64,000 bases of DNA. Origin: a bacterium. Its GTDB lineage: Bacteria > Bacillota > Clostridia > Lachnospirales > Lachnospiraceae. The stretch spans positions 584,876-648,875 of the forward strand of contig JAMPFT010000001.1 in assembly GCA_023664305.1 (NCBI GenBank). The letters are read 5' to 3'. Shown in pieces: positions 1 to 64,000 of this stretch (the stretch's first letter is position 1; every line of letters starts with the position of its first letter). The notes under the pieces were generated by a model that was not told where the DNA came from, did not search any database, and saw only the letters and a program-made list of their open reading frames with translations. A program made the translations under genes and the position numbers.

Positions 1-809
1 TCCTCGATGTCAAAGTTATATTGAACAACAATGTCATAATCAATCTGGAAATGCAAGTCATCAATGAATACAATTGGCCGGAGCGCTCTTTGAGCTACCT
101 CTGCCGCGCTTTCAGCAATCTCAATTCCGGAGAGGATTACAGCAAGGTAAAGCCTGTCGTCCAAATAGGCCTGCTGGATTTTACTTTATTTCCCAAATAT
201 CCGGAGTTCTATGCGACATATCAGTTCCTGAACATAAAAAATCATACGGTTTATAGTGACAAACTGCGTCTTTCTGTGTTAGACTTAACTCGCATGGAGT
301 TGGCGACAGAGGAAGACCGGCTGCACCATACCGACAAATGGGCTGCCCTCTTCAAGGCGACTGCATGGGAGGAAATCAGGATGTATACACAGACAGATGA
401 GTATATTCAGGAAGCCGCAAATACAATCTATCAGCTCACCCAGGAAGAAAGGATTCGCCAGCAGTGCGAAGCCAGGGACGACTATTACCGCAGGCAGCGC
501 TCTGTCCAACACTATATTGAAGAACAGGCGGAACAGATTTCGGAACAAAAGTCTTTTATCGCCGGCCTGGAGGCTACGGTCAGACAGAACAATTCGATCA
601 TTCAGGAAAAGGAAGCCGCTCTTGAGGAACGTGATTCCATCATTCTGGAAAAGGAAGCTGCTCTCAGGGAGAGCAATTCCATCATTCTGGAAAAGGAAGC
701 TGCTCTTGAGGAACGTGATTCCACCATTCTGGAGAAAGAGGCTGCTCTTAAAGAACGTGATTCCATTATCGCCAAACTCCAGGCGGAAATTGAATCGCTA
801 AAAAGATAG
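1..809 (+). CDS. PD-(D/E)XK nuclease / putative transposase family protein (5' end cut by window)
   Basis: The reading frame is open from base 3, so the true start lies outside the window. The first visible residues (LDVKV, then NLEMQ) match the nuclease core of the PDDEXK_2 transposase-associated family (Rpn-like), in which Asp and Glu-x-Gln are catalytic. The following segment (SLSYLCRAF, then KVKPVVQIGLLDF) is also typical. The C-terminus is a charged coiled coil containing a 14-residue tandem repeat (see 594-761). These proteins are thought to be DNA endonucleases that promote recA-independent recombination or are relics of mobile elements. Nothing can be said about its upstream context. 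The family call is confident; activity is unproven. Confidence 0.8.
   Translation, partial: LDVKVILNNNVIINLEMQVINEYNWPERSLSYLCRAFSNLNSGEDYSKVKPVVQIGLLDFTLFPKYPEFYATYQFLNIKNHTVYSDKLRLSVLDLTRMELATEEDRLHHTDKWAALFKATAWEEIRMYTQTDEYIQEAANTIYQLTQEERIRQQCEARDDYYRRQRSVQHYIEEQAEQISEQKSFIAGLEATVRQNNSIIQEKEAALEERDSIILEKEAALRESNSIILEKEAALEERDSTILEKEAALKERDSIIAKLQAEIESLKR
594..761 (+). repeat. 42-bp coding tandem repeat, four units
   Basis: Four consecutive 14-residue units follow the pattern S-I-I-L-E-K-E-A-A-L-x-E-R-D in the C-terminal coiled coil of the nuclease-family protein, and a decayed fifth begins SIIAKLQ. The unit length keeps the frame and the heptad spacing (14 = 2 x 7), so copy number can change without breaking the protein. 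Confidence 0.9.
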
Positions 810-814
810 GATTT

Positions 815-840
815 AAGGCTATGTCGTGAGACATAGCCTT
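815..840. terminator. Hairpin between convergent genes
   Basis: A perfect 11-bp stem (AAGGCTATGTC / GACATAGCCTT) with a GTGA loop lies six bases after the nuclease stop and 28 bases from the stop of the convergent DUF4340 gene. The T-run after it is weak, so it is probably a bidirectional terminator of modest strength. Confidence 0.6.
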
Positions 841-868
841 ATCTATTTCACAATTCTGTCTTTTCTTC

Positions 869-2338
869 CTATTCATTCAGCACAATCCCATGCACTGCCT
901 CAATCAAATCCACCACGTCGCTGCGCTGCACAAAGGCAAAGGGTTCCCCGTCCACCGTGGCAAGGCACAGGCTCCCGTCATACCGGTACAGGCCGATTTC
1001 CACCTGGGAGAAATTTTCGTTATCCTGATGCACTACCAGATGAATCTCCTCCTTCTGGGCGGGCTGTTCGTCTGTAAAGTCGGCGGCATCCATGTTTTTC
1101 AGATGGCTCTTAAGGCTTGCCATTTCCACCTCCTGCTCCCGGTAATAATAGGTCCTCTCTCCCTCCTCGTCATCCTGCGAGGTGATGGTATAAACCGTAT
1201 CCTCCAGCGTGATATCCATCTGGCGGATAGCCGTCGTATCACCGGTAAACACTTCCTTGTGCCGCAGGGAATCATAGGATACCGCCATCAGCTTTTCATA
1301 GCTGGCAGATGTAATCTGATAGACAATCTGAGATTCGCCAACCCTCACATAGGCGTCCGCTTCTTCTACGGAAGCTTCCGTTCCTTCCTGGGAGGCTGCC
1401 GCATCCTGGCCATCCTCCGTCCCGCCGCCTTCCGTCCGGCTTTCCTTTGCCTGCTCCTCGGCTGCCTTCACCTCGGCGCTGCGGCTGATATACAGTGTAA
1501 AGGTATCGGAATACTCCTCCCCGTTTTCATCCTCCGAGATATATACGGCGTTCACGGTCAGTTCCGGCGCATCCAGCCCGTATTCCGCAAGCTCTTCCTC
1601 CGTCACATTGTAGGTCACATAGTTCGTCAGGCTTAAATTGCCGATGCTCTGCAGGTAACTCTTCACCCTGGAGGTATCCAGAGGCAGATTTTTCCCGTCC
1701 CGTTCCGTGAAATAGACATCACTGCTGCAGTAGGTGTCGGCGCTGTCCTCTTCATAGGCAATGCTGTAGTTTTCGGCGCCCGTGAACCGAACCTCCATGG
1801 CTTCCCCGATGGACGGGATTTTGTCATGGTCAATCATGTCGTCAAGTCCTACCTCAAAATAGTCCAGAGGATCGTTTTTTACCAGATACACGTTCCCGTC
1901 CCCGATGGAAACATAGCGCTGGGAATCCATGGTGCTGTAGCTGCCCAGCTGGATGTCATAGGACTGCCCCTCCGCGGCAAGATGGACGGTACAGGTGGGC
2001 TCTTCCAGCCCGTATTGCCCGTAATCCTCCACCTCCTCTATCACGAAGGCCGCCCCCAGCTCCTGGAACTGGCCGAGAATCCTCTCAACCGCCGCCTCTT
2101 TTACCGGGAATGCTTCATCCTCATCATAAAGCCACTTTTCATCCTTATGGAATGCAAAGGAGGCTTCCCCATATTCCCAGGACAGGGAGCTGACGGAATC
2201 TGAAGGCACCGCCAGAATAATTTCCTCCGTATTTTTGATCTTCTCCCTGCTCTCCTCAATCTGCATGACCCCCAGTGTGGCAAGGCAGATCACTGCAAAA
2301 ACTCCCAGCAAAATATATATCCTTTTAAACCGCTTCAT
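869..2338 (-). CDS. DUF4340 domain protein, membrane-anchored
   Basis: The ATG at 2338 is chosen because GGGAGGTG lies just upstream; longer readings run into the response-regulator fragment on the other strand. Residues 5-22 form one membrane anchor (IYILLGVFAVICLATLGV), followed by a large extracytoplasmic domain of the DUF4340 family. A Glu/Gly/Ala-rich low-complexity stretch lies at about residues 295-330. In Firmicutes DUF4340 genes normally come last in operons with an ABC ATPase, an ABC-2 permease and a GldG-like protein. None of those is present here; the sequence changes character about 15-40 bases upstream of the start. Function is unknown, and the gene may be an orphan left by a rearrangement. 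Confidence 0.75.
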   Translation of the reverse strand: MKRFKRIYILLGVFAVICLATLGVMQIEESREKIKNTEEIILAVPSDSVSSLSWEYGEASFAFHKDEKWLYDEDEAFPVKEAAVERILGQFQELGAAFVIEEVEDYGQYGLEEPTCTVHLAAEGQSYDIQLGSYSTMDSQRYVSIGDGNVYLVKNDPLDYFEVGLDDMIDHDKIPSIGEAMEVRFTGAENYSIAYEEDSADTYCSSDVYFTERDGKNLPLDTSRVKSYLQSIGNLSLTNYVTYNVTEEELAEYGLDAPELTVNAVYISEDENGEEYSDTFTLYISRSAEVKAAEEQAKESRTEGGGTEDGQDAAASQEGTEASVEEADAYVRVGESQIVYQITSASYEKLMAVSYDSLRHKEVFTGDTTAIRQMDITLEDTVYTITSQDDEEGERTYYYREQEVEMASLKSHLKNMDAADFTDEQPAQKEEIHLVVHQDNENFSQVEIGLYRYDGSLCLATVDGEPFAFVQRSDVVDLIEAVHGIVLNE

Positions 2339-2374
2339 TCCTACACCTCCCGGCTTTTCTGTAATTATGCTTTC

Positions 2375-2632
2375 ATGCTGGTCTGCGGAGCAAACTCGGT
2401 ACGCCTGTCCGCGAAGGAGTTTGACATCATGCGTTTCCTCCTGCAGTCCGGCAGCCGTAATCTTTCCAAGGAAGTCATCCTGGCAAGGGTATGGGGATAC
2501 GATTCTGACGCGTTGGAAAATCATGTGGAGGTTTACGTCGGCTTCCTGCGCAAGAAGCTGGCGAGCATAGGCTCCAATGTCCGCATTGAAGCCATCCGTA
2601 AAATGGGATATCATTTGGAGGAGTGTGAGTGA
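2375..2632 (+). pseudogene. C-terminal fragment of an OmpR/PhoB-family response regulator
   Basis: The fragment encodes the winged-helix DNA-binding half of an OmpR-type regulator (LSAKEFDIMRFLLQSG, then ALENHVEVYVGFLRKKL and the closing IRKMGYHLEE). The whole receiver domain and the first strand of the effector domain are missing. The frame is open a little further upstream but runs straight into the start region of the divergent DUF4340 gene, so no complete gene can exist. It lies 20 bases before a histidine kinase, its evident former partner. If the ATG at 2375 were used, an 85-residue DNA-binding stub could still be made; no ribosome binding site is visible. Confidence 0.8.
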
Positions 2633-2652
2633 TTAGATAAGGAGAATCGGCC

Positions 2653-4014
2653 ATGACGAAAAAGCTTCGGTATCAGTTTGTCCTGATCACGATGAGCATT
2701 GTGACAGTCATGCTCTGTATTATCATGTTTTTAATTTACTTTTTTACAAAGATGGGGCTGGAAAATAACAGTGTCAACATGATGCAGAATATCGCGGGAC
2801 ACCCGTTCCTGACCCGTCTTCCCAATGAAATGCAAGAGGACGTCCGTCTGCCATACTTCACCCTGCAGCTGAGCACGCGGGGAGATCTGATTGCGACAGG
2901 CGGCGGTTATTATGATCTTTCCGATGAAGACTTTCTGAAAGATTTGATTGATGCCGTTTTTTCTTCCTCTGAGCGCATCGGCGTCATTGAAGAGTACAAT
3001 CTTCGGTTTTACCATGCAAGCACCGCTGTCAGCCAGATCCTTGTTTTCGCCGATATCTCAACCGAGCTGACGATACTGAACAATCTGATACGGAACTGTA
3101 TTCTGATCGGCCTGGCCTGTTTTCTGGTCCTCCTCGGCATCAGTTTTCTGCTGGCGAACTGGGTCATAAAACCGGTTGACAGGGCGTGGAAGCAGCAACA
3201 GCAGTTTATCGCCGACGCATCCCACGAATTAAAGACTCCGCTGACCGTCATCATGACCAACGCGGAGCTCCTGCAAAATCCGGATTACAGCGAGATGAAC
3301 CGAGAAACGTTTCTTTCCGGTATTCTGGTCATGGCAAAACAGATGCGCAGCCTGATAGAGCAGATGCTGGAGCTTGCCCGTGCGGACAACGTACAGCGCG
3401 ATATCGTTTTCTCCCCTGTGGATTTCAGCCGGCTTGTCTCAGATGCAACCCTGCCGTTTGAGCCTGTCTTTTTTGAAAGGGGTCTTACGCTGCAGACCAA
3501 AATCACAGAAGGAATCACCGTTCAGGGCGATTCCTCCCAATTGCGGCAGGTATTGGAAATCCTGCTGGATAACGCTCAAAAGTATTCCCGCGAAAAGGGA
3601 ACCACCTGGGTGACTCTGCAAAAACGCGGCAAAGGTCATTGTCTGCTGTCTGTGGCGGATGAGGGGGAGGAAATATCTGCAAAAGATCTGGATAACCTCT
3701 TCAAACGGTTTTACCGGGCCGATAAAGCGAGAAGCCGTACCGGCAGCTTCGGGCAGGCCAACAGCTTCGGACAAGTCAGCAGTTTCGGACAGGCCGACAG
3801 CCTCGGACAAGCCGACAGCTTCCGACAGGCCGACAGCCTCGGACAAGCCGACAGCTTCCGACAGGCCGACAGCCTCGGACAAGCCGACAGCTTCCGACAA
3901 GCCGGCAGCTTTGGCCTTGGTCTCTCGATTGCGGAATCCGTTATTACCCGTCACAAAGGAAAAATATGGGCGGAAAGCAAAAACCGCGTCAATACCTTTT
4001 ATGTGGAGCTCTGA
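2653..4014 (+). CDS. Sensor histidine kinase with repeat insertion in the ATP lid
   Basis: A two-component sensor kinase of 453 residues, with AAGGAGAA about 10 bases before its ATG. Two membrane helices (about residues 10-33 and 163-185) flank an extracytoplasmic sensor of roughly 130 residues. The H-box is SHELKTPL (phospho-accepting His), the N-box LLDNAQKYS, and the G1-like box VADEGEE departs from the usual D-x-G-x-G. The F-box FKRFYRADKARS and the G2 box GLGLSIAES are present. Between F and G2, where the ATP lid closes, about 54 residues of tandem S-[FL]-[GR]-Q-A-D repeats are inserted. Its response regulator upstream is truncated, so the kinase is probably orphaned. The 3' end overlaps the convergent GH43 gene by 16 bases. 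Confidence 0.9.
   Translation: MTKKLRYQFVLITMSIVTVMLCIIMFLIYFFTKMGLENNSVNMMQNIAGHPFLTRLPNEMQEDVRLPYFTLQLSTRGDLIATGGGYYDLSDEDFLKDLIDAVFSSSERIGVIEEYNLRFYHASTAVSQILVFADISTELTILNNLIRNCILIGLACFLVLLGISFLLANWVIKPVDRAWKQQQQFIADASHELKTPLTVIMTNAELLQNPDYSEMNRETFLSGILVMAKQMRSLIEQMLELARADNVQRDIVFSPVDFSRLVSDATLPFEPVFFERGLTLQTKITEGITVQGDSSQLRQVLEILLDNAQKYSREKGTTWVTLQKRGKGHCLLSVADEGEEISAKDLDNLFKRFYRADKARSRTGSFGQANSFGQVSSFGQADSLGQADSFRQADSLGQADSFRQADSLGQADSFRQAGSFGLGLSIAESVITRHKGKIWAESKNRVNTFYVEL
3745..3906 (+). repeat. 18-bp tandem repeat in histidine-kinase ATP lid, nine units
   Basis: Nine units of 18 bp encode hexapeptides S-F/L-G/R-Q-A-D, followed by a partial SFG that joins the G2 box. The later units alternate SLGQAD and SFRQAD, giving a nearly exact 36-bp higher-order repeat, which points to recent slippage or unequal exchange. 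All units preserve the reading frame. Confidence 0.95.
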
Positions 4015-5564
4015 CGGATTTTCTCAAACACAAACCGGTCGGCCTCTACAGAGCCTCCTCCGGCATTCTCCTCACAGATGGCAAAGAGCCCCAGCTTTAC
4101 GCCTACCCAGCGCCCGGGAGTCGCCTCAGTCTTCTCCCCCAGAGCCCTGAATGTCTCGCCGTCGCCGCTTACCTCAAAGGAAATATCCTTTTCCTGCTCC
4201 ACGCGCATCCGGATCCAGATCCTGTCTCCTATGTATTCCTCCAGCAACACTCGGCGCTCGTCGTCCTTCGTCCAGTTGCCGGTTCTCTGCTGCAGCAGGA
4301 GCCTGCCGCCCTTCTTCTGCAGAGCCAGCGCGGTATAACAGCCTCCCAGCGATACCATTCCTGCCGTGTCACCCTCCGCCATCTGCTCCACATGCAGCAG
4401 AGCGGTAGCCTGAAACTCCGGCGCAGGCCACTTCTGTACCAACAGATTGCCGACGTCGCAAAGCTGTGTTTCTTTCGCAACGGGCTGCGCATACAGGGTA
4501 AGCCGTCCGTTCCCCAGACGATACCAGTCCTTTTTGTAGTTAGCGTTCCACTGCCACTGTAGTCCCAGCCTGTCTCCCTCAAAGAAATCGCTGTCCTCAG
4601 GCGCGTCGATGGGATATACTGCGCCTACGTCAGGCTTTCGGTAACGCATCACAGGCTCTCCGCAGCCGTCCACATCGTTGACGCCGATGACAGGCCAGTC
4701 GTCCTCCCAGCGCATGGGCTGCAGATGAATGATCCTGCCCGCATTTCCCACATCCTGAAAATGAATAAACCAATCCTCCCCGGAGGGCGTGTCGATCCAC
4801 GCGCCCTGGTGAGGGCCGTTCACGGGAGAATTTCCCTGATGCAGCACAATTTTCTCTTCATAGGGGCCGTAAATATTTCTGGAACGCAGTACCGTCTGCC
4901 AGCCGGGCTTCACGCCGCCTGCCGGGGCAAATATGTAATAATACCCGTTACGCTTGTACAGCTTGGGCCCCTCGATCGTAGGCTGCGTATCATGGCCGTC
5001 GTAAATAAACTGTCCGTCGTCCAGCACGCCGGAGCAGTCCGGCTCGATGGGGGACAAATACAGCATACTCTTGAAACCGATCCGGCTCCTGGCAAAAGCC
5101 GTCACCATATAAGCCTTTCCGTCATCGTCCCAGAAGGGACAGGGATCGATCCAGCCTACTACCTTTCTCACATAGGAAGGCTTACTCCACTCTCCCCAGG
5201 GGTCCTGCGTTTTGCACATCACAATTCCCTCGTCCGGCAGGGGCACGAACACATAGTAAGTCCCCTCATGATAACGGATGGACGGCGCCCATGCGCCGCA
5301 GCCGTGAACCGGCTTATCGTAATCGTTCAGGGCGCTGTAGGGCAGCTGATCCATACAATAATTGATCACCTTCCAGTTGACCAGATCCCTGGAATGCAGA
5401 AGCGGCACCGCCGGGGTATTGCAGAAGCTGGACGCCACTAAAAAATAATCCTCTCCGACGCGGATCACATCCGGATCCGAATAATCCGTATACAGAATCG
5501 GGTTACTGTAGGTTCCGTCGCCGTTATCCGCGATCCACATTTTTTGCACTTTTTCTCTCTCCAT
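3999..5564 (-). CDS. GH43 family glycoside hydrolase (beta-xylosidase / alpha-L-arabinofuranosidase type)
   Basis: A 521-residue enzyme with no signal peptide, so cytoplasmic. The GH43 five-blade propeller occupies about residues 15-320. The general base Asp lies in YSDPDVIRVG, the pKa-modulating Asp in GWIDPCPFWDDDGKAY and the acid Glu in TIEGPKLYKRNG. The C-terminal ~190 residues form the beta-sandwich that follows the propeller in the XynB-like GH43 group. AGGAG sits six bases before the ATG at 5564, which fixes the start. It likely trims xylo- or arabino-oligosaccharides imported into the cell; substrate preference cannot be read from sequence alone. Its last 16 bases overlap the end of the convergent kinase gene, and no terminator lies between them. 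Confidence 0.9.
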   Translation of the reverse strand: MEREKVQKMWIADNGDGTYSNPILYTDYSDPDVIRVGEDYFLVASSFCNTPAVPLLHSRDLVNWKVINYCMDQLPYSALNDYDKPVHGCGAWAPSIRYHEGTYYVFVPLPDEGIVMCKTQDPWGEWSKPSYVRKVVGWIDPCPFWDDDGKAYMVTAFARSRIGFKSMLYLSPIEPDCSGVLDDGQFIYDGHDTQPTIEGPKLYKRNGYYYIFAPAGGVKPGWQTVLRSRNIYGPYEEKIVLHQGNSPVNGPHQGAWIDTPSGEDWFIHFQDVGNAGRIIHLQPMRWEDDWPVIGVNDVDGCGEPVMRYRKPDVGAVYPIDAPEDSDFFEGDRLGLQWQWNANYKKDWYRLGNGRLTLYAQPVAKETQLCDVGNLLVQKWPAPEFQATALLHVEQMAEGDTAGMVSLGGCYTALALQKKGGRLLLQQRTGNWTKDDERRVLLEEYIGDRIWIRMRVEQEKDISFEVSGDGETFRALGEKTEATPGRWVGVKLGLFAICEENAGGGSVEADRFVFEKIRQSST

Positions 5565-5737
5565 AGGTACTCCTTCCGATTCGGCCGCCCTTCTCCCAGA
5601 GCAGATCCTCCGACAAACTGCGTAAGCCAGCCGTTTTTACGTCCTGCATCTCTTCCGCAGCATCCGCCAGTCTCTCCGAACAGGCGCATGCTTTCCCCTG
5701 TGCAGCAACTCGGCTCACTGACCGCGGAATCAAGAAA

Positions 5738-5766
5738 ATTTTACCACATTTACAGACTGACAGCAA
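5738..5766 (-). promoter_or_regulatory. Sigma-A-type promoter for the GH43 gene
   Basis: On the minus strand TTGCTG (5761-5766) and TAAAAT (5738-5743) are separated by 17 bp. This gives a leader of about 165 nt before the GH43 start. The -35 box lies inside the 3' end of the EIIA-like gene. Confidence 0.55.
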
Positions 5767-6370
5767 GTCCCGGCCGCCGGATCCGCAAAATTTCTTCTCC
5801 GGTTCTGACGCGTTCTCCCGCCGCTGCCGTCATCTCGCTGCCGCACCCTCCCGTCTCCACCGTCACGGACACACAGGGCGAAATTCCCTCCGCCTCAAGC
5901 CCCCGGCGGTCAAACTCCAGAAGAAGCTTCCCCTTGCTCACGATCTCATTCTGCAAAACCCTCGGGCGGTAATATCCTCCCAGAAGCTCGTCGCCGCCCT
6001 CTCCCACCCGGATATGCAGCTCTGCGCCGGACTCCGTCCGAAAAAGGAACGCGTTTCCCAGAGGGAACACCTTGATGATCTTTCCGCTCACCGGCGCGTA
6101 TATTTTATCCTCGCCGGGCCGGATCACCACCCCGGGACTTGCGCCGTCCTGCACATCTTCCACCTCGCCGGACACGGGACTTCCCACCGCCCCGGCCGCC
6201 AGCCGCGCATCGCCGCGTCCGCTGTCACGCTTTTCCCGGCTTCTGCCGGACACAATCCGCCCCTTTTCCTCTTCCACTCTTTCCTCCGCGGTCTCCCCGA
6301 CGGTAACCCTGCCCGCACAAAATCCAAAAAACAACGCCGTCGCCACCGCCGCCAGCCATACCAAATACAT
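5750..6370 (-). CDS. Membrane-anchored EIIA-Glc-like protein lacking both active-site histidines
   Basis: 206 residues with an N-terminal membrane helix (about 3-20), a charged linker, and then a domain of the glucose-type PTS EIIA family (about 66-200; SPVSGEVEDV, IYAPVSGKIIKVF, GYYRPRVL). Aligned by eye with E. coli EIIA-Glc, the His75 position (NHAF) reads GNAF and the phospho-accepting His90 position (VHFG) reads IRVG. It therefore cannot carry phosphate in the usual way. No EIIB or EIIC gene is nearby. The domain may act as a ligand-binding or peptidoglycan-facing module rather than a PTS component. The ribosome binding site is weak (GGAAAGG 14 bases upstream); a stop two codons before the ATG rules out a longer form in this frame. 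Confidence 0.75.
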   Translation of the reverse strand: MYLVWLAAVATALFFGFCAGRVTVGETAEERVEEEKGRIVSGRSREKRDSGRGDARLAAGAVGSPVSGEVEDVQDGASPGVVIRPGEDKIYAPVSGKIIKVFPLGNAFLFRTESGAELHIRVGEGGDELLGGYYRPRVLQNEIVSKGKLLLEFDRRGLEAEGISPCVSVTVETGGCGSEMTAAAGERVRTGEEILRIRRPGLAVSL

Positions 6371-6538
6371 TTTTTATAACCATGCCTTTCCGCAGCCTGC
6401 GGGTTTTTGAAAGCAGAAAGCGCAGGCTTTTTGCCGTATTCCGCCGCAGGCACAAATTTGCTCTCGGACTTATCGCCCGTTTTATGAAAATTTTTCCCAA
6501 ACATCCGACAAATATTCGCGTTAAAAGAGAAATAGTTG

Positions 6539-6568
6539 TTGACATCCCGTAAAAGTAAGTGCTATACT
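6539..6568 (+). promoter_or_regulatory. Strong sigma-A promoter of the cold-shock gene
   Basis: TTGACA (6539-6544), an 18-bp spacer and TATACT (6563-6568) with an extended TGC in front of the -10. Transcription would begin near 6575, giving a leader of about 135 nt, long as is usual for cold-shock genes. Confidence 0.85.
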
Positions 6569-6600
6569 ACAAATGTATTCTAAATGAAAGTCATTGAACT

Positions 6601-6661
6601 CACATATTTTTGTAAGTCATTACGGCTTTGATGATGGTTTACAAAAATATGTGATTTTTTT
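6601..6661 (+). promoter_or_regulatory. Terminator-like hairpin in the cold-shock leader
   Basis: CACATATTTTTGTAA (6601-6615) pairs perfectly with TTACAAAAATATGTG (6639-6653) around a 23-nt loop, and seven Ts follow (6655-6661). The stem is almost entirely A/U. It lies between the promoter and the ribosome binding site, so it could act as an attenuator or a temperature-sensitive switch. Function is inferred, the pairing is directly visible. Confidence 0.65.
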
Positions 6662-6709
6662 GTCCTACGTTTTAGAATTACGCTATTTATTTTTTAAGGA
6701 GGTACCACA

Positions 6710-6925
6710 ATGAACAACGGTACAGTAAAATGGTTCAACGCACAGAAGGGTTACGGTTTCATCACCAACGATGCTACCGGCGAGGAAGTATTCGTACATT
6801 TCTCCGCAATCAACGCTGAGGGCTTTAAGTCCCTTGAAGAAGGCCAGAAGGTTACCTTCGACACCGAGTGCGATCCTCAGAACAGCAGCAAGATCCGCGC
6901 TACCAACGTTACTGTTGTAGCATAA
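6710..6925 (+). CDS. cspA: Cold-shock protein, CspA/CspB family
   Basis: A 71-residue single OB-fold (CSD) protein. The RNA-binding motifs RNP1 (KGYGFITN) and RNP2 (VFVHFSAI) are intact. It has a strong ribosome binding site (AAGGAGG) and codon use typical of a highly expressed gene. It acts as a single-stranded RNA/DNA chaperone that melts structures in mRNA. It is monocistronic, with its own strong promoter, structured leader and terminator. The symbol refers to the family; which Csp paralogue this is cannot be told. Confidence 0.95.
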
Positions 6926-6965
6926 ACATGTCTGAATTGAATCATGAGAGCGGTTTGAACCGCTG

Positions 6966-6997
6966 AAAAAAGCGTGGCCTGAAGGCCACGCTTTTTT
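6966..6997. terminator. Bidirectional rho-independent terminator
   Basis: AGCGTGGCC / GGCCACGCT stem (6971-6992) with a TGAA loop, A-run before and T-run after. It serves the cold-shock gene on the plus strand and the inositol operon, which ends at 7075, on the minus strand. A smaller hairpin (AGCGGTT / AACCGCT) precedes it at 6950-6965. Confidence 0.92.
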
Positions 6998-7074
6998 ACG
7001 GTAGGACAAATAAAAACACACCAGCAATGAGACTTACCATTTTCTCATCCTCCGGCTTCACCAGCGCCTTCATC

Positions 7075-8265
7075 CTACACCAAAGAACGATAAATCTTTT
7101 CAAGATCCTCCGCGTTCAGCTCCTTCCTGGTATTCGCCGGCGAACCGGACGCCAGGGCGTCCTGCGTCATCTTCGGGATCTTCTCCAGAAAAGCCTCCCT
7201 GTCGATGCCGTACTCTACCGGAGTCGGGATATGACAGGACTCGCAGAGCTCCCGGCAGGCGCGGATAAACTTCTCCGCCGCCTCAAGATCGGCTTCCGCC
7301 GCTTCTGCAACGCCGATTGCCCTTCCCAGGTCGGCAAACCGATCCGCCGCCTCCCGGTACACATAGGCAAAGCAGGCGGGCAGCAGCATGGCGTTGCTGA
7401 CGCCGTGAGGCACATGGAACAGCGCGCCGATGGGACGGCTCATCCCGTGAATCACCGTGACGGAAGCGTTGTTGAAGGCGATTCCCGCCTCCAGGGCCGC
7501 AAGGCTCATCTGCATCCTGGCCTCCGTAACCGATACTCCGGCCCCTTTTCCGTCCGAATCTTTTTCCCCGCCTACCGCGGAATAGCAGATCGGCAGATAC
7601 CGGAAAATTCGCTTCACCGCGCTGACCGCCAGAGTATCGGTCATAGGCTGGGCCTTCCGGGAGGTGTAGGCCTCCGCCGCATGGCAGAGCGCGTCCAGCC
7701 CGGTAGCGGCGGTGACGGAAGGAGGCGCGGTCACGGTAAATCTGGGATCGTCCACCGCGATATCCGGTATCAGGTTCTTCCCCTTTAACAGCATCTTAAT
7801 GTCGGCCTCCGTATTGGTGATGATCGTAAACTGCGTTGCCTCGGAGCCCGTTCCGCTGGTGGTCGGGATCGCGGTCATGGGCGGCAGGACGCTCTTGATC
7901 TCCTTCCCGTACCAGTCGTTGATGGAACCGCCGTTCACCGCCACAACGCCGATGGCCTTCATGGTATCGATGGGCGAGCCGCCCCCCACGGCGATCAAAA
8001 AATCGCAGCCCTCCTTCTCCCATACTTCTCTTCCGGCCTCTACCATCCGGTCGGTAGGCTCCCCCGTCACACCGTCGTAAACCGCGTATCCGACGCCGGA
8101 CTGTTCCAGAATCTTCGTCACAATTTCCACATTCCCCAGCTTCACCATCACGGGGTCCGTCACAATCAAAGCCCTGCTGCCGCAGGCTGTCAGCGAGGGG
8201 GCCGCCTGCTCCAGCGCGCCCTCCCCGTAAAAAATCTGTTTCGGCATAATAAACTGATAAGCCAT
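7075..8265 (-). CDS. Iron-containing alcohol dehydrogenase (group III)
   Basis: A 396-residue NAD(P)-dependent Fe-ADH. The dinucleotide-binding motif is GGGSPIDTMKA. Metal ligands are an Asp in PDIAVDDP and the histidines of LDALCHAAEAY, VTVIHGMSRP and FHVPHGVSNA. The start is placed at 8265: the ATG at 8280 itself overlaps the GGAGG that serves 8265 eight bases later. It is the last gene of the inositol operon, 25 bases after iolG. It probably reduces an aldehyde produced during inositol fermentation or re-oxidises NADH; its substrate is not readable from sequence. Confidence 0.88.
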   Translation of the reverse strand: MAYQFIMPKQIFYGEGALEQAAPSLTACGSRALIVTDPVMVKLGNVEIVTKILEQSGVGYAVYDGVTGEPTDRMVEAGREVWEKEGCDFLIAVGGGSPIDTMKAIGVVAVNGGSINDWYGKEIKSVLPPMTAIPTTSGTGSEATQFTIITNTEADIKMLLKGKNLIPDIAVDDPRFTVTAPPSVTAATGLDALCHAAEAYTSRKAQPMTDTLAVSAVKRIFRYLPICYSAVGGEKDSDGKGAGVSVTEARMQMSLAALEAGIAFNNASVTVIHGMSRPIGALFHVPHGVSNAMLLPACFAYVYREAADRFADLGRAIGVAEAAEADLEAAEKFIRACRELCESCHIPTPVEYGIDREAFLEKIPKMTQDALASGSPANTRKELNAEDLEKIYRSLV

Positions 8266-8290
8266 ATTCTTATCCTCCATATCTGATACT

Positions 8291-9301
8291 TTACAACTCC
8301 GAAATTCTTACAGGCCTGTGCTCCTCCACAGACTTCTTCGCCGCCAGACCAATCTTGACAGCCTGCATCCCCGCGTGAATGCCGACGGGCACCTCCCCGT
8401 CCTCCTCGCAGGCCTTTACGAACTGCCGCATCTCCTCGGAGAAGGATTCCATGTACCTCTCCAGAAAGAAGAAAAGGGGCTTCTCCCCGGTGACTCCGTT
8501 TTCATTGGAAATCACTACCGTGGAAAGAGTGTCGTTAGAGGTAGCCGCCATCCCCTTGGAGCCGAACAGCTCCGCCCGCTGGTCGTAGCCGTAGGCCGCA
8601 CGTCTGGAATTGTCGATCACAGCCAGAGCGCCGTTTTTCATCTTCATGGTGATGATCGCGGTATCCACATCCCCCTGCTCTCCGATCGCCGGATCCACCA
8701 GCACGGCGGACTGTACATAAACCTCCTCCACATCGCTGTTTGTCAGGAAGCAGGCCATGTCAAAGTCATGGATCGTCATATCCAGGAACATTCCGCCGGA
8801 CACCTTGATATAAGCGGGATTAGGGGGCTCGGGATCTCTTGAGGTAATCTTCAGGATATGCGCCTCCCCGATCTTGCCCTCGTCGTAAGCCTTTCGGATT
8901 GCCGCAAAATTGTGGTCGAAGCGGCGGTTAAAGCCCACCTGAAACTTGCAGCCCGGATGCGCCTTCAAGGTCTCCTCCACCGCCTGAATGCGATCCAGGG
9001 CGTGATCCACCGGCTTTTCGCAGAAGACATGCTTCCCGGCCTCGATGGCCTCGATGGAGATGGATGCGTGGGTGTCTGTGGAAGAGCAGACCAGAACCGC
9101 GTCGATCCCCGGATCCGCCAGAATCTCCTTATAATCCTTGCAGACCTTCTCCACGCCCATGCTGCGGACAAAGCTCTCCGTCTCCTCGTTCATAAAGGGA
9201 TCCGCCACCGCCTTCACGCAGGCGTTTTTGACATGGTAAGTGATGGACTGTAAATGTACTTTTCCGATGCGCCCCGCACCGATAATGCCGATATTGATCA
9301 T
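8291..9301 (-). CDS. iolG: Inositol 2-dehydrogenase
   Basis: 336 residues of the GFO/IDH/MocA oxidoreductase family. It oxidises myo-inositol to scyllo-inosose with NAD+, the first step of the pathway. The Rossmann motif is GIIGAGRIGKVH at the N-terminus. The family lysine lies in CEKPVD, and the catalytic Asp/His pair in MFLDMTIHDFD (catalytic Lys/Asp/His are established for Bacillus IolG). The ATG at 9301 follows GGAGGAAAGAAA; an in-frame extension reaching 9511 is rejected because it crosses a structured non-coding region. The gene is cotranscribed with iolE and iolD upstream but separated from them by an accessory gene and a 259-bp structured spacer. Confidence 0.92.
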   Translation of the reverse strand: MINIGIIGAGRIGKVHLQSITYHVKNACVKAVADPFMNEETESFVRSMGVEKVCKDYKEILADPGIDAVLVCSSTDTHASISIEAIEAGKHVFCEKPVDHALDRIQAVEETLKAHPGCKFQVGFNRRFDHNFAAIRKAYDEGKIGEAHILKITSRDPEPPNPAYIKVSGGMFLDMTIHDFDMACFLTNSDVEEVYVQSAVLVDPAIGEQGDVDTAIITMKMKNGALAVIDNSRRAAYGYDQRAELFGSKGMAATSNDTLSTVVISNENGVTGEKPLFFFLERYMESFSEEMRQFVKACEEDGEVPVGIHAGMQAVKIGLAAKKSVEEHRPVRISEL

Positions 9302-9560
9302 TTTCTTTCCTCCGTTCCGCCGCTTGTCACGCGGCTCCTGTCCATAATTTAATTTCTCACTGCTATTTCCCCAAAATTTCACATTGCAAAAATCAGATGG
9401 CTTTCGCTCATAGTCAACAATCCCGCTGCAAAGCGCAAAGCGACCTTCGAACGTTATGGTGTGTGACGCGGCATTCACCAAATGTCCGCTTGCCATGTGT
9501 CCGAAAAACACATTTTGCTCGCGGGAATCGATCGAAGTCTGCGGTTCTCCCGCTGCCGCC
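9302..9560 (-). other. Structured spacer upstream of iolG
   Basis: No gene is recognised. Read on the minus strand it contains several pairings, for example ATGTGT-TTTTCGG-ACACAT and a CCGCTTG / CAAGCGG pair near the iolG ribosome binding site. It has no stops in the iolG frame for 70 codons, but the composition is not protein-like. Short words (TTCCCGCGAG, TCGGACAC, TTCGAA-GG) recall the palindromic repeats at 24.4-25.0 kb. It may be a dispersed repeat or an RNA leader. Confidence 0.4.
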
Positions 9561-10076
9561 CTATCTGTCGGAAGAAGACGACTGCTGCCCGAGTCCGTAC
9601 CGTTCCAGCGTCTCCGAAGCGTTAAACAGCTTCACGGACGCGTCCGTCATTTCCTGCATGTAATCACCGTCGCCCATGGTTGCGAAGAAGAGGATGTCTT
9701 CTCTCTCAAAGCCGTGTTTTCGGAATACTTTATCCGGAATCTGTTTTAGGCTGCCTTTCAACACAGTGAGCAGCGTTTGGGCAAAGTCCCACTTCTCATC
9801 CGACGGATTACAAAAATCGATTTCCGGGCAGGATTCCACGATCTCCACCAGCGGCCGATAGAGAAAAGCCGGATTTGACGAGTTTTTCCAGGCATAATAT
9901 TCCTTTAAGCTTTTGCCGTAATCCCAGGTCAGGTAAAACCCGTAAAAGTCGTCCGTGGTGATAAACCCGATTATGCAGTCGGATTTCCCCTCCGCCCCCT
10001 TCAAGATGCCGGCAATTTCCTTCGGCAGCCGCCTGGAGCATTTCTGACTGAATTTTTTGAATTTTGTAATATCCAT
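9561..10076 (-). CDS. DUF4303-like protein of unknown function
   Basis: 171 residues without signal peptide or membrane segments, resembling the DUF4303 family (segments FYGFYLTWDYG and GFEREDILFFATMGDGDY). Such proteins are often seen among polymorphic-toxin immunity or accessory genes, so a role in inositol use is unlikely. The ATG at 10076 lies two bases after the iolE stop, so it is translated as part of the iol transcript. Its base composition is somewhat more A+T-rich than the iol genes around it, which suggests later insertion. Family assignment is by eye. Confidence 0.6.
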   Translation of the reverse strand: MDITKFKKFSQKCSRRLPKEIAGILKGAEGKSDCIIGFITTDDFYGFYLTWDYGKSLKEYYAWKNSSNPAFLYRPLVEIVESCPEIDFCNPSDEKWDFAQTLLTVLKGSLKQIPDKVFRKHGFEREDILFFATMGDGDYMQEMTDASVKLFNASETLERYGLGQQSSSSDR

Positions 10077-10078
10077 GC

Positions 10079-10972
10079 TTACAGCCCAGCCTTCTCCGCA
10101 ATATACTTCCTCGCCTTAACCGCGTACTCCAGAGGATTCGCCACCGCCGGATCCTGCTCCGCCTCCACCAGCACATATCCCTCGTAGCCGCTTCCCGCTA
10201 AAATATCAAAGATCGGTTCAAAATCCAGGCTGCCGTCCCCGGGCACCGTAAAGGTTCCCATCCGCACGCCCTGCAGGAAGCTTAAATTCTCTGCCTTTAC
10301 CTTCGCCACAACCTCGGGACGGATGTCTTTCAGATGTACATGTCTTGTTCTGTCCGCGTACTTTTTCAGCACCGCCAGATAATCCTCCCCGCAGTAAGCC
10401 AGGTGGCCGCTGTCGAACAAAAGCCCTACCAGCTCCGGATCCGTGTTCTCCATCATCCGGTCGATCTCCGCCGCCGTCTGAACGACCGTCCCCATGTGAT
10501 GGTGGAAGGTCAGGGCAATCCCCATCTCCTTCGCCGCCTTCCCCAGCCGGTTTAAGCCGGTGCAGAGAAGCTCCCACTCCTGATCGTTCATCACATACTT
10601 ATCCCGGAAAATAGCCTTGTCCGTGCCCTGTATGGAATGGCCCTGTTCGGAGACGCCGACGACCTTCGCCCCCATCTCCTTTAAAAACGTGATGTGCTCG
10701 ATGAATCCTTTTTCCGTCTCCTCATAGGGAGCCGTCGTGAGGAAGGTGGAGTACCAGGCGTTGCAGATCTGCATTCCCCGCAGGTTCAACGCCTTTTTCA
10801 GCACCGCCGTGTCCTTCGGATATTTGTTGCCCACCTCGCAGCCGGTAAAGCCCGCCAGCGCCATCTCGGACACGCACTGCTCAAAGGTGTTCTCCGCCCC
10901 CAGATCGGGCATATCGTCGTTGGTCCATGCGATGGGCGCGATTCCTAATTTTACCTTACTCTTGTCTAACAT
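10079..10972 (-). CDS. iolE: Inosose dehydratase
   Basis: A 297-residue TIM-barrel enzyme of the AP-endonuclease/sugar isomerase superfamily that dehydrates scyllo-inosose to the 1,2-dione. Characteristic segments are [18 protein letters not shown] at the N-terminus, the metal-site [21 protein letters not shown] and [11 protein letters not shown]. The start overlaps the iolD stop by one base (TAATG), with GAGGAAATATTA in front. A longer reading to 11071 is Arg/Gly-rich, antisense-like and rejected. Tight coupling to iolD fits their consecutive reactions. Confidence 0.93.
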
Positions 10973-12891
10973 TAATATTTCCTCGCCTTCTCCAGATTTT
11001 TTTCTTTTCCTTCGTAAGCGGCGCGGACCGCCTCGCTCTCGGAGGTTCCCGCCACGCCCACATGCCACCATGCCCCGTATCCGTCGGTCATGGTCTTCGG
11101 CAGCACCTTGATGTCAAGCAGCGTGGAAACCGTCTGTCTCCTGCTGTCCTCCAAAGCCGCGTCCAGCTCCTCCATGGTCGTCACCCGGTAGGTCTTGACC
11201 CCGTAGCCCGCGGCGCAGGCCGCAAAGTCGATGGGGATCAGATCGCCTAAAAGCTTTCCCTCCTGATCCCGGTAACGGAACTCCGTGGCCAGGTTGCTCA
11301 CTCCGTTTGACATCTCCAGATTGTTGATGCAGCCGAAGCCGCTGTTGTCGAAGAGCATCACGTTGATCTTTTTGTGCTCCTGGATCGACGTCACCAGCTC
11401 CGAGTGCAGCATGAGATAGCTTCCGTCGCCGCACATGGCGTAAACCTCCCTGTCCGGCTCCGCCAGCTTGGAGCCGAGGGCCCCGGCAATCTCGTAGCCC
11501 ATGCAGGAGTAGCCGTACTCCATGTTGTAGGAATACCGGCTGTCGGAGGTCCACATCCGCTGCAGATCCCCGGGCAGGGAACCCGCCGCTCCCACACAGA
11601 TCGCATCCTCCGGAATCTTTTCCCGGATCCTCGCCACGACCGCCGTCTGGGTCAGGCTGCTGCCCGTCATCTCCCGAAACTCCGGGATGGTTCTGGGATT
11701 CCCCGCGCCGATCAGAGGCTTGAAGTCCTCGCCCCAATGGTAAGACGCCAAGAAGGCCATCTCCTTTTCCCAGCCCTCCTTCGCCCGTTTCACCTCGTCC
11801 GTATATGCGGAGCGGTATCCGGCCGCCCGGAGAAGCTCTCCCAGACCCTCGACGGCAAGCCTGGCGTCCGCCACCACCTTTACGGCACCCAGCTTGTAGG
11901 CGTCAAAGCGGGAGGTGTTGACCGTCAGCATCCTGACATCCTCCCGGAACAGGGATTTGGAAGCGGTGGTAAAATCCGAAAACCGGGTGCCGATGCCCAG
12001 CACGACGTCCGCCTCCCGGGCGATATCGTTCCCCGCGCTGTTGCCCGTGACGCCTAAGCCCCCTAAATTGTACGGATGAGAGGACAGGCAGGCCGTCTTG
12101 CCGCTCTGGGTCTCCGCAAAGGGAATCCCAAACTCCTCGCAGAAGCGCTCCAGCGCCTCTCCGGCCTCGGAATATCGCACCCCGCCGCCGCAGATCACCA
12201 GCGGCTTCTTCGCTCCCTTTAAGATCTCCGCCACATCCTTTAGCTCTTCCTTCGCCGGCACAACACGCGTGATCCGATGTACCCGCTTCCGGAAAAATTC
12301 CTCCGGGAAGTCGTAGCACTCCCCCTCCACATCCTGGGGCAGGCTGATACATACCGCCCCGGTCTCCGCCGTGTCCGTCAGCACCCGCATGGCGTTGATC
12401 ATGGCGGACATCAGCTGCTCGGGCCTTGCGATCCTGTCCCAATACCGGCACACCGCCCGGTACGCGTCGTTGGTCGTGATCGAGAGGGAATCCGCCTGCT
12501 CAAACTGCTGCAGCACCGGATCCGGCTGCCTGGTGGAAAAGGTATCCGCCGGAAAGAGCAGCAGCGGCACATGATTCACCGTCGCCGTGGCCGCCGCCGT
12601 GATCATATTCGCCGCCCCGGGTCCGATGGACGAGGAACAGGCGATGATCCTTCTCCTGTTATTCTGCTTGGCAAAGGCCGTAGCCGCGTGGGCCATCCCC
12701 TGCTCGTTTTTGCCCTGATAGACCTTCAAGCCTCCGGCGCAGTGATCCAGGGCCTCCCCCAGCCCGCAGACAATCCCGTGGCCGAAGATGGTAAAAATCC
12801 CCTCCATAAACTTGTTTTCTTTCCCGTCAAAGGACACATACTGGTTATCCAGGAACCGAACCAGCGCCTGTGCCGTCGTCATGTATGCCAT
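10972..12891 (-). CDS. iolD: 3D-(3,5/4)-trihydroxycyclohexane-1,2-dione acylhydrolase
   Basis: A thiamine-diphosphate enzyme of about 639 residues, the usual length. It hydrolyses the cyclic dione to 5-deoxyglucuronate. The activating Glu lies in [18 protein letters not shown], and the ThDP/Mg motif is [15 protein letters not shown] ending in [11 protein letters not shown] Rossmann-like middle domain is present ([11 protein letters not shown]). The ATG at 12891 follows AAAGGCGG; an alternative TTG lies six bases upstream and another ATG nine bases downstream. The 150 bases before it hold an antitoxin remnant rather than a promoter, so it depends on transcription from iolC/iolB. Confidence 0.94.
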
Positions 12892-12918
12892 TCTCAAACC
12901 GCCTTTCTATTTGAATTT

Positions 12919-13041
12919 TTAAACCTTGCGCCGTTTTACGCCATACTTTGTCCTCATTTCCGCCAAAGCCGTTCTGGCATCTTTGACCTGTCCGTTTTCG
13001 ATTTGCTGTTCTGACAGTTCAATATCTCTGTATACGGAAAT
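12919..13041 (-). pseudogene. Remnant resembling the C-terminus of a type II antitoxin
   Basis: Directly after the amber stop of the GNAT gene, and in the same frame, a 40-codon stretch reads ...ELSEQQIENGQVKDARTALA... and ends ...KYGVKR-RKV-stop. This looks like the amphipathic toxin-binding tail of a Phd/RelB-type antitoxin. The DNA-binding N-terminus is missing and there is no start signal. It is best explained as debris of an earlier insertion between iolB and iolD. The family call is by eye and tentative. Confidence 0.45.
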
Positions 13042-13506
13042 CTACAGCTTTCTTTCCAGCATAATAAAATCTTCATTTCTCCACTTTTCCAGAAAGCCAA
13101 GCTGCTCAAACAAGCTGATGGCCGGGTTATCTCTGGCAATATTATCACAGACCGCGGAGATCCCCTGTCTTTTCGCCTCGTCGAGCAAAAGCAGCAGCCC
13201 GCTTCTTCCAAATCCTCTGCCCCTGTAACAATGCCGGATGATAATATTGCAAATGTAGCATTGAAATTCTTCGTCAAAGTGGAATGCAATTTCACCAACC
13301 GCGGCATTGTCCTCCATGGAATATAAGTACCTGTAAAAGCGTCTTTCGGGATGCTCCACCCAATACTCATACCAATGATCCCAACGTTCGGGCGAAAAAT
13401 CAATCGTCCCGCCCCATTTTGCGTTGTACGACATGGTTTTCTCATCGGCCAGCAATTCTTGTCTGAAGGTAAGCTCTTCCCGCTTTGGCTTTACCAGCTT
13501 GAGCAT
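13042..13506 (-). CDS. GNAT family N-acetyltransferase
   Basis: 154 residues; the acetyl-CoA pyrophosphate loop is CYRGRGFGRSG and the conserved motif B region is ARDNPAISLFEQLGF. The ATG follows GGAGGCTGATAT and lies 14 bases after the iolB stop, so it is co-translated in the operon. The substrate is unknown. It resembles the single-domain GNATs common in accessory regions and has no obvious role in inositol breakdown. An antitoxin-like remnant follows its stop in the same frame. Confidence 0.85.
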   Translation of the reverse strand: MLKLVKPKREELTFRQELLADEKTMSYNAKWGGTIDFSPERWDHWYEYWVEHPERRFYRYLYSMEDNAAVGEIAFHFDEEFQCYICNIIIRHCYRGRGFGRSGLLLLLDEAKRQGISAVCDNIARDNPAISLFEQLGFLEKWRNEDFIMLERKL

Positions 13507-13520
13507 ATATCAGCCTCCTG

Positions 13521-14309
13521 TCAATAGTCCGAATGATCCAGCCAGTCATGCGCCGGTTCCACAATCCGCGTCTTCCGCCAGGGATCGCCCTCCAGATGCC
13601 GGATCAGCCAGACATAATACATCCGATAGCCCGGGGCCGCCGCCTGCTGGTGGGCGTGCATGGGCGTGATGGCCAGGCAGCCCTGATCCTCCACCCGGAA
13701 GCACTCCTCTCCCACAAAGCCCACGCCGAAGCCCTGGGGCTTGTCAAACTCGTAGTAATACAGCTCCGGCTGGGGATGATAGTGGGGCGGATAGCTGGAC
13801 CAGCAGCCCGGCTTATGGAAGACCTCCCCCATCACCAGATTGGAGTAAGGCGCGTTTTCGTAGTCAAAGACCGTCAGCACCTGCCGGTGTGCCGTGCCCT
13901 CCCACTGCGTTTTGCCAAACTCCTGTAAGGTACACATTTCCGGCGTATAAAACACCGTGTCGAACTTTTCTTTATTCGTGGTCTGCTGGATCAGCACCCG
14001 GCTGTCCTCTCCCGCCGTGATCGTGATTTCCTTTCCCCGGCAGCAGTGCAGGACATAAGGCTTATCCAGAAAGACGCTGCGCCGCTCCGCGTCCTTCTCT
14101 TTTCCCTCAAAACCGAAAACCACCTTTCCGGCCAGCAGCATCAGCGCCGTCTCCTTCTCAGGCGCCAGAATCGCAAGCCGCTGCCCGGCGGACAGCTTCT
14201 GCACCCGCACGTCCATCAGCATCCGGCTGTTTTTCCCCTGGCCGCCCTCGCCTTTTTCCTCGCAGAGAATTTTTTCTCCCTTTTCGTTAAATTCCGGATT
14301 TTCGTACAT
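13521..14309 (-). CDS. iolB: 5-deoxy-glucuronate isomerase
   Basis: A 262-residue bicupin of the KduI/IolB family. It converts 5-deoxyglucuronate to 5-dehydro-2-deoxygluconate. The metal site is visible in SYPPHYHPQPELYYYEF and ITPMHAHQQAAAPGY. The ATG at 14309 follows AGGGGATCGGAC. The sequence around the metal site differs from the classical Bacillus-type motif (PPHKHD...EEIYY), which is instead carried by the second IolB at 53.0 kb. It lies between two GNAT genes inside the iol operon. Confidence 0.88.
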   Translation of the reverse strand: MYENPEFNEKGEKILCEEKGEGGQGKNSRMLMDVRVQKLSAGQRLAILAPEKETALMLLAGKVVFGFEGKEKDAERRSVFLDKPYVLHCCRGKEITITAGEDSRVLIQQTTNKEKFDTVFYTPEMCTLQEFGKTQWEGTAHRQVLTVFDYENAPYSNLVMGEVFHKPGCWSSYPPHYHPQPELYYYEFDKPQGFGVGFVGEECFRVEDQGCLAITPMHAHQQAAAPGYRMYYVWLIRHLEGDPWRKTRIVEPAHDWLDHSDY

Positions 14310-14378
14310 GTCCGATCCCCTTTCCTTTTTCCCTTTTACTGCTCTAAGCAAATTGATTCACTTTATAAAGGAATTGCC

Positions 14379-14783
14379 CTATACCCTTTTTCGGAAAAAA
14401 TATTCAGCGTACCCGTCAGCGATATTTTCATAACTGCCTACCACCTCGTAATGCAGCGCTTCGTAAAATTCTTTTCCCTGCCAGCTGAACGTATCAAGGC
14501 GGATGGTATTTACACCCATTTCTTTGGCGCGCGCTTCCATTTCTTTGATCAAAAAGGTTCCATACCCTTTTCTTCTATAATCGGCATCGACAAACACCGT
14601 TGAGACATATAAGATTCGGAACGCAGTCACACAGGCATCTAATCCCGCGATTATTTTTCCATCTTCCTCTACGCCGATTTGAATTTTTCCATCTGTCTGA
14701 TTTACGATATATTTTTCATCATATTCCCTGAGTCGATTTTCGATTTCATTCATTTGAAATTCATTTAAATTTACGATTCTCAT
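14379..14783 (-). CDS. GNAT family N-acetyltransferase
   Basis: 134 residues from the ATG at 14783, which has AGGAGG at a seven-base spacing; the ATG six bases upstream sits too close to that site. The acetyl-CoA loop is ADYRRKGYGTFLI, and the C-terminal motif FYEALHYEVVGSYENI is typical of the family. It lies between iolC and iolB in operon orientation and is more A+T-rich than either. It is unrelated in detail to the GNAT at 13.0-13.5 kb, so it is not a local duplication. Confidence 0.85.
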   Translation of the reverse strand: MRIVNLNEFQMNEIENRLREYDEKYIVNQTDGKIQIGVEEDGKIIAGLDACVTAFRILYVSTVFVDADYRRKGYGTFLIKEMEARAKEMGVNTIRLDTFSWQGKEFYEALHYEVVGSYENIADGYAEYFFRKRV

Positions 14784-14785
14784 AG

Positions 14786-14875
14786 TCATACCTCCTGGGC
14801 AGTCAGCTTACTCGTGCTGTCGTTGTTTTCAGCGGGTACGCTATTCCCAAAAGTGATTTCCTTTTCTTCCGTCAC
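14786..14875 (-). CDS. Possible 29-codon ORF coupled to iolC
   Basis: A GTG overlaps the iolC stop as GTGA, and the frame runs 29 codons (begins V-T-E-E-K-E-I-T-F-G-N) to a TGA two bases before the GNAT start at 14783. The tight overlap suggests translational coupling. It could equally be the N-terminal remnant of a gene displaced by the GNAT insertion. No homologue is recognised. Confidence 0.25.
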   Translation of the reverse strand: MTEEKEITFGNSVPAENNDSTSKLTAQEV

Positions 14876-16095
14876 GCCCGCGCCACCATCTCGCCGTACT
14901 TCTCTTTCTCCTCCCGGATAAACCGCTCCACCTCCTCCAGCGTCGGCATGGCCGCCGAGCAGCTGTGGGCGGAAATCAGCATGGAGGCCGACGCGGAACC
15001 GTACTCCAGCGCCTGCGGCACGCTGCAGCCGTCGATCAAAGCCCGAATAAAGGAGGACGCATACCCGTCCCCGCCGCCGAAGCCCTTCAGGGCGTTCGTG
15101 GGAAAAGGCTTTACCGCGTAATGATTCCCGTCACAGGTATAAGCGGTGGAGCCCTCCTTGCCGTGCTTGATCACTACGATCTTACAACCGTAAGACTGCC
15201 AGTATTTTGCGCTCCTGCCGTCCCTGGAAGAACCGGCCTCCGACTGGTTCCCTTCCATGGAATTGTTCTTTGTAAAATCAGTTTTTGAAGGCCTATCCCC
15301 ATCCGGATCCCCCAAAGAACCATTCTCCGCAGAATTGACTCTCGAAGAAATGCCTTTCACCGAATCGTCCTCCGAAGGATTCTTCTCTGCAGAACCGGAT
15401 CCCGAGAGACTGCTTTCTGCAAGATTTTCCTCCCCGGAAAGTCCGGTCAGCCGCTCCGTCAGATCGAACTCCTCCCGGGAACCCAGGATCAGATCGCTCT
15501 CCTTTGCCACTGTGGAATAATAAATCGATATCTCGTCCGGGTTCTTCCAGGTGTACGCCCGATAATCGATGTCAAAGATCACTGCGACCCCGTTCTTCTT
15601 CGCCAGCATCACAGCCTTCAGCGCCGCCTCCCTGGACGGGCTGGCCGCCAGCGCCGTCCCGGAAATTAACAGCGCCTTCGCCTTTTTGATATACTCCTCG
15701 TCCACATTCTCCGGCTCCAGCATCAGATCCGCCACGCCGTCCCGGTACATCAGAATCCGGCTCTCCGAGGGACTTAAAATCTCCGTGAAGGTCAGCCCCA
15801 GATTCTCGCCGTTTTTACAGCGGGTAATGTGGCTGGTATCAATCCCCTCCTTCTCGAAATAGTGCGTCACATAGTCTCCGAACTGATCGTCGGACACCCT
15901 GGCGATAAACCCGACCTTCTTCCCCAGCCGCGCCATCCCCACCGCGATATTGGCGGGAGAGCCGCCCAGATACTTGTTGAAATTGCTGCTCTCCTCCAAA
16001 GGACGGTTCAAATCCACCGGATTAAAATCGATGGCCACCCTGCCCAGCAAAATCAAATCGTACTCCTTTGCCGGATCAAACGTAATATACTGCAT
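14872..16095 (-). CDS. iolC: 5-dehydro-2-deoxygluconokinase with a long loop insertion
   Basis: A PfkB/ribokinase-family kinase that phosphorylates 5-dehydro-2-deoxygluconate. The N-terminal motif NFNKYLGGSPANIAVGMA and the catalytic loop FGGGDGYASSF are intact. The protein has 407 residues against the usual 325-340: about 75 Ser/Asp/Gly/Asn-rich residues (219-296) are inserted between REEFDLTERL and KIVVIKHGKEG. The ATG at 16095 follows GGAG at seven bases; longer readings upstream run through a degenerate pyrimidine repeat. It is the first iol gene of the operon. No IolR-type regulator or inositol transporter is visible in the window. Confidence 0.9.
   Translation of the reverse strand: MQYITFDPAKEYDLILLGRVAIDFNPVDLNRPLEESSNFNKYLGGSPANIAVGMARLGKKVGFIARVSDDQFGDYVTHYFEKEGIDTSHITRCKNGENLGLTFTEILSPSESRILMYRDGVADLMLEPENVDEEYIKKAKALLISGTALAASPSREAALKAVMLAKKNGVAVIFDIDYRAYTWKNPDEISIYYSTVAKESDLILGSREEFDLTERLTGLSGEENLAESSLSGSGSAEKNPSEDDSVKGISSRVNSAENGSLGDPDGDRPSKTDFTKNNSMEGNQSEAGSSRDGRSAKYWQSYGCKIVVIKHGKEGSTAYTCDGNHYAVKPFPTNALKGFGGGDGYASSFIRALIDGCSVPQALEYGSASASMLISAHSCSAAMPTLEEVERFIREEKEKYGEMVARA
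15208..15441 (-). repeat. Degenerate coding repeat inserted in IolC
   Basis: A low-complexity insert of about 75 codons with a loose 10-residue period (S-A-E-x-x-S and similar, for example SAEKNPSEDD then SVKGISSRVN then SAENGSLGDP). DNA words such as TTCTCCGCAGAA and TTCTCTGCAGAA recur. The frame is kept and no stop occurs. Confidence 0.7.
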
Positions 16096-16297
16096 CGTAC
16101 CACTCCTTTCCTTGCTGTCCCTTTTCATTTCCTGTTTTATTTCATTTCCCTGTTCCATTCCAGTTCCCTGCTTCGCTTCAGCGCCCTGACGCGCATACCA
16201 ATCAATATCTGCCCTATGATGACAGACCGGCAGGTCTGGCATTGGAAGCTTACTTTCATACTTACATTCTCTGCTTTCCCGCAAACCGGAAGCCGCG

Positions 16298-16948
16298 TTA
16301 CCAAAAGCCGAACGGAAGCACCGCTTCCATGACGATATCGAAAACAACGGCAATTCCCAACGCGGCTATGGTTTCTTTCACGGATTTATGTAAAACAAGT
16401 ATTCCAAACAGCAGCATCAGGACGTTAAGCCATGACCTGATATCGATATAGAACATCCCATACGCGAAAGCGGTGTTCAGCAGAGCACCCAAAATGCCCG
16501 AGGAAAGAACAAGGGCAATGAAGCCTGTCCCCTTTGCATACCAGCTTAAAAAGGCGAGAAAGGGAGAGGCGATCGTAAAGGCAATCCAAATGAAAGCATA
16601 GCTTTTTGGAAAGAACCCCGCCACAAAATTACTGTACAGGTAATAGCTTGCCACAAATCCCGAAAAAAAGAAAAAGACATTGACGGCAGCCCTGACAGGG
16701 GTATGGCTATATACCGATATGCAGACCGCGATAACAATCCACGGCGCAAATCCGCCTAAAAAATTATGAAAATCCAGAGTGTCGTCAATCACCTGCAGCA
16801 GTGCCGGAAGCTCTGCCTGCCGATAGTCCAAATATTTCGAAAACCATCCCATACCGATTCCAAAAAGCAAAATGCCTATCGTGATAAGGGCCTGCCTTTT
16901 GATGGAATCTGATTTTTGAGGCGCCCGTATTTTATCTAAAAAATCCAT
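16298..16948 (-). CDS. Uncharacterised multi-pass membrane protein
   Basis: 216 residues with about six or seven predicted membrane helices (for example ALITIGILLFGIGMGWF, WIVIAVCISVYSH, VNVFFFFSGFVASYYLY, FIALVLSSGILGALL). No charged catalytic motif, ABC or transporter signature is recognisable. The ATG follows AAAGGT. It lies upstream of iolC in the same direction, but the 202-base gap, which holds only a degenerate CATTTCCTG-like pyrimidine repeat, suggests a separate unit. Function unknown. Confidence 0.65.
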   Translation of the reverse strand: MDFLDKIRAPQKSDSIKRQALITIGILLFGIGMGWFSKYLDYRQAELPALLQVIDDTLDFHNFLGGFAPWIVIAVCISVYSHTPVRAAVNVFFFFSGFVASYYLYSNFVAGFFPKSYAFIWIAFTIASPFLAFLSWYAKGTGFIALVLSSGILGALLNTAFAYGMFYIDIRSWLNVLMLLFGILVLHKSVKETIAALGIAVVFDIVMEAVLPFGFW

Positions 16949-16969
16949 CTGCTCAACCTTTTGATTATA

Positions 16970-17556
16970 TCACCCTTCAAATATCCTCAATCTTTTCACA
17001 ATTTCCTCTGGTTCCGGCAACATTTCTTTCATATTTTCCGGCAAAGAATTACTTAGCTGATACGTTGCGACTCCAATCGGTGCATTCGTCTGTTTTAAGG
17101 CATATTCCACATATGTCTTGTCTTTACTCTTACAAATAATAATTCCAATAGACGAATTTTCATCCACCAGTTTTACCTGCTCATCTAATGCTGTCAAATA
17201 TAATTGCATTTTTCCATAATAATTATATTATTGCTCCAGCTAATTTCTCGCACCAATGGTGCGAGTTTTTCGGAACCGCGATAACTCAAATAAAAATTCC
17301 GCATCCGCCAAAGGTTCGCCGCAGAATATCCTTTTGCCCCCGGAAATTCCTTCTGTAATTCTTTTGATAATATCTGCACAATAGACTTCCCCCATCCCTT
17401 TTCCTCCTGCTGTCTATATATTTCTTCTCCTATTTCCCAATAAAGGTTTATTGTTTCAGCGTTTATCATTTGCAATACTTTATACTGCTTTTTATGTATT
17501 AATTCCTTCACCTCATCTACTAAAGGTCTATATTCCATAATTTCAAAATTTTTCAA
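16970..17556 (-). pseudogene. YhcG/DUF1016-type PD-(D/E)XK nuclease gene with internal deletion
   Basis: The first ~120 codons encode the DUF1016 N-terminal domain (INLYWEIGEEIY, GYSAANLWRMRNFYLSY, LAPLVREISWSNN). The last ~79 codons encode the end of the nuclease domain (LYLTALDEQVKL, IGIIICKSKDKTYVEYALKQ). The middle, including the core nuclease motif (IELKIG in intact homologues), is gone. At the join (about 17200-17215) the reading frame changes, so the N-part ends MEKCNYI-stop while the C-part resumes at KMQLYL. The start is either TTG 17556, with GGAGG, or ATG 17538. The gene is inactive. Confidence 0.85.
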
Positions 17557-17647
17557 AGAATTTCCTCCAAATCTCGCACCAGTGGTGCAAGAAATTAATA
17601 TCAAAAGATTATCTATAGTTTCAGGTATATATTTTTCAAACCAAAAT

Positions 17648-18427
17648 TCAGCTACAAATAAACATCCCGTATTCCTTTGGTACTTTCAAAATTCCGTCCA
17701 CCATGTTTTGCTCTAAAACTTTTTTAAGAACGTCCCTCTTTATATTTGTGACCTCCGTCATGCCAGTAAGGGAATATAGGTAATCCAACATATCATCTAT
17801 GTCTGTGACCTCCAGCGAGTCAATGTATTCCATCCTCTCTACGGACGAAAAATATTGAGCAAGTATTTGCTTCCCATTTTGAAGCGTAAAATTTTTATTC
17901 ACTCTGCCTTCTACTCCATACGGCTTTAGTAAATCGGCGATAAAATGCATCATGCCATGCTCTCCATAAGTAGCGCAGTAAAATCTTCCGCTTTCTTTCA
18001 AAACCCTTTTGACCTCAGACAGCCCCTTCCCCAGATCAGGAACATGATACAACATCATATTGGCAATCACAATGTCAAAGCTGTCCGTTTCAAACGGGAT
18101 TTCCTGAATATCGACAACCTGATATGTGACATTGGGATAATTCCCTATCTTACTGTGCGCGGTTTGAATCATTCCTTCCGAGAAATCTGACAACACAAGC
18201 TCTGCACATTTCGTTATCAGCTCAGACTTCCCCGTCCACATGTCACCCGTACCGCAACCGAGTTCCAATATCCTCATACCATTCGTTATCTGATAATTGG
18301 ATACAATCCAGTTTCCGAATCCCTGCTTATTAACAGAGTATTTATCATGAATAGAAATTCTTGTATTCAGATTTGCCGGATTTTTGTATTGCTTTTGAAC
18401 GATATTCTTATCATTGATTGCGCACAT
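17648..18427 (-). CDS. Class I SAM-dependent methyltransferase
   Basis: 259 residues. SAM motif I is RILELGCGTGDMW, motif II FDIVIANMMLYHVPD and motif III LKESGRFYCATYG, as in the UbiE/Methyltransf_11 group. The ATG follows GGGGGAG at short spacing. Stand-alone small-molecule methyltransferases of this kind are frequent in accessory gene blocks; the substrate is not predictable. The gene is visibly more A+T-rich than the metabolic genes around the block, suggesting transfer. Confidence 0.85.
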   Translation of the reverse strand: MCAINDKNIVQKQYKNPANLNTRISIHDKYSVNKQGFGNWIVSNYQITNGMRILELGCGTGDMWTGKSELITKCAELVLSDFSEGMIQTAHSKIGNYPNVTYQVVDIQEIPFETDSFDIVIANMMLYHVPDLGKGLSEVKRVLKESGRFYCATYGEHGMMHFIADLLKPYGVEGRVNKNFTLQNGKQILAQYFSSVERMEYIDSLEVTDIDDMLDYLYSLTGMTEVTNIKRDVLKKVLEQNMVDGILKVPKEYGMFICS

Positions 18428-18450
18428 ATGCTCCCCCTGAAAACTGGAAT

Positions 18451-19044
18451 TTAATTCAGTCCCTCCTGGCCTTGTTTATAAAAATCCAACTCCAAGCCAA
18501 TGATTTCGTTTATTGGAATAATAGTACGTTTTCTACTCTCAAGACTTTCTGCTTGTGCCCAGAGAAATGGATAAAAGGCTACCCCTTCATCAAGTTTAAG
18601 CTTTGAAACATCTGCCTGCCAATTTGTCCAACGATAATCAACGTAAAAGGTATCTGTGTTTCCGTGCAAACACCAGTATAAAAACTGGCTAAAACGTATC
18701 TCCATATCTTCAAATCTCAAGCAATCCGGAGCAAAATACCCGATATTTCCATTTTTTAAGCAGACAAACAGGCCTCCTAAAACATCCTCCGCAATCGCTA
18801 AATCATCATAGGGAAATAAAGCGTTTCTGGAAACAATATTTAGTTCTCCAGAGCCATATATTCTTATCCAGTTATCTATGGTTATGCCGCCTGTATTTTC
18901 AAGTAATATCCCCAAAATGCTTTCAGAATTAACCATATATTTTTCTTTCACACTTTGCCATACGGCACAATCACAAGGGAGAACCTGCACTTTCTTTGTT
19001 GAACTATTTATATCGGCCAATATTCTTTGAAGTTTGTCATTCAA
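18451..19044 (-). CDS. DUF2625 family protein
   Basis: 197 residues matching the DUF2625 pattern: VQVLPCDCAVWQS, then ENTGGITIDNWIRIYGSGE, DVLGGLFVCLKNG, YFAPDCLRFEDMEIRFSQFLYW and FYVDYRWTNWQAD. It starts with TTG after AGGAGG. Function of the family is unknown; it has some similarity in distribution to SMI1/KNR4-type accessory or immunity proteins, which is only context. It sits 32 bases before the nucleotidyltransferase gene in the direction of the block. Confidence 0.75.
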   Translation of the reverse strand: MNDKLQRILADINSSTKKVQVLPCDCAVWQSVKEKYMVNSESILGILLENTGGITIDNWIRIYGSGELNIVSRNALFPYDDLAIAEDVLGGLFVCLKNGNIGYFAPDCLRFEDMEIRFSQFLYWCLHGNTDTFYVDYRWTNWQADVSKLKLDEGVAFYPFLWAQAESLESRKRTIIPINEIIGLELDFYKQGQEGLN

Positions 19045-19076
19045 TTCTATTTTCCTCCTATAAATCCCGATTTATC

Positions 19077-19877
19077 TTAGCCAACCTCTGAAACCCCTTT
19101 GTTTTCAAGCCCTTTCAATTCCTCCCCTAATACGTCGGCAAAATTCTGAATTGGGCCGGCAAGTGATTCCGCATAATCGAGGGTTTGTTGATTATCCTTA
19201 TACTCTAACGGAGCTTTGCGAACCTGCAGGGCAGTTTTAAGCACATCGGGAACCGGACACAAATTGTTTTCCAGAGCCCATTCAGCCGCTACGGTTTTCG
19301 CAATGATTTTTCCGGTGCGCAGGGTGTACAGGCACCGTGCAATATCCAACATCCAGCCGAACGAGTACAGGCTGCGTTCCGTCTTCTGTGCATATTTTCG
19401 GATGCTTTCATAATGATGTTTTATATCGGCATACAAATCGTTGAAATTCGGCGCTTTCAACCGACTGCGAATATCGCCGCCATATAGCAAAGTGCCGCTT
19501 TCCATCAGTTCTGCCATACAAAAACTGTCAAACCGATAGGTATCGGTAATTCTTTCGCCACCGGTTCCCCAATAGACCACCCGGTCGGAGGATCCCGATC
19601 GAAAAGCATCCAGCGTCAGCATTCCGCCCTCAAACGATCGATAATATAGATTGTCAGGTTCTGCTTTAAGCATTGTCTGGCGAAGCTTTACAAGCCTTTG
19701 TGCCTGTTCCTCAGATATCTGCCTGTCCGTTAAGACAAGAATATCAATATCGCTCCACCCCAGTCTGAAATCATCCAGCACCGAGGATCCATACAAATAA
19801 ACTGACGGTTTACAGTCTGATAAAATGCCGCTGATTTCATGGGTCAGCTTGTTTATGGCCTTCTGACGCTCGCTCAC
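19077..19877 (-). CDS. Aminoglycoside-nucleotidyltransferase-like protein (AadA/ANT(9)-type fold)
   Basis: 266 residues. The nucleotidyltransferase signature is VYLYGSSVLDDFRLGWSDIDILVL (G-S...D-x-D), followed by a helical C-terminal domain of the DUF4111 type that in AadA and ANT(9) binds the drug. GTG start with AGGAGG eight bases upstream. Known relatives adenylylate streptomycin or spectinomycin, but chromosomal homologues of this kind often have no proven resistance activity. It lies in an accessory block without any insertion sequence nearby. Confidence 0.75.
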   Translation of the reverse strand: MSERQKAINKLTHEISGILSDCKPSVYLYGSSVLDDFRLGWSDIDILVLTDRQISEEQAQRLVKLRQTMLKAEPDNLYYRSFEGGMLTLDAFRSGSSDRVVYWGTGGERITDTYRFDSFCMAELMESGTLLYGGDIRSRLKAPNFNDLYADIKHHYESIRKYAQKTERSLYSFGWMLDIARCLYTLRTGKIIAKTVAAEWALENNLCPVPDVLKTALQVRKAPLEYKDNQQTLDYAESLAGPIQNFADVLGEELKGLENKGVSEVG

Positions 19878-19919
19878 AATACATTCCTCCTCATCGGCAC
19901 GAGAAGTGCAGACTGGAAT

Positions 19920-20915
19920 TTAATTTACAGTCAAATTCGCTTTCTTAAATACATTTTTTGCTCCCGAATAAAATTGCGTGACACAAACTTGACTTTGATG
20001 GAAATAGATTTGCTTATTTTTCAGTAATCCTTCCTCCACAAGTTCCACGATTATTTCCGCAATAATCTTCACACATTTTCTCTCCTGTGGTTCGCTAAAT
20101 TGATAATCATATATCCAAACATCGTACATTTCCGTATTCCAGTCAGCAATTAAATCACTTGGTTGATTGTCCGCCGTGAAGCATATACAAAACATCGGTT
20201 GCTGCTGATCTATGAATCCCTCGATTCCGAACGAAGTGTATTCCGCTTTATAATTTGTAATAAGTTTCTTTATACTGTTATATGTATCTTCTTTCATCTT
20301 ATTGAAATTTGGCTTTTTTGTGGTATATATCAATTCTTTGTAACCGTTCCGGCAAATACGCTCAATTTGTATTAATTTCCGATCATCATAGGCAAATTTG
20401 TGAATTTCTGTATGATTATTATCACGGCTGATTTGAATTTCAGTTAGAACATCTTTATCATATACAAATTCCTCTACAATATAACCATTGCATCCGGCAT
20501 AGACCAAACATAATCTGGTATTGGAAAAACCATTATCAAATATCGATAATGCCGCCAAATAATCGCTCGATAACCTTAGTCTTTCCGTCCAATCATTATA
20601 GAAATATATTTCTGCTATTTCAAATTTCTCTAAAAACACACTATATTCTTCAATCATAATAAGTCTGTTTTTACTGTCATAGTGATATTTCATGCAATAG
20701 TCAGAAGAGACAGGCGCTTGCAATATTTTCCCATTTAGCTTATCTCCCATTCGTTCATAATAATATGGAGTCGGATTGACAATTCTTCCCTTAGTTATAA
20801 CCGTATTAACAATAAGTGATGCTGCTCTGTCTATGATATTATCCAAATCCTGTTGATAATCAATAAACTTATTTTCAACTTCTTTCAGCTGCACCCAATA
20901 TTTATCTATACCCAT
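19920..20915 (-). CDS. Unrecognised protein, A+T-rich gene
   Basis: 331 residues, soluble, no signal peptide, rich in Tyr, Ile and Asn. The middle part shows a loose repeated pattern of the form K-x-x-Y-D-D/S-x-x-R/K-L-I-x-I-E (for example YHYDSKNRLIMIEEY and FAYDDRKLIQIERI), reminiscent of RHS/YD-repeat strands. The gene is among the most A+T-rich in the window. Neighbours on both sides are accessory genes in the same orientation. It might be an immunity- or phage-related protein, but this is only a guess from context. Confidence 0.5.
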   Translation of the reverse strand: MGIDKYWVQLKEVENKFIDYQQDLDNIIDRAASLIVNTVITKGRIVNPTPYYYERMGDKLNGKILQAPVSSDYCMKYHYDSKNRLIMIEEYSVFLEKFEIAEIYFYNDWTERLRLSSDYLAALSIFDNGFSNTRLCLVYAGCNGYIVEEFVYDKDVLTEIQISRDNNHTEIHKFAYDDRKLIQIERICRNGYKELIYTTKKPNFNKMKEDTYNSIKKLITNYKAEYTSFGIEGFIDQQQPMFCICFTADNQPSDLIADWNTEMYDVWIYDYQFSEPQERKCVKIIAEIIVELVEEGLLKNKQIYFHQSQVCVTQFYSGAKNVFKKANLTVN

Positions 20916-20934
20916 TCTATTACCCTTAAATTCT

Positions 20935-21681
20935 TCAAACCGAAAAATTCACGTTGTCAGAGTTTCCTTCCCTGCTTTCCGGATCCAGCCCGCCGCAGAT
21001 TTTTTCCTTCCGCTCCTTCAGCCGCTCAACGATCATACGATCCAACTGCCCGTAAGACATCAGCAGCTCCTCCGCAGTCCGTCCGTCGGGACTTTTCTCC
21101 GCAAATTCCCAGCTGGGGCGAAACGCATAATGCTCGCGCAGATACGCCTCCACCTTCCGATCCGTCTCCTCGTCCGTACTCAACCGTCCCGCGAACAGAT
21201 CCATGACCAGGAACCCTGCCGCTCCCGCCGCCTCCAGGCAGCACCGATCCCGCTCCAGAACCAGCTGAAAATACTCCGGCGACGCCAGCACCGCATGCTT
21301 GCCGGGCTGCACATAAAGCACCGGATGACTGCCCTCGTATTCCGTTACGCCCTCGATCCTGCTGTTTAAAAACTTTCCGTGAAAGCTGCTCTCCACGCCG
21401 ACGATCCGCTCTTCCCCGTCCAGGTACACAAAAGCGTGCTCCAGATCGTAGAGATGCTGGATGTCATAATCGTAATAGAGGGCGTATTCGATGGCCGTCC
21501 CGCCCGGAGGCGCTTCGATCACCCGGCGGCAGGAGGGGCTTTTCGCTGCCGCTTTATAAATCGTATAACCGATCCCCTGCATGGGGAAGGGCTCCTTTTT
21601 GTCATACCGAAAATGCGGAACAAAGGTTTCCGCCAGCCTTTTGTCATTCATCTCTTCTGTCATACTTTTTTCTTCTGTCAT
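20935..21681 (-). CDS. Unrecognised protein with a Vps62/DUF946-like look
   Basis: 248 residues from the ATG at 21681, which has GGGAGGATGGCGC before it; a 39-codon upward extension lacks a site of its own. Segments such as TAIEYALYYDYDIQHLYDLEHAFVYLDGEE and VESSFHGKF with LYVQPGKHAVLAS recall proteins with a water-exposed beta-sandwich that include Vps62-type domains; this is tentative. Its base composition matches the G+C-rich core rather than the A+T-rich genes on either side, so it may mark old chromosome within the accessory block. Confidence 0.45.
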   Translation of the reverse strand: MTEEKSMTEEMNDKRLAETFVPHFRYDKKEPFPMQGIGYTIYKAAAKSPSCRRVIEAPPGGTAIEYALYYDYDIQHLYDLEHAFVYLDGEERIVGVESSFHGKFLNSRIEGVTEYEGSHPVLYVQPGKHAVLASPEYFQLVLERDRCCLEAAGAAGFLVMDLFAGRLSTDEETDRKVEAYLREHYAFRPSWEFAEKSPDGRTAEELLMSYGQLDRMIVERLKERKEKICGGLDPESREGNSDNVNFSV

Positions 21682-21848
21682 GCGCCATCCTCCCGTCTGC
21701 TTTTCCGTCTTTTCATCTGCTGCCCGAAATTCCGTCATACTGCGGCAAAATCTCACTTCCCGCCACGCCGCCTGCCGCAGCGCATACAATAAATGCAAGG
21801 CAGGAAAAATAAGACACTTGCCAAACCAGCAAATGTCTTATTTTAATA

Positions 21849-22022
21849 TTATGCTTTCATGCATTTACGTTCCTGAAGCATCTTCCTAATTCTTTCAGCT
21901 CCCTTTTTTGTATCTGCAATAATTTCATCGGGTGTCATCTGAATATGTCTTAAAGAATTATATTCCCGAATCTTTCTGATGTCATCAACATCAAATCTTT
22001 CACTTATTATTGGCTCACTCAT
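21849..22022 (-). CDS. Small antitoxin-like partner of the PIN protein
   Basis: 57 residues from the ATG at 22022 (GTG 22031 and ATG 22028 also in frame). The sequence ISERFDVDDIRKIREYNS...MTPDEIIADTKKGAERIRKML is highly charged and helical, typical of small proteins paired with PIN toxins. The start overlaps the PIN gene end (22015-22022). Here the toxin gene comes first, the reverse of the usual antitoxin-first order. Confidence 0.6.
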   Translation of the reverse strand: MSEPIISERFDVDDIRKIREYNSLRHIQMTPDEIIADTKKGAERIRKMLQERKCMKA

Positions 22023-22500
22023 TAACATCACCTTCTTCCAGTAAAACAGATGGCGGATAAATCAGCAAATCCTTATACCCTTCAAGAGTCGTAATTACTT
22101 TTACACCTTTCACTGTCTTTACATTAACAATATGCTTGAAATTCCATGAAATAATAACATCACATCCCGCAATAATTGCAGCGGCTATGTGTTGACAATC
22201 ATCAAAACTTTTTTCCTTCAGTATACCAAAATCTATGAATTTTTCGGCAAGTCTGATAGTGCTGCTGTCCGTTTCCACCTCATTATATTCAATCTGATTC
22301 AGATAGTCCAAAAGAATATTCAGCTTTTCTTCATTACACCTGTCAATTTCTCTAAAAACAATATCGGATACATAAACTTCATAGATGCCTTTCTTAAATA
22401 ATTCCCAAAGAACCAACGTATCCTGCATTTTTTCCGGAGCATCCTCCTGATACAGATAACTTACCACCGAAGTATCCAAATATACCTTCAGTTTTTCCAT
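22015..22500 (-). CDS. PIN-domain toxin-like ribonuclease
   Basis: 161 residues. The PIN fold acidic residues are visible at LKVYLDTSVVSYLY near the N-terminus, FREIDRCNEE in the middle and SFDDCQHIAAAIIAGCDVIISWNF near the C-terminus. PIN toxins of VapC type are Mg-dependent RNases controlled by a partner antitoxin. The downstream gene overlaps by eight bases and is the probable antitoxin. A clear promoter lies immediately upstream. Confidence 0.8.
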   Translation of the reverse strand: MEKLKVYLDTSVVSYLYQEDAPEKMQDTLVLWELFKKGIYEVYVSDIVFREIDRCNEEKLNILLDYLNQIEYNEVETDSSTIRLAEKFIDFGILKEKSFDDCQHIAAAIIAGCDVIISWNFKHIVNVKTVKGVKVITTLEGYKDLLIYPPSVLLEEGDVNE

Positions 22501-22542
22501 TCAGCGCCTCCACTCTGTTTATAAACCGCTCCGCTTAATTTT

Positions 22543-22571
22543 ATTATACCGTTTTACCATAAGAAGTACAA
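22543..22571 (-). promoter_or_regulatory. Promoter of the PIN/antitoxin pair
   Basis: Minus strand: TTGTAC (22566-22571), 17-bp spacer, perfect TATAAT (22543-22548). It lies about 45 bases before the PIN start. Confidence 0.7.
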
Positions 22572-22654
22572 CAAAATTTTTGTGCTTAAGGCAGAATCGT
22601 TGTAGATTTGGTATAGTTTCCGTATAGCAATATAGTATGAAATCTTCTCCCACT

Positions 22655-24319
22655 TTATAGCCTCATCATCGACCTCTTATCCCGGATTTCGATCACATGA
22701 TCAAAGGCCGTATAATCCGTAAAATACAGGGTGGCGGCTCCGGGAGTCTTCGCTTCGCTGTCCTCCTTGCCCTCGGTGAAATGATGCTCGCCAAAGCCCG
22801 GGCCGACAATCAGAGCGTCCCGGCCGTTTCCTATCTCCGCATAACCCTTCTTCAAAACGATGACCTCGCTGCCGGTCAGGGGCATCTCCACCGATTCGCC
22901 GGTCAGGAAATTAACCCCCGTAAAGGCCAGCTCGATCCGCCAGGGCGCGCCCTCTACGCCGGAGGTCTTCACCCGGATATCCACGCCGTTTTCCGCCTCC
23001 TTTACCCAGACGTCGATCTGCATATCCGGCCCCAGCTTTTTCTCCCGGGAAGCGTTATCCATCTTCCACCAGTCGCTGGTCTCCGGCTTCTTTGCAAAGG
23101 GCAGATAATACCAGCCCCGCATGATCTGGGAAAGATGATACTCCCCTTCGGAGAGCCGCTCCATCTTCTCGCTCTTAAAGGCCCGGTGCTCGCAAAAGCT
23201 CCCCGCCACCTTCATCTCCAGCTTGACCGTCCCGTTATGGAAATAAAAGAAATTGGACTTCCCGTTCATCACCGTATAAGTGTACCGGCCCCTCTGGGCT
23301 CTGGCAATCCCGGACTCCGGATAATAACGGCCAAAGTCCGGCCGCTTATAGCTGCCCCCTACCTCCAGCGTCATGTACTCCGGATGCAGCATAAACCAGA
23401 TCAGGAAATCCGGAGAAGTAATCTGCCGCCTCTCGATGATCTCAAAGAGTGTGTTGCACATCTGCAAAAACTCCGGGATATCATACTTCAGCCCCATCTT
23501 CAGGTATTCCAGATAATAATCCTTAGGATACATCAGCCGATCCTTGTCAAAACGGGTGGAGTTCGCCGTGAAAACACTGTCGTCCGGCTCCCAATAGGTC
23601 AGCATCATCCGCAGATTGCGGACGGCATTCTGATCGTAAGTGTCATCCCCCGTGGCCTCCGAGAGCAGAATCATCGCGTCATTGTTGACCCGGTTGTAAT
23701 TTCCCGCGGACTTCTCCGCAAACTCCCCGTCCCCGTTACAGTCAATCCCCTCGTTCAGATAAGTAAAGGCAGCCTCCTCCATCTCCTTACTGTCAAACAG
23801 CCTGCTGCATGCCATCAAAAGAGACGCGATCGCCCAGCGGTGATTCGGCGTGTGGAACCCGCCCTCCAAAAGCCCGTGAGCCCCCGCCCGGACAATACGC
23901 TCCACCTTCTCCAGAATCTGCCGTTCTCCCTCCGGCAGCTTCTCGTTGCCCGCCCGGCCCGCCAGATACTCGTAGACGGGAAGCAGCTTTTTGATACAGA
24001 AGGCCGTATCCGGAGCCGAAAAGAAATTACAGGTGATAAAATCAAACAGCCCGCTCTCATGCTGCACCCGCATCACATAGTCCAGCCCCAGCAAGATACT
24101 TTTCAATACCCTGCCGTCATGATAATAAACCGTGTCCTGATTGCAATAGGCCGCCGCCATACTTGCCACCCGGTAGATCGCAAATTTCGCCTGCACGATC
24201 CCCGCCGGATCCGCAAAACCCCCATACCTGGGACTGTCCGGATCCAAAATCTGGATCTCCAGCGATTTCACCACCCTATTCTCGGTATCCCGAATTATCC
24301 TCTGATAATGCTTCTCCAT
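22655..24319 (-). CDS. Putative polysaccharide lyase / alpha-alpha-toroid glycan-active protein
   Basis: 554 residues, no signal peptide. The first ~330 residues are helical with repeated aromatic pairs as in alpha/alpha-toroid enzymes (MRVQHESGLFDFITCNFFSAP, FHTPNHRWAIASLLMACSRL, KSAGNYNRVNNDAMILL). The rest is beta-rich with WRIELAFTGVNFLTGESVEM, as in heparinase II/III-like or PL8-type lyases. No family can be named with certainty. GGAG lies 11 bases before the ATG. It is last in the minus-strand glycan cluster, separated from GH38 by the 702-base repeat region. A plus-strand frame opposite it is longer (22697-24496) but is Arg/His/Pro-rich and runs into the repeats. Confidence 0.55.
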   Translation of the reverse strand: MEKHYQRIIRDTENRVVKSLEIQILDPDSPRYGGFADPAGIVQAKFAIYRVASMAAAYCNQDTVYYHDGRVLKSILLGLDYVMRVQHESGLFDFITCNFFSAPDTAFCIKKLLPVYEYLAGRAGNEKLPEGERQILEKVERIVRAGAHGLLEGGFHTPNHRWAIASLLMACSRLFDSKEMEEAAFTYLNEGIDCNGDGEFAEKSAGNYNRVNNDAMILLSEATGDDTYDQNAVRNLRMMLTYWEPDDSVFTANSTRFDKDRLMYPKDYYLEYLKMGLKYDIPEFLQMCNTLFEIIERRQITSPDFLIWFMLHPEYMTLEVGGSYKRPDFGRYYPESGIARAQRGRYTYTVMNGKSNFFYFHNGTVKLEMKVAGSFCEHRAFKSEKMERLSEGEYHLSQIMRGWYYLPFAKKPETSDWWKMDNASREKKLGPDMQIDVWVKEAENGVDIRVKTSGVEGAPWRIELAFTGVNFLTGESVEMPLTGSEVIVLKKGYAEIGNGRDALIVGPGFGEHHFTEGKEDSEAKTPGAATLYFTDYTAFDHVIEIRDKRSMMRL

Positions 24320-24398
24320 CTCCGCATCTACTCCTTCTGTTTTTCCTTTATTCCGCTGTACCCAGCGCGCCGCCTATCTGCGTCACTTACCGCACCCC

Positions 24399-24567
24399 GG
24401 CGCGCCGCCCTTGCTACAATCCAGCCGGCGGACGGCCTGCGTTCCCGCGAGGACTGTGCCGGACGACGGTGCTTAGCGAGGTCCTTTCGAGCTTAGCACC
24501 GCTACGTCCGGCCCCAAGCGCAAGCGTGTCCGAGTGGGAACGCAGGCCGCCCGCCAGCGTCACTCGC
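24399..24567. repeat. Long palindromic repeat, copy 1
   Basis: A G+C-rich element. Outer arms are GGCCTGCGTTCCCGC (24434-24448) and GTGGGAACGCAGGCC (24534-24548); middle arms GCCGGACG / CGTCCGGC; inner arms GGTGCTTAGC / GCTTAGCACC around GAGGTCCTTTCGA. Flanks begin GGCGCGCCGCCC...CTACAATCCAGCC. It can fold on either strand into a hairpin of about 115 nt. Confidence 0.9.
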
Positions 24568-24605
24568 CGCATCCAACGCGCCTGCCCTTGCACACTTCCA
24601 TCCCA

Positions 24606-24777
24606 GGCGCACCGCCCCCTGCTACAATCCAGCCGACGGACGGCCTGCGTTCCCGCGAGGACTGTGCCGGACGACGGTGCTTAGCGAGGTCCTTTCGAGC
24701 TTAGCACCCGCTGCGTCCGGCCCTCAAGCGCAAGCGTGTCCGAGCAGGAACACAGGCCGTCCTCCGGCGTCACTCGC
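24606..24777. repeat. Long palindromic repeat, copy 2
   Basis: Nearly the same as copy 1, starting about 207 bp further on. The right outer arm is more diverged (GCAGGAACACAGGCC) but still pairs at 13 of 15 positions. The inner arms and loop are unchanged. Confidence 0.9.
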
Positions 24778-24821
24778 ACCCCTCCGGCGCGGCGCGTCCG
24801 ACAGCGTCTCTTACCTCAACC

Positions 24822-24993
24822 CGGCGCGCCGCCCCCTGCCGCAATCCAGCCGACGGACGGCCTGCGTTCCCGCGAGGACTGTGCCGGACGACGGTGCTTA
24901 GCGAGGTCCTTTCGAGCTTAGCACCCGCTGCGTCCGGCCCTCAAGCGCAAGCGTGTCCGAGCGGGAACACAGGCCGCCCGCCGGCGTCACTCA
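24822..24993. repeat. Long palindromic repeat, copy 3
   Basis: Third copy, about 217 bp after copy 2, with right arm GCGGGAACACAGGCC. It ends about 30 bases before the stop of the GH38 gene. The stretch 24320-25021 therefore contains three repeat units and short diverged linkers, with no credible gene. Confidence 0.9.
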
Positions 24994-25021
24994 CATACCT
25001 CCGGCGCGCCAGCCCAGCCCC

Positions 25022-28000
25022 TCACCCGCAATCCAGCATCACCGTCTTAATCTCAAACCCCCGGAAATCAAGACTCACCCTTCCGTCCCGAATCTCCAGC
25101 TCCTCCTGCTTCTCCTCCAACAAATTACAGCTCCAAACCCGCTTCACCGCCTCCGGCAGCGAAAGAACCGTCCTCCCGGCGCACCCCTTCGACTCATAGA
25201 GCCGCAGCACCACACCCTTTTCCTCGTCAAAGGCCGGCTTACAGGTCTCCAGAACCGCGTGTCCGCCCTCCAAGCCGAAGAAAGAAACCTGCTCCTGCAC
25301 AGCGTCTTCTTCATATAAGCCGGATTCTGATTTCTCGGTTTCCTGACCACAGCAGTCAGATTCATATTCTCCAGCTTCCTGTTCACAGCTGTCAGAAGAA
25401 CACTCCCCTGCCTCCTGCCCACAACCTCTAAGACGGCCGCTCACAGCCTCCTGCTGCCCGCCTCCAGCCGTCTCCAAAACCTCCACATTACACTCATAAG
25501 CTTCCTCTGTGACACGACTCTGTACAAAAGGCCCGTTAAAAGGCAAAATCGAATAAGTAAACCGATGCTCTCCCCTGTCCGCCGTCCCGTCCGGAAGCAG
25601 CGGCGCCCGCAAAAGCGTCAGCGACAGTCTGCTGTCCTGAGCGGAAATTCCGTATTTGCAGTCGTTGATCAAGGCAAAGCCGTTCTCCCCGTCGGTCAGC
25701 GCCGCGTATTTGTGATGGCTGGTCTCGTACAGATCCCACTCGTACTGCCGGGACCTGTGGGTAGGCCGCCGGATATAGCCGAACTGAATCTCTTCCAGAA
25801 CCTCTCTGGTAAATACCGCGGTGGGAAAATCCGCCTTCAAAACCCTGTGCCGCTCCTGCCAGTCCACCCACGTCTCAAAGTCGATCCGAGGGCTGTCCTT
25901 TCGAAACCGGATTTTCTGCTTTGCGGTAAAATAATCCTCCCGCCGCTCCACCGTCACGGTAAGTCCGCCGTCCGACAGACGCTCCGCCCGGAAGGTGCAG
26001 TCTTCCCGCAGCTCCTCCGGAGCCTGCTCATACATCCGCCCCAGTTCCCAGGCGTCATATCCGATATTGACATCCCGGTACAGCCGCCACTGATTCAAAG
26101 GGGCTTTTGCGTACTCGAAGCCGGTCCTCTGATCCCGCAGGCTTACGATCCGCCCCTTTTTGTCAATTTTGGCGCAATAATACGGATTCTCAAAGCTCAG
26201 TCCCTCTATCTCAAAATTTTCCGTTTCGGACGCTGCCGCCACATCCTCAAACTTCCCTGTTTCAGACATTACATCTGCGGGAATCTCTGCCGCCTTCGCA
26301 AAAGCTGTCGCATCCGCCAGATTTTTCTCTCCGGATGTTGCACTGGAAGAAACTGCTCCCTCCGGCACTACTGCTTTCGCAAGCTCTCCTGTCTCACACA
26401 CCGCGCCCACTGAAACCGTTCCCGCAGGATTCCCGGCTCCAACCGTCCCAACAGTCCCTTCCCCCCGCAGCCGCAGATACCCGCAGGCCGGGAGCGTCAG
26501 CCCCTTTGCCCGCCTCTCCCAGCTTAGGGAATTAAACAGGGCCCTGCCGCCGGCAAGCCTGTTCAAAAGCTCCTCCGCCAACGCCCGGCTTTCCTCTTTC
26601 ACCCGATTCAGCGCTTCCAGAGCCTCCTCGTTCACCCTCTGGATGGAGCTTCCCGGCAGGATGTCATGAAACTCCTGCAAAAGCAGCAGCTTCCAGAGCT
26701 CCTCCAGCTTCGCAAGCGTCTCCTTCTCGCCTTTTGTCCGCCCCGCAAGCCGCAGCAGCCCGGCAAGATACTCCGCCTCCCGCAGGGCGTATTCCGCCTT
26801 GCGCACGCCCCTCTTGATCCTTGCCTGCGCCGTATAGGTTCCCCTGTGCCAGGCAAGGTACAGCTCGCCGTAATAAACGTTTCGAATGCTCTCTCCGTCC
26901 AGCCTGTCGAAAAAGGCCGCAGGGTTTTCCATGGTGCATCTGGGCGCTCCCTCCAGGTCCCGGCAGCGACGCGTCGTCTCCACCATGATTTCCGTAGGAC
27001 CCCCGCCCCCGTCTCCGTAGCCGAAGGGGAACAGGAAGGTATCGATCTCCTGACGCTGGTTCCGATCCTGCTCCCATCTCACCCGCAGCGCCCCCGGCGT
27101 GAAGATCTCGTTATTTTTCTTGTAAATATGGGACAGGGTTCTCGTCCCGTCGATCCCCTCCCACCAGAAGATATTATACGGGAACTGCTCGCACTCCGGG
27201 TCGGCGCGCAACAGCTTTTGCGTCGCAAAATAAGGGACATTACACCCCGCCATAATCTGGGGCAGCGCCCCCGAAAAGCCGAAGGTGTCCGGCAGCCAAG
27301 CCACCCGGCTGTCCACGCCGAACTCTTCCCGATACCAGCGCTTTCCCATCACAAACTGTCTGACCAGGCTCTCTCCTCCCGGCAGATTGGTATCGCTCTC
27401 CACATAGACCGCGCCCTCCGGCATGATCCGGCCCTCCCGGACCTTCTCCCGGACACGTTCATAAAGCTTCGGATAATATTCCTTCAGATATTCCAGCACC
27501 GTCGGCGAGCACAGCAAAAAGCGGTACTCCGGATACCGATCCGCCAGCGCCACCTGATTGGCATAGGTCCGCGCCGCCTTTCGTTTGGTCTCCTCCAGCG
27601 GCCAAAGCCACGCAAGATCGATATGGGACTGGCCGAATACGGTATATTCCGGCACGGTATCCCCATTTGTTTTCTCCAAAAGAGGCTTTAAAAGCGCCGC
27701 CCCTCTTCGGATGCTCTCCCTGCGTTTTTCACCGTCCGCCTCAAAATCCGCCTCAAAGGTAAACCGCTGCAGGGCCTCCGCGATCTTTGCTGCGCGCAGA
27801 TCTGTGTCCGGCAGCGCCTTCCAGAGCTCATAGAGGGTATGATAATCCGCATAAGCATTAAAAATTTCTTCCTCCCATATCCCAAAATGACTGTCGCCCG
27901 TCACGCACTGACAGTCAGGGGGCTCCGGCACGGAGATCTGATCCCGGGTGTAAATTCCGCCGTTTTCGAGCCTCGGCCCGTGACCGGCATAGCACTCCGC

Positions 28001-28381
28001 GTAGATTTCAAAGGTTTCTCCGGGCACGGCGCACCCCGTCAGCTCCGTCATGGCGTGTTCTCTGTCGATGGATCCGGCCTCCCTGCCGTTGACAAACACC
28101 AGCATTTCCGGCCCTGCGCCCAGCCGGAGCATGAGCCGTCTTCCGGCGGCCTCCGCGGGCACGGTAACATGCGCCCGAAACCACCCATACTCCCACTTCC
28201 CGCCCCACCGGCTCCCTTTGGGAAAAGGCCTGAAAGGAAGCTCCGCCGCCTGGGACAGGGCAAGCTGTTCCCTGGTGGTAAATCCGGACAGTTCTATCTC
28301 CCCCACAGGCGTGTAGAAGAACCTTTCAAAAGCCTCGTCCCATATTTTCAACCGTTCATCCCACTGTCTCCCGATCTTCAT
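25022..28381 (-). CDS. GH38 alpha-mannosidase with two low-complexity insertions
   Basis: A 1119-residue cytoplasmic alpha-mannosidase, longer than the usual ~1000-1040. An N-terminal domain is followed by the GH38 catalytic barrel (about 255-530): metal ligands His/Asp in FGQSHIDLAWLWP, nucleophile Asp in WLPDTFGFSGALPQIM, then FPFGYGDGGGGPT. The middle helical domain (WHRGTYTAQARIKRG, FHDILPGSSI) and C-terminal beta domains follow. Insert A (about residues 640-724) and insert B (about 970-1030, Cys-rich 12-residue repeats) fall in C-terminal beta domains. GGGGGAG precedes the ATG. It likely removes alpha-mannosyl residues from imported glycans, together with the GH105 enzyme upstream. Confidence 0.92.
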   Translation of the reverse strand: MKIGRQWDERLKIWDEAFERFFYTPVGEIELSGFTTREQLALSQAAELPFRPFPKGSRWGGKWEYGWFRAHVTVPAEAAGRRLMLRLGAGPEMLVFVNGREAGSIDREHAMTELTGCAVPGETFEIYAECYAGHGPRLENGGIYTRDQISVPEPPDCQCVTGDSHFGIWEEEIFNAYADYHTLYELWKALPDTDLRAAKIAEALQRFTFEADFEADGEKRRESIRRGAALLKPLLEKTNGDTVPEYTVFGQSHIDLAWLWPLEETKRKAARTYANQVALADRYPEYRFLLCSPTVLEYLKEYYPKLYERVREKVREGRIMPEGAVYVESDTNLPGGESLVRQFVMGKRWYREEFGVDSRVAWLPDTFGFSGALPQIMAGCNVPYFATQKLLRADPECEQFPYNIFWWEGIDGTRTLSHIYKKNNEIFTPGALRVRWEQDRNQRQEIDTFLFPFGYGDGGGGPTEIMVETTRRCRDLEGAPRCTMENPAAFFDRLDGESIRNVYYGELYLAWHRGTYTAQARIKRGVRKAEYALREAEYLAGLLRLAGRTKGEKETLAKLEELWKLLLLQEFHDILPGSSIQRVNEEALEALNRVKEESRALAEELLNRLAGGRALFNSLSWERRAKGLTLPACGYLRLRGEGTVGTVGAGNPAGTVSVGAVCETGELAKAVVPEGAVSSSATSGEKNLADATAFAKAAEIPADVMSETGKFEDVAAASETENFEIEGLSFENPYYCAKIDKKGRIVSLRDQRTGFEYAKAPLNQWRLYRDVNIGYDAWELGRMYEQAPEELREDCTFRAERLSDGGLTVTVERREDYFTAKQKIRFRKDSPRIDFETWVDWQERHRVLKADFPTAVFTREVLEEIQFGYIRRPTHRSRQYEWDLYETSHHKYAALTDGENGFALINDCKYGISAQDSRLSLTLLRAPLLPDGTADRGEHRFTYSILPFNGPFVQSRVTEEAYECNVEVLETAGGGQQEAVSGRLRGCGQEAGECSSDSCEQEAGEYESDCCGQETEKSESGLYEEDAVQEQVSFFGLEGGHAVLETCKPAFDEEKGVVLRLYESKGCAGRTVLSLPEAVKRVWSCNLLEEKQEELEIRDGRVSLDFRGFEIKTVMLDCG
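25316..25423 (-). repeat. 36-bp Cys-rich tandem repeat in GH38
   Basis: Three contiguous 36-bp units encode 12-residue blocks C-[GE]-Q-E-[AT]-x-x-x-x-S-x-x: CGQEAGECSSDS, CEQEAGEYESDC and CGQETEKSESGL. They are diverged at the DNA level, so older than the kinase repeats. Cysteines are unusual in such linkers. Confidence 0.85.
26210..26460 (-). repeat. Irregular low-complexity insert in GH38
   Basis: About 84 codons rich in Ala, Val, Glu, Thr and Gly with recurring S-E-T-[GE]-x-F-E and G-A-V/T-V motifs. DNA words like TTCCCTGTTTCAGAC and TTTTCCGTTTCGGAC recur. It splits otherwise conserved C-terminal mannosidase sequence between GYLRLRGEG and FENPYYCAKID. Confidence 0.7.
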
Positions 28382-28531
28382 ATCCGCTCTCCCCCGGAAT
28401 CGTTACGACCCCTGTCTCTTTTTCTCATTCTTTCGGCAGCGCATCTTCCGTTGCCCGTCCTACAGAACCCGTCTCACTACGATGCTTCCGCCGCGGTTGA
28501 CAGACTCCCTTCGCCGCCCGTCCGCCCCCTC

Positions 28532-30157
28532 CTACATCATGCTCCTGTACTCGATCAAAAACAAAATCGCCAGCGCCTGCCCGTAGGGCATGGGTTTTAA
28601 CTCGATTTCCTTATAGAAATCCTTCGTGACACGTCCCATGGGCGTGCCGTAGGAAACCTGATTCACCACGCCGTCGTCGTCTATGTAATTTAAGATCGGC
28701 TCCAGCGCCTTTTTCGCCGTCTCCAGAAACGATTTATCCACCAGCCCGTCCTTCACCGCCTTTAGGATCCCGTAGGCAAAGCCGCAGGTGGCGCTTGCCT
28801 CCACATAGGAATCCGCGTCGTCCACCAGCGTGTGCCACATGCCGTCGGACGCCTGATACTTTTTCAGGCTCTCAATCTGCGCCCGCAGGGAATTGACCAG
28901 AAGCCGCCTCACCGCCCCGCTGCAGCCGCCGACGGCCAAAAATTCCGGTATGGCCATGGTGATCCAGCAGTTTCCCCTGCCCCAGAACGCCCCGGCAAAA
29001 TTGTGCTTTTCCGCAAAGGTCCAGCCGTGATACCACAGTCCGCTGACCCTGTCGCACAGATATTTATCGTGCAGCAGAAACTGATACTCCGCCTCCGCCT
29101 TCATCCTGTCGTCATTCAGGATCCGCCCCATGTTTGCCAAAAACAGCACCGTCATGTACAGCGTGTCGTCCCAGAGCTCCTGGTCGTTCTGCGAATCCGA
29201 GGTCTTATGCTGAAATCCGCCCTCCCTCGTTCTGGGAAAGGACCTCATGATCTCCTCCGCCGCCGCCACGCAGGGCGTCATATATTTTTCCTCCCCGGTG
29301 TACTCCGCCAGAAAGGACATGGCCAGATAGGGCGCCGCCGTATTCACGTTCAGCGCCGGGAAGCCGATCCCGATCTGCCGGTCGTAATAATTCCGCAGGA
29401 TATTCAGACAGCTTTCCTTCTTTTCATAGGTAAAAAGCTTCCACAGTCCGAACAGCCCCACTCCCTGAGTCCACTCCCAGTAACGGTATCTGGAGATATC
29501 GTCCCCCGCAAGGTTATGATTCTCCATATTCTTTAAGAAGGTGTCGTCCGTCTCATATAAAATGCGGGTGAACGCCTCCGTCATCCTGTCGATTTTGTCA
29601 GAGATGCGCCGCGCCAGCTCCTTCTTTTCCCTGCACTTTTCCTCCAGCCCGTCGATCAGCTTTTTCAGCTCCTCCGGGGTCTTTACCGTATAATCGGGCT
29701 GCCACTCCTTCTCCTCCACGCTGTGAAAATACCGGGGGGACCAGTCCAGCCAGACGGACGTGATCCCGTAGCGGTTCGCCCCCGCCACATCCTTTTTCAG
29801 ATTGTTCCCGATCATGACGATATAGGGCTTATCCGCGTCCGCGAGCCCCATTTTTTCCATGGCGGTATCGAACATGGAGCTCGCCGGCTTCTGCTCTCCT
29901 ACCACCTCCGAGACGATCCATTCCTCAAAGCAGTACCCCAGACCGTTTTTCCGATAAACGTTCTGAAAGGATTCCCACTCCCCGTCCGCCACCAGGGCGA
30001 TACGGTATCCTTCCTCCTTTAACTGCTTAAGAACCTCTCCCGCGCCGGGGATAAATTCCGCCTCGGTGACGATACCTCTCCCGTCAAAGACCTGGGTACT
30101 CTCGTCGATAATGGTGTCTCCGCTGTCCGTAAAAATGATCAGATTTTTCTTTCCCAT
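28532..30157 (-). CDS. HAD-like domain fused to GH105 unsaturated glycuronyl hydrolase
   Basis: 541 residues from the ATG at 30157, which has GGAGGTGGGACAG before it. Residues 1-180 are a HAD-superfamily module: motif I reads FTDSGDTIIDE, a conserved Lys lies in EQKPASSMF and motif IV is IGNNLKKDVAGANRYG. In motif I the usual D-x-D spacing is D-x-x-D, so phosphatase activity is doubtful. Residues about 195-541 are a GH105/GH88-type (alpha/alpha)6 barrel with the catalytic-type Asp in ELWDDTLYMT. GH105 enzymes hydrate unsaturated uronic-acid disaccharides made by lyases. The HAD-GH105 fusion is unusual and may couple release with dephosphorylation or sensing. Confidence 0.8.
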   Translation of the reverse strand: MGKKNLIIFTDSGDTIIDESTQVFDGRGIVTEAEFIPGAGEVLKQLKEEGYRIALVADGEWESFQNVYRKNGLGYCFEEWIVSEVVGEQKPASSMFDTAMEKMGLADADKPYIVMIGNNLKKDVAGANRYGITSVWLDWSPRYFHSVEEKEWQPDYTVKTPEELKKLIDGLEEKCREKKELARRISDKIDRMTEAFTRILYETDDTFLKNMENHNLAGDDISRYRYWEWTQGVGLFGLWKLFTYEKKESCLNILRNYYDRQIGIGFPALNVNTAAPYLAMSFLAEYTGEEKYMTPCVAAAEEIMRSFPRTREGGFQHKTSDSQNDQELWDDTLYMTVLFLANMGRILNDDRMKAEAEYQFLLHDKYLCDRVSGLWYHGWTFAEKHNFAGAFWGRGNCWITMAIPEFLAVGGCSGAVRRLLVNSLRAQIESLKKYQASDGMWHTLVDDADSYVEASATCGFAYGILKAVKDGLVDKSFLETAKKALEPILNYIDDDGVVNQVSYGTPMGRVTKDFYKEIELKPMPYGQALAILFLIEYRSMM

Positions 30158-30393
30158 CTGTCCCACCTCCATAGACGCCGCCGCGTCGGCATAAACGATT
30201 CAGATTAAGCTTATCAGACATCCGCTTCCATTTCCACGCATCTCTTGTTTTTTTACTCTGATATATCGCACTTTTTGCTTTTCTGGCGCGTCTTTTCTTT
30301 CTTCCTTGCACAATATTTACGAAATTGCATGTTTGATTTTGACTATTTTGTATGAGTTCCACGGGATTCTACGCAAACCCTGCGCGCCATGCC

Positions 30394-30545
30394 CTTCCTT
30401 CCGCCGCAGTCTGGACCGGAATGCTCCGGCTGTCCGACTCCCGGCCGGCGTTTGCCTTCCTCCCGCCGCAGCCCGGACCGGAATGCTCCGGCTGTTCGAC
30501 TCCCGGCCGGCGTTTGCATTTCTCCCGCCGCAGCCCGAGCCGGAA
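30394..30545. repeat. 62-bp non-coding tandem repeat, about 2.5 copies
   Basis: Units begin CTTCCTCCCGCCGCAG at about 30394, 30456 and 30518 (period 62 bp), each followed in the first two by GGACCGGAATGCTCCGGCTG. An inner CCGGA-ATG-CTCCGG palindrome recurs. It lies between the AraC gene end and the HAD-GH105 start. Unlike the coding repeats, the period is not a multiple of three. Confidence 0.9.
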
Positions 30546-30570
30546 AGACGAATCCCTGCCTTCGCGTCTG

Positions 30571-31455
30571 TCACTTCCCGCCCTCCCGCCGAAATCTGGA
30601 GGGCGACATCTGCAGGAACTTGTTGAAAGCCCTGTTGAACTGGGAAAAGCTCTTAAATCCGCTCTGCAGCGCTATCTCCGTGATGGGGATATCCGTGGAG
30701 AGAAGCAGGGTCTGGGCGTTTCGCACTCTGGTCATGGAGATGTAGTCCGTCAGCGTAAACCCGGTGACCCTCTTAAACTGATGGGACAGATAATAGCTGC
30801 TGACGTAAAACTCTTTGGCAAGCGAGGCCAGGGAGAGCTCCTCCGTATAGTGGCTGTGGATATAGGCGGTGATACTGTAGATCTTGTTCGTGATATTGTC
30901 AAATTCCATCTGATCCGCGTACACGTTTTTATCCCGGTACAGATAGATCAGGCTTAAAAACTCCGTAAATTTCTGATGGATGGCCAAATTGGTCAGCTCG
31001 TTGGGATTCTGGGAGAGATAGTAAATGTCGTTGAGTTTTTCGAATACCGCCTTTTTATAGCGTCCCTCAAAGCGGTAAATCGGGATTTCCCCGTCGAAGA
31101 TACTGTAAAGATTCTTCATGCAGCTCTCCAGGCCGGGGGGCTGCGTGGGAATGGCAAAATTGATAATGAGCCGCTTGTTCGGCGCGCCCTCCGGATAGGC
31201 GGTCTTATGTAATAAGGAAGGGCGGATCGCCACGATGTCGCAGCAGCGCAGATCGTGCCAGGCCCCGTTGATCAGATGCCCCGCCTGCCTGTCCAGGAAA
31301 ATACACATCTCATAAAACTGATGGAAATGCTGAAATTCCATGTTAATGGCGTAAGACCTCTCGTCCCAGTCAAAGAAATAGAAAAAAGGATTTTCCTGCT
31401 TGTTAATCTCAATCAGATAACGGTCCTCATAAACTACAGTGTTGTCGATCAGCAT
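30571..31455 (-). CDS. AraC family transcriptional regulator
   Basis: 294 residues: an N-terminal cupin ligand-binding domain (EFQHFHQFYEMCIFLD, DIVAIRPSLLHKTAY) and a C-terminal double helix-turn-helix (about 195-290; LSLASLAKEFYVSSYYLSHQFKRVTG, then PITEIALQSGFKSFSQFNRAFNKF). It probably senses a sugar and controls the GH cluster downstream and/or the divergent ABC importer. GAGGACGAGGAT precedes the ATG, and its own promoter lies at 31662-31690. Confidence 0.93.
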   Translation of the reverse strand: MLIDNTVVYEDRYLIEINKQENPFFYFFDWDERSYAINMEFQHFHQFYEMCIFLDRQAGHLINGAWHDLRCCDIVAIRPSLLHKTAYPEGAPNKRLIINFAIPTQPPGLESCMKNLYSIFDGEIPIYRFEGRYKKAVFEKLNDIYYLSQNPNELTNLAIHQKFTEFLSLIYLYRDKNVYADQMEFDNITNKIYSITAYIHSHYTEELSLASLAKEFYVSSYYLSHQFKRVTGFTLTDYISMTRVRNAQTLLLSTDIPITEIALQSGFKSFSQFNRAFNKFLQMSPSRFRREGGK

Positions 31456-31661
31456 ATCCTCGTCCTCTCTGCATCCGCAAATTCTGCCTGCTCCGGCGCG
31501 TCACACTTCCGGAGGCGCAGATATCACCGCCTGCTTTTTTGCCCGTTTTGCTTCCCGGCAGGTCTTTTGTATATCCGTATTGCACCGTTCAATTCCAAAA
31601 ACAGGCAAAACGCACAAAATCAGCTCTCTCGATTTGGTACTGTTGTGCAAAATACAAATAA

Positions 31662-31690
31662 ATTATAATTCAAAAAAGCAAAATTTGCAA
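31662..31690 (-). promoter_or_regulatory. AraC promoter in the divergent region
   Basis: Minus strand TTGCAA (31685-31690), exact 17-bp spacer, TATAAT (31662-31667). It gives a leader of about 200 nt. The 352-base divergent region 31456-31807 otherwise holds A+T-rich sequence around 31640-31710, where a regulator operator would be expected. Confidence 0.7.
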
Positions 31691-31740
31691 TATATATAGC
31701 AAAAAAGACAACAGATGCGTGGCGTACCCATGCCGATAAT

Positions 31741-31749
31741 TGTTATACT
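31741..31749 (+). promoter_or_regulatory. Extended -10 element before the ABC importer
   Basis: TGTTATACT (TGn plus TATACT) about 59 bases before the binding-protein start, with no convincing -35 box. This is what an activator-dependent promoter would look like; AraC control is inferred. Confidence 0.4.
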
Positions 31750-31807
31750 GGCTGTAGAAACGGCTGACCCTGTCAGCTTTCCTAAAATAAAAAAGGAGGA
31801 TGTTTTT

Positions 31808-33871
31808 ATGAAAAAAAGACTTTTTGCCCTGCTTTTAGCGGGCACAATGGTCGTTTCTCTGGCAGCCTGCGGCGGCACGGACAATACGCCGGCCAACAGC
31901 ATTCCGTCGGATTCCACGGAAAACGTGACTCCGTCCAGTACGCCGGAAGGGACGACTGCCCCCCCCGTTGAAGAGGCGGGACTCAGCGAGTCTCCCACCC
32001 TTACGGCTCTGGTGGAAGCGGGTTCCCTGCCCAAGCTGGAGGAACGTATCCCCGTGGAGAGCGATCTGTTCATCGAAACCACCGACGCCGCCGGAACCGC
32101 GCTGGAGATCGGTACCTACGGCGGCGTGATCAACCTTGGCGGCGCGGGCGGCAGCTGGGGCTTATCCAGGCCCGTTCTGGAAGGCATCATTCGTTTCAAT
32201 GCGGACGGCTCCTACTATCCCAACGTCATCAAGAGCTATGAGTTTAACGACGACTATACCGTGTGGACCTTCCATCTCAGAGAAGGCATGAAGTGGTCCG
32301 ACGGCGAGGATTTCAACGCCGACGATATCACCTTCTGGTACTATATGTGCCATCTGAATAACTACGATACCAAAAAGAGCTGGACGGCTCTGAAGGAAAC
32401 CGTAAACGGCGAGGATGCGTACGCAACCCTGGAGAAGGTGGACGACTACACTGTAACCTGGACTTTCGTCAACCCCAAATTCCCCTCGGACTTTATCGAG
32501 AACGGCGACTTTAAGTGGTGCTGGGCTCCCGAGCATTATCTGCACGACATGATTCCGGAGACCGAGGAATTCCCTTATGTAGAAAATCCCTACTGGGAGG
32601 GAACCGGCTTAGGCGACGAGCAGGTTCTTCTGAACGCTCAGGCAAAGGGAATCGACGCGGCAACCGTCAAGGATCTGGGCAAGCAGGTTGCCTACTACTG
32701 GTGGAACGAGGACGGCATTCCCTGCTTAAACTCCTATGTATTGACCACAAAGGAAGGCAACAACTCCAGAGACGCTCAGCTCTGTATCCTGGAGCGCAAC
32801 CCCTATTACTGGAAGGTGGACGCCCAGGGTCAGCAGCTTCCCTACTGTGAGGAGATTCACTTTAACACTACTTCTGAGGACGGCCAGGATCAGCTGATGT
32901 TCCGTTCCGGCGAACTGGATATCTTAGGCGTGGCGATGGAGGATATCGCTTCCCTGCTGGCTGACTTGGGAGATCAGGCTTATCTGCGTACCTTCGCCCA
33001 CACCGACTGGGGCTCCTACCTGATGACCTTCAACTATACCTGCAAGGACAAGAATTACGCGGATCTGTTTGCAAATCCCAAGTTCCGTCAGGCCATCTCC
33101 ATCTCCGTAGACCGCACCGAAGTTTCCGGCCTTCTCTCCGAGGGCTTCCTGGAGCCCGGACAGTGCGCTCCCCAGGAAGGGAACTTCGGCTACGACGAGG
33201 AGTGGATCAATAAGTGGACAGAGTACGATGTAGACGGCGCAAAGAAGCTCTTAGAGGAGTGCGGACTTGTCATGGGCAGCGACGGCTTCTATGATTTCGC
33301 GGACGGCTCCGACTTTGTCCTGACCGTTTACACCTATACCGATCTGGGCATGAGCGATACCGCTTATCCTGTTCTGGAGCAGTACTTCCAGAAGGCGGGC
33401 GTCAAGTGCGCGCTCAAGGATATGGACGTATCCGCCTTCGACCAGGAGATTGACAACAACGACTGGTACGCGATTCTCGGGCCTCACACCTCTATCGGCG
33501 GCGTTTCCATGAGATCCAGAGTGGCTCCTTTCGTTCCCATCGCGCAGGCTGCGGAATGGTACGGCGAGTACGGCACCTACTACGGAACAGGCGGCGCTCA
33601 GGGCGTTGAGCCGACCGGCGATATGGCGAAACTGGTCGAGATTTACGAAAAGTGGAATTCCACTCCCGATCCCGATGAGAGAGACCAGTACAACCTGGAG
33701 ATTTACAACATCCATAAGGAAAACCTCTGGACGATCGCTTTCCTGAAGAGCGGCGGCGAATATAGCCTGGTCAACTCCAAGATCCACAACTATCCGGAGC
33801 TCTTGGTAAGCGACGATTTGTATCAGTATCAGAACATCGTTCACTACTGGACGCTGTTCAAGACCGAGTAA
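31808..33871 (+). CDS. ABC transporter solute-binding lipoprotein, peptide/opine family 5
   Basis: 687 residues from the ATG at 31808 (AAAAAGGAGGATG before it). Lipoprotein signal: MKKRLFALLLAGTMVVSLAAC with Cys at the lipobox. The acidic/Thr-rich linker is followed by the SBP_bac_5 fold (YTVWTFHLREGMKWSDGEDF, FRQAISISVDRTEVS). It delivers substrate to the permeases that follow. Family 5 proteins carry oligopeptides, but in gut clostridia members beside glycosidases often carry oligosaccharides; the position next to GH38/GH105 favours that. A terminator after the gene allows more binding protein than permease. Confidence 0.92.
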   Translation: MKKRLFALLLAGTMVVSLAACGGTDNTPANSIPSDSTENVTPSSTPEGTTAPPVEEAGLSESPTLTALVEAGSLPKLEERIPVESDLFIETTDAAGTALEIGTYGGVINLGGAGGSWGLSRPVLEGIIRFNADGSYYPNVIKSYEFNDDYTVWTFHLREGMKWSDGEDFNADDITFWYYMCHLNNYDTKKSWTALKETVNGEDAYATLEKVDDYTVTWTFVNPKFPSDFIENGDFKWCWAPEHYLHDMIPETEEFPYVENPYWEGTGLGDEQVLLNAQAKGIDAATVKDLGKQVAYYWWNEDGIPCLNSYVLTTKEGNNSRDAQLCILERNPYYWKVDAQGQQLPYCEEIHFNTTSEDGQDQLMFRSGELDILGVAMEDIASLLADLGDQAYLRTFAHTDWGSYLMTFNYTCKDKNYADLFANPKFRQAISISVDRTEVSGLLSEGFLEPGQCAPQEGNFGYDEEWINKWTEYDVDGAKKLLEECGLVMGSDGFYDFADGSDFVLTVYTYTDLGMSDTAYPVLEQYFQKAGVKCALKDMDVSAFDQEIDNNDWYAILGPHTSIGGVSMRSRVAPFVPIAQAAEWYGEYGTYYGTGGAQGVEPTGDMAKLVEIYEKWNSTPDPDERDQYNLEIYNIHKENLWTIAFLKSGGEYSLVNSKIHNYPELLVSDDLYQYQNIVHYWTLFKTE

Positions 33872-33910
33872 ATATACTTTCGCGGCACTTTGCGTAGTTT
33901 AACAGCAATT

Positions 33911-33951
33911 TCCGGAGGCGGGGAACCCGGTTCCTCGCCTCCGGTTTTTTT
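33911..33951 (+). terminator. Terminator between binding protein and permease genes
   Basis: CCGGAGGCG / CGCCTCCGG stem with an inner GGAA / TTCC pairing, followed by seven Ts. It lies inside the importer operon, a usual arrangement for raising binding-protein levels over the membrane components. Confidence 0.85.
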
Positions 33952-33967
33952 CATTTATCCCCATGTC

Positions 33968-34006
33968 CGCTTCATAAGAGGGTGTGTAAACACCCCTCTT
34001 TGACAT
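33968..34006. repeat. Dispersed repeat, copy 1 (partial)
   Basis: CGCTTCATAAGAGGGTGTG and the following bases match the core of copies at 45511 and 58823, including the AGAGGGTGT / ACACCCCTCT hairpin. Further downstream GCAGGAAGGTTTACTTTCCTGC (34072-34093) is a variant of the second hairpin seen in the other copies. Confidence 0.85.
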
Positions 34007-34116
34007 AAAACCAATAGTAGTACCTGACAATAGAAACCTCTAAAGTTTACTTTCATACTTACCATTCAATCGCAGGAAGGTTTACTTTCCTGCTTCGTTC
34101 AGAAAGGGAATTTCTC

Positions 34117-35247
34117 ATGGAAGAAAATGCGAACAGACAAAAAAGCATGCAGGAAGACCTCCCGAAGAAAACCCTGTGGGAATCGGTGCGCGATTTTCTG
34201 AAAAAAGATCTCGTCCAATACATTATAAAACGGGTTCTGATGTTTTTTCCCACCCTGCTTTTAATCTCCATCCTGGTTTTCTTCGTGATCCAGCTTCCGC
34301 CCGGTGACTACGTTTCCGCCCACATTGCCGCTCTGGCGACAGAGGGCGAAATTGTAGACGGAGATTACGCAGCCCAGCTGCGCGCGGACTACGGACTGGA
34401 TCTGCCCATTCACGAGCAGTATTTTAAATGGATCAAGGACATTATCTGGACTCCCACGGATTCCACCTACTACCGCTTATACGGCTCTCACCATAACTGG
34501 AAATATTCCTTCGCCTACGGGCGGGACGTCTGGGACGTGGTGGACGACCGGCTGGGCCTGACGATCCTGGTCACGGCGATCATTATGATCTTCCAGTACG
34601 CGGTATCCCTTCCCATCGCGATCTACGCCTCTACCCATCAGTACTCCGTGGGGGACTATATTTCCTCAATCATCGGTTTCCTGGGGGCGGCAATCCCCAA
34701 CTTTATTCTGGCGATCGTGCTGATGTACCTGTCCTATAAGTGGACGGGGAATGCAAACGTGGGCCTGTTCACTCAGGAGATGCTGCAAAACGGCGTTCAT
34801 TTATACAACTTCGGCGACTTTTTAAAGAGAATGATTATCCCCATCATCGTCATCGGCACCAGCGGCACCTGCGGCATCATCCGTTCCGTCCGAGCCCAGA
34901 TGCTGGATGAGGTGGGCCGTCAGTACACCCTGACCGCAAGGGCAAAGGGCGTTCCGGAGCGCACCATCGTCATGAAATACTGCTTCCGGGCAGCCATCAA
35001 CCCTACCGTCTCCGGTCTGGGCGGCGTTCTCTCCAGCCTGTTCTCCGGTTCCACGGTAACCGCCATGGTGCTGAACATGCAGATCCAGGGTCCCGTCCTT
35101 CTGAAGGCCCTCCAGGTTCAGGATATGTACCTTGCAGGAGCAATCGTTATGGTTCAGGCCGTTCTGGTTGTAATCGGCGTCCTCTTCTCCGATATCGCGC
35201 TGGCGTTCCTGGATCCCAGAATCCGTTATTCGGGAGGTGGCAGATAA
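34117..35247 (+). CDS. ABC transporter permease, OppB/DppB type
   Basis: 376 residues with a charged cytoplasmic N-terminus and six membrane helices (first: VLMFFPTLLLISILVFFVIQ). The region after helix 1 carries the ADYGLDLPIHEQYFKW pattern of DppB-like permeases. The coupling loop is YTLTARAKGVPERTIVMKY, with the EAA-type motif contacting the ATPases. Its stop overlaps the start of the next gene by one base (TAATG). Confidence 0.92.
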   Translation: MEENANRQKSMQEDLPKKTLWESVRDFLKKDLVQYIIKRVLMFFPTLLLISILVFFVIQLPPGDYVSAHIAALATEGEIVDGDYAAQLRADYGLDLPIHEQYFKWIKDIIWTPTDSTYYRLYGSHHNWKYSFAYGRDVWDVVDDRLGLTILVTAIIMIFQYAVSLPIAIYASTHQYSVGDYISSIIGFLGAAIPNFILAIVLMYLSYKWTGNANVGLFTQEMLQNGVHLYNFGDFLKRMIIPIIVIGTSGTCGIIRSVRAQMLDEVGRQYTLTARAKGVPERTIVMKYCFRAAINPTVSGLGGVLSSLFSGSTVTAMVLNMQIQGPVLLKALQVQDMYLAGAIVMVQAVLVVIGVLFSDIALAFLDPRIRYSGGGR

Positions 35248-36368
35248 TGTTTAAGAAAAAAAAGAAAACAAACGAAGATTATTATCTTGCTTCCCAATGG
35301 ACTCTGATGGGAAGGAAACTGAAAAAGCATAAGCTGGCGAAGATTTCCATCGCCATCCTGCTGGTCTTATACCTCGGCGCGCTTTTTGCGGACTTCCTTG
35401 CGCCCTATTCCCTGGAGGAGTTTGACTCCCTGTATAAGGACAGCTCCCCCACCAAGATCCACTGTATGTACGAGGGAGAGTTTGTAGGGCCCTTCGTCTA
35501 CAAGCAGGAAAAAACCATCAACAAGACGGACTTCTCCATCACCATCACGGAAGACACCTCCGAATATTACAGGCTGAAATTCTTCGTACACGGCTCGGAG
35601 TATAAGATTCTGGGACTGATTCCCTGCGATCTCCACCTCTTCGGCTTAAGCGAGGGAAGCAACGGCGGAACCGGTGCGAAAATCATGCTCTTCGGCACGG
35701 ATACCCTGGGACGGGATATCTTCTCCCGCGTCCTTTTGGGCAGCCGGATCTCCCTGACGATCCCCTTTGCCAGCGCCGTGATCAGCTTCTTTTTGGGCGT
35801 TTCCATCGGTTCGATCTCCGGCTATTTCGGCGGAGCCGTGGATATCGCGATCCAGCGTGTCATCGAGGTCATCGGGGCCGTTCCCCAGATTCCGCTTTGG
35901 ATGGCTCTCTCCGCGGCGATTCCTCCGGGAATCTCCACCGTAAAGATGTATCTCTACATAACGATCATCCTCTCCTTCATCAACTGGACCGGCATGGCCC
36001 GGGTGGTACGGGGCAAGTTCCTGTCCCTGAAGAACGAGGACTACGTTATGGCGGCAAGGCTTTCCGGCGTTTCCACCTGGAAAATTATCTGGAAGCATCT
36101 GGTTCCGGGCTTTATGAGTTATCTGATCGTTTCGATCACGCTCGGCATTCCGGGCTCCATCGTGGGCGAGACCTCCATGTCCTACCTGGGACTGGGCATC
36201 AAATCCCCCGCCACCAGCTGGGGCGTGCTGCTGCAGGAGGCCAGCTCCGTCACCGACGTTGCCAGCCATCCTCATAAGCTGATCCCAATTCTTTTTGTGA
36301 CGATCACTGTCCTTGCCTTTAACTTCCTGGGCGACGGAATCCGTGACGCTGCAGACCCGTACAAGTAG
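35247..36368 (+). CDS. ABC transporter permease, OppC/DppC type
   Basis: 373 residues. The first helix is IAILLVLYLGALFADFL, followed by an extra-cytoplasmic segment longer than usual in OppC (about residues 45-140). The transmembrane core starts at FGTDTLGRDIFSRVLLGSR, a hallmark of the family, and the EAA loop is EDYVMAARLSGVSTWKIIWKHLVPG. It forms the channel with the preceding permease. Confidence 0.92.
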   Translation: MFKKKKKTNEDYYLASQWTLMGRKLKKHKLAKISIAILLVLYLGALFADFLAPYSLEEFDSLYKDSSPTKIHCMYEGEFVGPFVYKQEKTINKTDFSITITEDTSEYYRLKFFVHGSEYKILGLIPCDLHLFGLSEGSNGGTGAKIMLFGTDTLGRDIFSRVLLGSRISLTIPFASAVISFFLGVSIGSISGYFGGAVDIAIQRVIEVIGAVPQIPLWMALSAAIPPGISTVKMYLYITIILSFINWTGMARVVRGKFLSLKNEDYVMAARLSGVSTWKIIWKHLVPGFMSYLIVSITLGIPGSIVGETSMSYLGLGIKSPATSWGVLLQEASSVTDVASHPHKLIPILFVTITVLAFNFLGDGIRDAADPYK

Positions 36369-36393
36369 AAGCGCTTCCTGATATGGAACCAAC

Positions 36394-36471
36394 GCCCGTC
36401 AAAACGGGCAAGGAGTGAACGGTTGAAGAGATTCAACCTCCTTGATAGAAATGTGCGCCGCAGTGCGCACA
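36394..36471 (+). other. Three consecutive stem-loops between permease and ATPase genes
   Basis: GCCCGT-CAAA-ACGGGC (36394-36409), GGTTGAA-GAGA-TTCAACC (36421-36438) and TGTGCGC-CGCAGT-GCGCACA (36452-36471). None has a T-run, so they are not classical terminators. They may be RNase-processing or mRNA-stabilising sites that set the ratio of the importer subunits. Confidence 0.7.
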
Positions 36472-36484
36472 GATGGGAGTAAAC

Positions 36485-37546
36485 ATGAACAATGATAATA
36501 TTCTTGAAGTCAAAGACCTCCATGTTGACATTCATATGACGGAGGGACTTCTGACAGCGGTCCGGGGCGTGAACTTTGAGATGAAAAAGGGCGAGACGCT
36601 GGGTCTGGTGGGAGAATCAGGCTGCGGCAAATCCCTGACCTGTAAGGCAATTTTAGGAATCAACGACAAAAAATGCGTACCCGGCGGCCAGATCCTGTTT
36701 GACTCGGAGGGCTTAGGGCAGATCGACCTTCTTTCCCTGGACCAGAAAGGCCAGGAAATCCGCTCTATCCGCGGCAAGGAAATTTCCATGATCTTCCAGG
36801 AGCCCATGGTCGCCTTTTCTCCGATGTATACCATCGGCAACCAGATCAACGAGGCCACCCGGCTTCATATCACAAAGGATAAAAAGAAATCAAAAGAAAT
36901 CTCCATGGAGGTCATGCGCAAGGTCGGCATCGCCAACGTGGAAAAACGTTACAACCAGTATCCCCACGAGTTTTCCGGCGGTATGCTGCAGCGCGCCCTG
37001 ATCGCTATGGCGCTGGTCTGCAATCCCAAGATGCTGATCGCCGACGAGCCCACCACGGCTCTGGACGTTACGATTCAGGCGCAGATTCTGGAGCTGATGA
37101 AGGAGCTGCAGAAGGATTTCAACATGGCCATCCTTTTCATCACCCATGACTTGGGTGTCGTCGCAAAAATGTGCGACAGGGTTGCGGTCATGTACCTCGG
37201 CAAGATCGTGGAGAGCGCAGACGCGTCGGAAATCTATGCAAACCCGCAGCACCCCTACACAAGGGGCCTGATCGGCTCTGTTCATAAGATCGGCTCCAAG
37301 AAAGAGGACAGACTCTTCTCCATCGAGGGAACCGTTCCTCTCGCCATGAATCTGCCAAAAGCCTGCGGGTTCTACGACCGCTGCGACGTCCGCACCGAGG
37401 GGCTTTGCGACAGGGCGGAGCCGGATCTGGTCGAAATCGCTCCGGGACACAAGGTTGCCTGCTTCAACTGTCCTCATGAGGCCTGCAAAGCGGAAAGGGC
37501 GAGAGTTGAGGCGCTTCTGAAGAAAGGGGGGACCGAAAACGCATGA
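36485..37546 (+). CDS. ABC transporter ATP-binding protein, OppD/DppD type
   Basis: 353 residues. Walker [10 protein letters not shown]-loop FQEPMVAF, signature [10 protein letters not shown], Walker [13 protein letters not shown]-loop ITHDL. The C-terminal oligopeptide/dipeptide domain contains the four-Cys iron-sulfur-like pattern common in OppD ([10 protein letters not shown], then CFNCPHEAC). ATG 36485 has GGGAG at five bases; the ATG 12 bases upstream overlaps that site. Confidence 0.93.
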
Positions 37547-38559
37547 ACAAAGACAATATCATGGAAGTCAAAGGACTGCATAAACGTTTTACGTCCAAGG
37601 GCGTCACGGTAAAGGCTGTAACCGACGTCAGCTTTGACGTAAAGCCGGGGGAAACCATCGGTATCGTAGGCGAATCCGGCTGCGGCAAGACGACGCTGGG
37701 ACGCTGTATCGTCCGCGCCTATAACGCTTCCGAGGGCGAGGTCTTCTACCGCACGAAGAGCGGCGAGGAAGTGGACTTCTTAAAGGTTGACAAGAAAAAG
37801 ATGAAGGAAATCCGCAAGGAAATCCAGATGATCTTCCAGGATCCCTACTCTTCTCTCGACCCGAGAATGACCGTCCTTGATATCATCAAAGAGCCCTTAA
37901 AGGCAAATTATCCCAAGATGCCCAAGGCGGAGATGGATCAGCGCGCAAAGGCGATCGCAGAGAAGGTAGGCTTAAATCCCATGTACCTGATGCGTTATCC
38001 TCACGCTTTTTCCGGCGGACAGCGCCAGCGTATCGGCATTGCGAGAGCGCTGGTGATCGAGCCCCAGATCATCGTCTGCGACGAGGCCGTTTCGGCCCTT
38101 GACGTATCGATCCAGGCTCAGGTCATCAATCTGCTGCGGGATCTACAGAAGGAGCTGAAGCTGACCTATCTGTTTATCAGCCATGACCTTTCCGTGGTGG
38201 AGCACATCTCCGACAAGGTAGGCGTTATGTATCTGGGCAGAATGGTAGAATTTGCTCCGGCGGAGGAGCTGTTTGAAAAGCCCATGCATCCCTATACGGA
38301 GGCTTTGCTTTCCGCGGTGCCTGTCGCGGATCCCACGATTCAGATGGATCGTATCCCTCTGAAGGGCGAAATCCCGAACCCGGCCAACCCGCCAAGCGGC
38401 TGCTATTTCCACGAAAGATGTCATTACTGCATCGACAAGTGTAAGACGGAATCGCCGGCTCTTGCCCAAATGCCCGACGGAAGGCTCTGCGCGTGCCACA
38501 GGGCAAAGGAGTTGAATCTGCGCGGCTTTAGCTATGGCGAGAACGCGAAGAAACAGTAG
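37543..38559 (+). CDS. ABC transporter ATP-binding protein, OppF/DppF type
   Basis: 338 residues overlapping the previous gene by four bases (ATGA). Walker [11 protein letters not shown]-loop [12 protein letters not shown], signature [15 protein letters not shown], Walker [13 protein letters not shown]-loop ISHDLSVV. The C-terminal extension has the Cys motif [14 protein letters not shown]. With the preceding protein it forms the ATPase heterodimer that powers the importer. Confidence 0.93.
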
Positions 38560-38634
38560 AGGGTCCGCCTGAAGGGATGTTCCGACAAAGGTGACGTCTG
38601 CGAGGTTCGTAGCATAAGTTTTCGCGCTTCCCTA

Positions 38635-38663
38635 TTGACAGGCGCATACTTCGGGATTATACT
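38635..38663 (+). promoter_or_regulatory. Promoter of the riboswitch-mntP unit
   Basis: TTGACA (38635-38640), exact 17-bp spacer, TATACT (38658-38663). A near-consensus promoter that starts just before the riboswitch aptamer. Confidence 0.88.
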
Positions 38664-38671
38664 TTAGTCAT

Positions 38672-38891
38672 ATTTCGTTCCCTGTGAGGGAGTAGTTGGC
38701 AGCTTCGGCTGCGGTAATATCAACATCCTGACGGCTTCGTCTGGTATTACCGAAGCAATTTCCGATCCTGCGGGTCATGAGCCAAACGCGTGCTTGCACG
38801 AACCGTTGGCGAAGCCGTGTGGCGATCGATTGCGATAATGAGACTCACGGACATTTTATGCGGTACGCATAATCTGTCCGTGAGTTTTTTT
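38672..38891 (+). ncRNA. yybP-ykoY family (Mn2+) riboswitch with terminator
   Basis: The aptamer contains the family's conserved words: GAGGGAGTAG at about 38687, then ATCAACATCCTG, a GACGGCTTCGTC hairpin and GGCGAAGCC in the second leg. It is followed by the expression-platform terminator ACTCACGGACA / TGTCCGTGAGT (38843-38885) and seven Ts. In this family Mn2+ binding prevents termination and turns on Mn exporters. The downstream mntP gene fits exactly. Identification is from remembered consensus, not a covariance search. Confidence 0.87.
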
Positions 38892-39066
38892 CCGGCCGCT
38901 TCTGACTGACTTTTTTACAGTCCGTTAAAACGGACAGCAAAACAGCCGGGCGTAAACCCGGCTGCAACGAAATTTTCCAGTCAAATACCCGCCGCAAAGC
39001 AAAGTGCATCTGTGTGTACGGGCATCAAGCTTGAAGCGGGAATGAAACATATGAGGAGAAATAATT

Positions 39067-39642
39067 ATGAGTCTCTTTACCCTGTTTGTCACTGCCGTCG
39101 GCCTGTCCATGGACGCCTTTGCCGTCTCCGTCTGCAAGGGGCTTGCCATGAAAAAGCTTTCCCTGAAAAACACACTTATCATCGGTCTCTGGTTCGGGGG
39201 CTTTCAGGCGCTGATGCCGACGATCGGTTATCTGCTGGGAGCCCGTTTTCAGGACGCCGTTGCCGCCATCGACCACTGGATCGCCTTCCTGCTGCTTGCG
39301 CTGATCGGCGCAAATATGCTCAAGGAAGCCTTTTCCCGGGAGGAAGAGCCTGCAGACAGCTCCGTATCCTTCAAGGTCATGCTGCCTCTGGCCGTAGCCA
39401 CCAGCATTGACGCTTTGGCCGTAGGCATCACCTATGCCTTTCTGCAGGTCCGCATCGTCCCCGCAGTGACCCTGATCGGCGCAATCACCTTTGCCCTTTC
39501 CGCCGCGGGAGTAAAGATCGGCCATGTTTTCGGCCTGAAATACAAGGCCCGGGCGGAAATTGCAGGAGGCGTCATCCTGATCCTCATGGGGCTTAAAATT
39601 CTGCTGGAGCATTTGGGCGTTCCTTTTCTCAACCGGTTTTAA
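39067..39642 (+). CDS. mntP: Manganese efflux pump MntP
   Basis: 191 residues, six membrane helices, a DUF204 duplication. Conserved acidic motifs occur in both halves: [18 protein letters not shown] and [17 protein letters not shown], the Asp residues being required for Mn2+ transport in E. coli MntP. A gaggag site precedes the ATG. It is controlled by the Mn-sensing leader upstream, so it is expressed when cytoplasmic Mn2+ is high. A short CAGCCGGG / CCCGGCTG hairpin lies between the riboswitch terminator and the gene. Confidence 0.95.
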
Positions 39643-39672
39643 AAGCCGGACATCCTTTCGTCATACATGCAC

Positions 39673-39706
39673 AGAAAATGCGGACCACGTCGAGTCCGCA
39701 CTTTCT
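39673..39706. terminator. Hairpin after mntP
   Basis: AGAAAATGCGGAC / GTCCGCACTTTCT stem with an eight-base loop. It lies 30 bases after mntP and about 90 bases before the convergent GH105 stop. The T-run is short, so the terminator may be bidirectional but imperfect. Confidence 0.6.
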
Positions 39707-39797
39707 GCTATCTGTTGTACCAAAAATTAAGCCTTTCGCGAATCCGATTCGTGTCGGATTCAAAACCGCAGCTGCTCCTGAAAATTCTTCTCCGCTT

Positions 39798-40940
39798 TTA
39801 TTCCTCAAGCCTCCTCAGCTCCGTGTAGGCCAACAGCAGCGGCCCCACGCCCTTGGCGTCGTTTTCCACCACCGGCTCGGACATATAATATTCAAAGCTT
39901 CCGTCCCGGCGGAGATTGTCCGCGGGTCCCAGCCCCGCCACCAGACAGATTCCACCCAGATTCAAGCCCTCGTCGGTCTCCTTGAGATATCTGTCGCAGA
40001 TACCCCGGAAAGCCTTCAATCCGTACTCCCTGTAGCTTTCCGGCAGAAAGCCCAGCCGCACGCCCTTCAGCAGAGAATAAGCCATGATCGCGCTGCCGCT
40101 GGTCTCCGGGTAATTGGGCTCTTTTCCCTTAAGCGCCGGAAGCTGATACCACATGCCGCTTTCATCCTGAAACTTCAGCATATCATCCATCAGGCGTACA
40201 AATACCTCTTTCAGATTCTCATATTCCTCCCGGTACTCCTCCCCCGGCTCGCACTTTGACAGCGTATCCAGAAGCGCCATGGAATACCATCCCAGCGCCC
40301 TGAGCCAGAAATTTTTGGAAAGTCCGGTCTCGGGATCGCACCAGAACACCTCCTTCGAAGCGTCGTAGCCGTGATAATACAACCCCGTCTTTTCGTCCCG
40401 CATATACTTTACCACATTGGCAAACTGCGCGAAGATGTCCCCGTAATTTTTCTTTCCGTTAAACTTTGTCTCATACTCCATGTAAAAGGGCTGTCCCATA
40501 TACATGCCGTCCAGCCAGACCTGATTCGGGTAAATCTTTTTATGCCAGAAATTCCCCTCCGCCGTTCTGGGCTGGTTCTGCACCTGACTGTAGATCAGGT
40601 CGATGGCCTTGCGGTATTTCTCTTTCCCGTTGATCTCATACAGGGCAAACAAAGTCTTGCCCGCGTTCACATTGTCGATATTATACTCCTCCACGGAATA
40701 GCCGTTGATACTTCCGTCCTCTCTGACGCGATGATCGATAAAGGCGTCCGCAAACTCGTAATATTTTTTCTCCCCTGTAGCCCGGTAAGTCTCCAGCAAA
40801 GCCAGAATCATACAGCCGTCGATGTAATTCCAGCCCCCCGCTTTCCCCGCTCTTGCCTTCTCGATATTCCACACGGGAATATCCAGCGTGCTTTTTTCAA
40901 TCAATTCGTCGATATACCTCTCAAAAACCGGCAGCTGCAT
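39798..40940 (-). CDS. GH105 unsaturated rhamnogalacturonyl hydrolase-like protein
   Basis: 380 residues, a complete YteR-type (alpha/alpha)6 barrel without signal peptide. The catalytic Asp region is QVWLDGMYMGQPF; other conserved segments are NFWHKKIYPNQ, FWLRALGWYSMALLD and GGICLVAGLG. It opens the unsaturated uronic acid left by pectate or rhamnogalacturonan lyases. Single-gene unit with its own promoter (41004-41032) and a CcpA cre site over the start of transcription, so it should be repressed by preferred sugars. GGAGGG precedes the ATG at 40940. Confidence 0.9.
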   Translation of the reverse strand: MQLPVFERYIDELIEKSTLDIPVWNIEKARAGKAGGWNYIDGCMILALLETYRATGEKKYYEFADAFIDHRVREDGSINGYSVEEYNIDNVNAGKTLFALYEINGKEKYRKAIDLIYSQVQNQPRTAEGNFWHKKIYPNQVWLDGMYMGQPFYMEYETKFNGKKNYGDIFAQFANVVKYMRDEKTGLYYHGYDASKEVFWCDPETGLSKNFWLRALGWYSMALLDTLSKCEPGEEYREEYENLKEVFVRLMDDMLKFQDESGMWYQLPALKGKEPNYPETSGSAIMAYSLLKGVRLGFLPESYREYGLKAFRGICDRYLKETDEGLNLGGICLVAGLGPADNLRRDGSFEYYMSEPVVENDAKGVGPLLLAYTELRRLEE

Positions 40941-40984
40941 AAAAATCCCTCCGTTTCCGAATCCGCCGGATAACCCGGCTCCAC

Positions 40985-40998
40985 TGTAAACGCTTACA
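40985..40998. promoter_or_regulatory. CcpA cre site
   Basis: TGTAAACGCTTACA matches the cre consensus and is nearly palindromic. It covers the predicted transcription start of the GH105 gene, the position for repression. Confidence 0.88.
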
Positions 40999-41003
40999 GT
41001 TAA

Positions 41004-41032
41004 ATTTTACCTGTTTCCCTGTATTTCGTCAA
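41004..41032 (-). promoter_or_regulatory. GH105 promoter
   Basis: Minus strand TTGACG (41027-41032), exact 17-bp spacer, TAAAAT (41004-41009); predicted start near 40997, inside the cre site. Confidence 0.82.
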
Positions 41033-41074
41033 CGGAATTTTGCGGTCTGCGGCGGCAAGGCTTTAACTCTTCCC

Positions 41075-42643
41075 TCAACTCTCCAGCTTATCAAAATTAA
41101 GTGAAGCGATCACCATAAACATCACCGTAAACAACAGCAAAACCACATCCATCATCAAATAGGCCGCCGTCAGTCCGCCGTTTATCATCCCCAGCGCGGC
41201 GCCCAACGCGGCGATCATAATCGCAAATCCCTGTGCCAGCATCTGAAAAAGCTGTCTGCCCACAGTCCCAAAGATATTGCCTGCCACGATCTCCGCCACC
41301 GCCAGCGCGTACAGCTTATTGGCGGAAAGAATTGCATAGCCCAGGACCGTGAAAAGCGCCAGCGCCGGAGACATTCCCATCACAACGGCTCCCGGAAGCG
41401 TGATGAGCACGCCGTTGATCAGCCCCTGGATCACTTGGATCGCCGTCGCGCATATTAGCTTTGCAAAAGCGGAATCCGGGATCAGATAAGTATAGGGAGA
41501 GGCCAGCTCTTTCGCCCACTTCCCGGTCAACGCGGTAAAAATAAAGATCAGGTACGCCGACGCCGCCGGTATCACAAAGGGCGTAAGAGACCCAAAGCCA
41601 CCCTCTCGCACATAGAGCCACGCAATGCCTGCGCCCGCCGCCAGCGCAAAAAGCGTAGAGGAATCAAAGATAAAGAATCTGTTTTTCTTGTATTCCAAAA
41701 GCTGTCTGTAAAAGACAGCCGCCGCTCCCTTGCCTTTCCACCGCACGCTGGCCTTACCGATTTTCCGTTTTTTCCCCAGTCTCTTTTCGGTATTGCCCTG
41801 TCTGCGGCTTGCCAGCACTTCCTCATAATCCTCCGCGTATTTCATGGCGTCCTCATAAAAGGCCCCGGTGCATTTCATGCGGCACGCCGCCACAGGCACT
41901 ACAATCACAAGGCACAGATAAAGCGCCGATCCCACCAGATTCACCGGCGTCGCCCCGACAAACAAAAGGTGCAGCACCGCGATATACCAGCCGATGACAG
42001 GCACGAGCTGTACCGCGTCGCTGTGCAGAAAGTGCGCCACCGTCCCAAAGCTTAAGCCCTCCTTCAGATAAAATCCGAAGGCGATCACCGCCAGAAGCCC
42101 CACCAGACCGTAAGCCCCCGCAATCAGCCAGCCGCGCTGCCTCTCCTTCATCTTTTCCGACCCGTACACAAGGGTCATGATGCCTCCCTCCAGCACATTC
42201 TCGACCAGAACGGAAAACAGGAAATAAACCAGCATCTTCCAGCCGGGCACGTCAAAGATGATCCGCCCGCAGCAAACGGCAAAGAGATTCATCAATATCT
42301 GAGCGGGCTGCATTTTGAGATAGGCGTAAATCAGGACGCGCTTCGGACTCACCGGCGCAGGCAGTAAAAAGTGAACGTCGCTGTTTCTGTAGACCAGACC
42401 CCTTCGTTTCGCGTATGCGATCAGATTCCCCGGAACCAGCCAAAACGAAAGAACCGTGAGCACACCGGCCATTCCCTCCGGCGTATTCAGCGCATACTGC
42501 TCCACCCACAATCTCAGGCTGAAAGGCAGCGCCAGCATATAAAACAAAATGATCACAATGTAAAAATAGGTGACCGGCTTATGGAGGGCCTTTTTGATCC
42601 GGTTGATCAGCGTTCTCCGATAAAGATATCCTATCGCTCCCAT
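41075..42643 (-). CDS. Putative ABC exporter membrane subunit
   Basis: 522 residues with about 12 membrane helices, of the putative ABC exporter family that pairs with a single ATPase. Opening segment KPVTYFYIVIILFYMLALPF; characteristic YRNSDVHFLLPAPVSPKRVLIYAY. The next gene upstream encodes the ATPase, with its stop three bases before this start and GGGAGG inside its end. The substrate is unknown; possibilities include peptides, lipids or bacteriocins. Confidence 0.8.
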   Translation of the reverse strand: MGAIGYLYRRTLINRIKKALHKPVTYFYIVIILFYMLALPFSLRLWVEQYALNTPEGMAGVLTVLSFWLVPGNLIAYAKRRGLVYRNSDVHFLLPAPVSPKRVLIYAYLKMQPAQILMNLFAVCCGRIIFDVPGWKMLVYFLFSVLVENVLEGGIMTLVYGSEKMKERQRGWLIAGAYGLVGLLAVIAFGFYLKEGLSFGTVAHFLHSDAVQLVPVIGWYIAVLHLLFVGATPVNLVGSALYLCLVIVVPVAACRMKCTGAFYEDAMKYAEDYEEVLASRRQGNTEKRLGKKRKIGKASVRWKGKGAAAVFYRQLLEYKKNRFFIFDSSTLFALAAGAGIAWLYVREGGFGSLTPFVIPAASAYLIFIFTALTGKWAKELASPYTYLIPDSAFAKLICATAIQVIQGLINGVLITLPGAVVMGMSPALALFTVLGYAILSANKLYALAVAEIVAGNIFGTVGRQLFQMLAQGFAIMIAALGAALGMINGGLTAAYLMMDVVLLLFTVMFMVIASLNFDKLES

Positions 42644-42646
42644 AAG

Positions 42647-43471
42647 CTACCTCCCGTCTTTCTCCGACTCCCCGGCATTCTCCGGCCCCGCAGTCTTACC
42701 CTGTTCCTGTCCTGCCTCTCCCGGCCCTGCAGTCTTACCTTGTTCCTGCCCTGCCTCCTCCGGCTTCACAGTCTTACCCTGTTCCTGTCCGGTCGCCTCA
42801 AAGAACAGCTTCTCCAGATCCTCGTCCGCCAGATCCTCTCTGGCATAGATTCCCAGAATACGCCCCTTATCCATGACGAAGGTCACATCCCAGAGATCCT
42901 TCACCATCTCCAGCATGTGCGTGCTGATCAGAACCGTGCATCCCCTGTCCCGAAGCTCCAAAATGATCTCCTTCAGTTCCTTGATCGCGGCGGGATCCAG
43001 CCCCACCATGGGCTCGTCCAGCAAAATCACGTCCGGTCCGGTGATCAGGGCGCAGCAGATGCTGACCTTCTGCATCATCCCTTTTGAGAGCTCGCTGCCC
43101 AGCTTATCCTGCTTATCGGTCAGTTCAAAGCGGTCAAAAAGCTCTCTGATCTCCTCCTCCGTCACGCAGACGCCGTATGCTCTGGTGATAAACTCAATGT
43201 GCTCCCGCACCGTCAGCGTCTCATACATATAAGGCAGCTCCGGCACATAGGCAAAATGCCTCTTGGCCTCCACGGTTTTAGCGTCCAGTCCCTGAATGCG
43301 GACGGCGCCCTGATACCGCAGAAGCCCCGCGATACTCTTGATCACCGTAGACTTTCCGGCTCCGTTAGGTCCCAACAGGATTCCAACCTTCCCGTCCGGC
43401 ACCGTAAATCCCACGCCGTCAGCCGCCAGCGTCTTACCGTATTTCTTTGTCAGGCCGATTACCTCCAACAT
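42647..43471 (-). CDS. ABC exporter ATP-binding protein with repeat tail
   Basis: 274 residues from the ATG at 43471. Walker A GPNGAGKST, signature ELSKGMMQKVS (the family variant of LSGGQ), Walker B VILLDEPMVGLD, H-loop STHML. The conserved part ends near residue 225; a tail of three 13-residue repeats follows and is not part of the fold. It powers the membrane protein encoded downstream. The tail is Gln/Glu/Gly/Lys-rich and probably disordered. Confidence 0.9.
   Translation of the reverse strand: MLEVIGLTKKYGKTLAADGVGFTVPDGKVGILLGPNGAGKSTVIKSIAGLLRYQGAVRIQGLDAKTVEAKRHFAYVPELPYMYETLTVREHIEFITRAYGVCVTEEEIRELFDRFELTDKQDKLGSELSKGMMQKVSICCALITGPDVILLDEPMVGLDPAAIKELKEIILELRDRGCTVLISTHMLEMVKDLWDVTFVMDKGRILGIYAREDLADEDLEKLFFEATGQEQGKTVKPEEAGQEQGKTAGPGEAGQEQGKTAGPENAGESEKDGR
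42674..42790 (-). repeat. 39-bp tandem repeat in ABC ATPase tail, three units
   Basis: Three near-identical 39-bp units encode G-Q-E-Q-G-K-T-[VA]-[KG]-P-x-x-A. High DNA identity points to recent expansion. The frame is kept. Confidence 0.92.
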
Positions 43472-43571
43472 ATTTTGTCTCTCCTCTCCCCTCGCGGCAG
43501 TCGCCAAATGCTCCTGCAAGCATGGCACTTGGCTCATTACCCGCGGCAGTCAACGCAAATCCTTTCCGGCT

Positions 43572-44606
43572 TCAGATCGCCGATATCCACCCCATCCCCA
43601 TGGCCGCCGCGATCAGCCAGACAGCCAGAAGATGCACCGGATAGAAGGCATAAAAGAAATATTTCAGCTTCCATCCCCTCTCCCCGTTATAAAAAGCGAC
43701 GGGAAGCAGCGCAAAAAACGCCGCAAGCTCGCTGGTATTCGCCTCTATCAGGCAGAGCAGATTCAGGGCAATGCAGCCTGCCAGCATGGATTTTACCTTA
43801 TTCTTCCGGAACAGATACATGGCCGCTATCGTAAACACTCCCATGCCGCCGTAGTCCGTGCGCAGAAGCTCCGCCGCCGCCATGAGCAGCATGAGCGCCG
43901 TCAGACAGGCACACATTCTCCAGGCTTTGTCCCCGCCCTTTTTCCTGCGGCAGATCAGATAAAAGACCAAAACGGCAGTTAGAGACGCCCCCCAGACGAT
44001 CAAAAAAGAGCTTCTGTCCGGCTCGAAAAACCAGTACAACACCAGGAACCACCCGCAAAGCGCGCAGGCCAGGGACGTCAGCAGGATTCCCGCCGCCGTC
44101 AGCAGAATCCGCACACCCTTTCCCGGATTCCACTTTGCAATAAAATCAAAGGCCGCCAGCGCCAGAATCCCCAAAAACAGGGTAAAATACACGTTCTGAT
44201 ATCCACCCTCCAGAACACACCCGGAGAACGCAAGATCAAAGGGAATCTCCGAGATCAGGGCAAACAGCCCCAGCCGGAAAATATACTTTTTCAGATTCCG
44301 TGTCTTCTGAAAACCCTCCACCAGCAGAAAGCAAAAGATGGGAAAGCCCAGACGCCCGACTGTGCGCATGGCCTGCATTCCATAGTACAGCCCTGCGTTC
44401 TGCAGCAGCCAGCGCAGCACCTGATTTCCGTCGTTCGGCAGAGAATACATTCCCCTGACGATCAGCATTCTCATCAGAACCGCCGCCGCTATGTGGTCGA
44501 TCAGCATCGCCGCCACAGCGATAATCTTTACGGTACTGCCCGACAGCCCTCCCTTTTTTTGTGCCGACGTCTGATACGGCAATGTACCCGACTGCATACC
44601 ATCCAT
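43572..44606 (-). CDS. TraX family membrane protein
   Basis: 344 residues, about 9-10 membrane helices. The TraX signature is present: STVKIIAVAAMLIDHIAAAV near the N-terminus, RTVGRLGFPIFCFLLVEGF, and FYAFYPVHLLAVWLI at the end. TraX acetylates pilin in conjugative plasmids, but chromosomal homologues in Firmicutes stand alone and are probably surface acyltransferases. No conjugation genes are nearby. The start may be the ATG at 44606 or 44597. A putative promoter lies at 44642-44670. Confidence 0.88.
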   Translation of the reverse strand: MDGMQSGTLPYQTSAQKKGGLSGSTVKIIAVAAMLIDHIAAAVLMRMLIVRGMYSLPNDGNQVLRWLLQNAGLYYGMQAMRTVGRLGFPIFCFLLVEGFQKTRNLKKYIFRLGLFALISEIPFDLAFSGCVLEGGYQNVYFTLFLGILALAAFDFIAKWNPGKGVRILLTAAGILLTSLACALCGWFLVLYWFFEPDRSSFLIVWGASLTAVLVFYLICRRKKGGDKAWRMCACLTALMLLMAAAELLRTDYGGMGVFTIAAMYLFRKNKVKSMLAGCIALNLLCLIEANTSELAAFFALLPVAFYNGERGWKLKYFFYAFYPVHLLAVWLIAAAMGMGWISAI

Positions 44607-44641
44607 TTCCCTTATCCTCCTTATGAATCTCTCTTCTTAAT

Positions 44642-44670
44642 ACCATAACCCTTTTTGCCGCATTTTTCAA
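44642..44670 (-). promoter_or_regulatory. Putative promoter of the TraX-family gene
   Basis: Minus strand TTGAAA (44665-44670), 17-bp spacer, TATGGT (44642-44647). An inverted repeat CGCACGAT / ATCGTGCG (44682-44706) lies just upstream and could be an operator. Confidence 0.42.
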
Positions 44671-44708
44671 TCTGTTTTCTACGCACGATAGGATTCAAAT
44701 CGTGCGCT

Positions 44709-44756
44709 CAAAAAAACTTCCCCTGCCATCTGCCGCAAAGGGCAGAACAGGGGAAG
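44709..44756 (-). terminator. Terminator of the response-regulator gene
   Basis: On the minus strand CTTCCCCTG / CAGGGGAAG, with inner CTGCC / GGCAG pairing, is followed by seven Ts. It lies about 50 bases after the response-regulator stop. Confidence 0.88.
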
Positions 44757-44808
44757 AAAATACCCTCTTTATCTCAACGAAAACCGTCTGCCCCGCAGCG
44801 CGAAGCTC

Positions 44809-45504
44809 TCAGCCCACCTTGTAACCGTTCCCCCAGACTACCTTTAAGTATCTGGGCTCCTTGGGATTACTCTCGATCTTTTCCCTGATATGGCGGATGT
44901 GTACCGCGATGGTATTATCCGCTCCGATGGCCTGCATATTCCAGATCGTCTCATAGATCTGGCTGTTGGAAAACACCTTCCCCCTCTGCTGTACCAGAAG
45001 GCGCAGGATTTTATATTCGATGGGAGTCAAACGCACAGGCCGCCCGTCTACGGTGACCGTCCTCTGGATATCGTTGATCACCAGACCGTCCACCCTGTAG
45101 ATCCGATCGATATTCACGCACAGGTTGATCAGCTGGGTATACCTGCGTATCTGCGACTTGACCCTCGCCAAAAGCTCCAGCGGGTTGCAGTCTGCTACCA
45201 CATAATCGTCCGCTCCCGCCTCCAGCGCCATGATCTTTGCCGTCTCCGCCGACTGTCTTGACACCACGATCAGCGGGATGCTGCTGGCCTTGCGCAGGGC
45301 GGCAATCATCTCGATTCCCCTGTCCCAGCCCTTGTCCTTCAACTCCACGTCCACCAGCATCAAATGAATCTCTTTATCCTCCAGCAGCTCCTTTAGCTGC
45401 GTTTCATCCGCCGCCACCAGCATCTTAAGTCCCTCCCCCGCAAAGAGAGGCTCCATTTTTTCCGCAATTCCCGTCTGATTGTTATACACCAGAATTTTTC
45501 TCAT
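44809..45504 (-). CDS. OmpR-family response regulator, orphan
   Basis: 231 residues. Receiver domain with phospho-acceptor Asp in LMLVDVELKDKG and the Thr/Ser-Lys-like end of the fold; winged-helix effector (GRPVRLTPIEYKILRLLVQQRGKVFSNSQIYETIW). The ATG at 45504 has GGGGG at seven bases. The region before it is the dispersed repeat, which supplies this ribosome binding site. No histidine kinase is adjacent, so its partner is elsewhere. Confidence 0.9.
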   Translation of the reverse strand: MRKILVYNNQTGIAEKMEPLFAGEGLKMLVAADETQLKELLEDKEIHLMLVDVELKDKGWDRGIEMIAALRKASSIPLIVVSRQSAETAKIMALEAGADDYVVADCNPLELLARVKSQIRRYTQLINLCVNIDRIYRVDGLVINDIQRTVTVDGRPVRLTPIEYKILRLLVQQRGKVFSNSQIYETIWNMQAIGADNTIAVHIRHIREKIESNPKEPRYLKVVWGNGYKVG

Positions 45505-45510
45505 GTCCAT

Positions 45511-45592
45511 ACCCCCTGCCCGCTTCATAAGAGGGTGTGTAAACACCCCTCTTTGGCATCAATTCAATATTTGGAAGTTTACTTCCAAACTT
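45511..45592 (-). repeat. Dispersed repeat, copy 2
   Basis: About 82 bp, differing from copy 3 (58823-58905) at only about three or four positions. It contains AGAGGGTGT / ACACCCCTCT and the perfect TTGGAAGT-TT-ACTTCCAA hairpin. On the minus strand it ends in GGCAGGGGGTA, immediately before the regulator start codon. Confidence 0.92.
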
Positions 45593-45724
45593 GTAAACCT
45601 CCTTGCCCGCCGTCGGGCATTTCCTTCAACTTTCGGAAGCTCGCTTCCCATTTATCCGCCGAAACAGTATCCGATCCCTGTTCGCACTTTTCCGCTTATC
45701 CGCAGTCTCTGCCAAAAGACACCG

Positions 45725-46585
45725 TCACCTGAAATACAGTTCCAGGTTCAGTTCCGTCAGCACCCTCTCTATGATTTCGGGTTCAAATCCACTGAAATCC
45801 ATGGAAAGCTCCCTCCCTTCCACCACGATCACCGCATGGGTCGATTCGATTACGCCGTTTTCATCCACCGTATCAAACACGATATAATTTAATCCCTGGG
45901 CGTTCGTCAGATTTCTCTCGTTGGCATTCTCCCCGCCGTATACGGTCGAGGTGGAAAATCCCGTCACGCCTCTGTAATCCGACTGCCGCAGGCAAAAGGA
46001 CCTGCCTTCTTCGGCCGCATGGAGGAAAACCGTCATATCATCCTCCATCACCCACACATGCGCATTCTGGCATTCCGCTTCAACGGTCTTAAGGTCGGGG
46101 ATTTGGGACGCCAGGGACGAGCTTTCCAGAAAATCGCTCAGGCTCTCGTACTCCCACTCCCGGATCTCGATCTCTTCCGCGCAGCCGTCCTCCAGCGGCA
46201 TAATTCCCGCGTCCTCCGCCTCCGCGCCGTAAGGGACGGCGTCCTCCTCCGGCAGCACCGTTCCCGTCCCCGTGGTTTCCGCGCCGCCCTCCGGTATGCC
46301 TCGCTGCGCCTTAAGCCCGGCATCGTCCGAGCCGCTGACCACATACCCGTTGTCCCGCATTTCGATTACCGCGCTGACATAATTCTTTGCCGCAACCGTA
46401 CCGGCTCCCAGCAGGAAAAACACAGCCGCCGCGGTACAGCCCTTTGTCACCAGCCTGCGCTTCTGCCGCGCCAGCATCCTGCGGTGCTTCAGTTCGTCCT
46501 GTACCGTTTGAACATCCATATGAAATTCAGGCAGTTCCTCATCTACCGCTTTGCGGTACTCCTCCTGAAAATGCTTCAAAGTCAT
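45725..46585 (-). CDS. Anti-sigma-like membrane protein (DUF4367-type)
   Basis: 286 residues: a cytoplasmic N-terminus (about 1-45) that would hold the sigma factor, one membrane helix (GCTAAAVFFLLGAGTVAAK) and an extracytoplasmic domain with an acidic linker. The C-terminal part (NYIVFDTVDENGVIESTHAVIVVEGRELSMDFSG) resembles DUF4367-type sensor domains. AAGGAGGAAT precedes the ATG. It overlaps the sigma gene by 47 bases, the usual arrangement of a sigma/anti-sigma pair. Confidence 0.75.
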   Translation of the reverse strand: MTLKHFQEEYRKAVDEELPEFHMDVQTVQDELKHRRMLARQKRRLVTKGCTAAAVFFLLGAGTVAAKNYVSAVIEMRDNGYVVSGSDDAGLKAQRGIPEGGAETTGTGTVLPEEDAVPYGAEAEDAGIMPLEDGCAEEIEIREWEYESLSDFLESSSLASQIPDLKTVEAECQNAHVWVMEDDMTVFLHAAEEGRSFCLRQSDYRGVTGFSTSTVYGGENANERNLTNAQGLNYIVFDTVDENGVIESTHAVIVVEGRELSMDFSGFEPEIIERVLTELNLELYFR

Positions 46586-47117
46586 ATTCCTCCTTCAGTG
46601 ACTTCCGCAGCAGCTCTCTGCCCCGCGTCAGCTGGGAAGTGACCGTTGACTCCCCCCGCCCCGTAATTTCCGCGATCGCCTTCACCGGCAGCTGCTGATA
46701 ATAAAACAAATGGATGACCTCCCGGTACTTCGCGGGAAGGGAAAACACCGCCGTCAGAAGCTTCTGCCGCTTTTCCCGCTCCAGAGAATACTCCTCCGGC
46801 CCGGGAACCGCATACTGCGGATTCTCAGAAAACAACGTCTCCGCCGTCTCCTCCCAATCCCCGCCGCTTCGGTGTCTCGTCCAGGCGCTGCGCCAGATTT
46901 TGTGGCAGCCGTTGACGGCAACCTTAAAAAGCCACGCTTTTTCATGCTCTTCGCTCTCAAAAGGCTCCTCCCTCTTCAGGTACTGATAAAACACATCCTG
47001 CACCACATCCTCCGCGTCCTGTGTATTCTGCAGGCGGATCAGACAGAGCTTAAAGAGCATGCCGCCGTATTTATCCATCTTCAATTGTAAATCCTGATTC
47101 TTATCCGGATTCGCCAT
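46539..47117 (-). CDS. ECF-type RNA polymerase sigma factor
   Basis: 192 residues. Region 2 (YGGMLFKLCLIRLQNTQDAEDVVQDVFYQYLK) and region 4 (LPAKYREVIHLFYYQQLPVKAIAEITGRGESTVTSQLTRGRELL) are complete. It directs transcription of a small regulon under control of the membrane protein encoded downstream. A TATAAT lies upstream on the minus strand near 47187; no convincing -35 is seen at normal spacing. Confidence 0.93.
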   Translation of the reverse strand: MANPDKNQDLQLKMDKYGGMLFKLCLIRLQNTQDAEDVVQDVFYQYLKREEPFESEEHEKAWLFKVAVNGCHKIWRSAWTRHRSGGDWEETAETLFSENPQYAVPGPEEYSLEREKRQKLLTAVFSLPAKYREVIHLFYYQQLPVKAIAEITGRGESTVTSQLTRGRELLRKSLKEEYDFEAFSGGVPQSGR

Positions 47118-47248
47118 ACCGCTTCGTCAAAACCTTTTCTATTTATTAATACGCCATACCCTGCCGTTTTACTGCAAAAATTATAAAATATCTTTGTATC
47201 AAAGTTGCAACAAACCTGCCAAATTTTTGAAAACCCTGAAAAAAGCGT

Positions 47249-47290
47249 GAAAAAGAGCTGTGTGCGGTCTGTTCCCGACATCACAGCTCT
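47249..47290 (-). terminator. Terminator after the AI-2E family gene
   Basis: On the minus strand AGAGCTGTG / CACAGCTCT (47254-47290) is followed by TTTTT. It lies about 50 bases after the permease stop and ends the core operon before the sigma factor gene. Confidence 0.82.
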
Positions 47291-47338
47291 ACTTTATAAG
47301 ACGTATTTTCCGAGCCGGAGGTTTCCCGTTTCGGAGAA

Positions 47339-48604
47339 TTATTTTTTCTTTTTGAGATTCTTTCTGTTCTCCCTGCGTTTCTCCCTCTCCCTCTGTCTTT
47401 CCTGCTCGGCCTTAAGCCGCTGTTCCTCCGCAAGCTTTGCGTTCTCCTCGTTGCGCATGTTCATCTCTTCCACCTCGAACATGTCCTCCTTGCGCAGACG
47501 CCTGAACCGCTGTACCCCGGCCACCAGGATCAGCACGCTGTTCTTCGTGGTGTCAAAGGCCCCTTCCTGATACATGGAATAGAGCAAAAGCCCCAGCGGC
47601 ACCGCCACGATCATGCCCACGACGCCGCCCGTCTTATATCCCGCAAAGAGAAGAAACAGCGTGGGCAGGGGGGCCACTCCCATGGAATCACCCACGATTT
47701 TCGGCTGGATCAGCTGTCTTGCCAGCTGCCCGCCTCCCCAGATGATGAGAAGCCCGATAGCCGTTTTGTATTCCGCGGTAAAAATCCGAATGACCGCCCA
47801 GGGAATCAGCACCGTGCCCGTTCCGAAAAAGGGCAGGAAATCCAAAAACGCGATTCCCAACGCAATCAGGGCGTAATAATTTACCTGCAGGACGCCCAGA
47901 CCGATCACCAGCAGCAGATACATCCACACCTCGATCTTAATCTGTGCCTTAAAATACCCGCCTACGGACGTCATGAGGCTATGGCGCATCAGCCGGTAGC
48001 GCAGCTGCAGCGACGCCGGCGTATGCCTGCGGAACCACTCGTTGATCTGCCCTCTCTCCGCCACAAAAAAGTAAGCGGACAAAAGCGCCATGATCACGCC
48101 GATAAAAATGTTGGGCAGCTGCTTTGCCAGATTGCCCGCCGCCTCAATGGTGGGCGTCCCGATCCGTCCGAAGAAATCTCCCAGATAAGTGCCGATCTGC
48201 TCCGCAAAATCGTTGAATTTCAGACTAACCTCCTCGGGCAGCTTATCCAGCAGCACGCTGAGGGATTTCCCGATGCTGCTCAAATCCTCCGCCATTCCGG
48301 CCCACATATCCGGCAACGCGCCCACCAGACCCACAATCTGGTCCACAAGCATCGATCCCACTGCGTAGAGCAGCAAAACCACCAGCCCGATGACCACAAT
48401 GATCACAAAGGCGCTTCCCACCTTCCTGCGAAGCTTTACCTTCTCCTCGAAAAAACGCACCGGCGGTCCCGCCAGCAGAGCGATAATCCAGCCCACCACA
48501 AACGGGGCGAAAAATGCCAGCGCCCTGGGCAGCAGAAAGATTGCCGCGAGAAAGAGCGCCAGGGCAATGACCAGATTTACCAGAGCTTTACTGTATCTCT
48601 TCAT
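47339..48604 (-). CDS. AI-2E family transporter
   Basis: 421 residues from the ATG at 48604 (GGAGGTGGAGC before it). Eight-helix permease of the AI-2E/PerM family, with the conserved closing segment FLDFLPFFGTGTVLIPWAVI and GDSMGVAPLPTLFLLFAGYKTGGVVG. The last ~45 residues are an Arg/Glu/Lys-rich helix ending in poly-Lys, probably cytoplasmic. Substrates vary among homologues (autoinducer, Na+/H+). It overlaps the engB stop by 17 bases, so it is translated from the same mRNA. Confidence 0.9.
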   Translation of the reverse strand: MKRYSKALVNLVIALALFLAAIFLLPRALAFFAPFVVGWIIALLAGPPVRFFEEKVKLRRKVGSAFVIIVVIGLVVLLLYAVGSMLVDQIVGLVGALPDMWAGMAEDLSSIGKSLSVLLDKLPEEVSLKFNDFAEQIGTYLGDFFGRIGTPTIEAAGNLAKQLPNIFIGVIMALLSAYFFVAERGQINEWFRRHTPASLQLRYRLMRHSLMTSVGGYFKAQIKIEVWMYLLLVIGLGVLQVNYYALIALGIAFLDFLPFFGTGTVLIPWAVIRIFTAEYKTAIGLLIIWGGGQLARQLIQPKIVGDSMGVAPLPTLFLLFAGYKTGGVVGMIVAVPLGLLLYSMYQEGAFDTTKNSVLILVAGVQRFRRLRKEDMFEVEEMNMRNEENAKLAEEQRLKAEQERQREREKRRENRKNLKKKK

Positions 48605-49193
48605 GCTCCACCTCCAAAATTCCGTCCAGGATCTCATAAATCTCTTCCCGGCCCTGCTTCGTCACGGCGGAAAAAGGAACCGTCACCGTATCCTGATCCG
48701 CGCCCAGCGTGGTGCGGATCAGCTTCAGCTGCTTCGGCAGCTGGCTGCGCTTGATCTTATCGGCCTTGGTGGCAATGATCACGGGGCGGTATCCGTTCCC
48801 GCAGATCCGGTCATACATGCTGCAGTCGTTCTCCGAGGGAGCATGACGGATATCGATCAGCAGAAAGACGATTTTGAGCTGCGCAGACGTGCGCAGATAC
48901 CGCTCTGTCATTTTCCCCCACTGCTCCCTTGTCGCCTGGCTGGTCTTTGCGTAGCCGTAGCCGGGCAGATCCACAAAATAAAGGGCGTCGTTTACGTTAT
49001 AATAATTGATGGTCTGCGTCTTGCCCGGCTGTGCGCTGGTCCGGGCAAGGGACTTCCGGTTCATCAGCGCGTTGATCAGGGAAGACTTCCCCACGTTGCT
49101 CTTTCCGGCAAAGGCTGCCTCGGGATGTATGTTGTCAGGCAGCTTGCTGGTGATACCGCAGACCGTCTCCAGACTTACGTTTTTGATTACCAT
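48588..49193 (-). CDS. engB: Ribosome biogenesis GTPase YsxC/EngB
   Basis: 201 residues. G1 AGKSNVGKSSLIN, G3 DLPGYGYAKTS, G4 ATKADK. It is an essential GTPase in many Firmicutes that acts in late assembly of the 50S subunit. AAAGGATATAATC precedes the ATG. In many clostridia the order is clpX-lon-engB; here no lon gene lies between clpX and engB, only a 196-base gap with a terminator. Confidence 0.95.
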   Translation of the reverse strand: MVIKNVSLETVCGITSKLPDNIHPEAAFAGKSNVGKSSLINALMNRKSLARTSAQPGKTQTINYYNVNDALYFVDLPGYGYAKTSQATREQWGKMTERYLRTSAQLKIVFLLIDIRHAPSENDCSMYDRICGNGYRPVIIATKADKIKRSQLPKQLKLIRTTLGADQDTVTVPFSAVTKQGREEIYEILDGILEVEHEEIQ

Positions 49194-49332
49194 ATAAGAT
49201 TATATCCTTTCTTTCGGAGTCAACCGCCCCAAAAAGACGACTGTGTGTGTCTGGGGAGGACGCTTCGCATTCCGCCCGGCCACAACCAGGTTCCCTGCAT
49301 ATCCGAAAACAGGCTTCTCAGATATCCGTCAA

Positions 49333-49360
49333 AGAGAAAAAGCGCCGCTTAAGCGGCGCT
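49333..49360 (-). terminator. Terminator after clpX
   Basis: A perfect 20-bp palindrome AGCGCCGCTTAAGCGGCGCT (49341-49360), followed on the minus strand by TTTT. It lies 30 bases after the clpX stop and separates it from engB. Confidence 0.87.
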
Positions 49361-49389
49361 CCCCTCAAAAACAGGGTCCTGCCCCTGCG

Positions 49390-50664
49390 CTATATCGCTG
49401 TATCCAGTCTCTTTCTGATCTCGCCTCTGTGCAGCACAATCGGCTCGCTCTCCTCCTCCACCACATCCTTTGTGATGATGCATTCCTCGATGGTATCATC
49501 CGAAGGAATGGTATACATGGTATCCATCAGCACATCCTCCATGATGGAGCGCAGGCCTCTTGCCCCGGTCTTTCTCTCGAAGGCCTTCTCCGCGATGGCC
49601 GTGACGGCGTCGTCCTCAAAGGTCAGCTCCACGTCGTCCATGTCAAAGAGCTTCCTGTACTGCTTGATCAGGGCGTTTTTCGGCTCCCTCAGGATGCGGA
49701 CCAGCGCCTCCTTATCCAGTCCCCGCAGGGAAACGCAGATCGGCACACGTCCCACAAACTCCGGGATCAGTCCGAATTTTACCAGATCCTGCGGCGTTAC
49801 CTCCTGCAGCAGCTCGCCGATCTCCTTTGTGCTCTTCTGGGTCACCTCCGTGTTAAAGCCGATGGCCTTCCGGTCCAGCCTTGCCTCCACGATCTTTTCC
49901 AGACCGTCAAAGGCCCCGCCGCAGATAAACAGGATATTGGAGGTATCCACGGAAATCAGCTCCTGATGCGGGTGCTTTCTGCCGCCCTGAGGCGGGACGC
50001 TGGCCACCGTTCCCTCCACGATCTTTAAAAGTGCCTGCTGGACGCCCTCGCCGGACACGTCCCTGGTGATGGAGACGTTCTCTCCCTTTTTGGTGATCTT
50101 ATCGATCTCGTCGATATAGATGATGCCGTACTGCGCCCGCTCCACATCATAGTCCGCGGCCTGTATCAGCTTCAGCAGAATATTTTCCACATCCTCGCCC
50201 ACATACCCGGCCTCGGTCAGCGTGGTCGCGTCCGCGATGGCGAAGGGTACGTTGATGATTTTAGCCAGGGTCTGCGCCAGATAGGTTTTTCCGGAGCCGG
50301 TAGGGCCTACCATGATGATATTGCTCTTCTGAAGCTCCACGTCGTCCAGATCCTTGGGCGCCGTCACCCGCTTATAGTGATTGTACACCGCCACGGACAG
50401 TACCTTCTTGGCCTCCTCCTGTCCCACTACATACTCGTCCAGAAAATTTTTGATCTGGATGGGCTTTAACAGATTGATTTCAGGATGCACGCTCTCTTCA
50501 TACTCGTCATCCTCAAGCTCCTCCTCCAGAATATCCGCACAGATATCGATACATTCGTCGCAGATATATACCCCGGCGGGTCCGGCAATCAGCTTGCGGA
50601 CCTGAGCCTGGGTCTTGTTACAAAAGGAACATCTTATGTCGTTATTGGTCATTTTTGGCGCCAT
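49390..50664 (-). CDS. clpX: ATP-dependent Clp protease ATPase subunit ClpX
   Basis: 424 residues. N-terminal zinc-binding domain CSFCNKTQ...CDECID, AAA+ module with Walker [10 protein letters not shown], Walker [11 protein letters not shown] and the pore-loop GYVGEDVE. It unfolds tagged proteins and feeds them to ClpP. AGGAG precedes the ATG, and the gene is 17 bases after clpP, in the same operon. Confidence 0.98.
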
Positions 50665-50681
50665 TTTCTTACTCCTGCAAT

Positions 50682-51272
50682 TTATTTTGTGTCATGGGAG
50701 GTAATCACCGTGTCGATCAGACCGTAGTCCTTTGCCTCCTGTGCGCTCATCCAGTTGTCCCGCTCCGTGTCGGCGCAGATGGTCTCATAATCCTTCCCTG
50801 TCTTCTCCGCAAGGATGTGATTCAGCTTTTCCCTGGTCTTCAGGATCTGCCTTGCCGTAATATCGATCTCCGTGGCCTGACCCTTGACGCCGCCCGAGGG
50901 CTGGTGGATCATCACCTCGGCGTTAGGCAGGGCAAACCGCTTGCCCTTCGCTCCCCCCGCCAGCAAAAAGGAACCCATGCTTGCCGCCATGCCGATGCAG
51001 ACTGTGGACACGTCGCATTTGATATAATTCATGGTGTCATAAATAGCCATGCCCGCCGTGATCACGCCGCCGGGGCTGTTGATATAAAGATGGATATCCT
51101 TCTCCGGATCCTCCGCCTCCAAAAACAAAAGCTGGGCCACCACGATGCTGGCAGAAGTATCGTTTACCTCCTCGCCCAAAAATATAATCCTGTCCTTCAA
51201 AAGTCTGGAATAAATATCATAGGACCTTTCGCCCTTGCTGGTCTGCTCGATGACATAAGGCACTAAACTCAT
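50682..51272 (-). CDS. clpP: ATP-dependent Clp protease proteolytic subunit ClpP
   Basis: 196 residues. Catalytic triad: Ser in [11 protein letters not shown], His in VMIHQPSGG, Asp in the [22 protein letters not shown] region. GGAGGATCGG precedes the ATG. It forms the tetradecameric barrel with ClpX, encoded next. The 176-base gap to tig upstream holds a CGGTTGTA / TACAACCG inverted repeat at about 51392-51420. Confidence 0.98.
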
Positions 51273-51448
51273 AACCGATCCTCCAATCTGTCAGATTTTG
51301 TTAAAATATATTTTCTTTATCTTATCCTACTCTTTCCGCTTTTTCAATCAAAATGCGCGGAATTAATAAATTTTTAAGCTACATGGCAAACGGTTGTACT
51401 CCGGAACCGAAATACAACCGCCCTTGAATCCTTCCTACTTCGGGGAGC

Positions 51449-52807
51449 CTACGCTTCCTCCGAAGCCTCCTTTGCCGCTTCCTCTGTCTTTGCCTTTCTG
51501 CTCTTTTTTGCCGCGGGCTTGTCTTCCTTCGCGTGATCCACCACAAAGGTCAGGGCCTTTTTGACACAGATATCCTCCAGAACCTGCTTTCTGCCGTTCT
51601 CGCCCAAAATCTCCTTCACCTTATCGGAATCCATCCGATAAGCCTCGCCCATGGTCTTTACCTCTTCCTCAAACTCCTCCTCGGAAGCGGTCAGCTTCTC
51701 CGCCGCAGCCACAGCCTCGAGAACCAGTCTGGACTGAATCCTCTTTAACGCCTGAGGCTTTACCTGCTCCAGCAGCGCCTCCGCGGTAAGCCCGGTAAAC
51801 TGCAGATACTGCTCCAGAGAAATCCCCTGGGACTGCAGCCTCTGCGCATAATCCTGAACCATCTGCCTCTGCTGGGTCTCCAGCATGGCGTCGGGAATCT
51901 CCATCTTCGCGTCGGCGATCACCGCGTCGATTGCGGCGTCCTCCCTTGCGTCCTTCGCTTCCGCCTCTTTTCTTTCGCTCAGCTTCTTCTTTACCTCTTC
52001 CCTGTATTCCTCCACGGTATCGCTTTCCTCGGAAATCTCGCTGACAAAGTCCTCGTCCAGCTCAGGCAGCTGCTTCTCCTGCAGCCCCTTCACGGTACAC
52101 TTAAACACAGCCGCCTTTCCTGCAAGCTCCGCAGCCTGATAATCCTCGGGGAAGGTGACGTTCACGTCCGTCTCCTCGCCGACCGAAGCGCCGATCAGCG
52201 CCTCCTCAAAGCCGGGAATAAAGGAACCGGAGCCGATGGTAAGCGGGTAATCCTCGCCCTTTCCGCCCTCAAAGGCCACGCCGTCCACAAAGCCCTCGAA
52301 ATCTATCGTGGCGATATCGCCGTCCTGAACAGGCCTGTCCGTGACGGTCACCGTCCTGGAATTTTTCTCGCGCTCCCTGTCGATCTCCGCAGTCACCTCG
52401 CCGTCCGTCACTTCCACGTCGATTTTGTCAATCTTGACGCCCTTATACTTGCCAAGCGTCACCTCCGGCTTTAAAGCCACCTCCGCCGTAAAGATAAAGG
52501 GCTTTCCCGCCTCCAGCTGGACAACGTCGATCTTCGGGGAAGATACCACTTCCTCCGTACACTCCTCCAGAGCCTCGTCGTAAGCGTCGGGAACCAAAGC
52601 ATTGGCCGCGTCCTCATAAAAGATTTCCCTGCCGTACATCTGCTCGATCATCTTCCGGGGCGCTTTCCCCTTGCGGAAGCCGGGAATGCTGATCTTGTTC
52701 TTGCTCTTCTGATAAGCGCCTTCGATCGCTTTTTCCAGCTCCTGCGCGGAGACCTCGATCGTCAGCTTCGCCATGTTATGTCCCAGCTTTTCTACCTGTA
52801 AACTCAT
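51449..52807 (-). CDS. tig: Trigger factor
   Basis: 452 residues. Ribosome-docking signature GFRKGKAPRKMIEQMYG in the N-terminal domain, an FKBP-like peptidyl-prolyl isomerase domain (about 160-245; GDIATIDFEGFVDGVAFEGG) and the helical C-terminal chaperone arms. The last ~25 residues are Lys/Glu/Ala-rich. It binds nascent chains at the ribosome exit. AAGGAGG precedes the ATG. The gene leads the tig-clpP-clpX block. Confidence 0.98.
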   Translation of the reverse strand: MSLQVEKLGHNMAKLTIEVSAQELEKAIEGAYQKSKNKISIPGFRKGKAPRKMIEQMYGREIFYEDAANALVPDAYDEALEECTEEVVSSPKIDVVQLEAGKPFIFTAEVALKPEVTLGKYKGVKIDKIDVEVTDGEVTAEIDREREKNSRTVTVTDRPVQDGDIATIDFEGFVDGVAFEGGKGEDYPLTIGSGSFIPGFEEALIGASVGEETDVNVTFPEDYQAAELAGKAAVFKCTVKGLQEKQLPELDEDFVSEISEESDTVEEYREEVKKKLSERKEAEAKDAREDAAIDAVIADAKMEIPDAMLETQQRQMVQDYAQRLQSQGISLEQYLQFTGLTAEALLEQVKPQALKRIQSRLVLEAVAAAEKLTASEEEFEEEVKTMGEAYRMDSDKVKEILGENGRKQVLEDICVKKALTFVVDHAKEDKPAAKKSRKAKTEEAAKEASEEA

Positions 52808-52904
52808 TGTCGTATTTCCTCCTTCAAGCCGCTGTGCCTCTTCTCTATTTTATCTGCTCCCGTAACCTGCGGACACAGTCACAATCATTTTAACAGTATA
52901 ACAT

Positions 52905-52940
52905 ATAAGCGCAAAAAACACAAATGTTTTTTGCGCTTAT
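52905..52940. terminator. Perfect 16-bp hairpin between the second IolB gene and tig
   Basis: ATAAGCGCAAAAAACA / TGTTTTTTGCGCTTAT with a CAAA loop. The A- and T-runs are built into the stem. It lies 87 bases after the last gene of the catabolic operon and just before the tig promoter region (TATACT on the minus strand near 52897), so it probably ends the catabolic transcript. Confidence 0.75.
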
Positions 52941-53026
52941 CTTGCTGCTTATCTGACTGCATGAACAGCCGCCTGATCTCTGCCTCTGCATCTTCCCGTA
53001 TCCTGCTTCTTTCGAACGCCGCAGGG

Positions 53027-53821
53027 TTACCTGCTCAGAATCCACTCGTGCTCCGGATCGTTACTTCTGTGAAAGCCCTGATAATCCCCTGCCATAAGCC
53101 ATAAAAAGTAGGTTTCGTAGCCGGGTATGGAAACCGTGGTGTGATACCCCTTCGGAAATTCCACCAGCTCGTCCTGCTTTACCCGGTAAGCCTCGTCGAT
53201 CTCGCCGTCGGAGGTATAAAGGCACTGCACCGCGAAGCCCTGCTCCGGCTGAAACAGAAAATAATAGATTTCCTCGGCGATGCATTCCCCGGGCATGTTA
53301 TCCTCGTCGTGCTTATGGGGCGGGAACCCCGCCCAGTTTCCCGGCGTCACATAAGCCTCCCCCACCGTCAGGGATACGGCGTTGCTGTTCTGATCGATGA
53401 GAAAGCTTGTCTGACGCTGGTACGGCTCCTCTCCCAGCAGCTTTAACACCGCGTGTTCCTCTCTCAAAAGCTGCGGGATTGTCTTCTCCTGCACCGGCGT
53501 CGCGCAGACCGCAATCTTCACATGCTCCTGCGCCTCGATCTCCAGCTTCCGGTCTCTCGGCATATAAAAGCATTCCGCCCTGCGGTTCTCAAACACATTT
53601 TTTCTGTTTCCCACATCCTGCCAGTCAATTCCTTCCGTCCTGACGTTACAGCGGCCCTCCAGCATGATAAACGCCGTTTCCTTATCCTGCGTATCAAATT
53701 TGTGCTTTCCGCCCGCCTCCAGCTCAAGGATGCCGAACTCCAGCCTTTTTAAGGAACTCTCCCCGATTTTGCAGATCGGCGTATACCCGACCGTACTCCG
53801 ATAACTTTTTTTATAGCTCAT
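53027..53821 (-). CDS. iolB: Second IolB-type 5-deoxy-glucuronate isomerase
   Basis: 264 residues, bicupin of the IolB/KduI family. The metal site reads PPHKHDEDNMPGECIAEEIYYFLF, the classical Bacillus-type IolB pattern, followed by GFAVQCLYTSDGEIDEAY and GYHTTVSIPGYETYFLWLMAG. GGGAGAGGAAG precedes the ATG at 53821. It is the last gene of the nine-gene operon and may act on 5-deoxyglucuronate or a related deoxyuronate made by that pathway, separate from the iol operon at 7-16 kb. Confidence 0.85.
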   Translation of the reverse strand: MSYKKSYRSTVGYTPICKIGESSLKRLEFGILELEAGGKHKFDTQDKETAFIMLEGRCNVRTEGIDWQDVGNRKNVFENRRAECFYMPRDRKLEIEAQEHVKIAVCATPVQEKTIPQLLREEHAVLKLLGEEPYQRQTSFLIDQNSNAVSLTVGEAYVTPGNWAGFPPHKHDEDNMPGECIAEEIYYFLFQPEQGFAVQCLYTSDGEIDEAYRVKQDELVEFPKGYHTTVSIPGYETYFLWLMAGDYQGFHRSNDPEHEWILSR

Positions 53822-53864
53822 ATTCTTCCTCTCCCAAAGTCCTCTGTGCTCCGATTTTGTCTTT

Positions 53865-55304
53865 TTATAAATACCGCAAAAGCTCTTCCGCCGTACAGAC
53901 AATCCCGATATCCGCATAATCGAAGATCGGCGCTTTTGCATCGGGATTCACGGCGATCACGGTCCCTGACCGCCGCATTCCCGCGATATGGTGTACCGCG
54001 CCGGAGATCCCCACGGCAATGTAGACGGCGGGGCTGACGCTTTTCCCGGTCATTCCCACCTGCCTTTCATAGGGCAGTATTTCCGCGTCCACGGCGGCTC
54101 TCGACGCCGCAAGCTCCCATCTCGGGCCGCCGGGATATCGGTTCCTGGCGTCAACCGCCGCCTTCAGCTCCCGCGCCGCCCCCTTTGCCCCCCTGCCCAG
54201 GGAAAGCACCGCCTGTGCGCCTCCTGTCTCAGCGGTGCGTACCGTCGCCATCGTGGGACGCGCGGTACAGCGAATCCCGGCGATCACCTCCCCCGAGCAG
54301 GCCGGACGGTACATAAAAAGCTGCCCGCCGTCCGTCTCCAGCGCGGTGCAGTCCGCGCAGAGCCCCGTCCGCAGGAGTGCCGCGGCCTGAGGCGCCGTCC
54401 GTTTGCTCCAGGGATCGCTTCCCCAGAGCACCGCCTCCGGCCGCTCTCTCCTTACCGCCTCCACAAAGCGCTCTAAAAATGCTCTGCCGCAATCCTCTTC
54501 CGGAGCCGGTCCGGGGAACAGACGGATATCGTCGCTGATGCTCTCCGCAAAGCTTCTCGGCGTCTCTCCCACGATCCAGACCCCCCGCAGCCTTTTGGCC
54601 GATCTTTTCCGCGGTTTCTCAAGGAGCTGTTCCTTCAAAAGCCCCTGTCTGACCGCCTCCTGAAATTCCTCCGCGGGAAGGAAGCGGCATTTTCTTTTCC
54701 CCTCCTCGTTTTTCACGGAGGAGAAGACTTTGGTAGGCGAGCCTTTTTCTCCGAGCCGCCCCGGATCCGCGTCAATATCCTCCGCCCTCCACAAAATCAC
54801 CTGTCCCTCCCGGGAACGGAGACCGGGAAGCCGCAGACGGTTGATCCGCTCCACCGTGATCAGCGCAGGGCTCGCTGCGCGCTGCTCTCCCATGCTTCTG
54901 GTATCGCAGACAATCTCCTCTCCCACGCTTTTGATCTCCATAACGTTCGTAATCAGGGAAAGTCCGGCTAATGCCGCCAGAGCAGGACCCGTCTGCGCCG
55001 TATCGCCGTCCACGGTCTGTCTTCCGCAGAACACAAGCTCCGGCGAAAGCCTTTTTAACGCCTGCGACAAAGCGTAGGCAGTCGCAAGGGTATCCGCCCC
55101 CGCAAACTCCGGCCCGCACAGCAGATAAGCCTTCTCCGCTCCCAGCCTCGTCAGCGAAAGCAGCATTTCTTCGGTGGCTTCCGGCCCCATGGAGAGCAGG
55201 ATCACTTCGCCATCCGGAATCCGCAGCGCCGCCTCATAGGCGCAGGCGTCAAAGGGGTTCAGCTCCCCGGCCGCCGTCCTTTTGACACATACCACGATTC
55301 TCAT
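53865..55304 (-). CDS. Fused electron-transfer flavoprotein EtfB-EtfA
   Basis: 479 residues. The N-terminal ~245 resemble EtfB (MRIVVCVKRTAAGELNPFDACAYEAALRI, FCGRQTVDGDTAQTGPALA). The C-terminal ~235 resemble EtfA with the FAD-binding motif YIAVGISGAVHHIAGMRRSGTVIAVNPDAKAPIFDYADIGIV split over the end. Separate subunits total about 580 residues, so the fusion is compact. It overlaps the kinase upstream by four bases (ATGA). It would accept electrons from the GlcD/GlcF-like dehydrogenase of the same operon; bifurcation with NAD+ or ferredoxin is possible but unproven. Confidence 0.85.
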   Translation of the reverse strand: MRIVVCVKRTAAGELNPFDACAYEAALRIPDGEVILLSMGPEATEEMLLSLTRLGAEKAYLLCGPEFAGADTLATAYALSQALKRLSPELVFCGRQTVDGDTAQTGPALAALAGLSLITNVMEIKSVGEEIVCDTRSMGEQRAASPALITVERINRLRLPGLRSREGQVILWRAEDIDADPGRLGEKGSPTKVFSSVKNEEGKRKCRFLPAEEFQEAVRQGLLKEQLLEKPRKRSAKRLRGVWIVGETPRSFAESISDDIRLFPGPAPEEDCGRAFLERFVEAVRRERPEAVLWGSDPWSKRTAPQAAALLRTGLCADCTALETDGGQLFMYRPACSGEVIAGIRCTARPTMATVRTAETGGAQAVLSLGRGAKGAARELKAAVDARNRYPGGPRWELAASRAAVDAEILPYERQVGMTGKSVSPAVYIAVGISGAVHHIAGMRRSGTVIAVNPDAKAPIFDYADIGIVCTAEELLRYL

Positions 55305-56779
55305 AGGCCGCTCCTGCTCCGGTAGATTGGCGCAAGGGCGTCGTGGACGGCCACATACTCCTCAAACAGTTTTTCATACCTGGCTGTATGCTCCGCGATC
55401 GGCTCTGTCACGCTTTCCTCTTTCACGCAGGCCCTGACGGCCGCCCCCGGGTTTTCAAACACGCCGACGGCCACGCCGGCCAGCATCGCCGCGCCCAGAG
55501 AGGAGTCGCTGCTCACCGTCTTGACCAACTCCATCCCCAGACAGTCCGCCAGGATCTGCCGCCACAGCTCTCCCTTTGCCCCGCCGCCGATCACGGTGGC
55601 TTTTCCCGCAAGAGCGATCCCCAGGCTCTCCAGCGTTTTTCTGGAATGCAGCAGGGACAGGGCCACGCCCTCCAGCACGCTTCTGGTAAAATGCGCCCGC
55701 GTATGGGTGGCGCGGACCCCGGTGAAGCTGCCGCAAAGGGCAGGGTCTCCGTAGGGCGTCAGCTCCCCGTTCAGATAGGGATGGTACAAAAGCCCCTCGC
55801 AGCCGATCGGTATCTTTTCCGCTCCCCGGTTCAGCTCTTCGTAGCCGCCGCCAAAGGTATCCCGATACCAGCGGTAGGAGCTTGCGGCCGCCTTCGTGGC
55901 CGTCCCCGGATACCACAGCCCTTCGGCAACGTGCGCATAATTGACAAGCTGCGGACTGGGGCAGGGTCTGTCCGTGATAACGCAGATCCTCCCCGCGGTG
56001 GCCAGCTTTACCGTCACATCCCCCGGATGCACCGCCCCGGCGGCAAATACCTCCAGCGCCGTATCCGTAGTGCCGCAGATCACCGGCGTCCCCTCCAAAA
56101 GCCCCGTTTTCTCCGCCGCCTCCTTCGTGATGCCTCCGGCCGTATCCGCAGGCTTTACCACCTGCGGAAGCCACCCTTTTTCAATACCGGCGGTCGCCAA
56201 CAGCTCCCGGCACCATTCCCCTTTCGCGCTGTCAAAGAGCATACTGCCCTGGGCCTCAATATAGTCCGTGCAGGAAATGCCGGTCAGGCAGTAGCGGATA
56301 TAGTCCTTCTCGAAAAAAATATGTCTCACCCTCCGAAACAGCTCCGGCTCGTTCTCCCTTACCCACAGAATCTGAGGCAGCGTCCAGATCGTGTCCGGCC
56401 TGTGAAAGCACTTCTCAAAAAGGAAATCGCCCTGCTCCTTACGCAGCCTTTCCGCCTGCTTTAAGGAACGGGAGTCCGTCCAGTGGATCGCGGGTCTTAA
56501 GGGCTTACAGTCCTGATCGCACATGACCCAGGTATGTGTGGCGGAATCGACGGCAACCGCCAGAATATCCTCCGCCGCAATCCCGGATTTTTCAAGCAGT
56601 CCCTTTGTATTTCCGCAAAACGCCCGGTTCCAGTCCTCCGGCTCCTGCTCGCACCAGCCGAGCTTCGGATACGCGGTGGGATATTCCACACTATGCTCTG
56701 ACACAATATTTCCGCGGACGTCAAGCAGGGTAGCCTTTGAGGAGCCGCCTCCAAAATCAACGCCCAGTAAGTATTTCAT
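55301..56779 (-). CDS. FGGY-family carbohydrate kinase, xylulokinase-like
   Basis: 492 residues. N-terminal phosphate motif LLGVDFGGGSSKATLLD, catalytic Asp region HWTDSRSLKQAERL, and the C-terminal ATP motif VIGGGAKGELWRQILAD. FGGY kinases act on xylulose, rhamnulose, fuculose, glycerol and others; this one is nearest xylulokinases by eye. AGGATACGGGG precedes the ATG, and the gene overlaps the PfkB gene end by 23 bases. Confidence 0.88.
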   Translation of the reverse strand: MKYLLGVDFGGGSSKATLLDVRGNIVSEHSVEYPTAYPKLGWCEQEPEDWNRAFCGNTKGLLEKSGIAAEDILAVAVDSATHTWVMCDQDCKPLRPAIHWTDSRSLKQAERLRKEQGDFLFEKCFHRPDTIWTLPQILWVRENEPELFRRVRHIFFEKDYIRYCLTGISCTDYIEAQGSMLFDSAKGEWCRELLATAGIEKGWLPQVVKPADTAGGITKEAAEKTGLLEGTPVICGTTDTALEVFAAGAVHPGDVTVKLATAGRICVITDRPCPSPQLVNYAHVAEGLWYPGTATKAAASSYRWYRDTFGGGYEELNRGAEKIPIGCEGLLYHPYLNGELTPYGDPALCGSFTGVRATHTRAHFTRSVLEGVALSLLHSRKTLESLGIALAGKATVIGGGAKGELWRQILADCLGMELVKTVSSDSSLGAAMLAGVAVGVFENPGAAVRACVKEESVTEPIAEHTARYEKLFEEYVAVHDALAPIYRSRSGL

Positions 56780-57701
56780 CCCCGTATCCTCTTTCCTTCA
56801 AAAAACTCCTTACCGTCTCCGGATCCGGCACGGATTCTCTCGCGCCGATCCCCGTACACTTCAGGGCCGACGCCGCGCTTGCAAAAATGCAGCACCCCCT
56901 GTAAGAAAAACCCTTTACCAGCCCGGCGGCAAACGCCCCGTGGAATACGTCCCCGGCCCCGTTGGTATCCGCCGCCTCCACCGGGAACGCAGGATACCGC
57001 TCCGACGTTTTCCCGTCGTACAGAATGCCTCCCCTGCTTCCGGCCGTCACTACGACAATTTCCGGGCGATACCGCTTATACAGGCGCTTTGCCGCATCCT
57101 CAATATTGCCGCAGCCCGTATGTCCCAGGGCAAATTCCTCCGAGGGAATCATAATATCCGTCCGGATCAGCAGCCGCTCCACTCCCTCGTATAGACCGCC
57201 GCAGTCATACAAAACCTTCGTTCCGTTCTCCCGGGCAATCCTGCAGGCTTCCTCCGCCGCAGCTATCTCGTTCCCGTCGATCATGAGAAGCTTTGCCGAG
57301 GCCACCGCCTTTCGGCTGCCGTCCTGCAGCTTAAGGGGCGGCAGCGTCCCTCTGTCAAAAACACAGGTGCGGGAAGCCGTCCGCGCGGAAATCCAGATGA
57401 CGGACGTAAAGCTGCGGTATCCCGGCCTGATCTCCACACAGTCCGTATTCACCCCGTACCTCTTAAAATCCTGCAACAAAAACCGTCCGCCGCCGTCATC
57501 CGACAGGACCCCGATAAATCCCACCGCCGCCCCCAGGCGTCCCGCCGCCACAATGCCGGTGGCGGCAGGGCCTCCGCCTGCCGTCCGGCTTTCCAGCGCC
57601 CTCAATTTTGTATCTTCCGCGGGATAGTCGGGAACGATCATCAGCGTATCCGCCACACAGGCCCCGATGCCCGCGATCTCCGTTTTCTGCCCGTCTGCCA
57701 T
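56757..57701 (-). CDS. PfkB-family carbohydrate kinase
   Basis: 314 residues from ATG 57701; a GTG at 57737 overlapping the stop of the upstream gene is an alternative. Signature 1 region GGGPAATGIVAAGRLGA and the catalytic signature DTNGAGDVFHGAFAAGL are clear. The presence of a second kinase of another fold in the same operon suggests either a bisphosphate intermediate or two substrates. Position and fold would suit a keto-deoxygluconate- or fructose-phosphate-type kinase. Confidence 0.86.
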   Translation of the reverse strand: MADGQKTEIAGIGACVADTLMIVPDYPAEDTKLRALESRTAGGGPAATGIVAAGRLGAAVGFIGVLSDDGGGRFLLQDFKRYGVNTDCVEIRPGYRSFTSVIWISARTASRTCVFDRGTLPPLKLQDGSRKAVASAKLLMIDGNEIAAAEEACRIARENGTKVLYDCGGLYEGVERLLIRTDIMIPSEEFALGHTGCGNIEDAAKRLYKRYRPEIVVVTAGSRGGILYDGKTSERYPAFPVEAADTNGAGDVFHGAFAAGLVKGFSYRGCCIFASAASALKCTGIGARESVPDPETVRSFLKERGYGDEILTGR

Positions 57702-57729
57702 CTGATAACCATGCCTTTCTGAAAACTTC

Positions 57730-58815
57730 CTATTCACCCAAAATCAGCTCTTCCAACGCCGTGATCTTTACCTCATCCTGCTCTACTGCCTTCAGGGAAG
57801 CATATTCGGACACGCTTGCGGTCACAATGGTATCCGCGTGGACGCTCTTCGCGTTTTCGATGCGGTTCTTTGCCACCTTCGTCATGGCCTCCGGCATCCA
57901 TTCCCGCATCAGAAGGTTTCCCGCCCACATGGTATCCCTGCCGTGACAGAGCATTTCCCCGCACACCGCAAACGCGCCGATCACCTCTCTGACCTCGTCC
58001 GTCTCGCCCAGATTCCGGGCAAGCTGAAAAGGATCCTGACAGACAACCTCTCTCTTTGTCTGCGCAGCTGTGAGCGCGCCGCTCTTTAAAAGTTCCTTTG
58101 CGTAAGCGGGAAAGGTGACGATCTGAGCCGTCAGTTCCACGCCCCACTCTCCGTATTCTCTTTTCAGGATTCCGGCGTCCTGGGGATCAAAGGCAACTAC
58201 CCGCGCAAAGTCGTTGACCGCCGCGGCGCAGGCCTCCATCTGCTCCTTCGTCTCCCTTGCCGCGCCGATCAGATATTCCAGCTGCTGCCCGCTGGGCGGT
58301 TCCTTTTCCAGCACGGTAAAGCTCACTCCCGCCTTTTCCAGCACCCGAATGACGTTCACCGCCGTATGAGGCGCTCTGTAAACGGCGTCCACGCCCAAAA
58401 ACAGCAGAAGGTCCGTCTTCTCCCCGTGCCTGCCCATCGCTTCCCGAAGCGCCCCGTCAATCTCTGTCTCCCCGTAGGCGTTTCCCGTCTCCAGACAGTT
58501 GTCCGTCAGTTTTCCGATATATTCCGGCAGTCTGCCGGACAGCGCTGCGTCCAGTCTTGCCTCCTTCACAAACAGGACCGGATCCCAGCCTGTCACACAC
58601 TCCTTCGTGCAGGCGCCGCAGCAGGCGCATTCATATACGTTGTCAATCGCGTCCTCCGGCGGAACCGCGCCCCGGTTCACCAGGGAAAGCCCCAGCGCCC
58701 TGGCCCTGGCCGTATTTCTCTCCAACCCCGTCGCGTTGCCGATCGGACAGATGTGATGGCACATCCAGCAGAAACGACAGGCTTCCACATGCTGTTTACT
58801 CTTTTCTGACATCAT
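57730..58815 (-). CDS. Iron-sulfur (GlcF/CCG-type) dehydrogenase subunit
   Basis: 361 residues from ATG 58815 (58812 also in frame). Two [4Fe-4S] sites near the N-terminus: CRFCWMCHHICPIG and CACCGACTKEC. The rest resembles the Cys-rich/heterodisulfide-reductase-like domain of GlcF, though canonical CCG boxes are reduced (VAFDPQDAG, CGEMLCHG). It would relay electrons from the flavin subunit encoded just upstream to the Etf fusion. The dispersed repeat forms its leader and ribosome binding site. Confidence 0.82.
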   Translation of the reverse strand: MMSEKSKQHVEACRFCWMCHHICPIGNATGLERNTARARALGLSLVNRGAVPPEDAIDNVYECACCGACTKECVTGWDPVLFVKEARLDAALSGRLPEYIGKLTDNCLETGNAYGETEIDGALREAMGRHGEKTDLLLFLGVDAVYRAPHTAVNVIRVLEKAGVSFTVLEKEPPSGQQLEYLIGAARETKEQMEACAAAVNDFARVVAFDPQDAGILKREYGEWGVELTAQIVTFPAYAKELLKSGALTAAQTKREVVCQDPFQLARNLGETDEVREVIGAFAVCGEMLCHGRDTMWAGNLLMREWMPEAMTKVAKNRIENAKSVHADTIVTASVSEYASLKAVEQDEVKITALEELILGE

Positions 58816-58822
58816 ATTCGTA

Positions 58823-58905
58823 TACCCCCTGCCCTCTTCATAAGAGGGTGTGTAAACACCCCTCTTTGGCATTGATTCAATATTTGGAAGTTTACTTCCA
58901 AACTT
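58823..58905 (-). repeat. Dispersed repeat, copy 3
   Basis: About 83 bp, nearly identical to copy 2 (45511-45592), with both hairpins. On the minus strand it ends GGCAGGGGGTATA, a few bases before the start of the iron-sulfur subunit gene. It lies between two genes of the same operon. Confidence 0.92.
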
Positions 58906-58924
58906 TTACCCTCCTCCTGCGGAA

Positions 58925-60355
58925 TCAAAGTCCCAGCTTAAACGGATTCATGATTCCGTTCGGGTCAAGCTTACTTTTCAGTCCCTCAAACACCTGCATC
59001 GCCGGTCCGTACTGCTCCTTCATCAGGCGTCCGAGCTTGATTCCCACGCCGTGGTGGTCGTTCACCACGCCTCCGTGGGCCAGCGCGGCGCGCACTCCCG
59101 TCGTCCACACCTCCTGATGCAGACGCAGCGCCTCCACCGGATCCTCCGGCACATTTTCTCCCTCGATGATAAAGCGGTCATACACCATCGCTCCCCACTC
59201 GTACCAGTGGGAGAAGTGCGCGATAAATCTTGCCTGGGGAAACCTCGTCTCGACCGCTTCCTTCATGGCCCAGTAGATCTCTTCAATCTTATCGTAGGGC
59301 GCGATGGTATCCATGGTGCCGAACATCTGCGGAATATCCATCATATGCCCCGGATAGAAAAAGGTGATCTTTTCGTTCCACCACTTTTCCCCGTATTCGC
59401 TGCCGAGATCCTCCGCGCCGTATTTTGCAAAGGTGCTTAACAGAATTTTTTCCTCGACCTCCACCATCTCCCGGCAGCCCTCGACGGCCACATTCATGAA
59501 GGCCCCCGGCTTTTCCACGCCCACAATCTTTTTGATCAGGGTCGCCGTCTCCGCCGGGTCGTACAGACGCATGACCGAGGGCTTGAACTTCTGCAGAAGC
59601 TCCCTTGCCGCCCGAAAGGCCCCGCTCATATCCTGGAACAAAAAGCCGCGGAAGCGTCTTTCCTCCGGCTGATCAAAAATACGGATCTGGGCCTTTGTGA
59701 TCACGCCCAAAGTCCCCTCGGAGCCGATAAAGATCTGGTTCAGATCCGGGCCCGCCGCGTGCTTCGGCGCAGGGGAGGTATAGATGATATCTCCGCCCGG
59801 CAGCACCACCTCCATCTGTAACACCATATCGTCGATCTTGCCGTATTTTGTGGATACGACGCCGATTCCCCGGTGTGCCAGAAAGCCCCCCACCGTGGAG
59901 CAGGTCAGAGAAGAGGGATAATGCATGGTAGCCTTTCCCACCTCGTTTGCCGCCCACTCGATATGCTTGTAGATCGCGCCCGTCCCGCACTCTATGTACA
60001 TTCCTTCCGTATTGACTTTATAAATTTTGTTCATTCTCTTTGTGTCGAGAACGATTCCGCCGCACACGGGAAGCGCGCCGCCCTGCGTGCCGCCGCCCGC
60101 TCCCCATGTGGTCACGGGAAGCTTATAATAATTGGCAATCTTTAGGACCTTTGAGGTTTCCTCTGCGTTCTCCGGCGCCACCACAAAATCCGCCTCCGGC
60201 ATTCTTCTCCCCCGGTCCGCCCACATACGCGACAGCCAGTAGTAATCCACGCTGTGCGTGATCCTGTCGATCGGCTTCACGGAGCAGTTTTCTCTTCCCA
60301 CCGCGTCCTCCAGCTCCGTCAGGATCATGGAAAACAGAAATTCGTTCCTCTCCAT
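58925..60355 (-). CDS. FAD-linked oxidase, GlcD/lactate dehydrogenase type
   Basis: 476 residues. PCMH-type FAD domain: PVTTWGAGGGTQGGALPVCGGIVLD, then SSLTCSTVGGFLAHRGIGVVS and FIGSEGTLGVITKAQIR. C-terminal FAD-oxidase domain with metal/substrate residues HGGVVNDHHGVGIKLGRL. Such enzymes oxidise 2-hydroxy acids or related alcohols; with the iron-sulfur subunit and EtfBA in the operon it resembles Etf-linked lactate dehydrogenase complexes. The natural substrate is probably a sugar acid or polyol of this pathway. GGGAG precedes the ATG. Confidence 0.9.
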   Translation of the reverse strand: MERNEFLFSMILTELEDAVGRENCSVKPIDRITHSVDYYWLSRMWADRGRRMPEADFVVAPENAEETSKVLKIANYYKLPVTTWGAGGGTQGGALPVCGGIVLDTKRMNKIYKVNTEGMYIECGTGAIYKHIEWAANEVGKATMHYPSSLTCSTVGGFLAHRGIGVVSTKYGKIDDMVLQMEVVLPGGDIIYTSPAPKHAAGPDLNQIFIGSEGTLGVITKAQIRIFDQPEERRFRGFLFQDMSGAFRAARELLQKFKPSVMRLYDPAETATLIKKIVGVEKPGAFMNVAVEGCREMVEVEEKILLSTFAKYGAEDLGSEYGEKWWNEKITFFYPGHMMDIPQMFGTMDTIAPYDKIEEIYWAMKEAVETRFPQARFIAHFSHWYEWGAMVYDRFIIEGENVPEDPVEALRLHQEVWTTGVRAALAHGGVVNDHHGVGIKLGRLMKEQYGPAMQVFEGLKSKLDPNGIMNPFKLGL

Positions 60356-60399
60356 CGCTTTTTCTCCCTTTCTCTCCTGTTTTATAAACTCCCGGCCCT

Positions 60400-61809
60400 C
60401 TATGCCTTTTTCAGTGTACCGTCCGTCTTCAGATTGGGAAAATACTTGCAGAACTCCCGAAGCTCTTTCGTATAGTCTCCCTCCACCTCGACGAAATGGT
60501 GAATGTACGGCCCGTCCAGAAGCCGGTCCTCCAACGCCTGCAGATCCTTAAATTCTCCCCACAGATAGGTCCCGTGGGTCTCCGGCCCGGGCACGGTCCT
60601 GCAGACGTCCGCCAGCATCATATAGCTGCCGTTCTCCTGATCCATCCTCGCCACCGTGTAAACGCCGTCCTTCGCCCGAAACCACTCTCTCTGGTTGACC
60701 AAAAGGGCCGGACATTCCGGCGCTTTTACCGACAGCGGAAAAGGGCCGCAGTGCCACAAAAGCTCCGCGTTTCTGTTCTCCGGGTGGCGCACCGTAAACT
60801 CTCCCAGGAAGGGTCTGTTCTTTCCGAATGCCGCCGAGGATAACAGGGCCATGGTCAGCGCGCAGTGCATGTCGCTTTCACAGCTGATCGGGTATCCCAA
60901 ATCGCTTAAGATTCCGTAGACGGCACAGGGCGCAAGCCCGTCAAACATCACGGGCGTCGCCGTCCAGCATTCCGCGCTGATCACATCCAGCCGAAACTCC
61001 TCAAACAGTCCGATATAAGTGACTGCAAGACACGCCATCCGCTCCAGATACTGCGGCGTCAGATTATCCGTCTGATACCTCGTCCTGAAAATTTCGACAT
61101 ACTTCCCGATTTCCTCCGCCTTTTCCTCCCGGGCCTTCTGAAAACGGTCCTGCAGAACCGCCAGATTGATCGGAATGATCTTGATCCCGAATTTCTGCAT
61201 CAGCTCCCCCTCGTTCCAGATCACGGAGAAAAAGGGCGCCGGCCTCGTTCCCACCTGGCCGACACGCAGACCCGAAAAATTTTTCACCATGCAGGCCACT
61301 CTTGCAAACCGCTCAAAGGCTTCCCGAAACTCGTCGGATTCCACCCTGCAGCACGGAATATGGGAAAAAGGAATGTTGTACCGCTGCAGCTGTCTGGATA
61401 CCCCGAACAGTCCGCACTGGGAATCCGTCGGCCGCATTCCGTGCTCATAATATTCGTCGTCTAAGGGCGCCCACAGCAGCACAGGCTTTCCCAGCGCTCT
61501 GGCGATATCCGCGGCAATCTCTTCGTTTCCGAAATTGCAGTTGATGATAAAAACGGCGTCTACCTTTTCCTCCGAAAATCTCTCGATCACCTGTCCGGCC
61601 GACTCGTCGTCAAACATCAGATCATTGCAGCCGATCCCGCGAATATCGACAAATTCAACGTTTTCGTCCGCAAAATGCTTCTCAATATACTCCACAAACC
61701 GATGGCCTCTCTCCTCCGCCGAAACCCAGGTCAGAAAGGTTTTCGCCGGACGGTTCGTGGTGTTGCGCCTCATAGGCGCGAGTCCGATTTTAATTTTGTA
61801 CTGTAGCAT
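60400..61809 (-). CDS. L-fucose/L-arabinose isomerase-like protein
   Basis: 469 residues. Fold of the FucI/AraA superfamily: an N-terminal cobalamin-like domain (KIKIGLAPMRRNTTNR, VEFVDIRGIGCNDLMF), then LRVGQVGTRPAPFFSVIWNEGEL and the metal-site region SAECWTATPVMF, CESDMHCALTMALLSSA. Members isomerise aldoses to ketoses or only share the fold. AGGGGAAGAG precedes the ATG. Adjacent aldolase and kinases make an aldose-ketose isomerase step likely. Confidence 0.8.
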   Translation of the reverse strand: MLQYKIKIGLAPMRRNTTNRPAKTFLTWVSAEERGHRFVEYIEKHFADENVEFVDIRGIGCNDLMFDDESAGQVIERFSEEKVDAVFIINCNFGNEEIAADIARALGKPVLLWAPLDDEYYEHGMRPTDSQCGLFGVSRQLQRYNIPFSHIPCCRVESDEFREAFERFARVACMVKNFSGLRVGQVGTRPAPFFSVIWNEGELMQKFGIKIIPINLAVLQDRFQKAREEKAEEIGKYVEIFRTRYQTDNLTPQYLERMACLAVTYIGLFEEFRLDVISAECWTATPVMFDGLAPCAVYGILSDLGYPISCESDMHCALTMALLSSAAFGKNRPFLGEFTVRHPENRNAELLWHCGPFPLSVKAPECPALLVNQREWFRAKDGVYTVARMDQENGSYMMLADVCRTVPGPETHGTYLWGEFKDLQALEDRLLDGPYIHHFVEVEGDYTKELREFCKYFPNLKTDGTLKKA

Positions 61810-61845
61810 GTCTCTTCCCCGCTGTAAATGTAGTTTCCGAATTGT

Positions 61846-62688
61846 CTATCTTGCTTTCCCGTCCGCCCCCGTCAGACAGATCTTTCTGACCGCCAGCTCC
61901 TTTACCGCCTCGATGGGACGCTTCATAAACAGGTCGATTGCAATACTCCTGTCGGGCGATTTCAGGATTTCCTCCGTGCCGTCGGCAAAGGCGCAGCACA
62001 CATCCGTTCCGATGTTCATTTTGCGGATCCCCGCCCGAATCGCTTCCTTTACCTGATGATCCGGAATCCCGGAGCCCCCGTGGAGCACCAGCGGGATTCC
62101 CCCCGCAGCCTCCCGGATTCTGCCGACCCGTTCCAGATCCAGCTTCGGTTCCTTTTTGTAATGTCCGTGGGCGTTCCCGATCAACACGGCCAGACATGTC
62201 ACCCCGGTCTGTTTTACAAAGGCCGCGGCCTCCTCAGGATCCGTGTATTCCTCCATCGTATCGTCGTTTACGCTTCCGATATGGCCCAGCTCCCCTTCCA
62301 CGCCGACTCCTACGCAGCCGCACAGCTTCACGGCGTCGGCGGTAAGCTGTGCGTTTTCGGCAAAGGGACGGACGGAGCCGTCCAGCATGATACCGGTTGC
62401 TCCCCATCGCAGCGCCCGCATGACTTCCGTTTGCGAGGCTCCGTGATCCAGGTGAAAGCAGACCGGCACGGAGGCCTTTCTCGCCGCGGCGACGATGACC
62501 GGCGCCAGATAATATCCGCACTCTTCATTGATCAGTCTGGGATACACCTGGAGGATAACCGGCGCTCTTTGCTCCTCCGCCGCCTTCACCACGCCCATCA
62601 CGGTCTCCATGTTATACACATTGAAAGCGGGAATGCAAAATCCGCCCTCCTCCGCCAAAGCAATTATTTCCTGCAGCCGAACTAACAT
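61846..62688 (-). CDS. Class II fructose-bisphosphate aldolase family protein
   Basis: 280 residues. Metal-binding motifs: VCFHLDHGASQTEVMRAL (His and catalytic Asp), VEGELGHIGSVND, NAHGHYKKEP, VLHGGSGIPDHQVKEAI and MNIGTD. Family members cleave fructose-, tagatose- or 5-dehydro-2-deoxygluconate-type phosphates; IolJ belongs here. It could serve either this operon or the iol operon, which has no aldolase of its own. It overlaps the GH3 gene by seven bases. Confidence 0.93.
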   Translation of the reverse strand: MLVRLQEIIALAEEGGFCIPAFNVYNMETVMGVVKAAEEQRAPVILQVYPRLINEECGYYLAPVIVAAARKASVPVCFHLDHGASQTEVMRALRWGATGIMLDGSVRPFAENAQLTADAVKLCGCVGVGVEGELGHIGSVNDDTMEEYTDPEEAAAFVKQTGVTCLAVLIGNAHGHYKKEPKLDLERVGRIREAAGGIPLVLHGGSGIPDHQVKEAIRAGIRKMNIGTDVCCAFADGTEEILKSPDRSIAIDLFMKRPIEAVKELAVRKICLTGADGKAR

Positions 62689-64000
62689 GACTCTTTCTCC
62701 TCCTCCGCTTCCGTTTCCACTTCCGCCCGCAGCGGCAGATTCGGATTGGAACCGGCCAAAATCGTAACCTTTGCCGCTTCCACCTCATACTTTTCCTTTT
62801 GCGAGTAAATCCTTAATTCGTCAAACCCGAGCTTAAATTCCACCTTTTTGGTTTCATGGGGCCTGAATTTAAGCTTTCGGTATCCCTTCAGCTCCAGCGT
62901 CCTTCGCCGGACGGTGTTGCCGCTTCCCTTTATGTACAGCTGTACCGTTTCCATGCCCTCTACCGGGGAAACGTTGCTCACCGTCACCGTTACCAGAAAT
63001 CTGTTCTTCGCCTGCTTTTCCACGCAGATATCGTCGTATTCGAATTTGGAATAGGACAGTCCGTAGCCGAAGGGATACAGCACCTTCTTCTCTACATCCT
63101 GATAGTTGTAGCTGTGATCGTCCTCGATCACACCGTCTTTGCGGACGCCGATCCGGTTATAGTAGACAGGCAGACAGCCCGCGGACGTCGGGATCGAGAC
63201 AGACAGCCTGCCCGAAGGATTTACCTTTCCCGTCAGGATATCGAACAGGGCATCGGCTCCCTGCTGGCCCGAGTACCACACCGCGAGCAGCGCGTCGGAA
63301 AGCCGGTCGGCCTCGTTGAGGATATAAGGGCGTCCCGCGACCAGAACCGCGATGACCGGCTTCCCCGTCTCCTTCAGCTTTCTCAAAAACTCCTCCTGAT
63401 TTCCGGGAAGCCTTAAATCCGCCACGTCAACGCCCTCGCCGCAGTCCACATAGCTGTCTGAGGATACCATGCCGCCGCTCTTTTTGTCGTAAACCGCTTT
63501 CCCTACAAAGCCGGAGGAATTTCCGCCGACGGTAACGATTGCCACATCGCAGTCTTTGTACAGCGCAAGCGCGTGCCCGAAATCCTCCGTGCTTCCCTCA
63601 AAATCCCAGCCTGCCGAATAACTGCACGCCGCAAAGCCCTCCTCGAACCGCTGTCTTATGCTTCGGTTTTCCTGCTCGGAGCGAAACGCGGTATAGGAGC
63701 CCAGCTGATAGTAAACGCTTGTGGCGTGAACGCCGAAAAGGGCTACCCTGGTCTCCGCCTTCAGGGGAAGAATCCCGTTGTTTTTCAACAACACCGCCGA
63801 CTGCGCGGACGCCTCGTAGGAAAGCTTCTTTTGCTCGCCGGAGGCCAGATATTCCTGCAGGCCGTTGTCCTCCTCCAGATAGGGATGATCGAAAAGCCCC
63901 AGCTCAAGCTTCTTCTCCAGGATTCTCAAAACGGCCCTGTCAACATACCGCTCCTCGATGATTCCGTTTTCCACCGCCCCCACGAGGCTTTCATAAACCC
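62682..64000 (-). CDS. GH3 beta-glycosidase, C-terminal part (5' end outside window)
   Basis: The frame is open to the window edge, so only the C-terminal ~440 residues are visible. Present are the end of the catalytic barrel, the GH3_C domain (QSAVLLKNNGILPLK, PVIAVLVAGRPY, ADALFDILTGKVNPSGRLSVSIP) and the fibronectin-III-like domain (PFGYGLSYSKFEY, EGMETVQLYIKG). GH3 enzymes remove beta-linked glucose or xylose. The nucleophile Asp lies upstream of the visible part. It is the first visible gene of the nine-gene operon and probably starts the pathway by freeing a sugar or cyclitol. Confidence 0.93.
   Translation of the reverse strand, partial: VYESLVGAVENGIIEERYVDRAVLRILEKKLELGLFDHPYLEEDNGLQEYLASGEQKKLSYEASAQSAVLLKNNGILPLKAETRVALFGVHATSVYYQLGSYTAFRSEQENRSIRQRFEEGFAACSYSAGWDFEGSTEDFGHALALYKDCDVAIVTVGGNSSGFVGKAVYDKKSGGMVSSDSYVDCGEGVDVADLRLPGNQEEFLRKLKETGKPVIAVLVAGRPYILNEADRLSDALLAVWYSGQQGADALFDILTGKVNPSGRLSVSIPTSAGCLPVYYNRIGVRKDGVIEDDHSYNYQDVEKKVLYPFGYGLSYSKFEYDDICVEKQAKNRFLVTVTVSNVSPVEGMETVQLYIKGSGNTVRRRTLELKGYRKLKFRPHETKKVEFKLGFDELRIYSQKEKYEVEAAKVTILAGSNPNLPLRAEVETEAEEEKESC

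Follow-up and report, generated by a model that had tools for sequence, protein, structure and literature searches.

A conserved Etf-linked operon of uncultured gut Clostridia that looks like a breakdown route for a plant-derived, perhaps acidic, sugar

Gene content and layout of the operon

The window analysed here is a stretch of 64,000 nucleotides from a Lachnospiraceae genome (contig JAMPFT010000001.1). Nine open reading frames occupy positions 53027..63998, all on the minus strand and with intergenic spacing of -23 to +52 nt, which bears out the tight, one-direction packing described in the original prediction. They are listed with the names used below and with the evidence for each family.

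62682..63998, minus strand: GH3 glycosidase (Pfam); the window edge leaves only its C-terminal 438 of 760 aa
L022:9558-11840: the full GH3 gene, 760 aa, extending beyond the window end
61846..62688, minus strand: ALD, class II (PF01116) aldolase, YdjI-like (Pfam; best PDB match YdjI, 6ofu)
60400..61809, minus strand: ISO, fucose/arabinose-isomerase-like aldose-ketose isomerase, distant SftI relative (NCBIfam SftI, 92.1 bits)
58925..60355, minus strand: GLCD, FAD dehydrogenase of the AGPS/YgcU type (Pfam FAD_binding_4/FAD-oxidase_C)
57730..58872, minus strand: GLCF, iron-sulfur protein, GLCD partner (Pfam Fer4_8; weak GlpC-type matches)
56757..57737, minus strand: PFKB, PfkB-family sugar kinase (Pfam; best solved relative sulfofructose kinase YihV)
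55301..56779, minus strand: FGGY, xylulokinase-like carbohydrate kinase (Pfam; XylB model 380.1 bits, cut-off 380.25)
53865..55304, minus strand: ETF, compact EtfB-EtfA fusion of 479 aa (Pfam ETF and ETF_alpha)
53027..53821, minus strand: IOLB, KduI/IolB-family isomerase paralogue (Pfam; start likely at 53821, from the ORF)

The families originally proposed were recovered by Pfam for the GH3, the aldolase, the iron-sulfur protein, both kinases, the Etf fusion and the KduI/IolB protein. ISO had no Pfam family match and resembled SftI weakly, and the dehydrogenase called GlcD-like is better described as AGPS/YgcU-like. The GH3 is beta-xylosidase-like (best PDB match beta-xylosidase 7zb3). Upstream of it lie genes for a GH4 and a GH88-family protein and, as assigned by eye, a histidine kinase, a response regulator, a solute-binding protein and two permeases.

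Conservation and co-occurrence

A genome scan yielded 40 Clostridia loci, nine of them truncated by contig ends and all from records titled as MAGs or uncultured. GLCD was present in 31, of which 30 hold all six other core genes. Among 391 sampled genomes of the class, 26 had GLCD (at least 81% identity), 25 had the ETF fusion and 23 had both, a co-occurrence far beyond chance. Across 63 loci, tblastn detected FGGY in 58, ETF in 57, IOLB in 54, GLCF in 50, PFKB in 48, ALD in 47, ISO in 34 and the GH3 in one, namely the window's own locus; these counts were not taken from the ORF listing, where longer antisense ORFs mask ALD in L055, L058, L059 and L115 and IOLB in L103. Seven of the 12 genomes with an ISO-less operon encode an ISO orthologue elsewhere. 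A DUF4867 gene was found in 27 of the 63 loci and an AEC carrier in nine.

The analysis confirms a genuine, conserved operon: eight of its nine genes recur together in uncultured bacteria from the guts of herbivores, and the GH3 is a local companion outside the core set. The original prediction depended on the neighbours being conserved together in other genomes; this was checked, and the claim survives for eight genes of the proposed nine-gene unit, the GH3 being the exception. In the literature searched by topic, titles and abstract openings did not mention such an operon, which, together with the conserved set, agrees with the predicted undescribed Etf-linked sugar or sugar-acid pathway. 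In one genome (G557) the set is split, with ISO-ALD-PFKB (L138) lying apart from GLCD-GLCF-IOLB-DUF4867-FGGY-ETF (L105). This split suggests that the operon consists of two modules, hereafter A and B.

The FAD dehydrogenase and its electron-transfer partners

Judged by sequence comparison, GLCD is far more constrained than its operon neighbours. Its identity to 46 copies was 82-91% (median 88%), as against 53-73% for neighbour genes at equal silent-site divergence, and 314 of its 476 positions were at least 97% conserved after removal of short or stop-containing copies. Recent transfer was rejected as the cause of this conservation because silent sites are as diverged as in the neighbours. The alignments comprised 15 rows for GLCD (A1; 14 of the 30 listed copies plus the window), 19 rows for ETF (A2; 18 of the 37 listed copies plus the window) and 16 mixed ISO rows (A3); sequences with a stop in the tblastn span (L048, L054, L057 and other rows with them) were left out.

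GLCD resembles alkyl-DHAP synthase (AGPS) and YgcU rather than glycolate oxidase, and scored 139.6 bits against AGPS versus 98.8 bits against LctD. Glycolate oxidase GlcDEF was rejected, since the GlcD and GlcF models gave 181.3 bits (cut-off 567.9) and 21.4 bits (cut-off 333), respectively, and a separate GlcE was not found among the nine proteins. The top PDB matches of ETF were 5ol2, 7koe, 4kpu, 6fah and 7qh2, which we take to be bifurcating or confurcating Etf complexes, and its best EtfB match was LctB (102.5 bits). It also retains a GRQ...GDTAQ stretch, presumably significant for Etfs of this kind. By these comparisons, ETF appears closest to the Etf of bifurcating/confurcating complexes. 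ETF was not seen near two more distant GLCD copies (57% and 69% identity), so Etf may not be essential.

The joint encoding of an AGPS-like FAD enzyme, Etf and an FGGY kinase recalls the Escherichia coli YgcU/YgcQR/YgcE module, where shared gene types do not imply an identical pathway. The ygc cluster (YgcU, YgcQR, YgcE, YgcN/O; only putative in RefSeq) contains a GLCD-type FAD dehydrogenase (29% identity over 493 columns) as well as Etf-like genes and an FGGY kinase, but it has no annotated isomerase, aldolase, PfkB or IolB, its Etf is encoded by two genes, and YgcN/O, YgcW and transporters take the place of GLCF. The electron-confurcating lactate dehydrogenase LctBCD-Etf (PDB 7qh2) likewise joins an FAD_binding_4 dehydrogenase to Etf and includes the LctB noted above. 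However, GLCD is nearer to AGPS than to LctD, and the operon described here has a fused Etf, an extra iron-sulfur protein and surrounding sugar enzymes.

Sugar enzymes and comparison with known pathways

The tested hallmarks of inositol, sulfoquinovose and ketose-bisphosphate breakdown are absent from the operon. The DPR arginine, which serves the C6 phosphate in tagatose/fructose-bisphosphate aldolases, is present in KbaY and absent in the alignment from YdjI and from ALD (the window's and five other copies shown). Cleavage of the bisphosphate or tagatose-6-phosphate type was rejected on this ground. The E. coli ydj cluster (YdjH kinase, YdjI aldolase) is comparable in that YdjI is the best solved ALD relative, also lacks the DPR arginine and adjoins a PfkB kinase, but no Etf complex, FGGY, IolB or ISO is annotated there.

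The original prediction had read inositol-pathway chemistry into the IolB- and IolC-like proteins, a reading that did not hold up. A canonical iol operon lies separately in the window, recognised by its match to the iol operon in L174 (IolG 8291-9511, IolE 10079-11071, IolD 10972-12897, IolB 13521-14351, IolC 14872-16353). This myo-inositol operon (window 8.3-16.4 kb) shares the IolB family and a PfkB kinase with the operon described here, and a class II aldolase can occur in iol operons (L174). However, IOLB and the IolB of that operon share 27% identity, PFKB aligns with its IolC at 27-29% only over stretches of 100-133 columns and scored 101.7 bits against the IolC model (cut-off 300), and IolG, IolD and IolE were not found among the nine proteins. 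Although IOLB exceeds the cut-off of the IolB model TIGR04378 (226.8 bits versus 205), inositol or another cyclitol is strongly disfavoured as substrate and highly improbable. Nothing found points to the beta-glycoside of a cyclitol that had also been proposed, and the GH3 falls outside the conserved set.

A sulfosugar pathway (sulfoquinovose, sulfo-EMP2-like) is very unlikely. The sole family match of ISO is SftI and the best solved PFKB relative is sulfofructose kinase, but ISO reaches 92 bits of a cut-off of 700, and PFKB has other residues in the alignment at the positions of Asn109 and Arg138 of E. coli YihV, which we take to be sulfonate contacts. Sulfoglycolysis with SftI and SftX/DUF4867 (sulfo-TAL, sulfo-EMP2) thus shares with the operon an isomerase fold family, DUF4867 and a kinase-aldolase logic, but differs in these cut-offs and presumed sulfonate residues. 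An L-sulfolactate/malate-dehydrogenase-family gene adjoins the operon in three of the 63 loci, with a match under the cut-off (240 versus 500 bits). DUF4867 is known from sulfoglycolysis clusters (PMC11968277), but it frequently adjoins fucose-isomerase and FGGY genes too.

A profile search with ISO also retrieved L-arabinose isomerase weakly (6e-05). Isomerases 36-39% identical to ISO occur in genus and order relatives, in separate clusters with AplK/AptA/AptB-like genes (34-48% identical to those of E. coli SE15). The D-apiose transketolase pathway (AplK, AptA, AptB) was therefore considered, and was rejected because no transketolase is present among the nine proteins.

Evidence for an acidic or a neutral substrate

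The nearest relatives of the operon proteins include enzymes of acid-ended sugars, namely YdjI (octuluronate-1-phosphate aldolase in RefSeq), YihV, SftI and KduI/IolB. A GLCD copy of 57% identity (L176/L180) lies with a TRAP importer, a class II aldolase, a hydroxypyruvate-isomerase/IolO-like protein, IOLB and FGGY, and the importer suggests an acid substrate. It weighs against the favoured pathway that L176 has neither PFKB nor ISO and that the aldolase there is only 33% identical, and also that FGGY scores best as a xylulokinase. A 35% IOLB relative also sits amid TRAP genes (L173). Another ISO-ALD-DUF4867 operon (L145) encodes a glycerate-2-kinase-like protein, which is consistent with entry of a C3 fragment as phosphoglycerate. 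The AEC carrier found in nine of the 63 loci and the L-sulfolactate/malate-dehydrogenase-family gene found beside three likewise speak for the acid reading. UxaC, the ordinary hexuronate isomerase, was detected in 22 of the 26 operon genomes and 152 of the 365 others (Fisher 2e-5), an enrichment that may merely reflect a plant-fibre lifestyle; given its presence, a common hexuronate would not need the operon route.

On the other hand, galactosidase-type neighbours suggest a neutral sugar. A GalA-like GH2 directly adjoins a stand-alone ISO in two of nine such loci (L139 and L143; 756 and 715 bits, cut-off 900), and a third GH2 was seen by eye approximately 9 kb away. A GH4 of the alpha-galactosidase group occurs in four of the 63 loci (480 bits, cut-off 486), and the contig that carries the 69% GLCD copy has one more, above the cut-off, in L181. 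Among solved GH4 structures, however, the closest is an alpha-galacturonidase. In L173, the locus of the IOLB relative, NCBIfam identifies a GH88-family protein as BglB beta-galactosidase (476 bits, cut-off 420); the window's own GH88-family protein is not (77.5 bits). These glycosidase neighbours differ from locus to locus.

For a neutral aldose such as galactose, ISO would yield tagatose, PFKB tagatose-1-phosphate and ALD DHAP plus glyceraldehyde, and module B would convert the glyceraldehyde by way of dihydroxyacetone or glycerol-like phosphates. Besides the galactosidases, this would fit the AGPS-like genes that adjoin a glycerol-kinase-type FGGY in distant relatives (L101, L102, L177; by similarity and by eye). 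However, a flavin/Etf step would be superfluous for glyceraldehyde, the TRAP importer of the divergent copy suggests an acid, and galactokinase was above cut-off in 12 of the 18 operon genomes searched, with any match in 17. The galactokinase result led us to reject galactose use as a Leloir replacement; plain galactose is kept as a rival, and a neutral aldose is, overall, somewhat unlikely.

Two sugars of one glycoside, e.g., an aldobiouronic acid, might instead be processed in parallel, with ISO-FGGY acting on a xylose-like aldose and IOLB-PFKB-ALD plus GLCD on the uronate. The window's locus does add an importer, a beta-xylosidase-like GH3 and members of the GH4 and GH88 families, and FGGY almost reaches the xylulokinase cut-off. 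Yet ISO accompanies ALD and PFKB, not FGGY, in G557, and the glycosidases are not conserved, which makes this arrangement unlikely.

Proposed pathway

We tentatively favour a role in the catabolism of an aldose of plant origin, foremost an acidic one (hexuronate or a similar sugar acid), and infer from the gene families what is broken down, which reactions take place and in which sequence, and which way electrons flow. The deoxy-uronate or sugar acid first suggested is the leading candidate among substrate classes, by a small margin, with the TRAP importer in its favour and the neutral-sugar neighbours against it. In module A, ISO would convert the aldose to a ketose, PFKB would phosphorylate it at C1, and ALD, lacking the KbaY-type arginine, would cleave the ketose-1-phosphate, yielding DHAP plus a C3 aldehyde without a phosphate. 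In module B, IOLB would isomerise this aldehyde, which in the case of a uronate means conversion of tartronate semialdehyde to hydroxypyruvate, and FGGY would phosphorylate the product. The putative FAD/Fe-S/Etf complex of GLCD, GLCF and ETF would then catalyse a two-electron conversion of the small acid or its phosphate, with NAD and possibly ferredoxin as partners in electron exchange.

A fully specified version is quite unlikely in all its steps. Here, a uronate would become a ketohexuronate and then its 1-phosphate, which would give DHAP and tartronate semialdehyde; IOLB would form hydroxypyruvate, FGGY 3-phosphohydroxypyruvate, and GLCD-GLCF-ETF would reduce the latter to 3-phosphoglycerate while bifurcating electrons to ferredoxin. 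AGPS-type enzymes bind the CO-CH2-O-phosphate end of DHAP esters, an end that 3-phosphohydroxypyruvate also has. If true, this would be a complete, new hexuronate route, in which GLCD-GLCF-ETF serves sugar breakdown as an electron-bifurcating phosphohydroxyacid reductase.

Significance

The operon looks like an undescribed breakdown route for a plant-derived, perhaps acidic, sugar, in which flavin-based electron transfer is joined to aldolase-type sugar splitting. It is recurrent, its marker dehydrogenase GLCD being present in 26 of the 391 sampled genomes of the class. It would make testable the roles of the E. coli YgcU/YgcQR/YgcE module and of DUF4867, as well as Etf-linked steps in the use of plant sugars or sugar acids by hindgut bacteria.

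The operon in the window and its surroundings

Two features of the window are considered here:
8291-16353: canonical myo-inositol operon (IolG, IolE, IolD, IolB, IolC), ~37 kb from the operon under study
53027-63998, minus strand: operon of nine ORFs, families by Pfam/NCBIfam

The gene families originally predicted were borne out for all nine ORFs, which are separated by gaps of -23 to +52 nt. Seven form the core, namely GLCD (AGPS/YgcU-like FAD dehydrogenase), GLCF (Fe-S protein), ALD (class II aldolase), PFKB (sugar kinase), IOLB (KduI/IolB-family isomerase paralogue), FGGY (carbohydrate kinase) and ETF (EtfB-EtfA fusion), joined here by ISO (fucose/arabinose-isomerase-like) and GH3. The inositol chemistry also proposed in the original prediction is probably not that of the operon, since the window has a separate iol operon and IOLB is only 27% identical to its IolB. 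The GH3 ORF is truncated at the window end (760 aa in the full genome). Because GH4, a GH88-family protein and, named by eye from sequence, a histidine kinase, a response regulator, a solute-binding protein and two permeases stand 5' of it in the genome beyond the window, the window copy belongs to a carbohydrate locus of ~22 kb. This copy looks acquired, since the ETF fusion was found in 1/392 genomes sampled from the window's own order (E 1e-40) and its genus held no near ISO (best 39%, 60 genomes searched) or IOLB (best 31%, 36 genomes searched).

Distribution and conservation

The Etf fusion query against genome contigs returned 42 loci, of which those of Spirochaetales and Methylacidiphilum were set aside as divergent. 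GLCD was present in 31 of the remaining 40, accompanied in 30 by the other six core genes, and ISO was additionally present in 22 of those 30; the exception (L048) lacked ALD and PFKB. In the other nine loci the contig ends upstream, and only a later portion of the set is present. All 40 record titles denote a MAG or uncultured organism, and 22 name a herbivore ('Lapin' counted as rabbit). Host and gut site are both given in 21 titles, and in 20 of these the site is caecum, colon or rectum. Among 391 sampled genomes of the class, GLCD occurred at 81-100% identity in 26 (some matches partial), followed by one match at 52% and two at 33-34%; the Etf fusion occurred in 25, 23 of them shared, after omission of a 26th, partial and weaker match (G635). 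With the window's genome set aside, 25 genomes carry GLCD, and the surroundings were fetched for 17 of them. All seven core genes were found in 13 of these loci and ISO in 11; L105 lacked ALD and PFKB, and L112, L116 and L119 lacked ETF or FGGY plus ETF within the fetched stretch. Counts for the 63 pooled loci, five of them distant, were as follows.

Gene occurrence in 63 pooled loci
FGGY 58; ETF 57; IOLB 54; GLCD 52; GLCF 50; PFKB 48; ALD 47
ISO 34; DUF4867 27; aldose epimerase 17; AEC carrier 9; FAD_oxidored 8; GH4 4; GH3 1

The Etf fusion genes of G505 and G580 each contain one in-frame TAA, which may reflect sequencing error or decay.

The flavoenzyme GLCD

The best solved relatives of GLCD were AGPS (139.6 bits), D-lactate dehydrogenases (119.2) and LctD (98.8); family cut-offs for glycolate oxidase were missed, and that identity is probably not correct. 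GLCD has NDHHGVG where AGPS has SHHHGVG, and shares 29% identity with E. coli YgcU; the function of the ygc genes was not found in the literature searched, as far as its text was available. Median amino-acid identity to the window's copy was 0.88 for GLCD (46 copies) versus 0.53-0.73 for the other seven genes, whereas four-fold silent-site identity was similar (0.25 versus 0.19-0.27). At least 97% conservation was reached at 314/476 GLCD positions (66%) in 47 sequences, compared with 18-30% of positions in the other seven. This conservation reflects constraint on the protein and is no sign of recent spread. GLCD relatives of 32-35% in L101, L102 and L177 lie beside a glycerol kinase-type FGGY and, by eye, a small DUF1667-like protein, a possible link to glycerol metabolism.

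Modules and divergent copies

The genome of L105 (G557) carries a separate ISO-ALD-PFKB unit (ALD 73%), so the set is there divided into ISO-PFKB-ALD and GLCD-GLCF-IOLB-FGGY-ETF. The genome of L048 (completeness not given) yielded no near ALD (best 37%) and no near ISO. Twelve genomes had the operon without ISO; seven encode an ISO orthologue of 46-79% elsewhere, two gave matches of 23-25% only, and three none. Of two more distant copies, L175 (69% GLCD) keeps GLCF, ALD, PFKB, IOLB and FGGY; L176/L180 (57% GLCD) keeps GLCF (26%), ALD (33%), IOLB and FGGY and adds a TRAP importer, a GldA-like protein and a hydroxypyruvate-isomerase/IolO-like protein. ETF was not found in the fetched stretches around either copy.

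Related and neighbouring clusters

In relatives, L024-L030 combine an ISO relative (36-39%) with a split transketolase and an FGGY kinase, resembling the apiose cluster of E. coli SE15 (AptA 44-48%, AptB 34-37%, AplK 36-40%). L031 resembles a sulfoglycolysis cluster: its SftI relative is a nearer one (223 bits), and it also has a transaldolase-like gene, a split transketolase and what by eye is a DUF4867-like gene. NagB-like genes are repeatedly found close to the operon or to a stand-alone ISO (L058, L061, L064, L104, L108, L112, L142, L146, L175); several of them have a NagA-like partner. In one genome the operon is followed by a glycyl radical enzyme (L055:13357-15885); an activase and a microcompartment shell-like protein, both identified by eye, accompany it.

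Proposed pathway and substrate

A C1 kinase and a YdjI-like aldolase would together yield DHAP and an unphosphorylated aldehyde. ALD and YdjI both lack the DPR of KbaY, whose arginine we take to be a ligand of the C6 phosphate, and PFKB lacks Asn109 and Arg138, both confirmed to be present in YihV and presumably its sulfonate contacts. A sulfoquinovose pathway is probably not encoded, as family cut-offs were missed; nor, probably, is a Leloir replacement, as 12 of the 18 operon genomes searched have a galactokinase over cut-off. L145 (G488) has a second ISO-ALD-DUF4867 operon, whose further genes encode a glycerate-2-kinase-like protein (88 bits, below the cut-off of 550), an aldehyde dehydrogenase and, by eye, an enolase-like protein, a set that would fit entry of a C3 fragment as glycerate. 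It also holds an SDR and, by eye, KDPG-aldolase- and AKR-like genes, and is perhaps another undescribed pathway.

The TRAP contexts (L176, L173), the AEC carriers and the kind of chemistry done by the closest relatives suggest an acidic substrate, each with modest weight. Several features speak against it: 22 of the 26 operon genomes have UxaC, a GalA-like GH2 gene is the immediate neighbour at 2 of the 9 stand-alone ISO loci, GH4 genes near the operon belong to the alpha-galactosidase group, and the GH88-family protein of L173 is named as a BglB beta-galactosidase.

The available text of PMC11968277 links DUF4867 to sulfoglycolysis as well as to genes for fucose isomerase and FGGY kinases, leaving its function unsettled. 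Neither there nor elsewhere in the literature searched, including the accessible portions of related papers on sulfoquinovose (review, PMC12890257), cow rumen (PMC13219744) and E. coli apiose (PMC13001218), was an account of the operon found. The operon is real and conserved, made of known enzyme families and undescribed within the reach of the searches made. The sequence in which FGGY and GLCD act, the direction of electrons and any bifurcation are putative; the pathway class is argued from the evidence presented, with an acidic sugar as candidate substrate.
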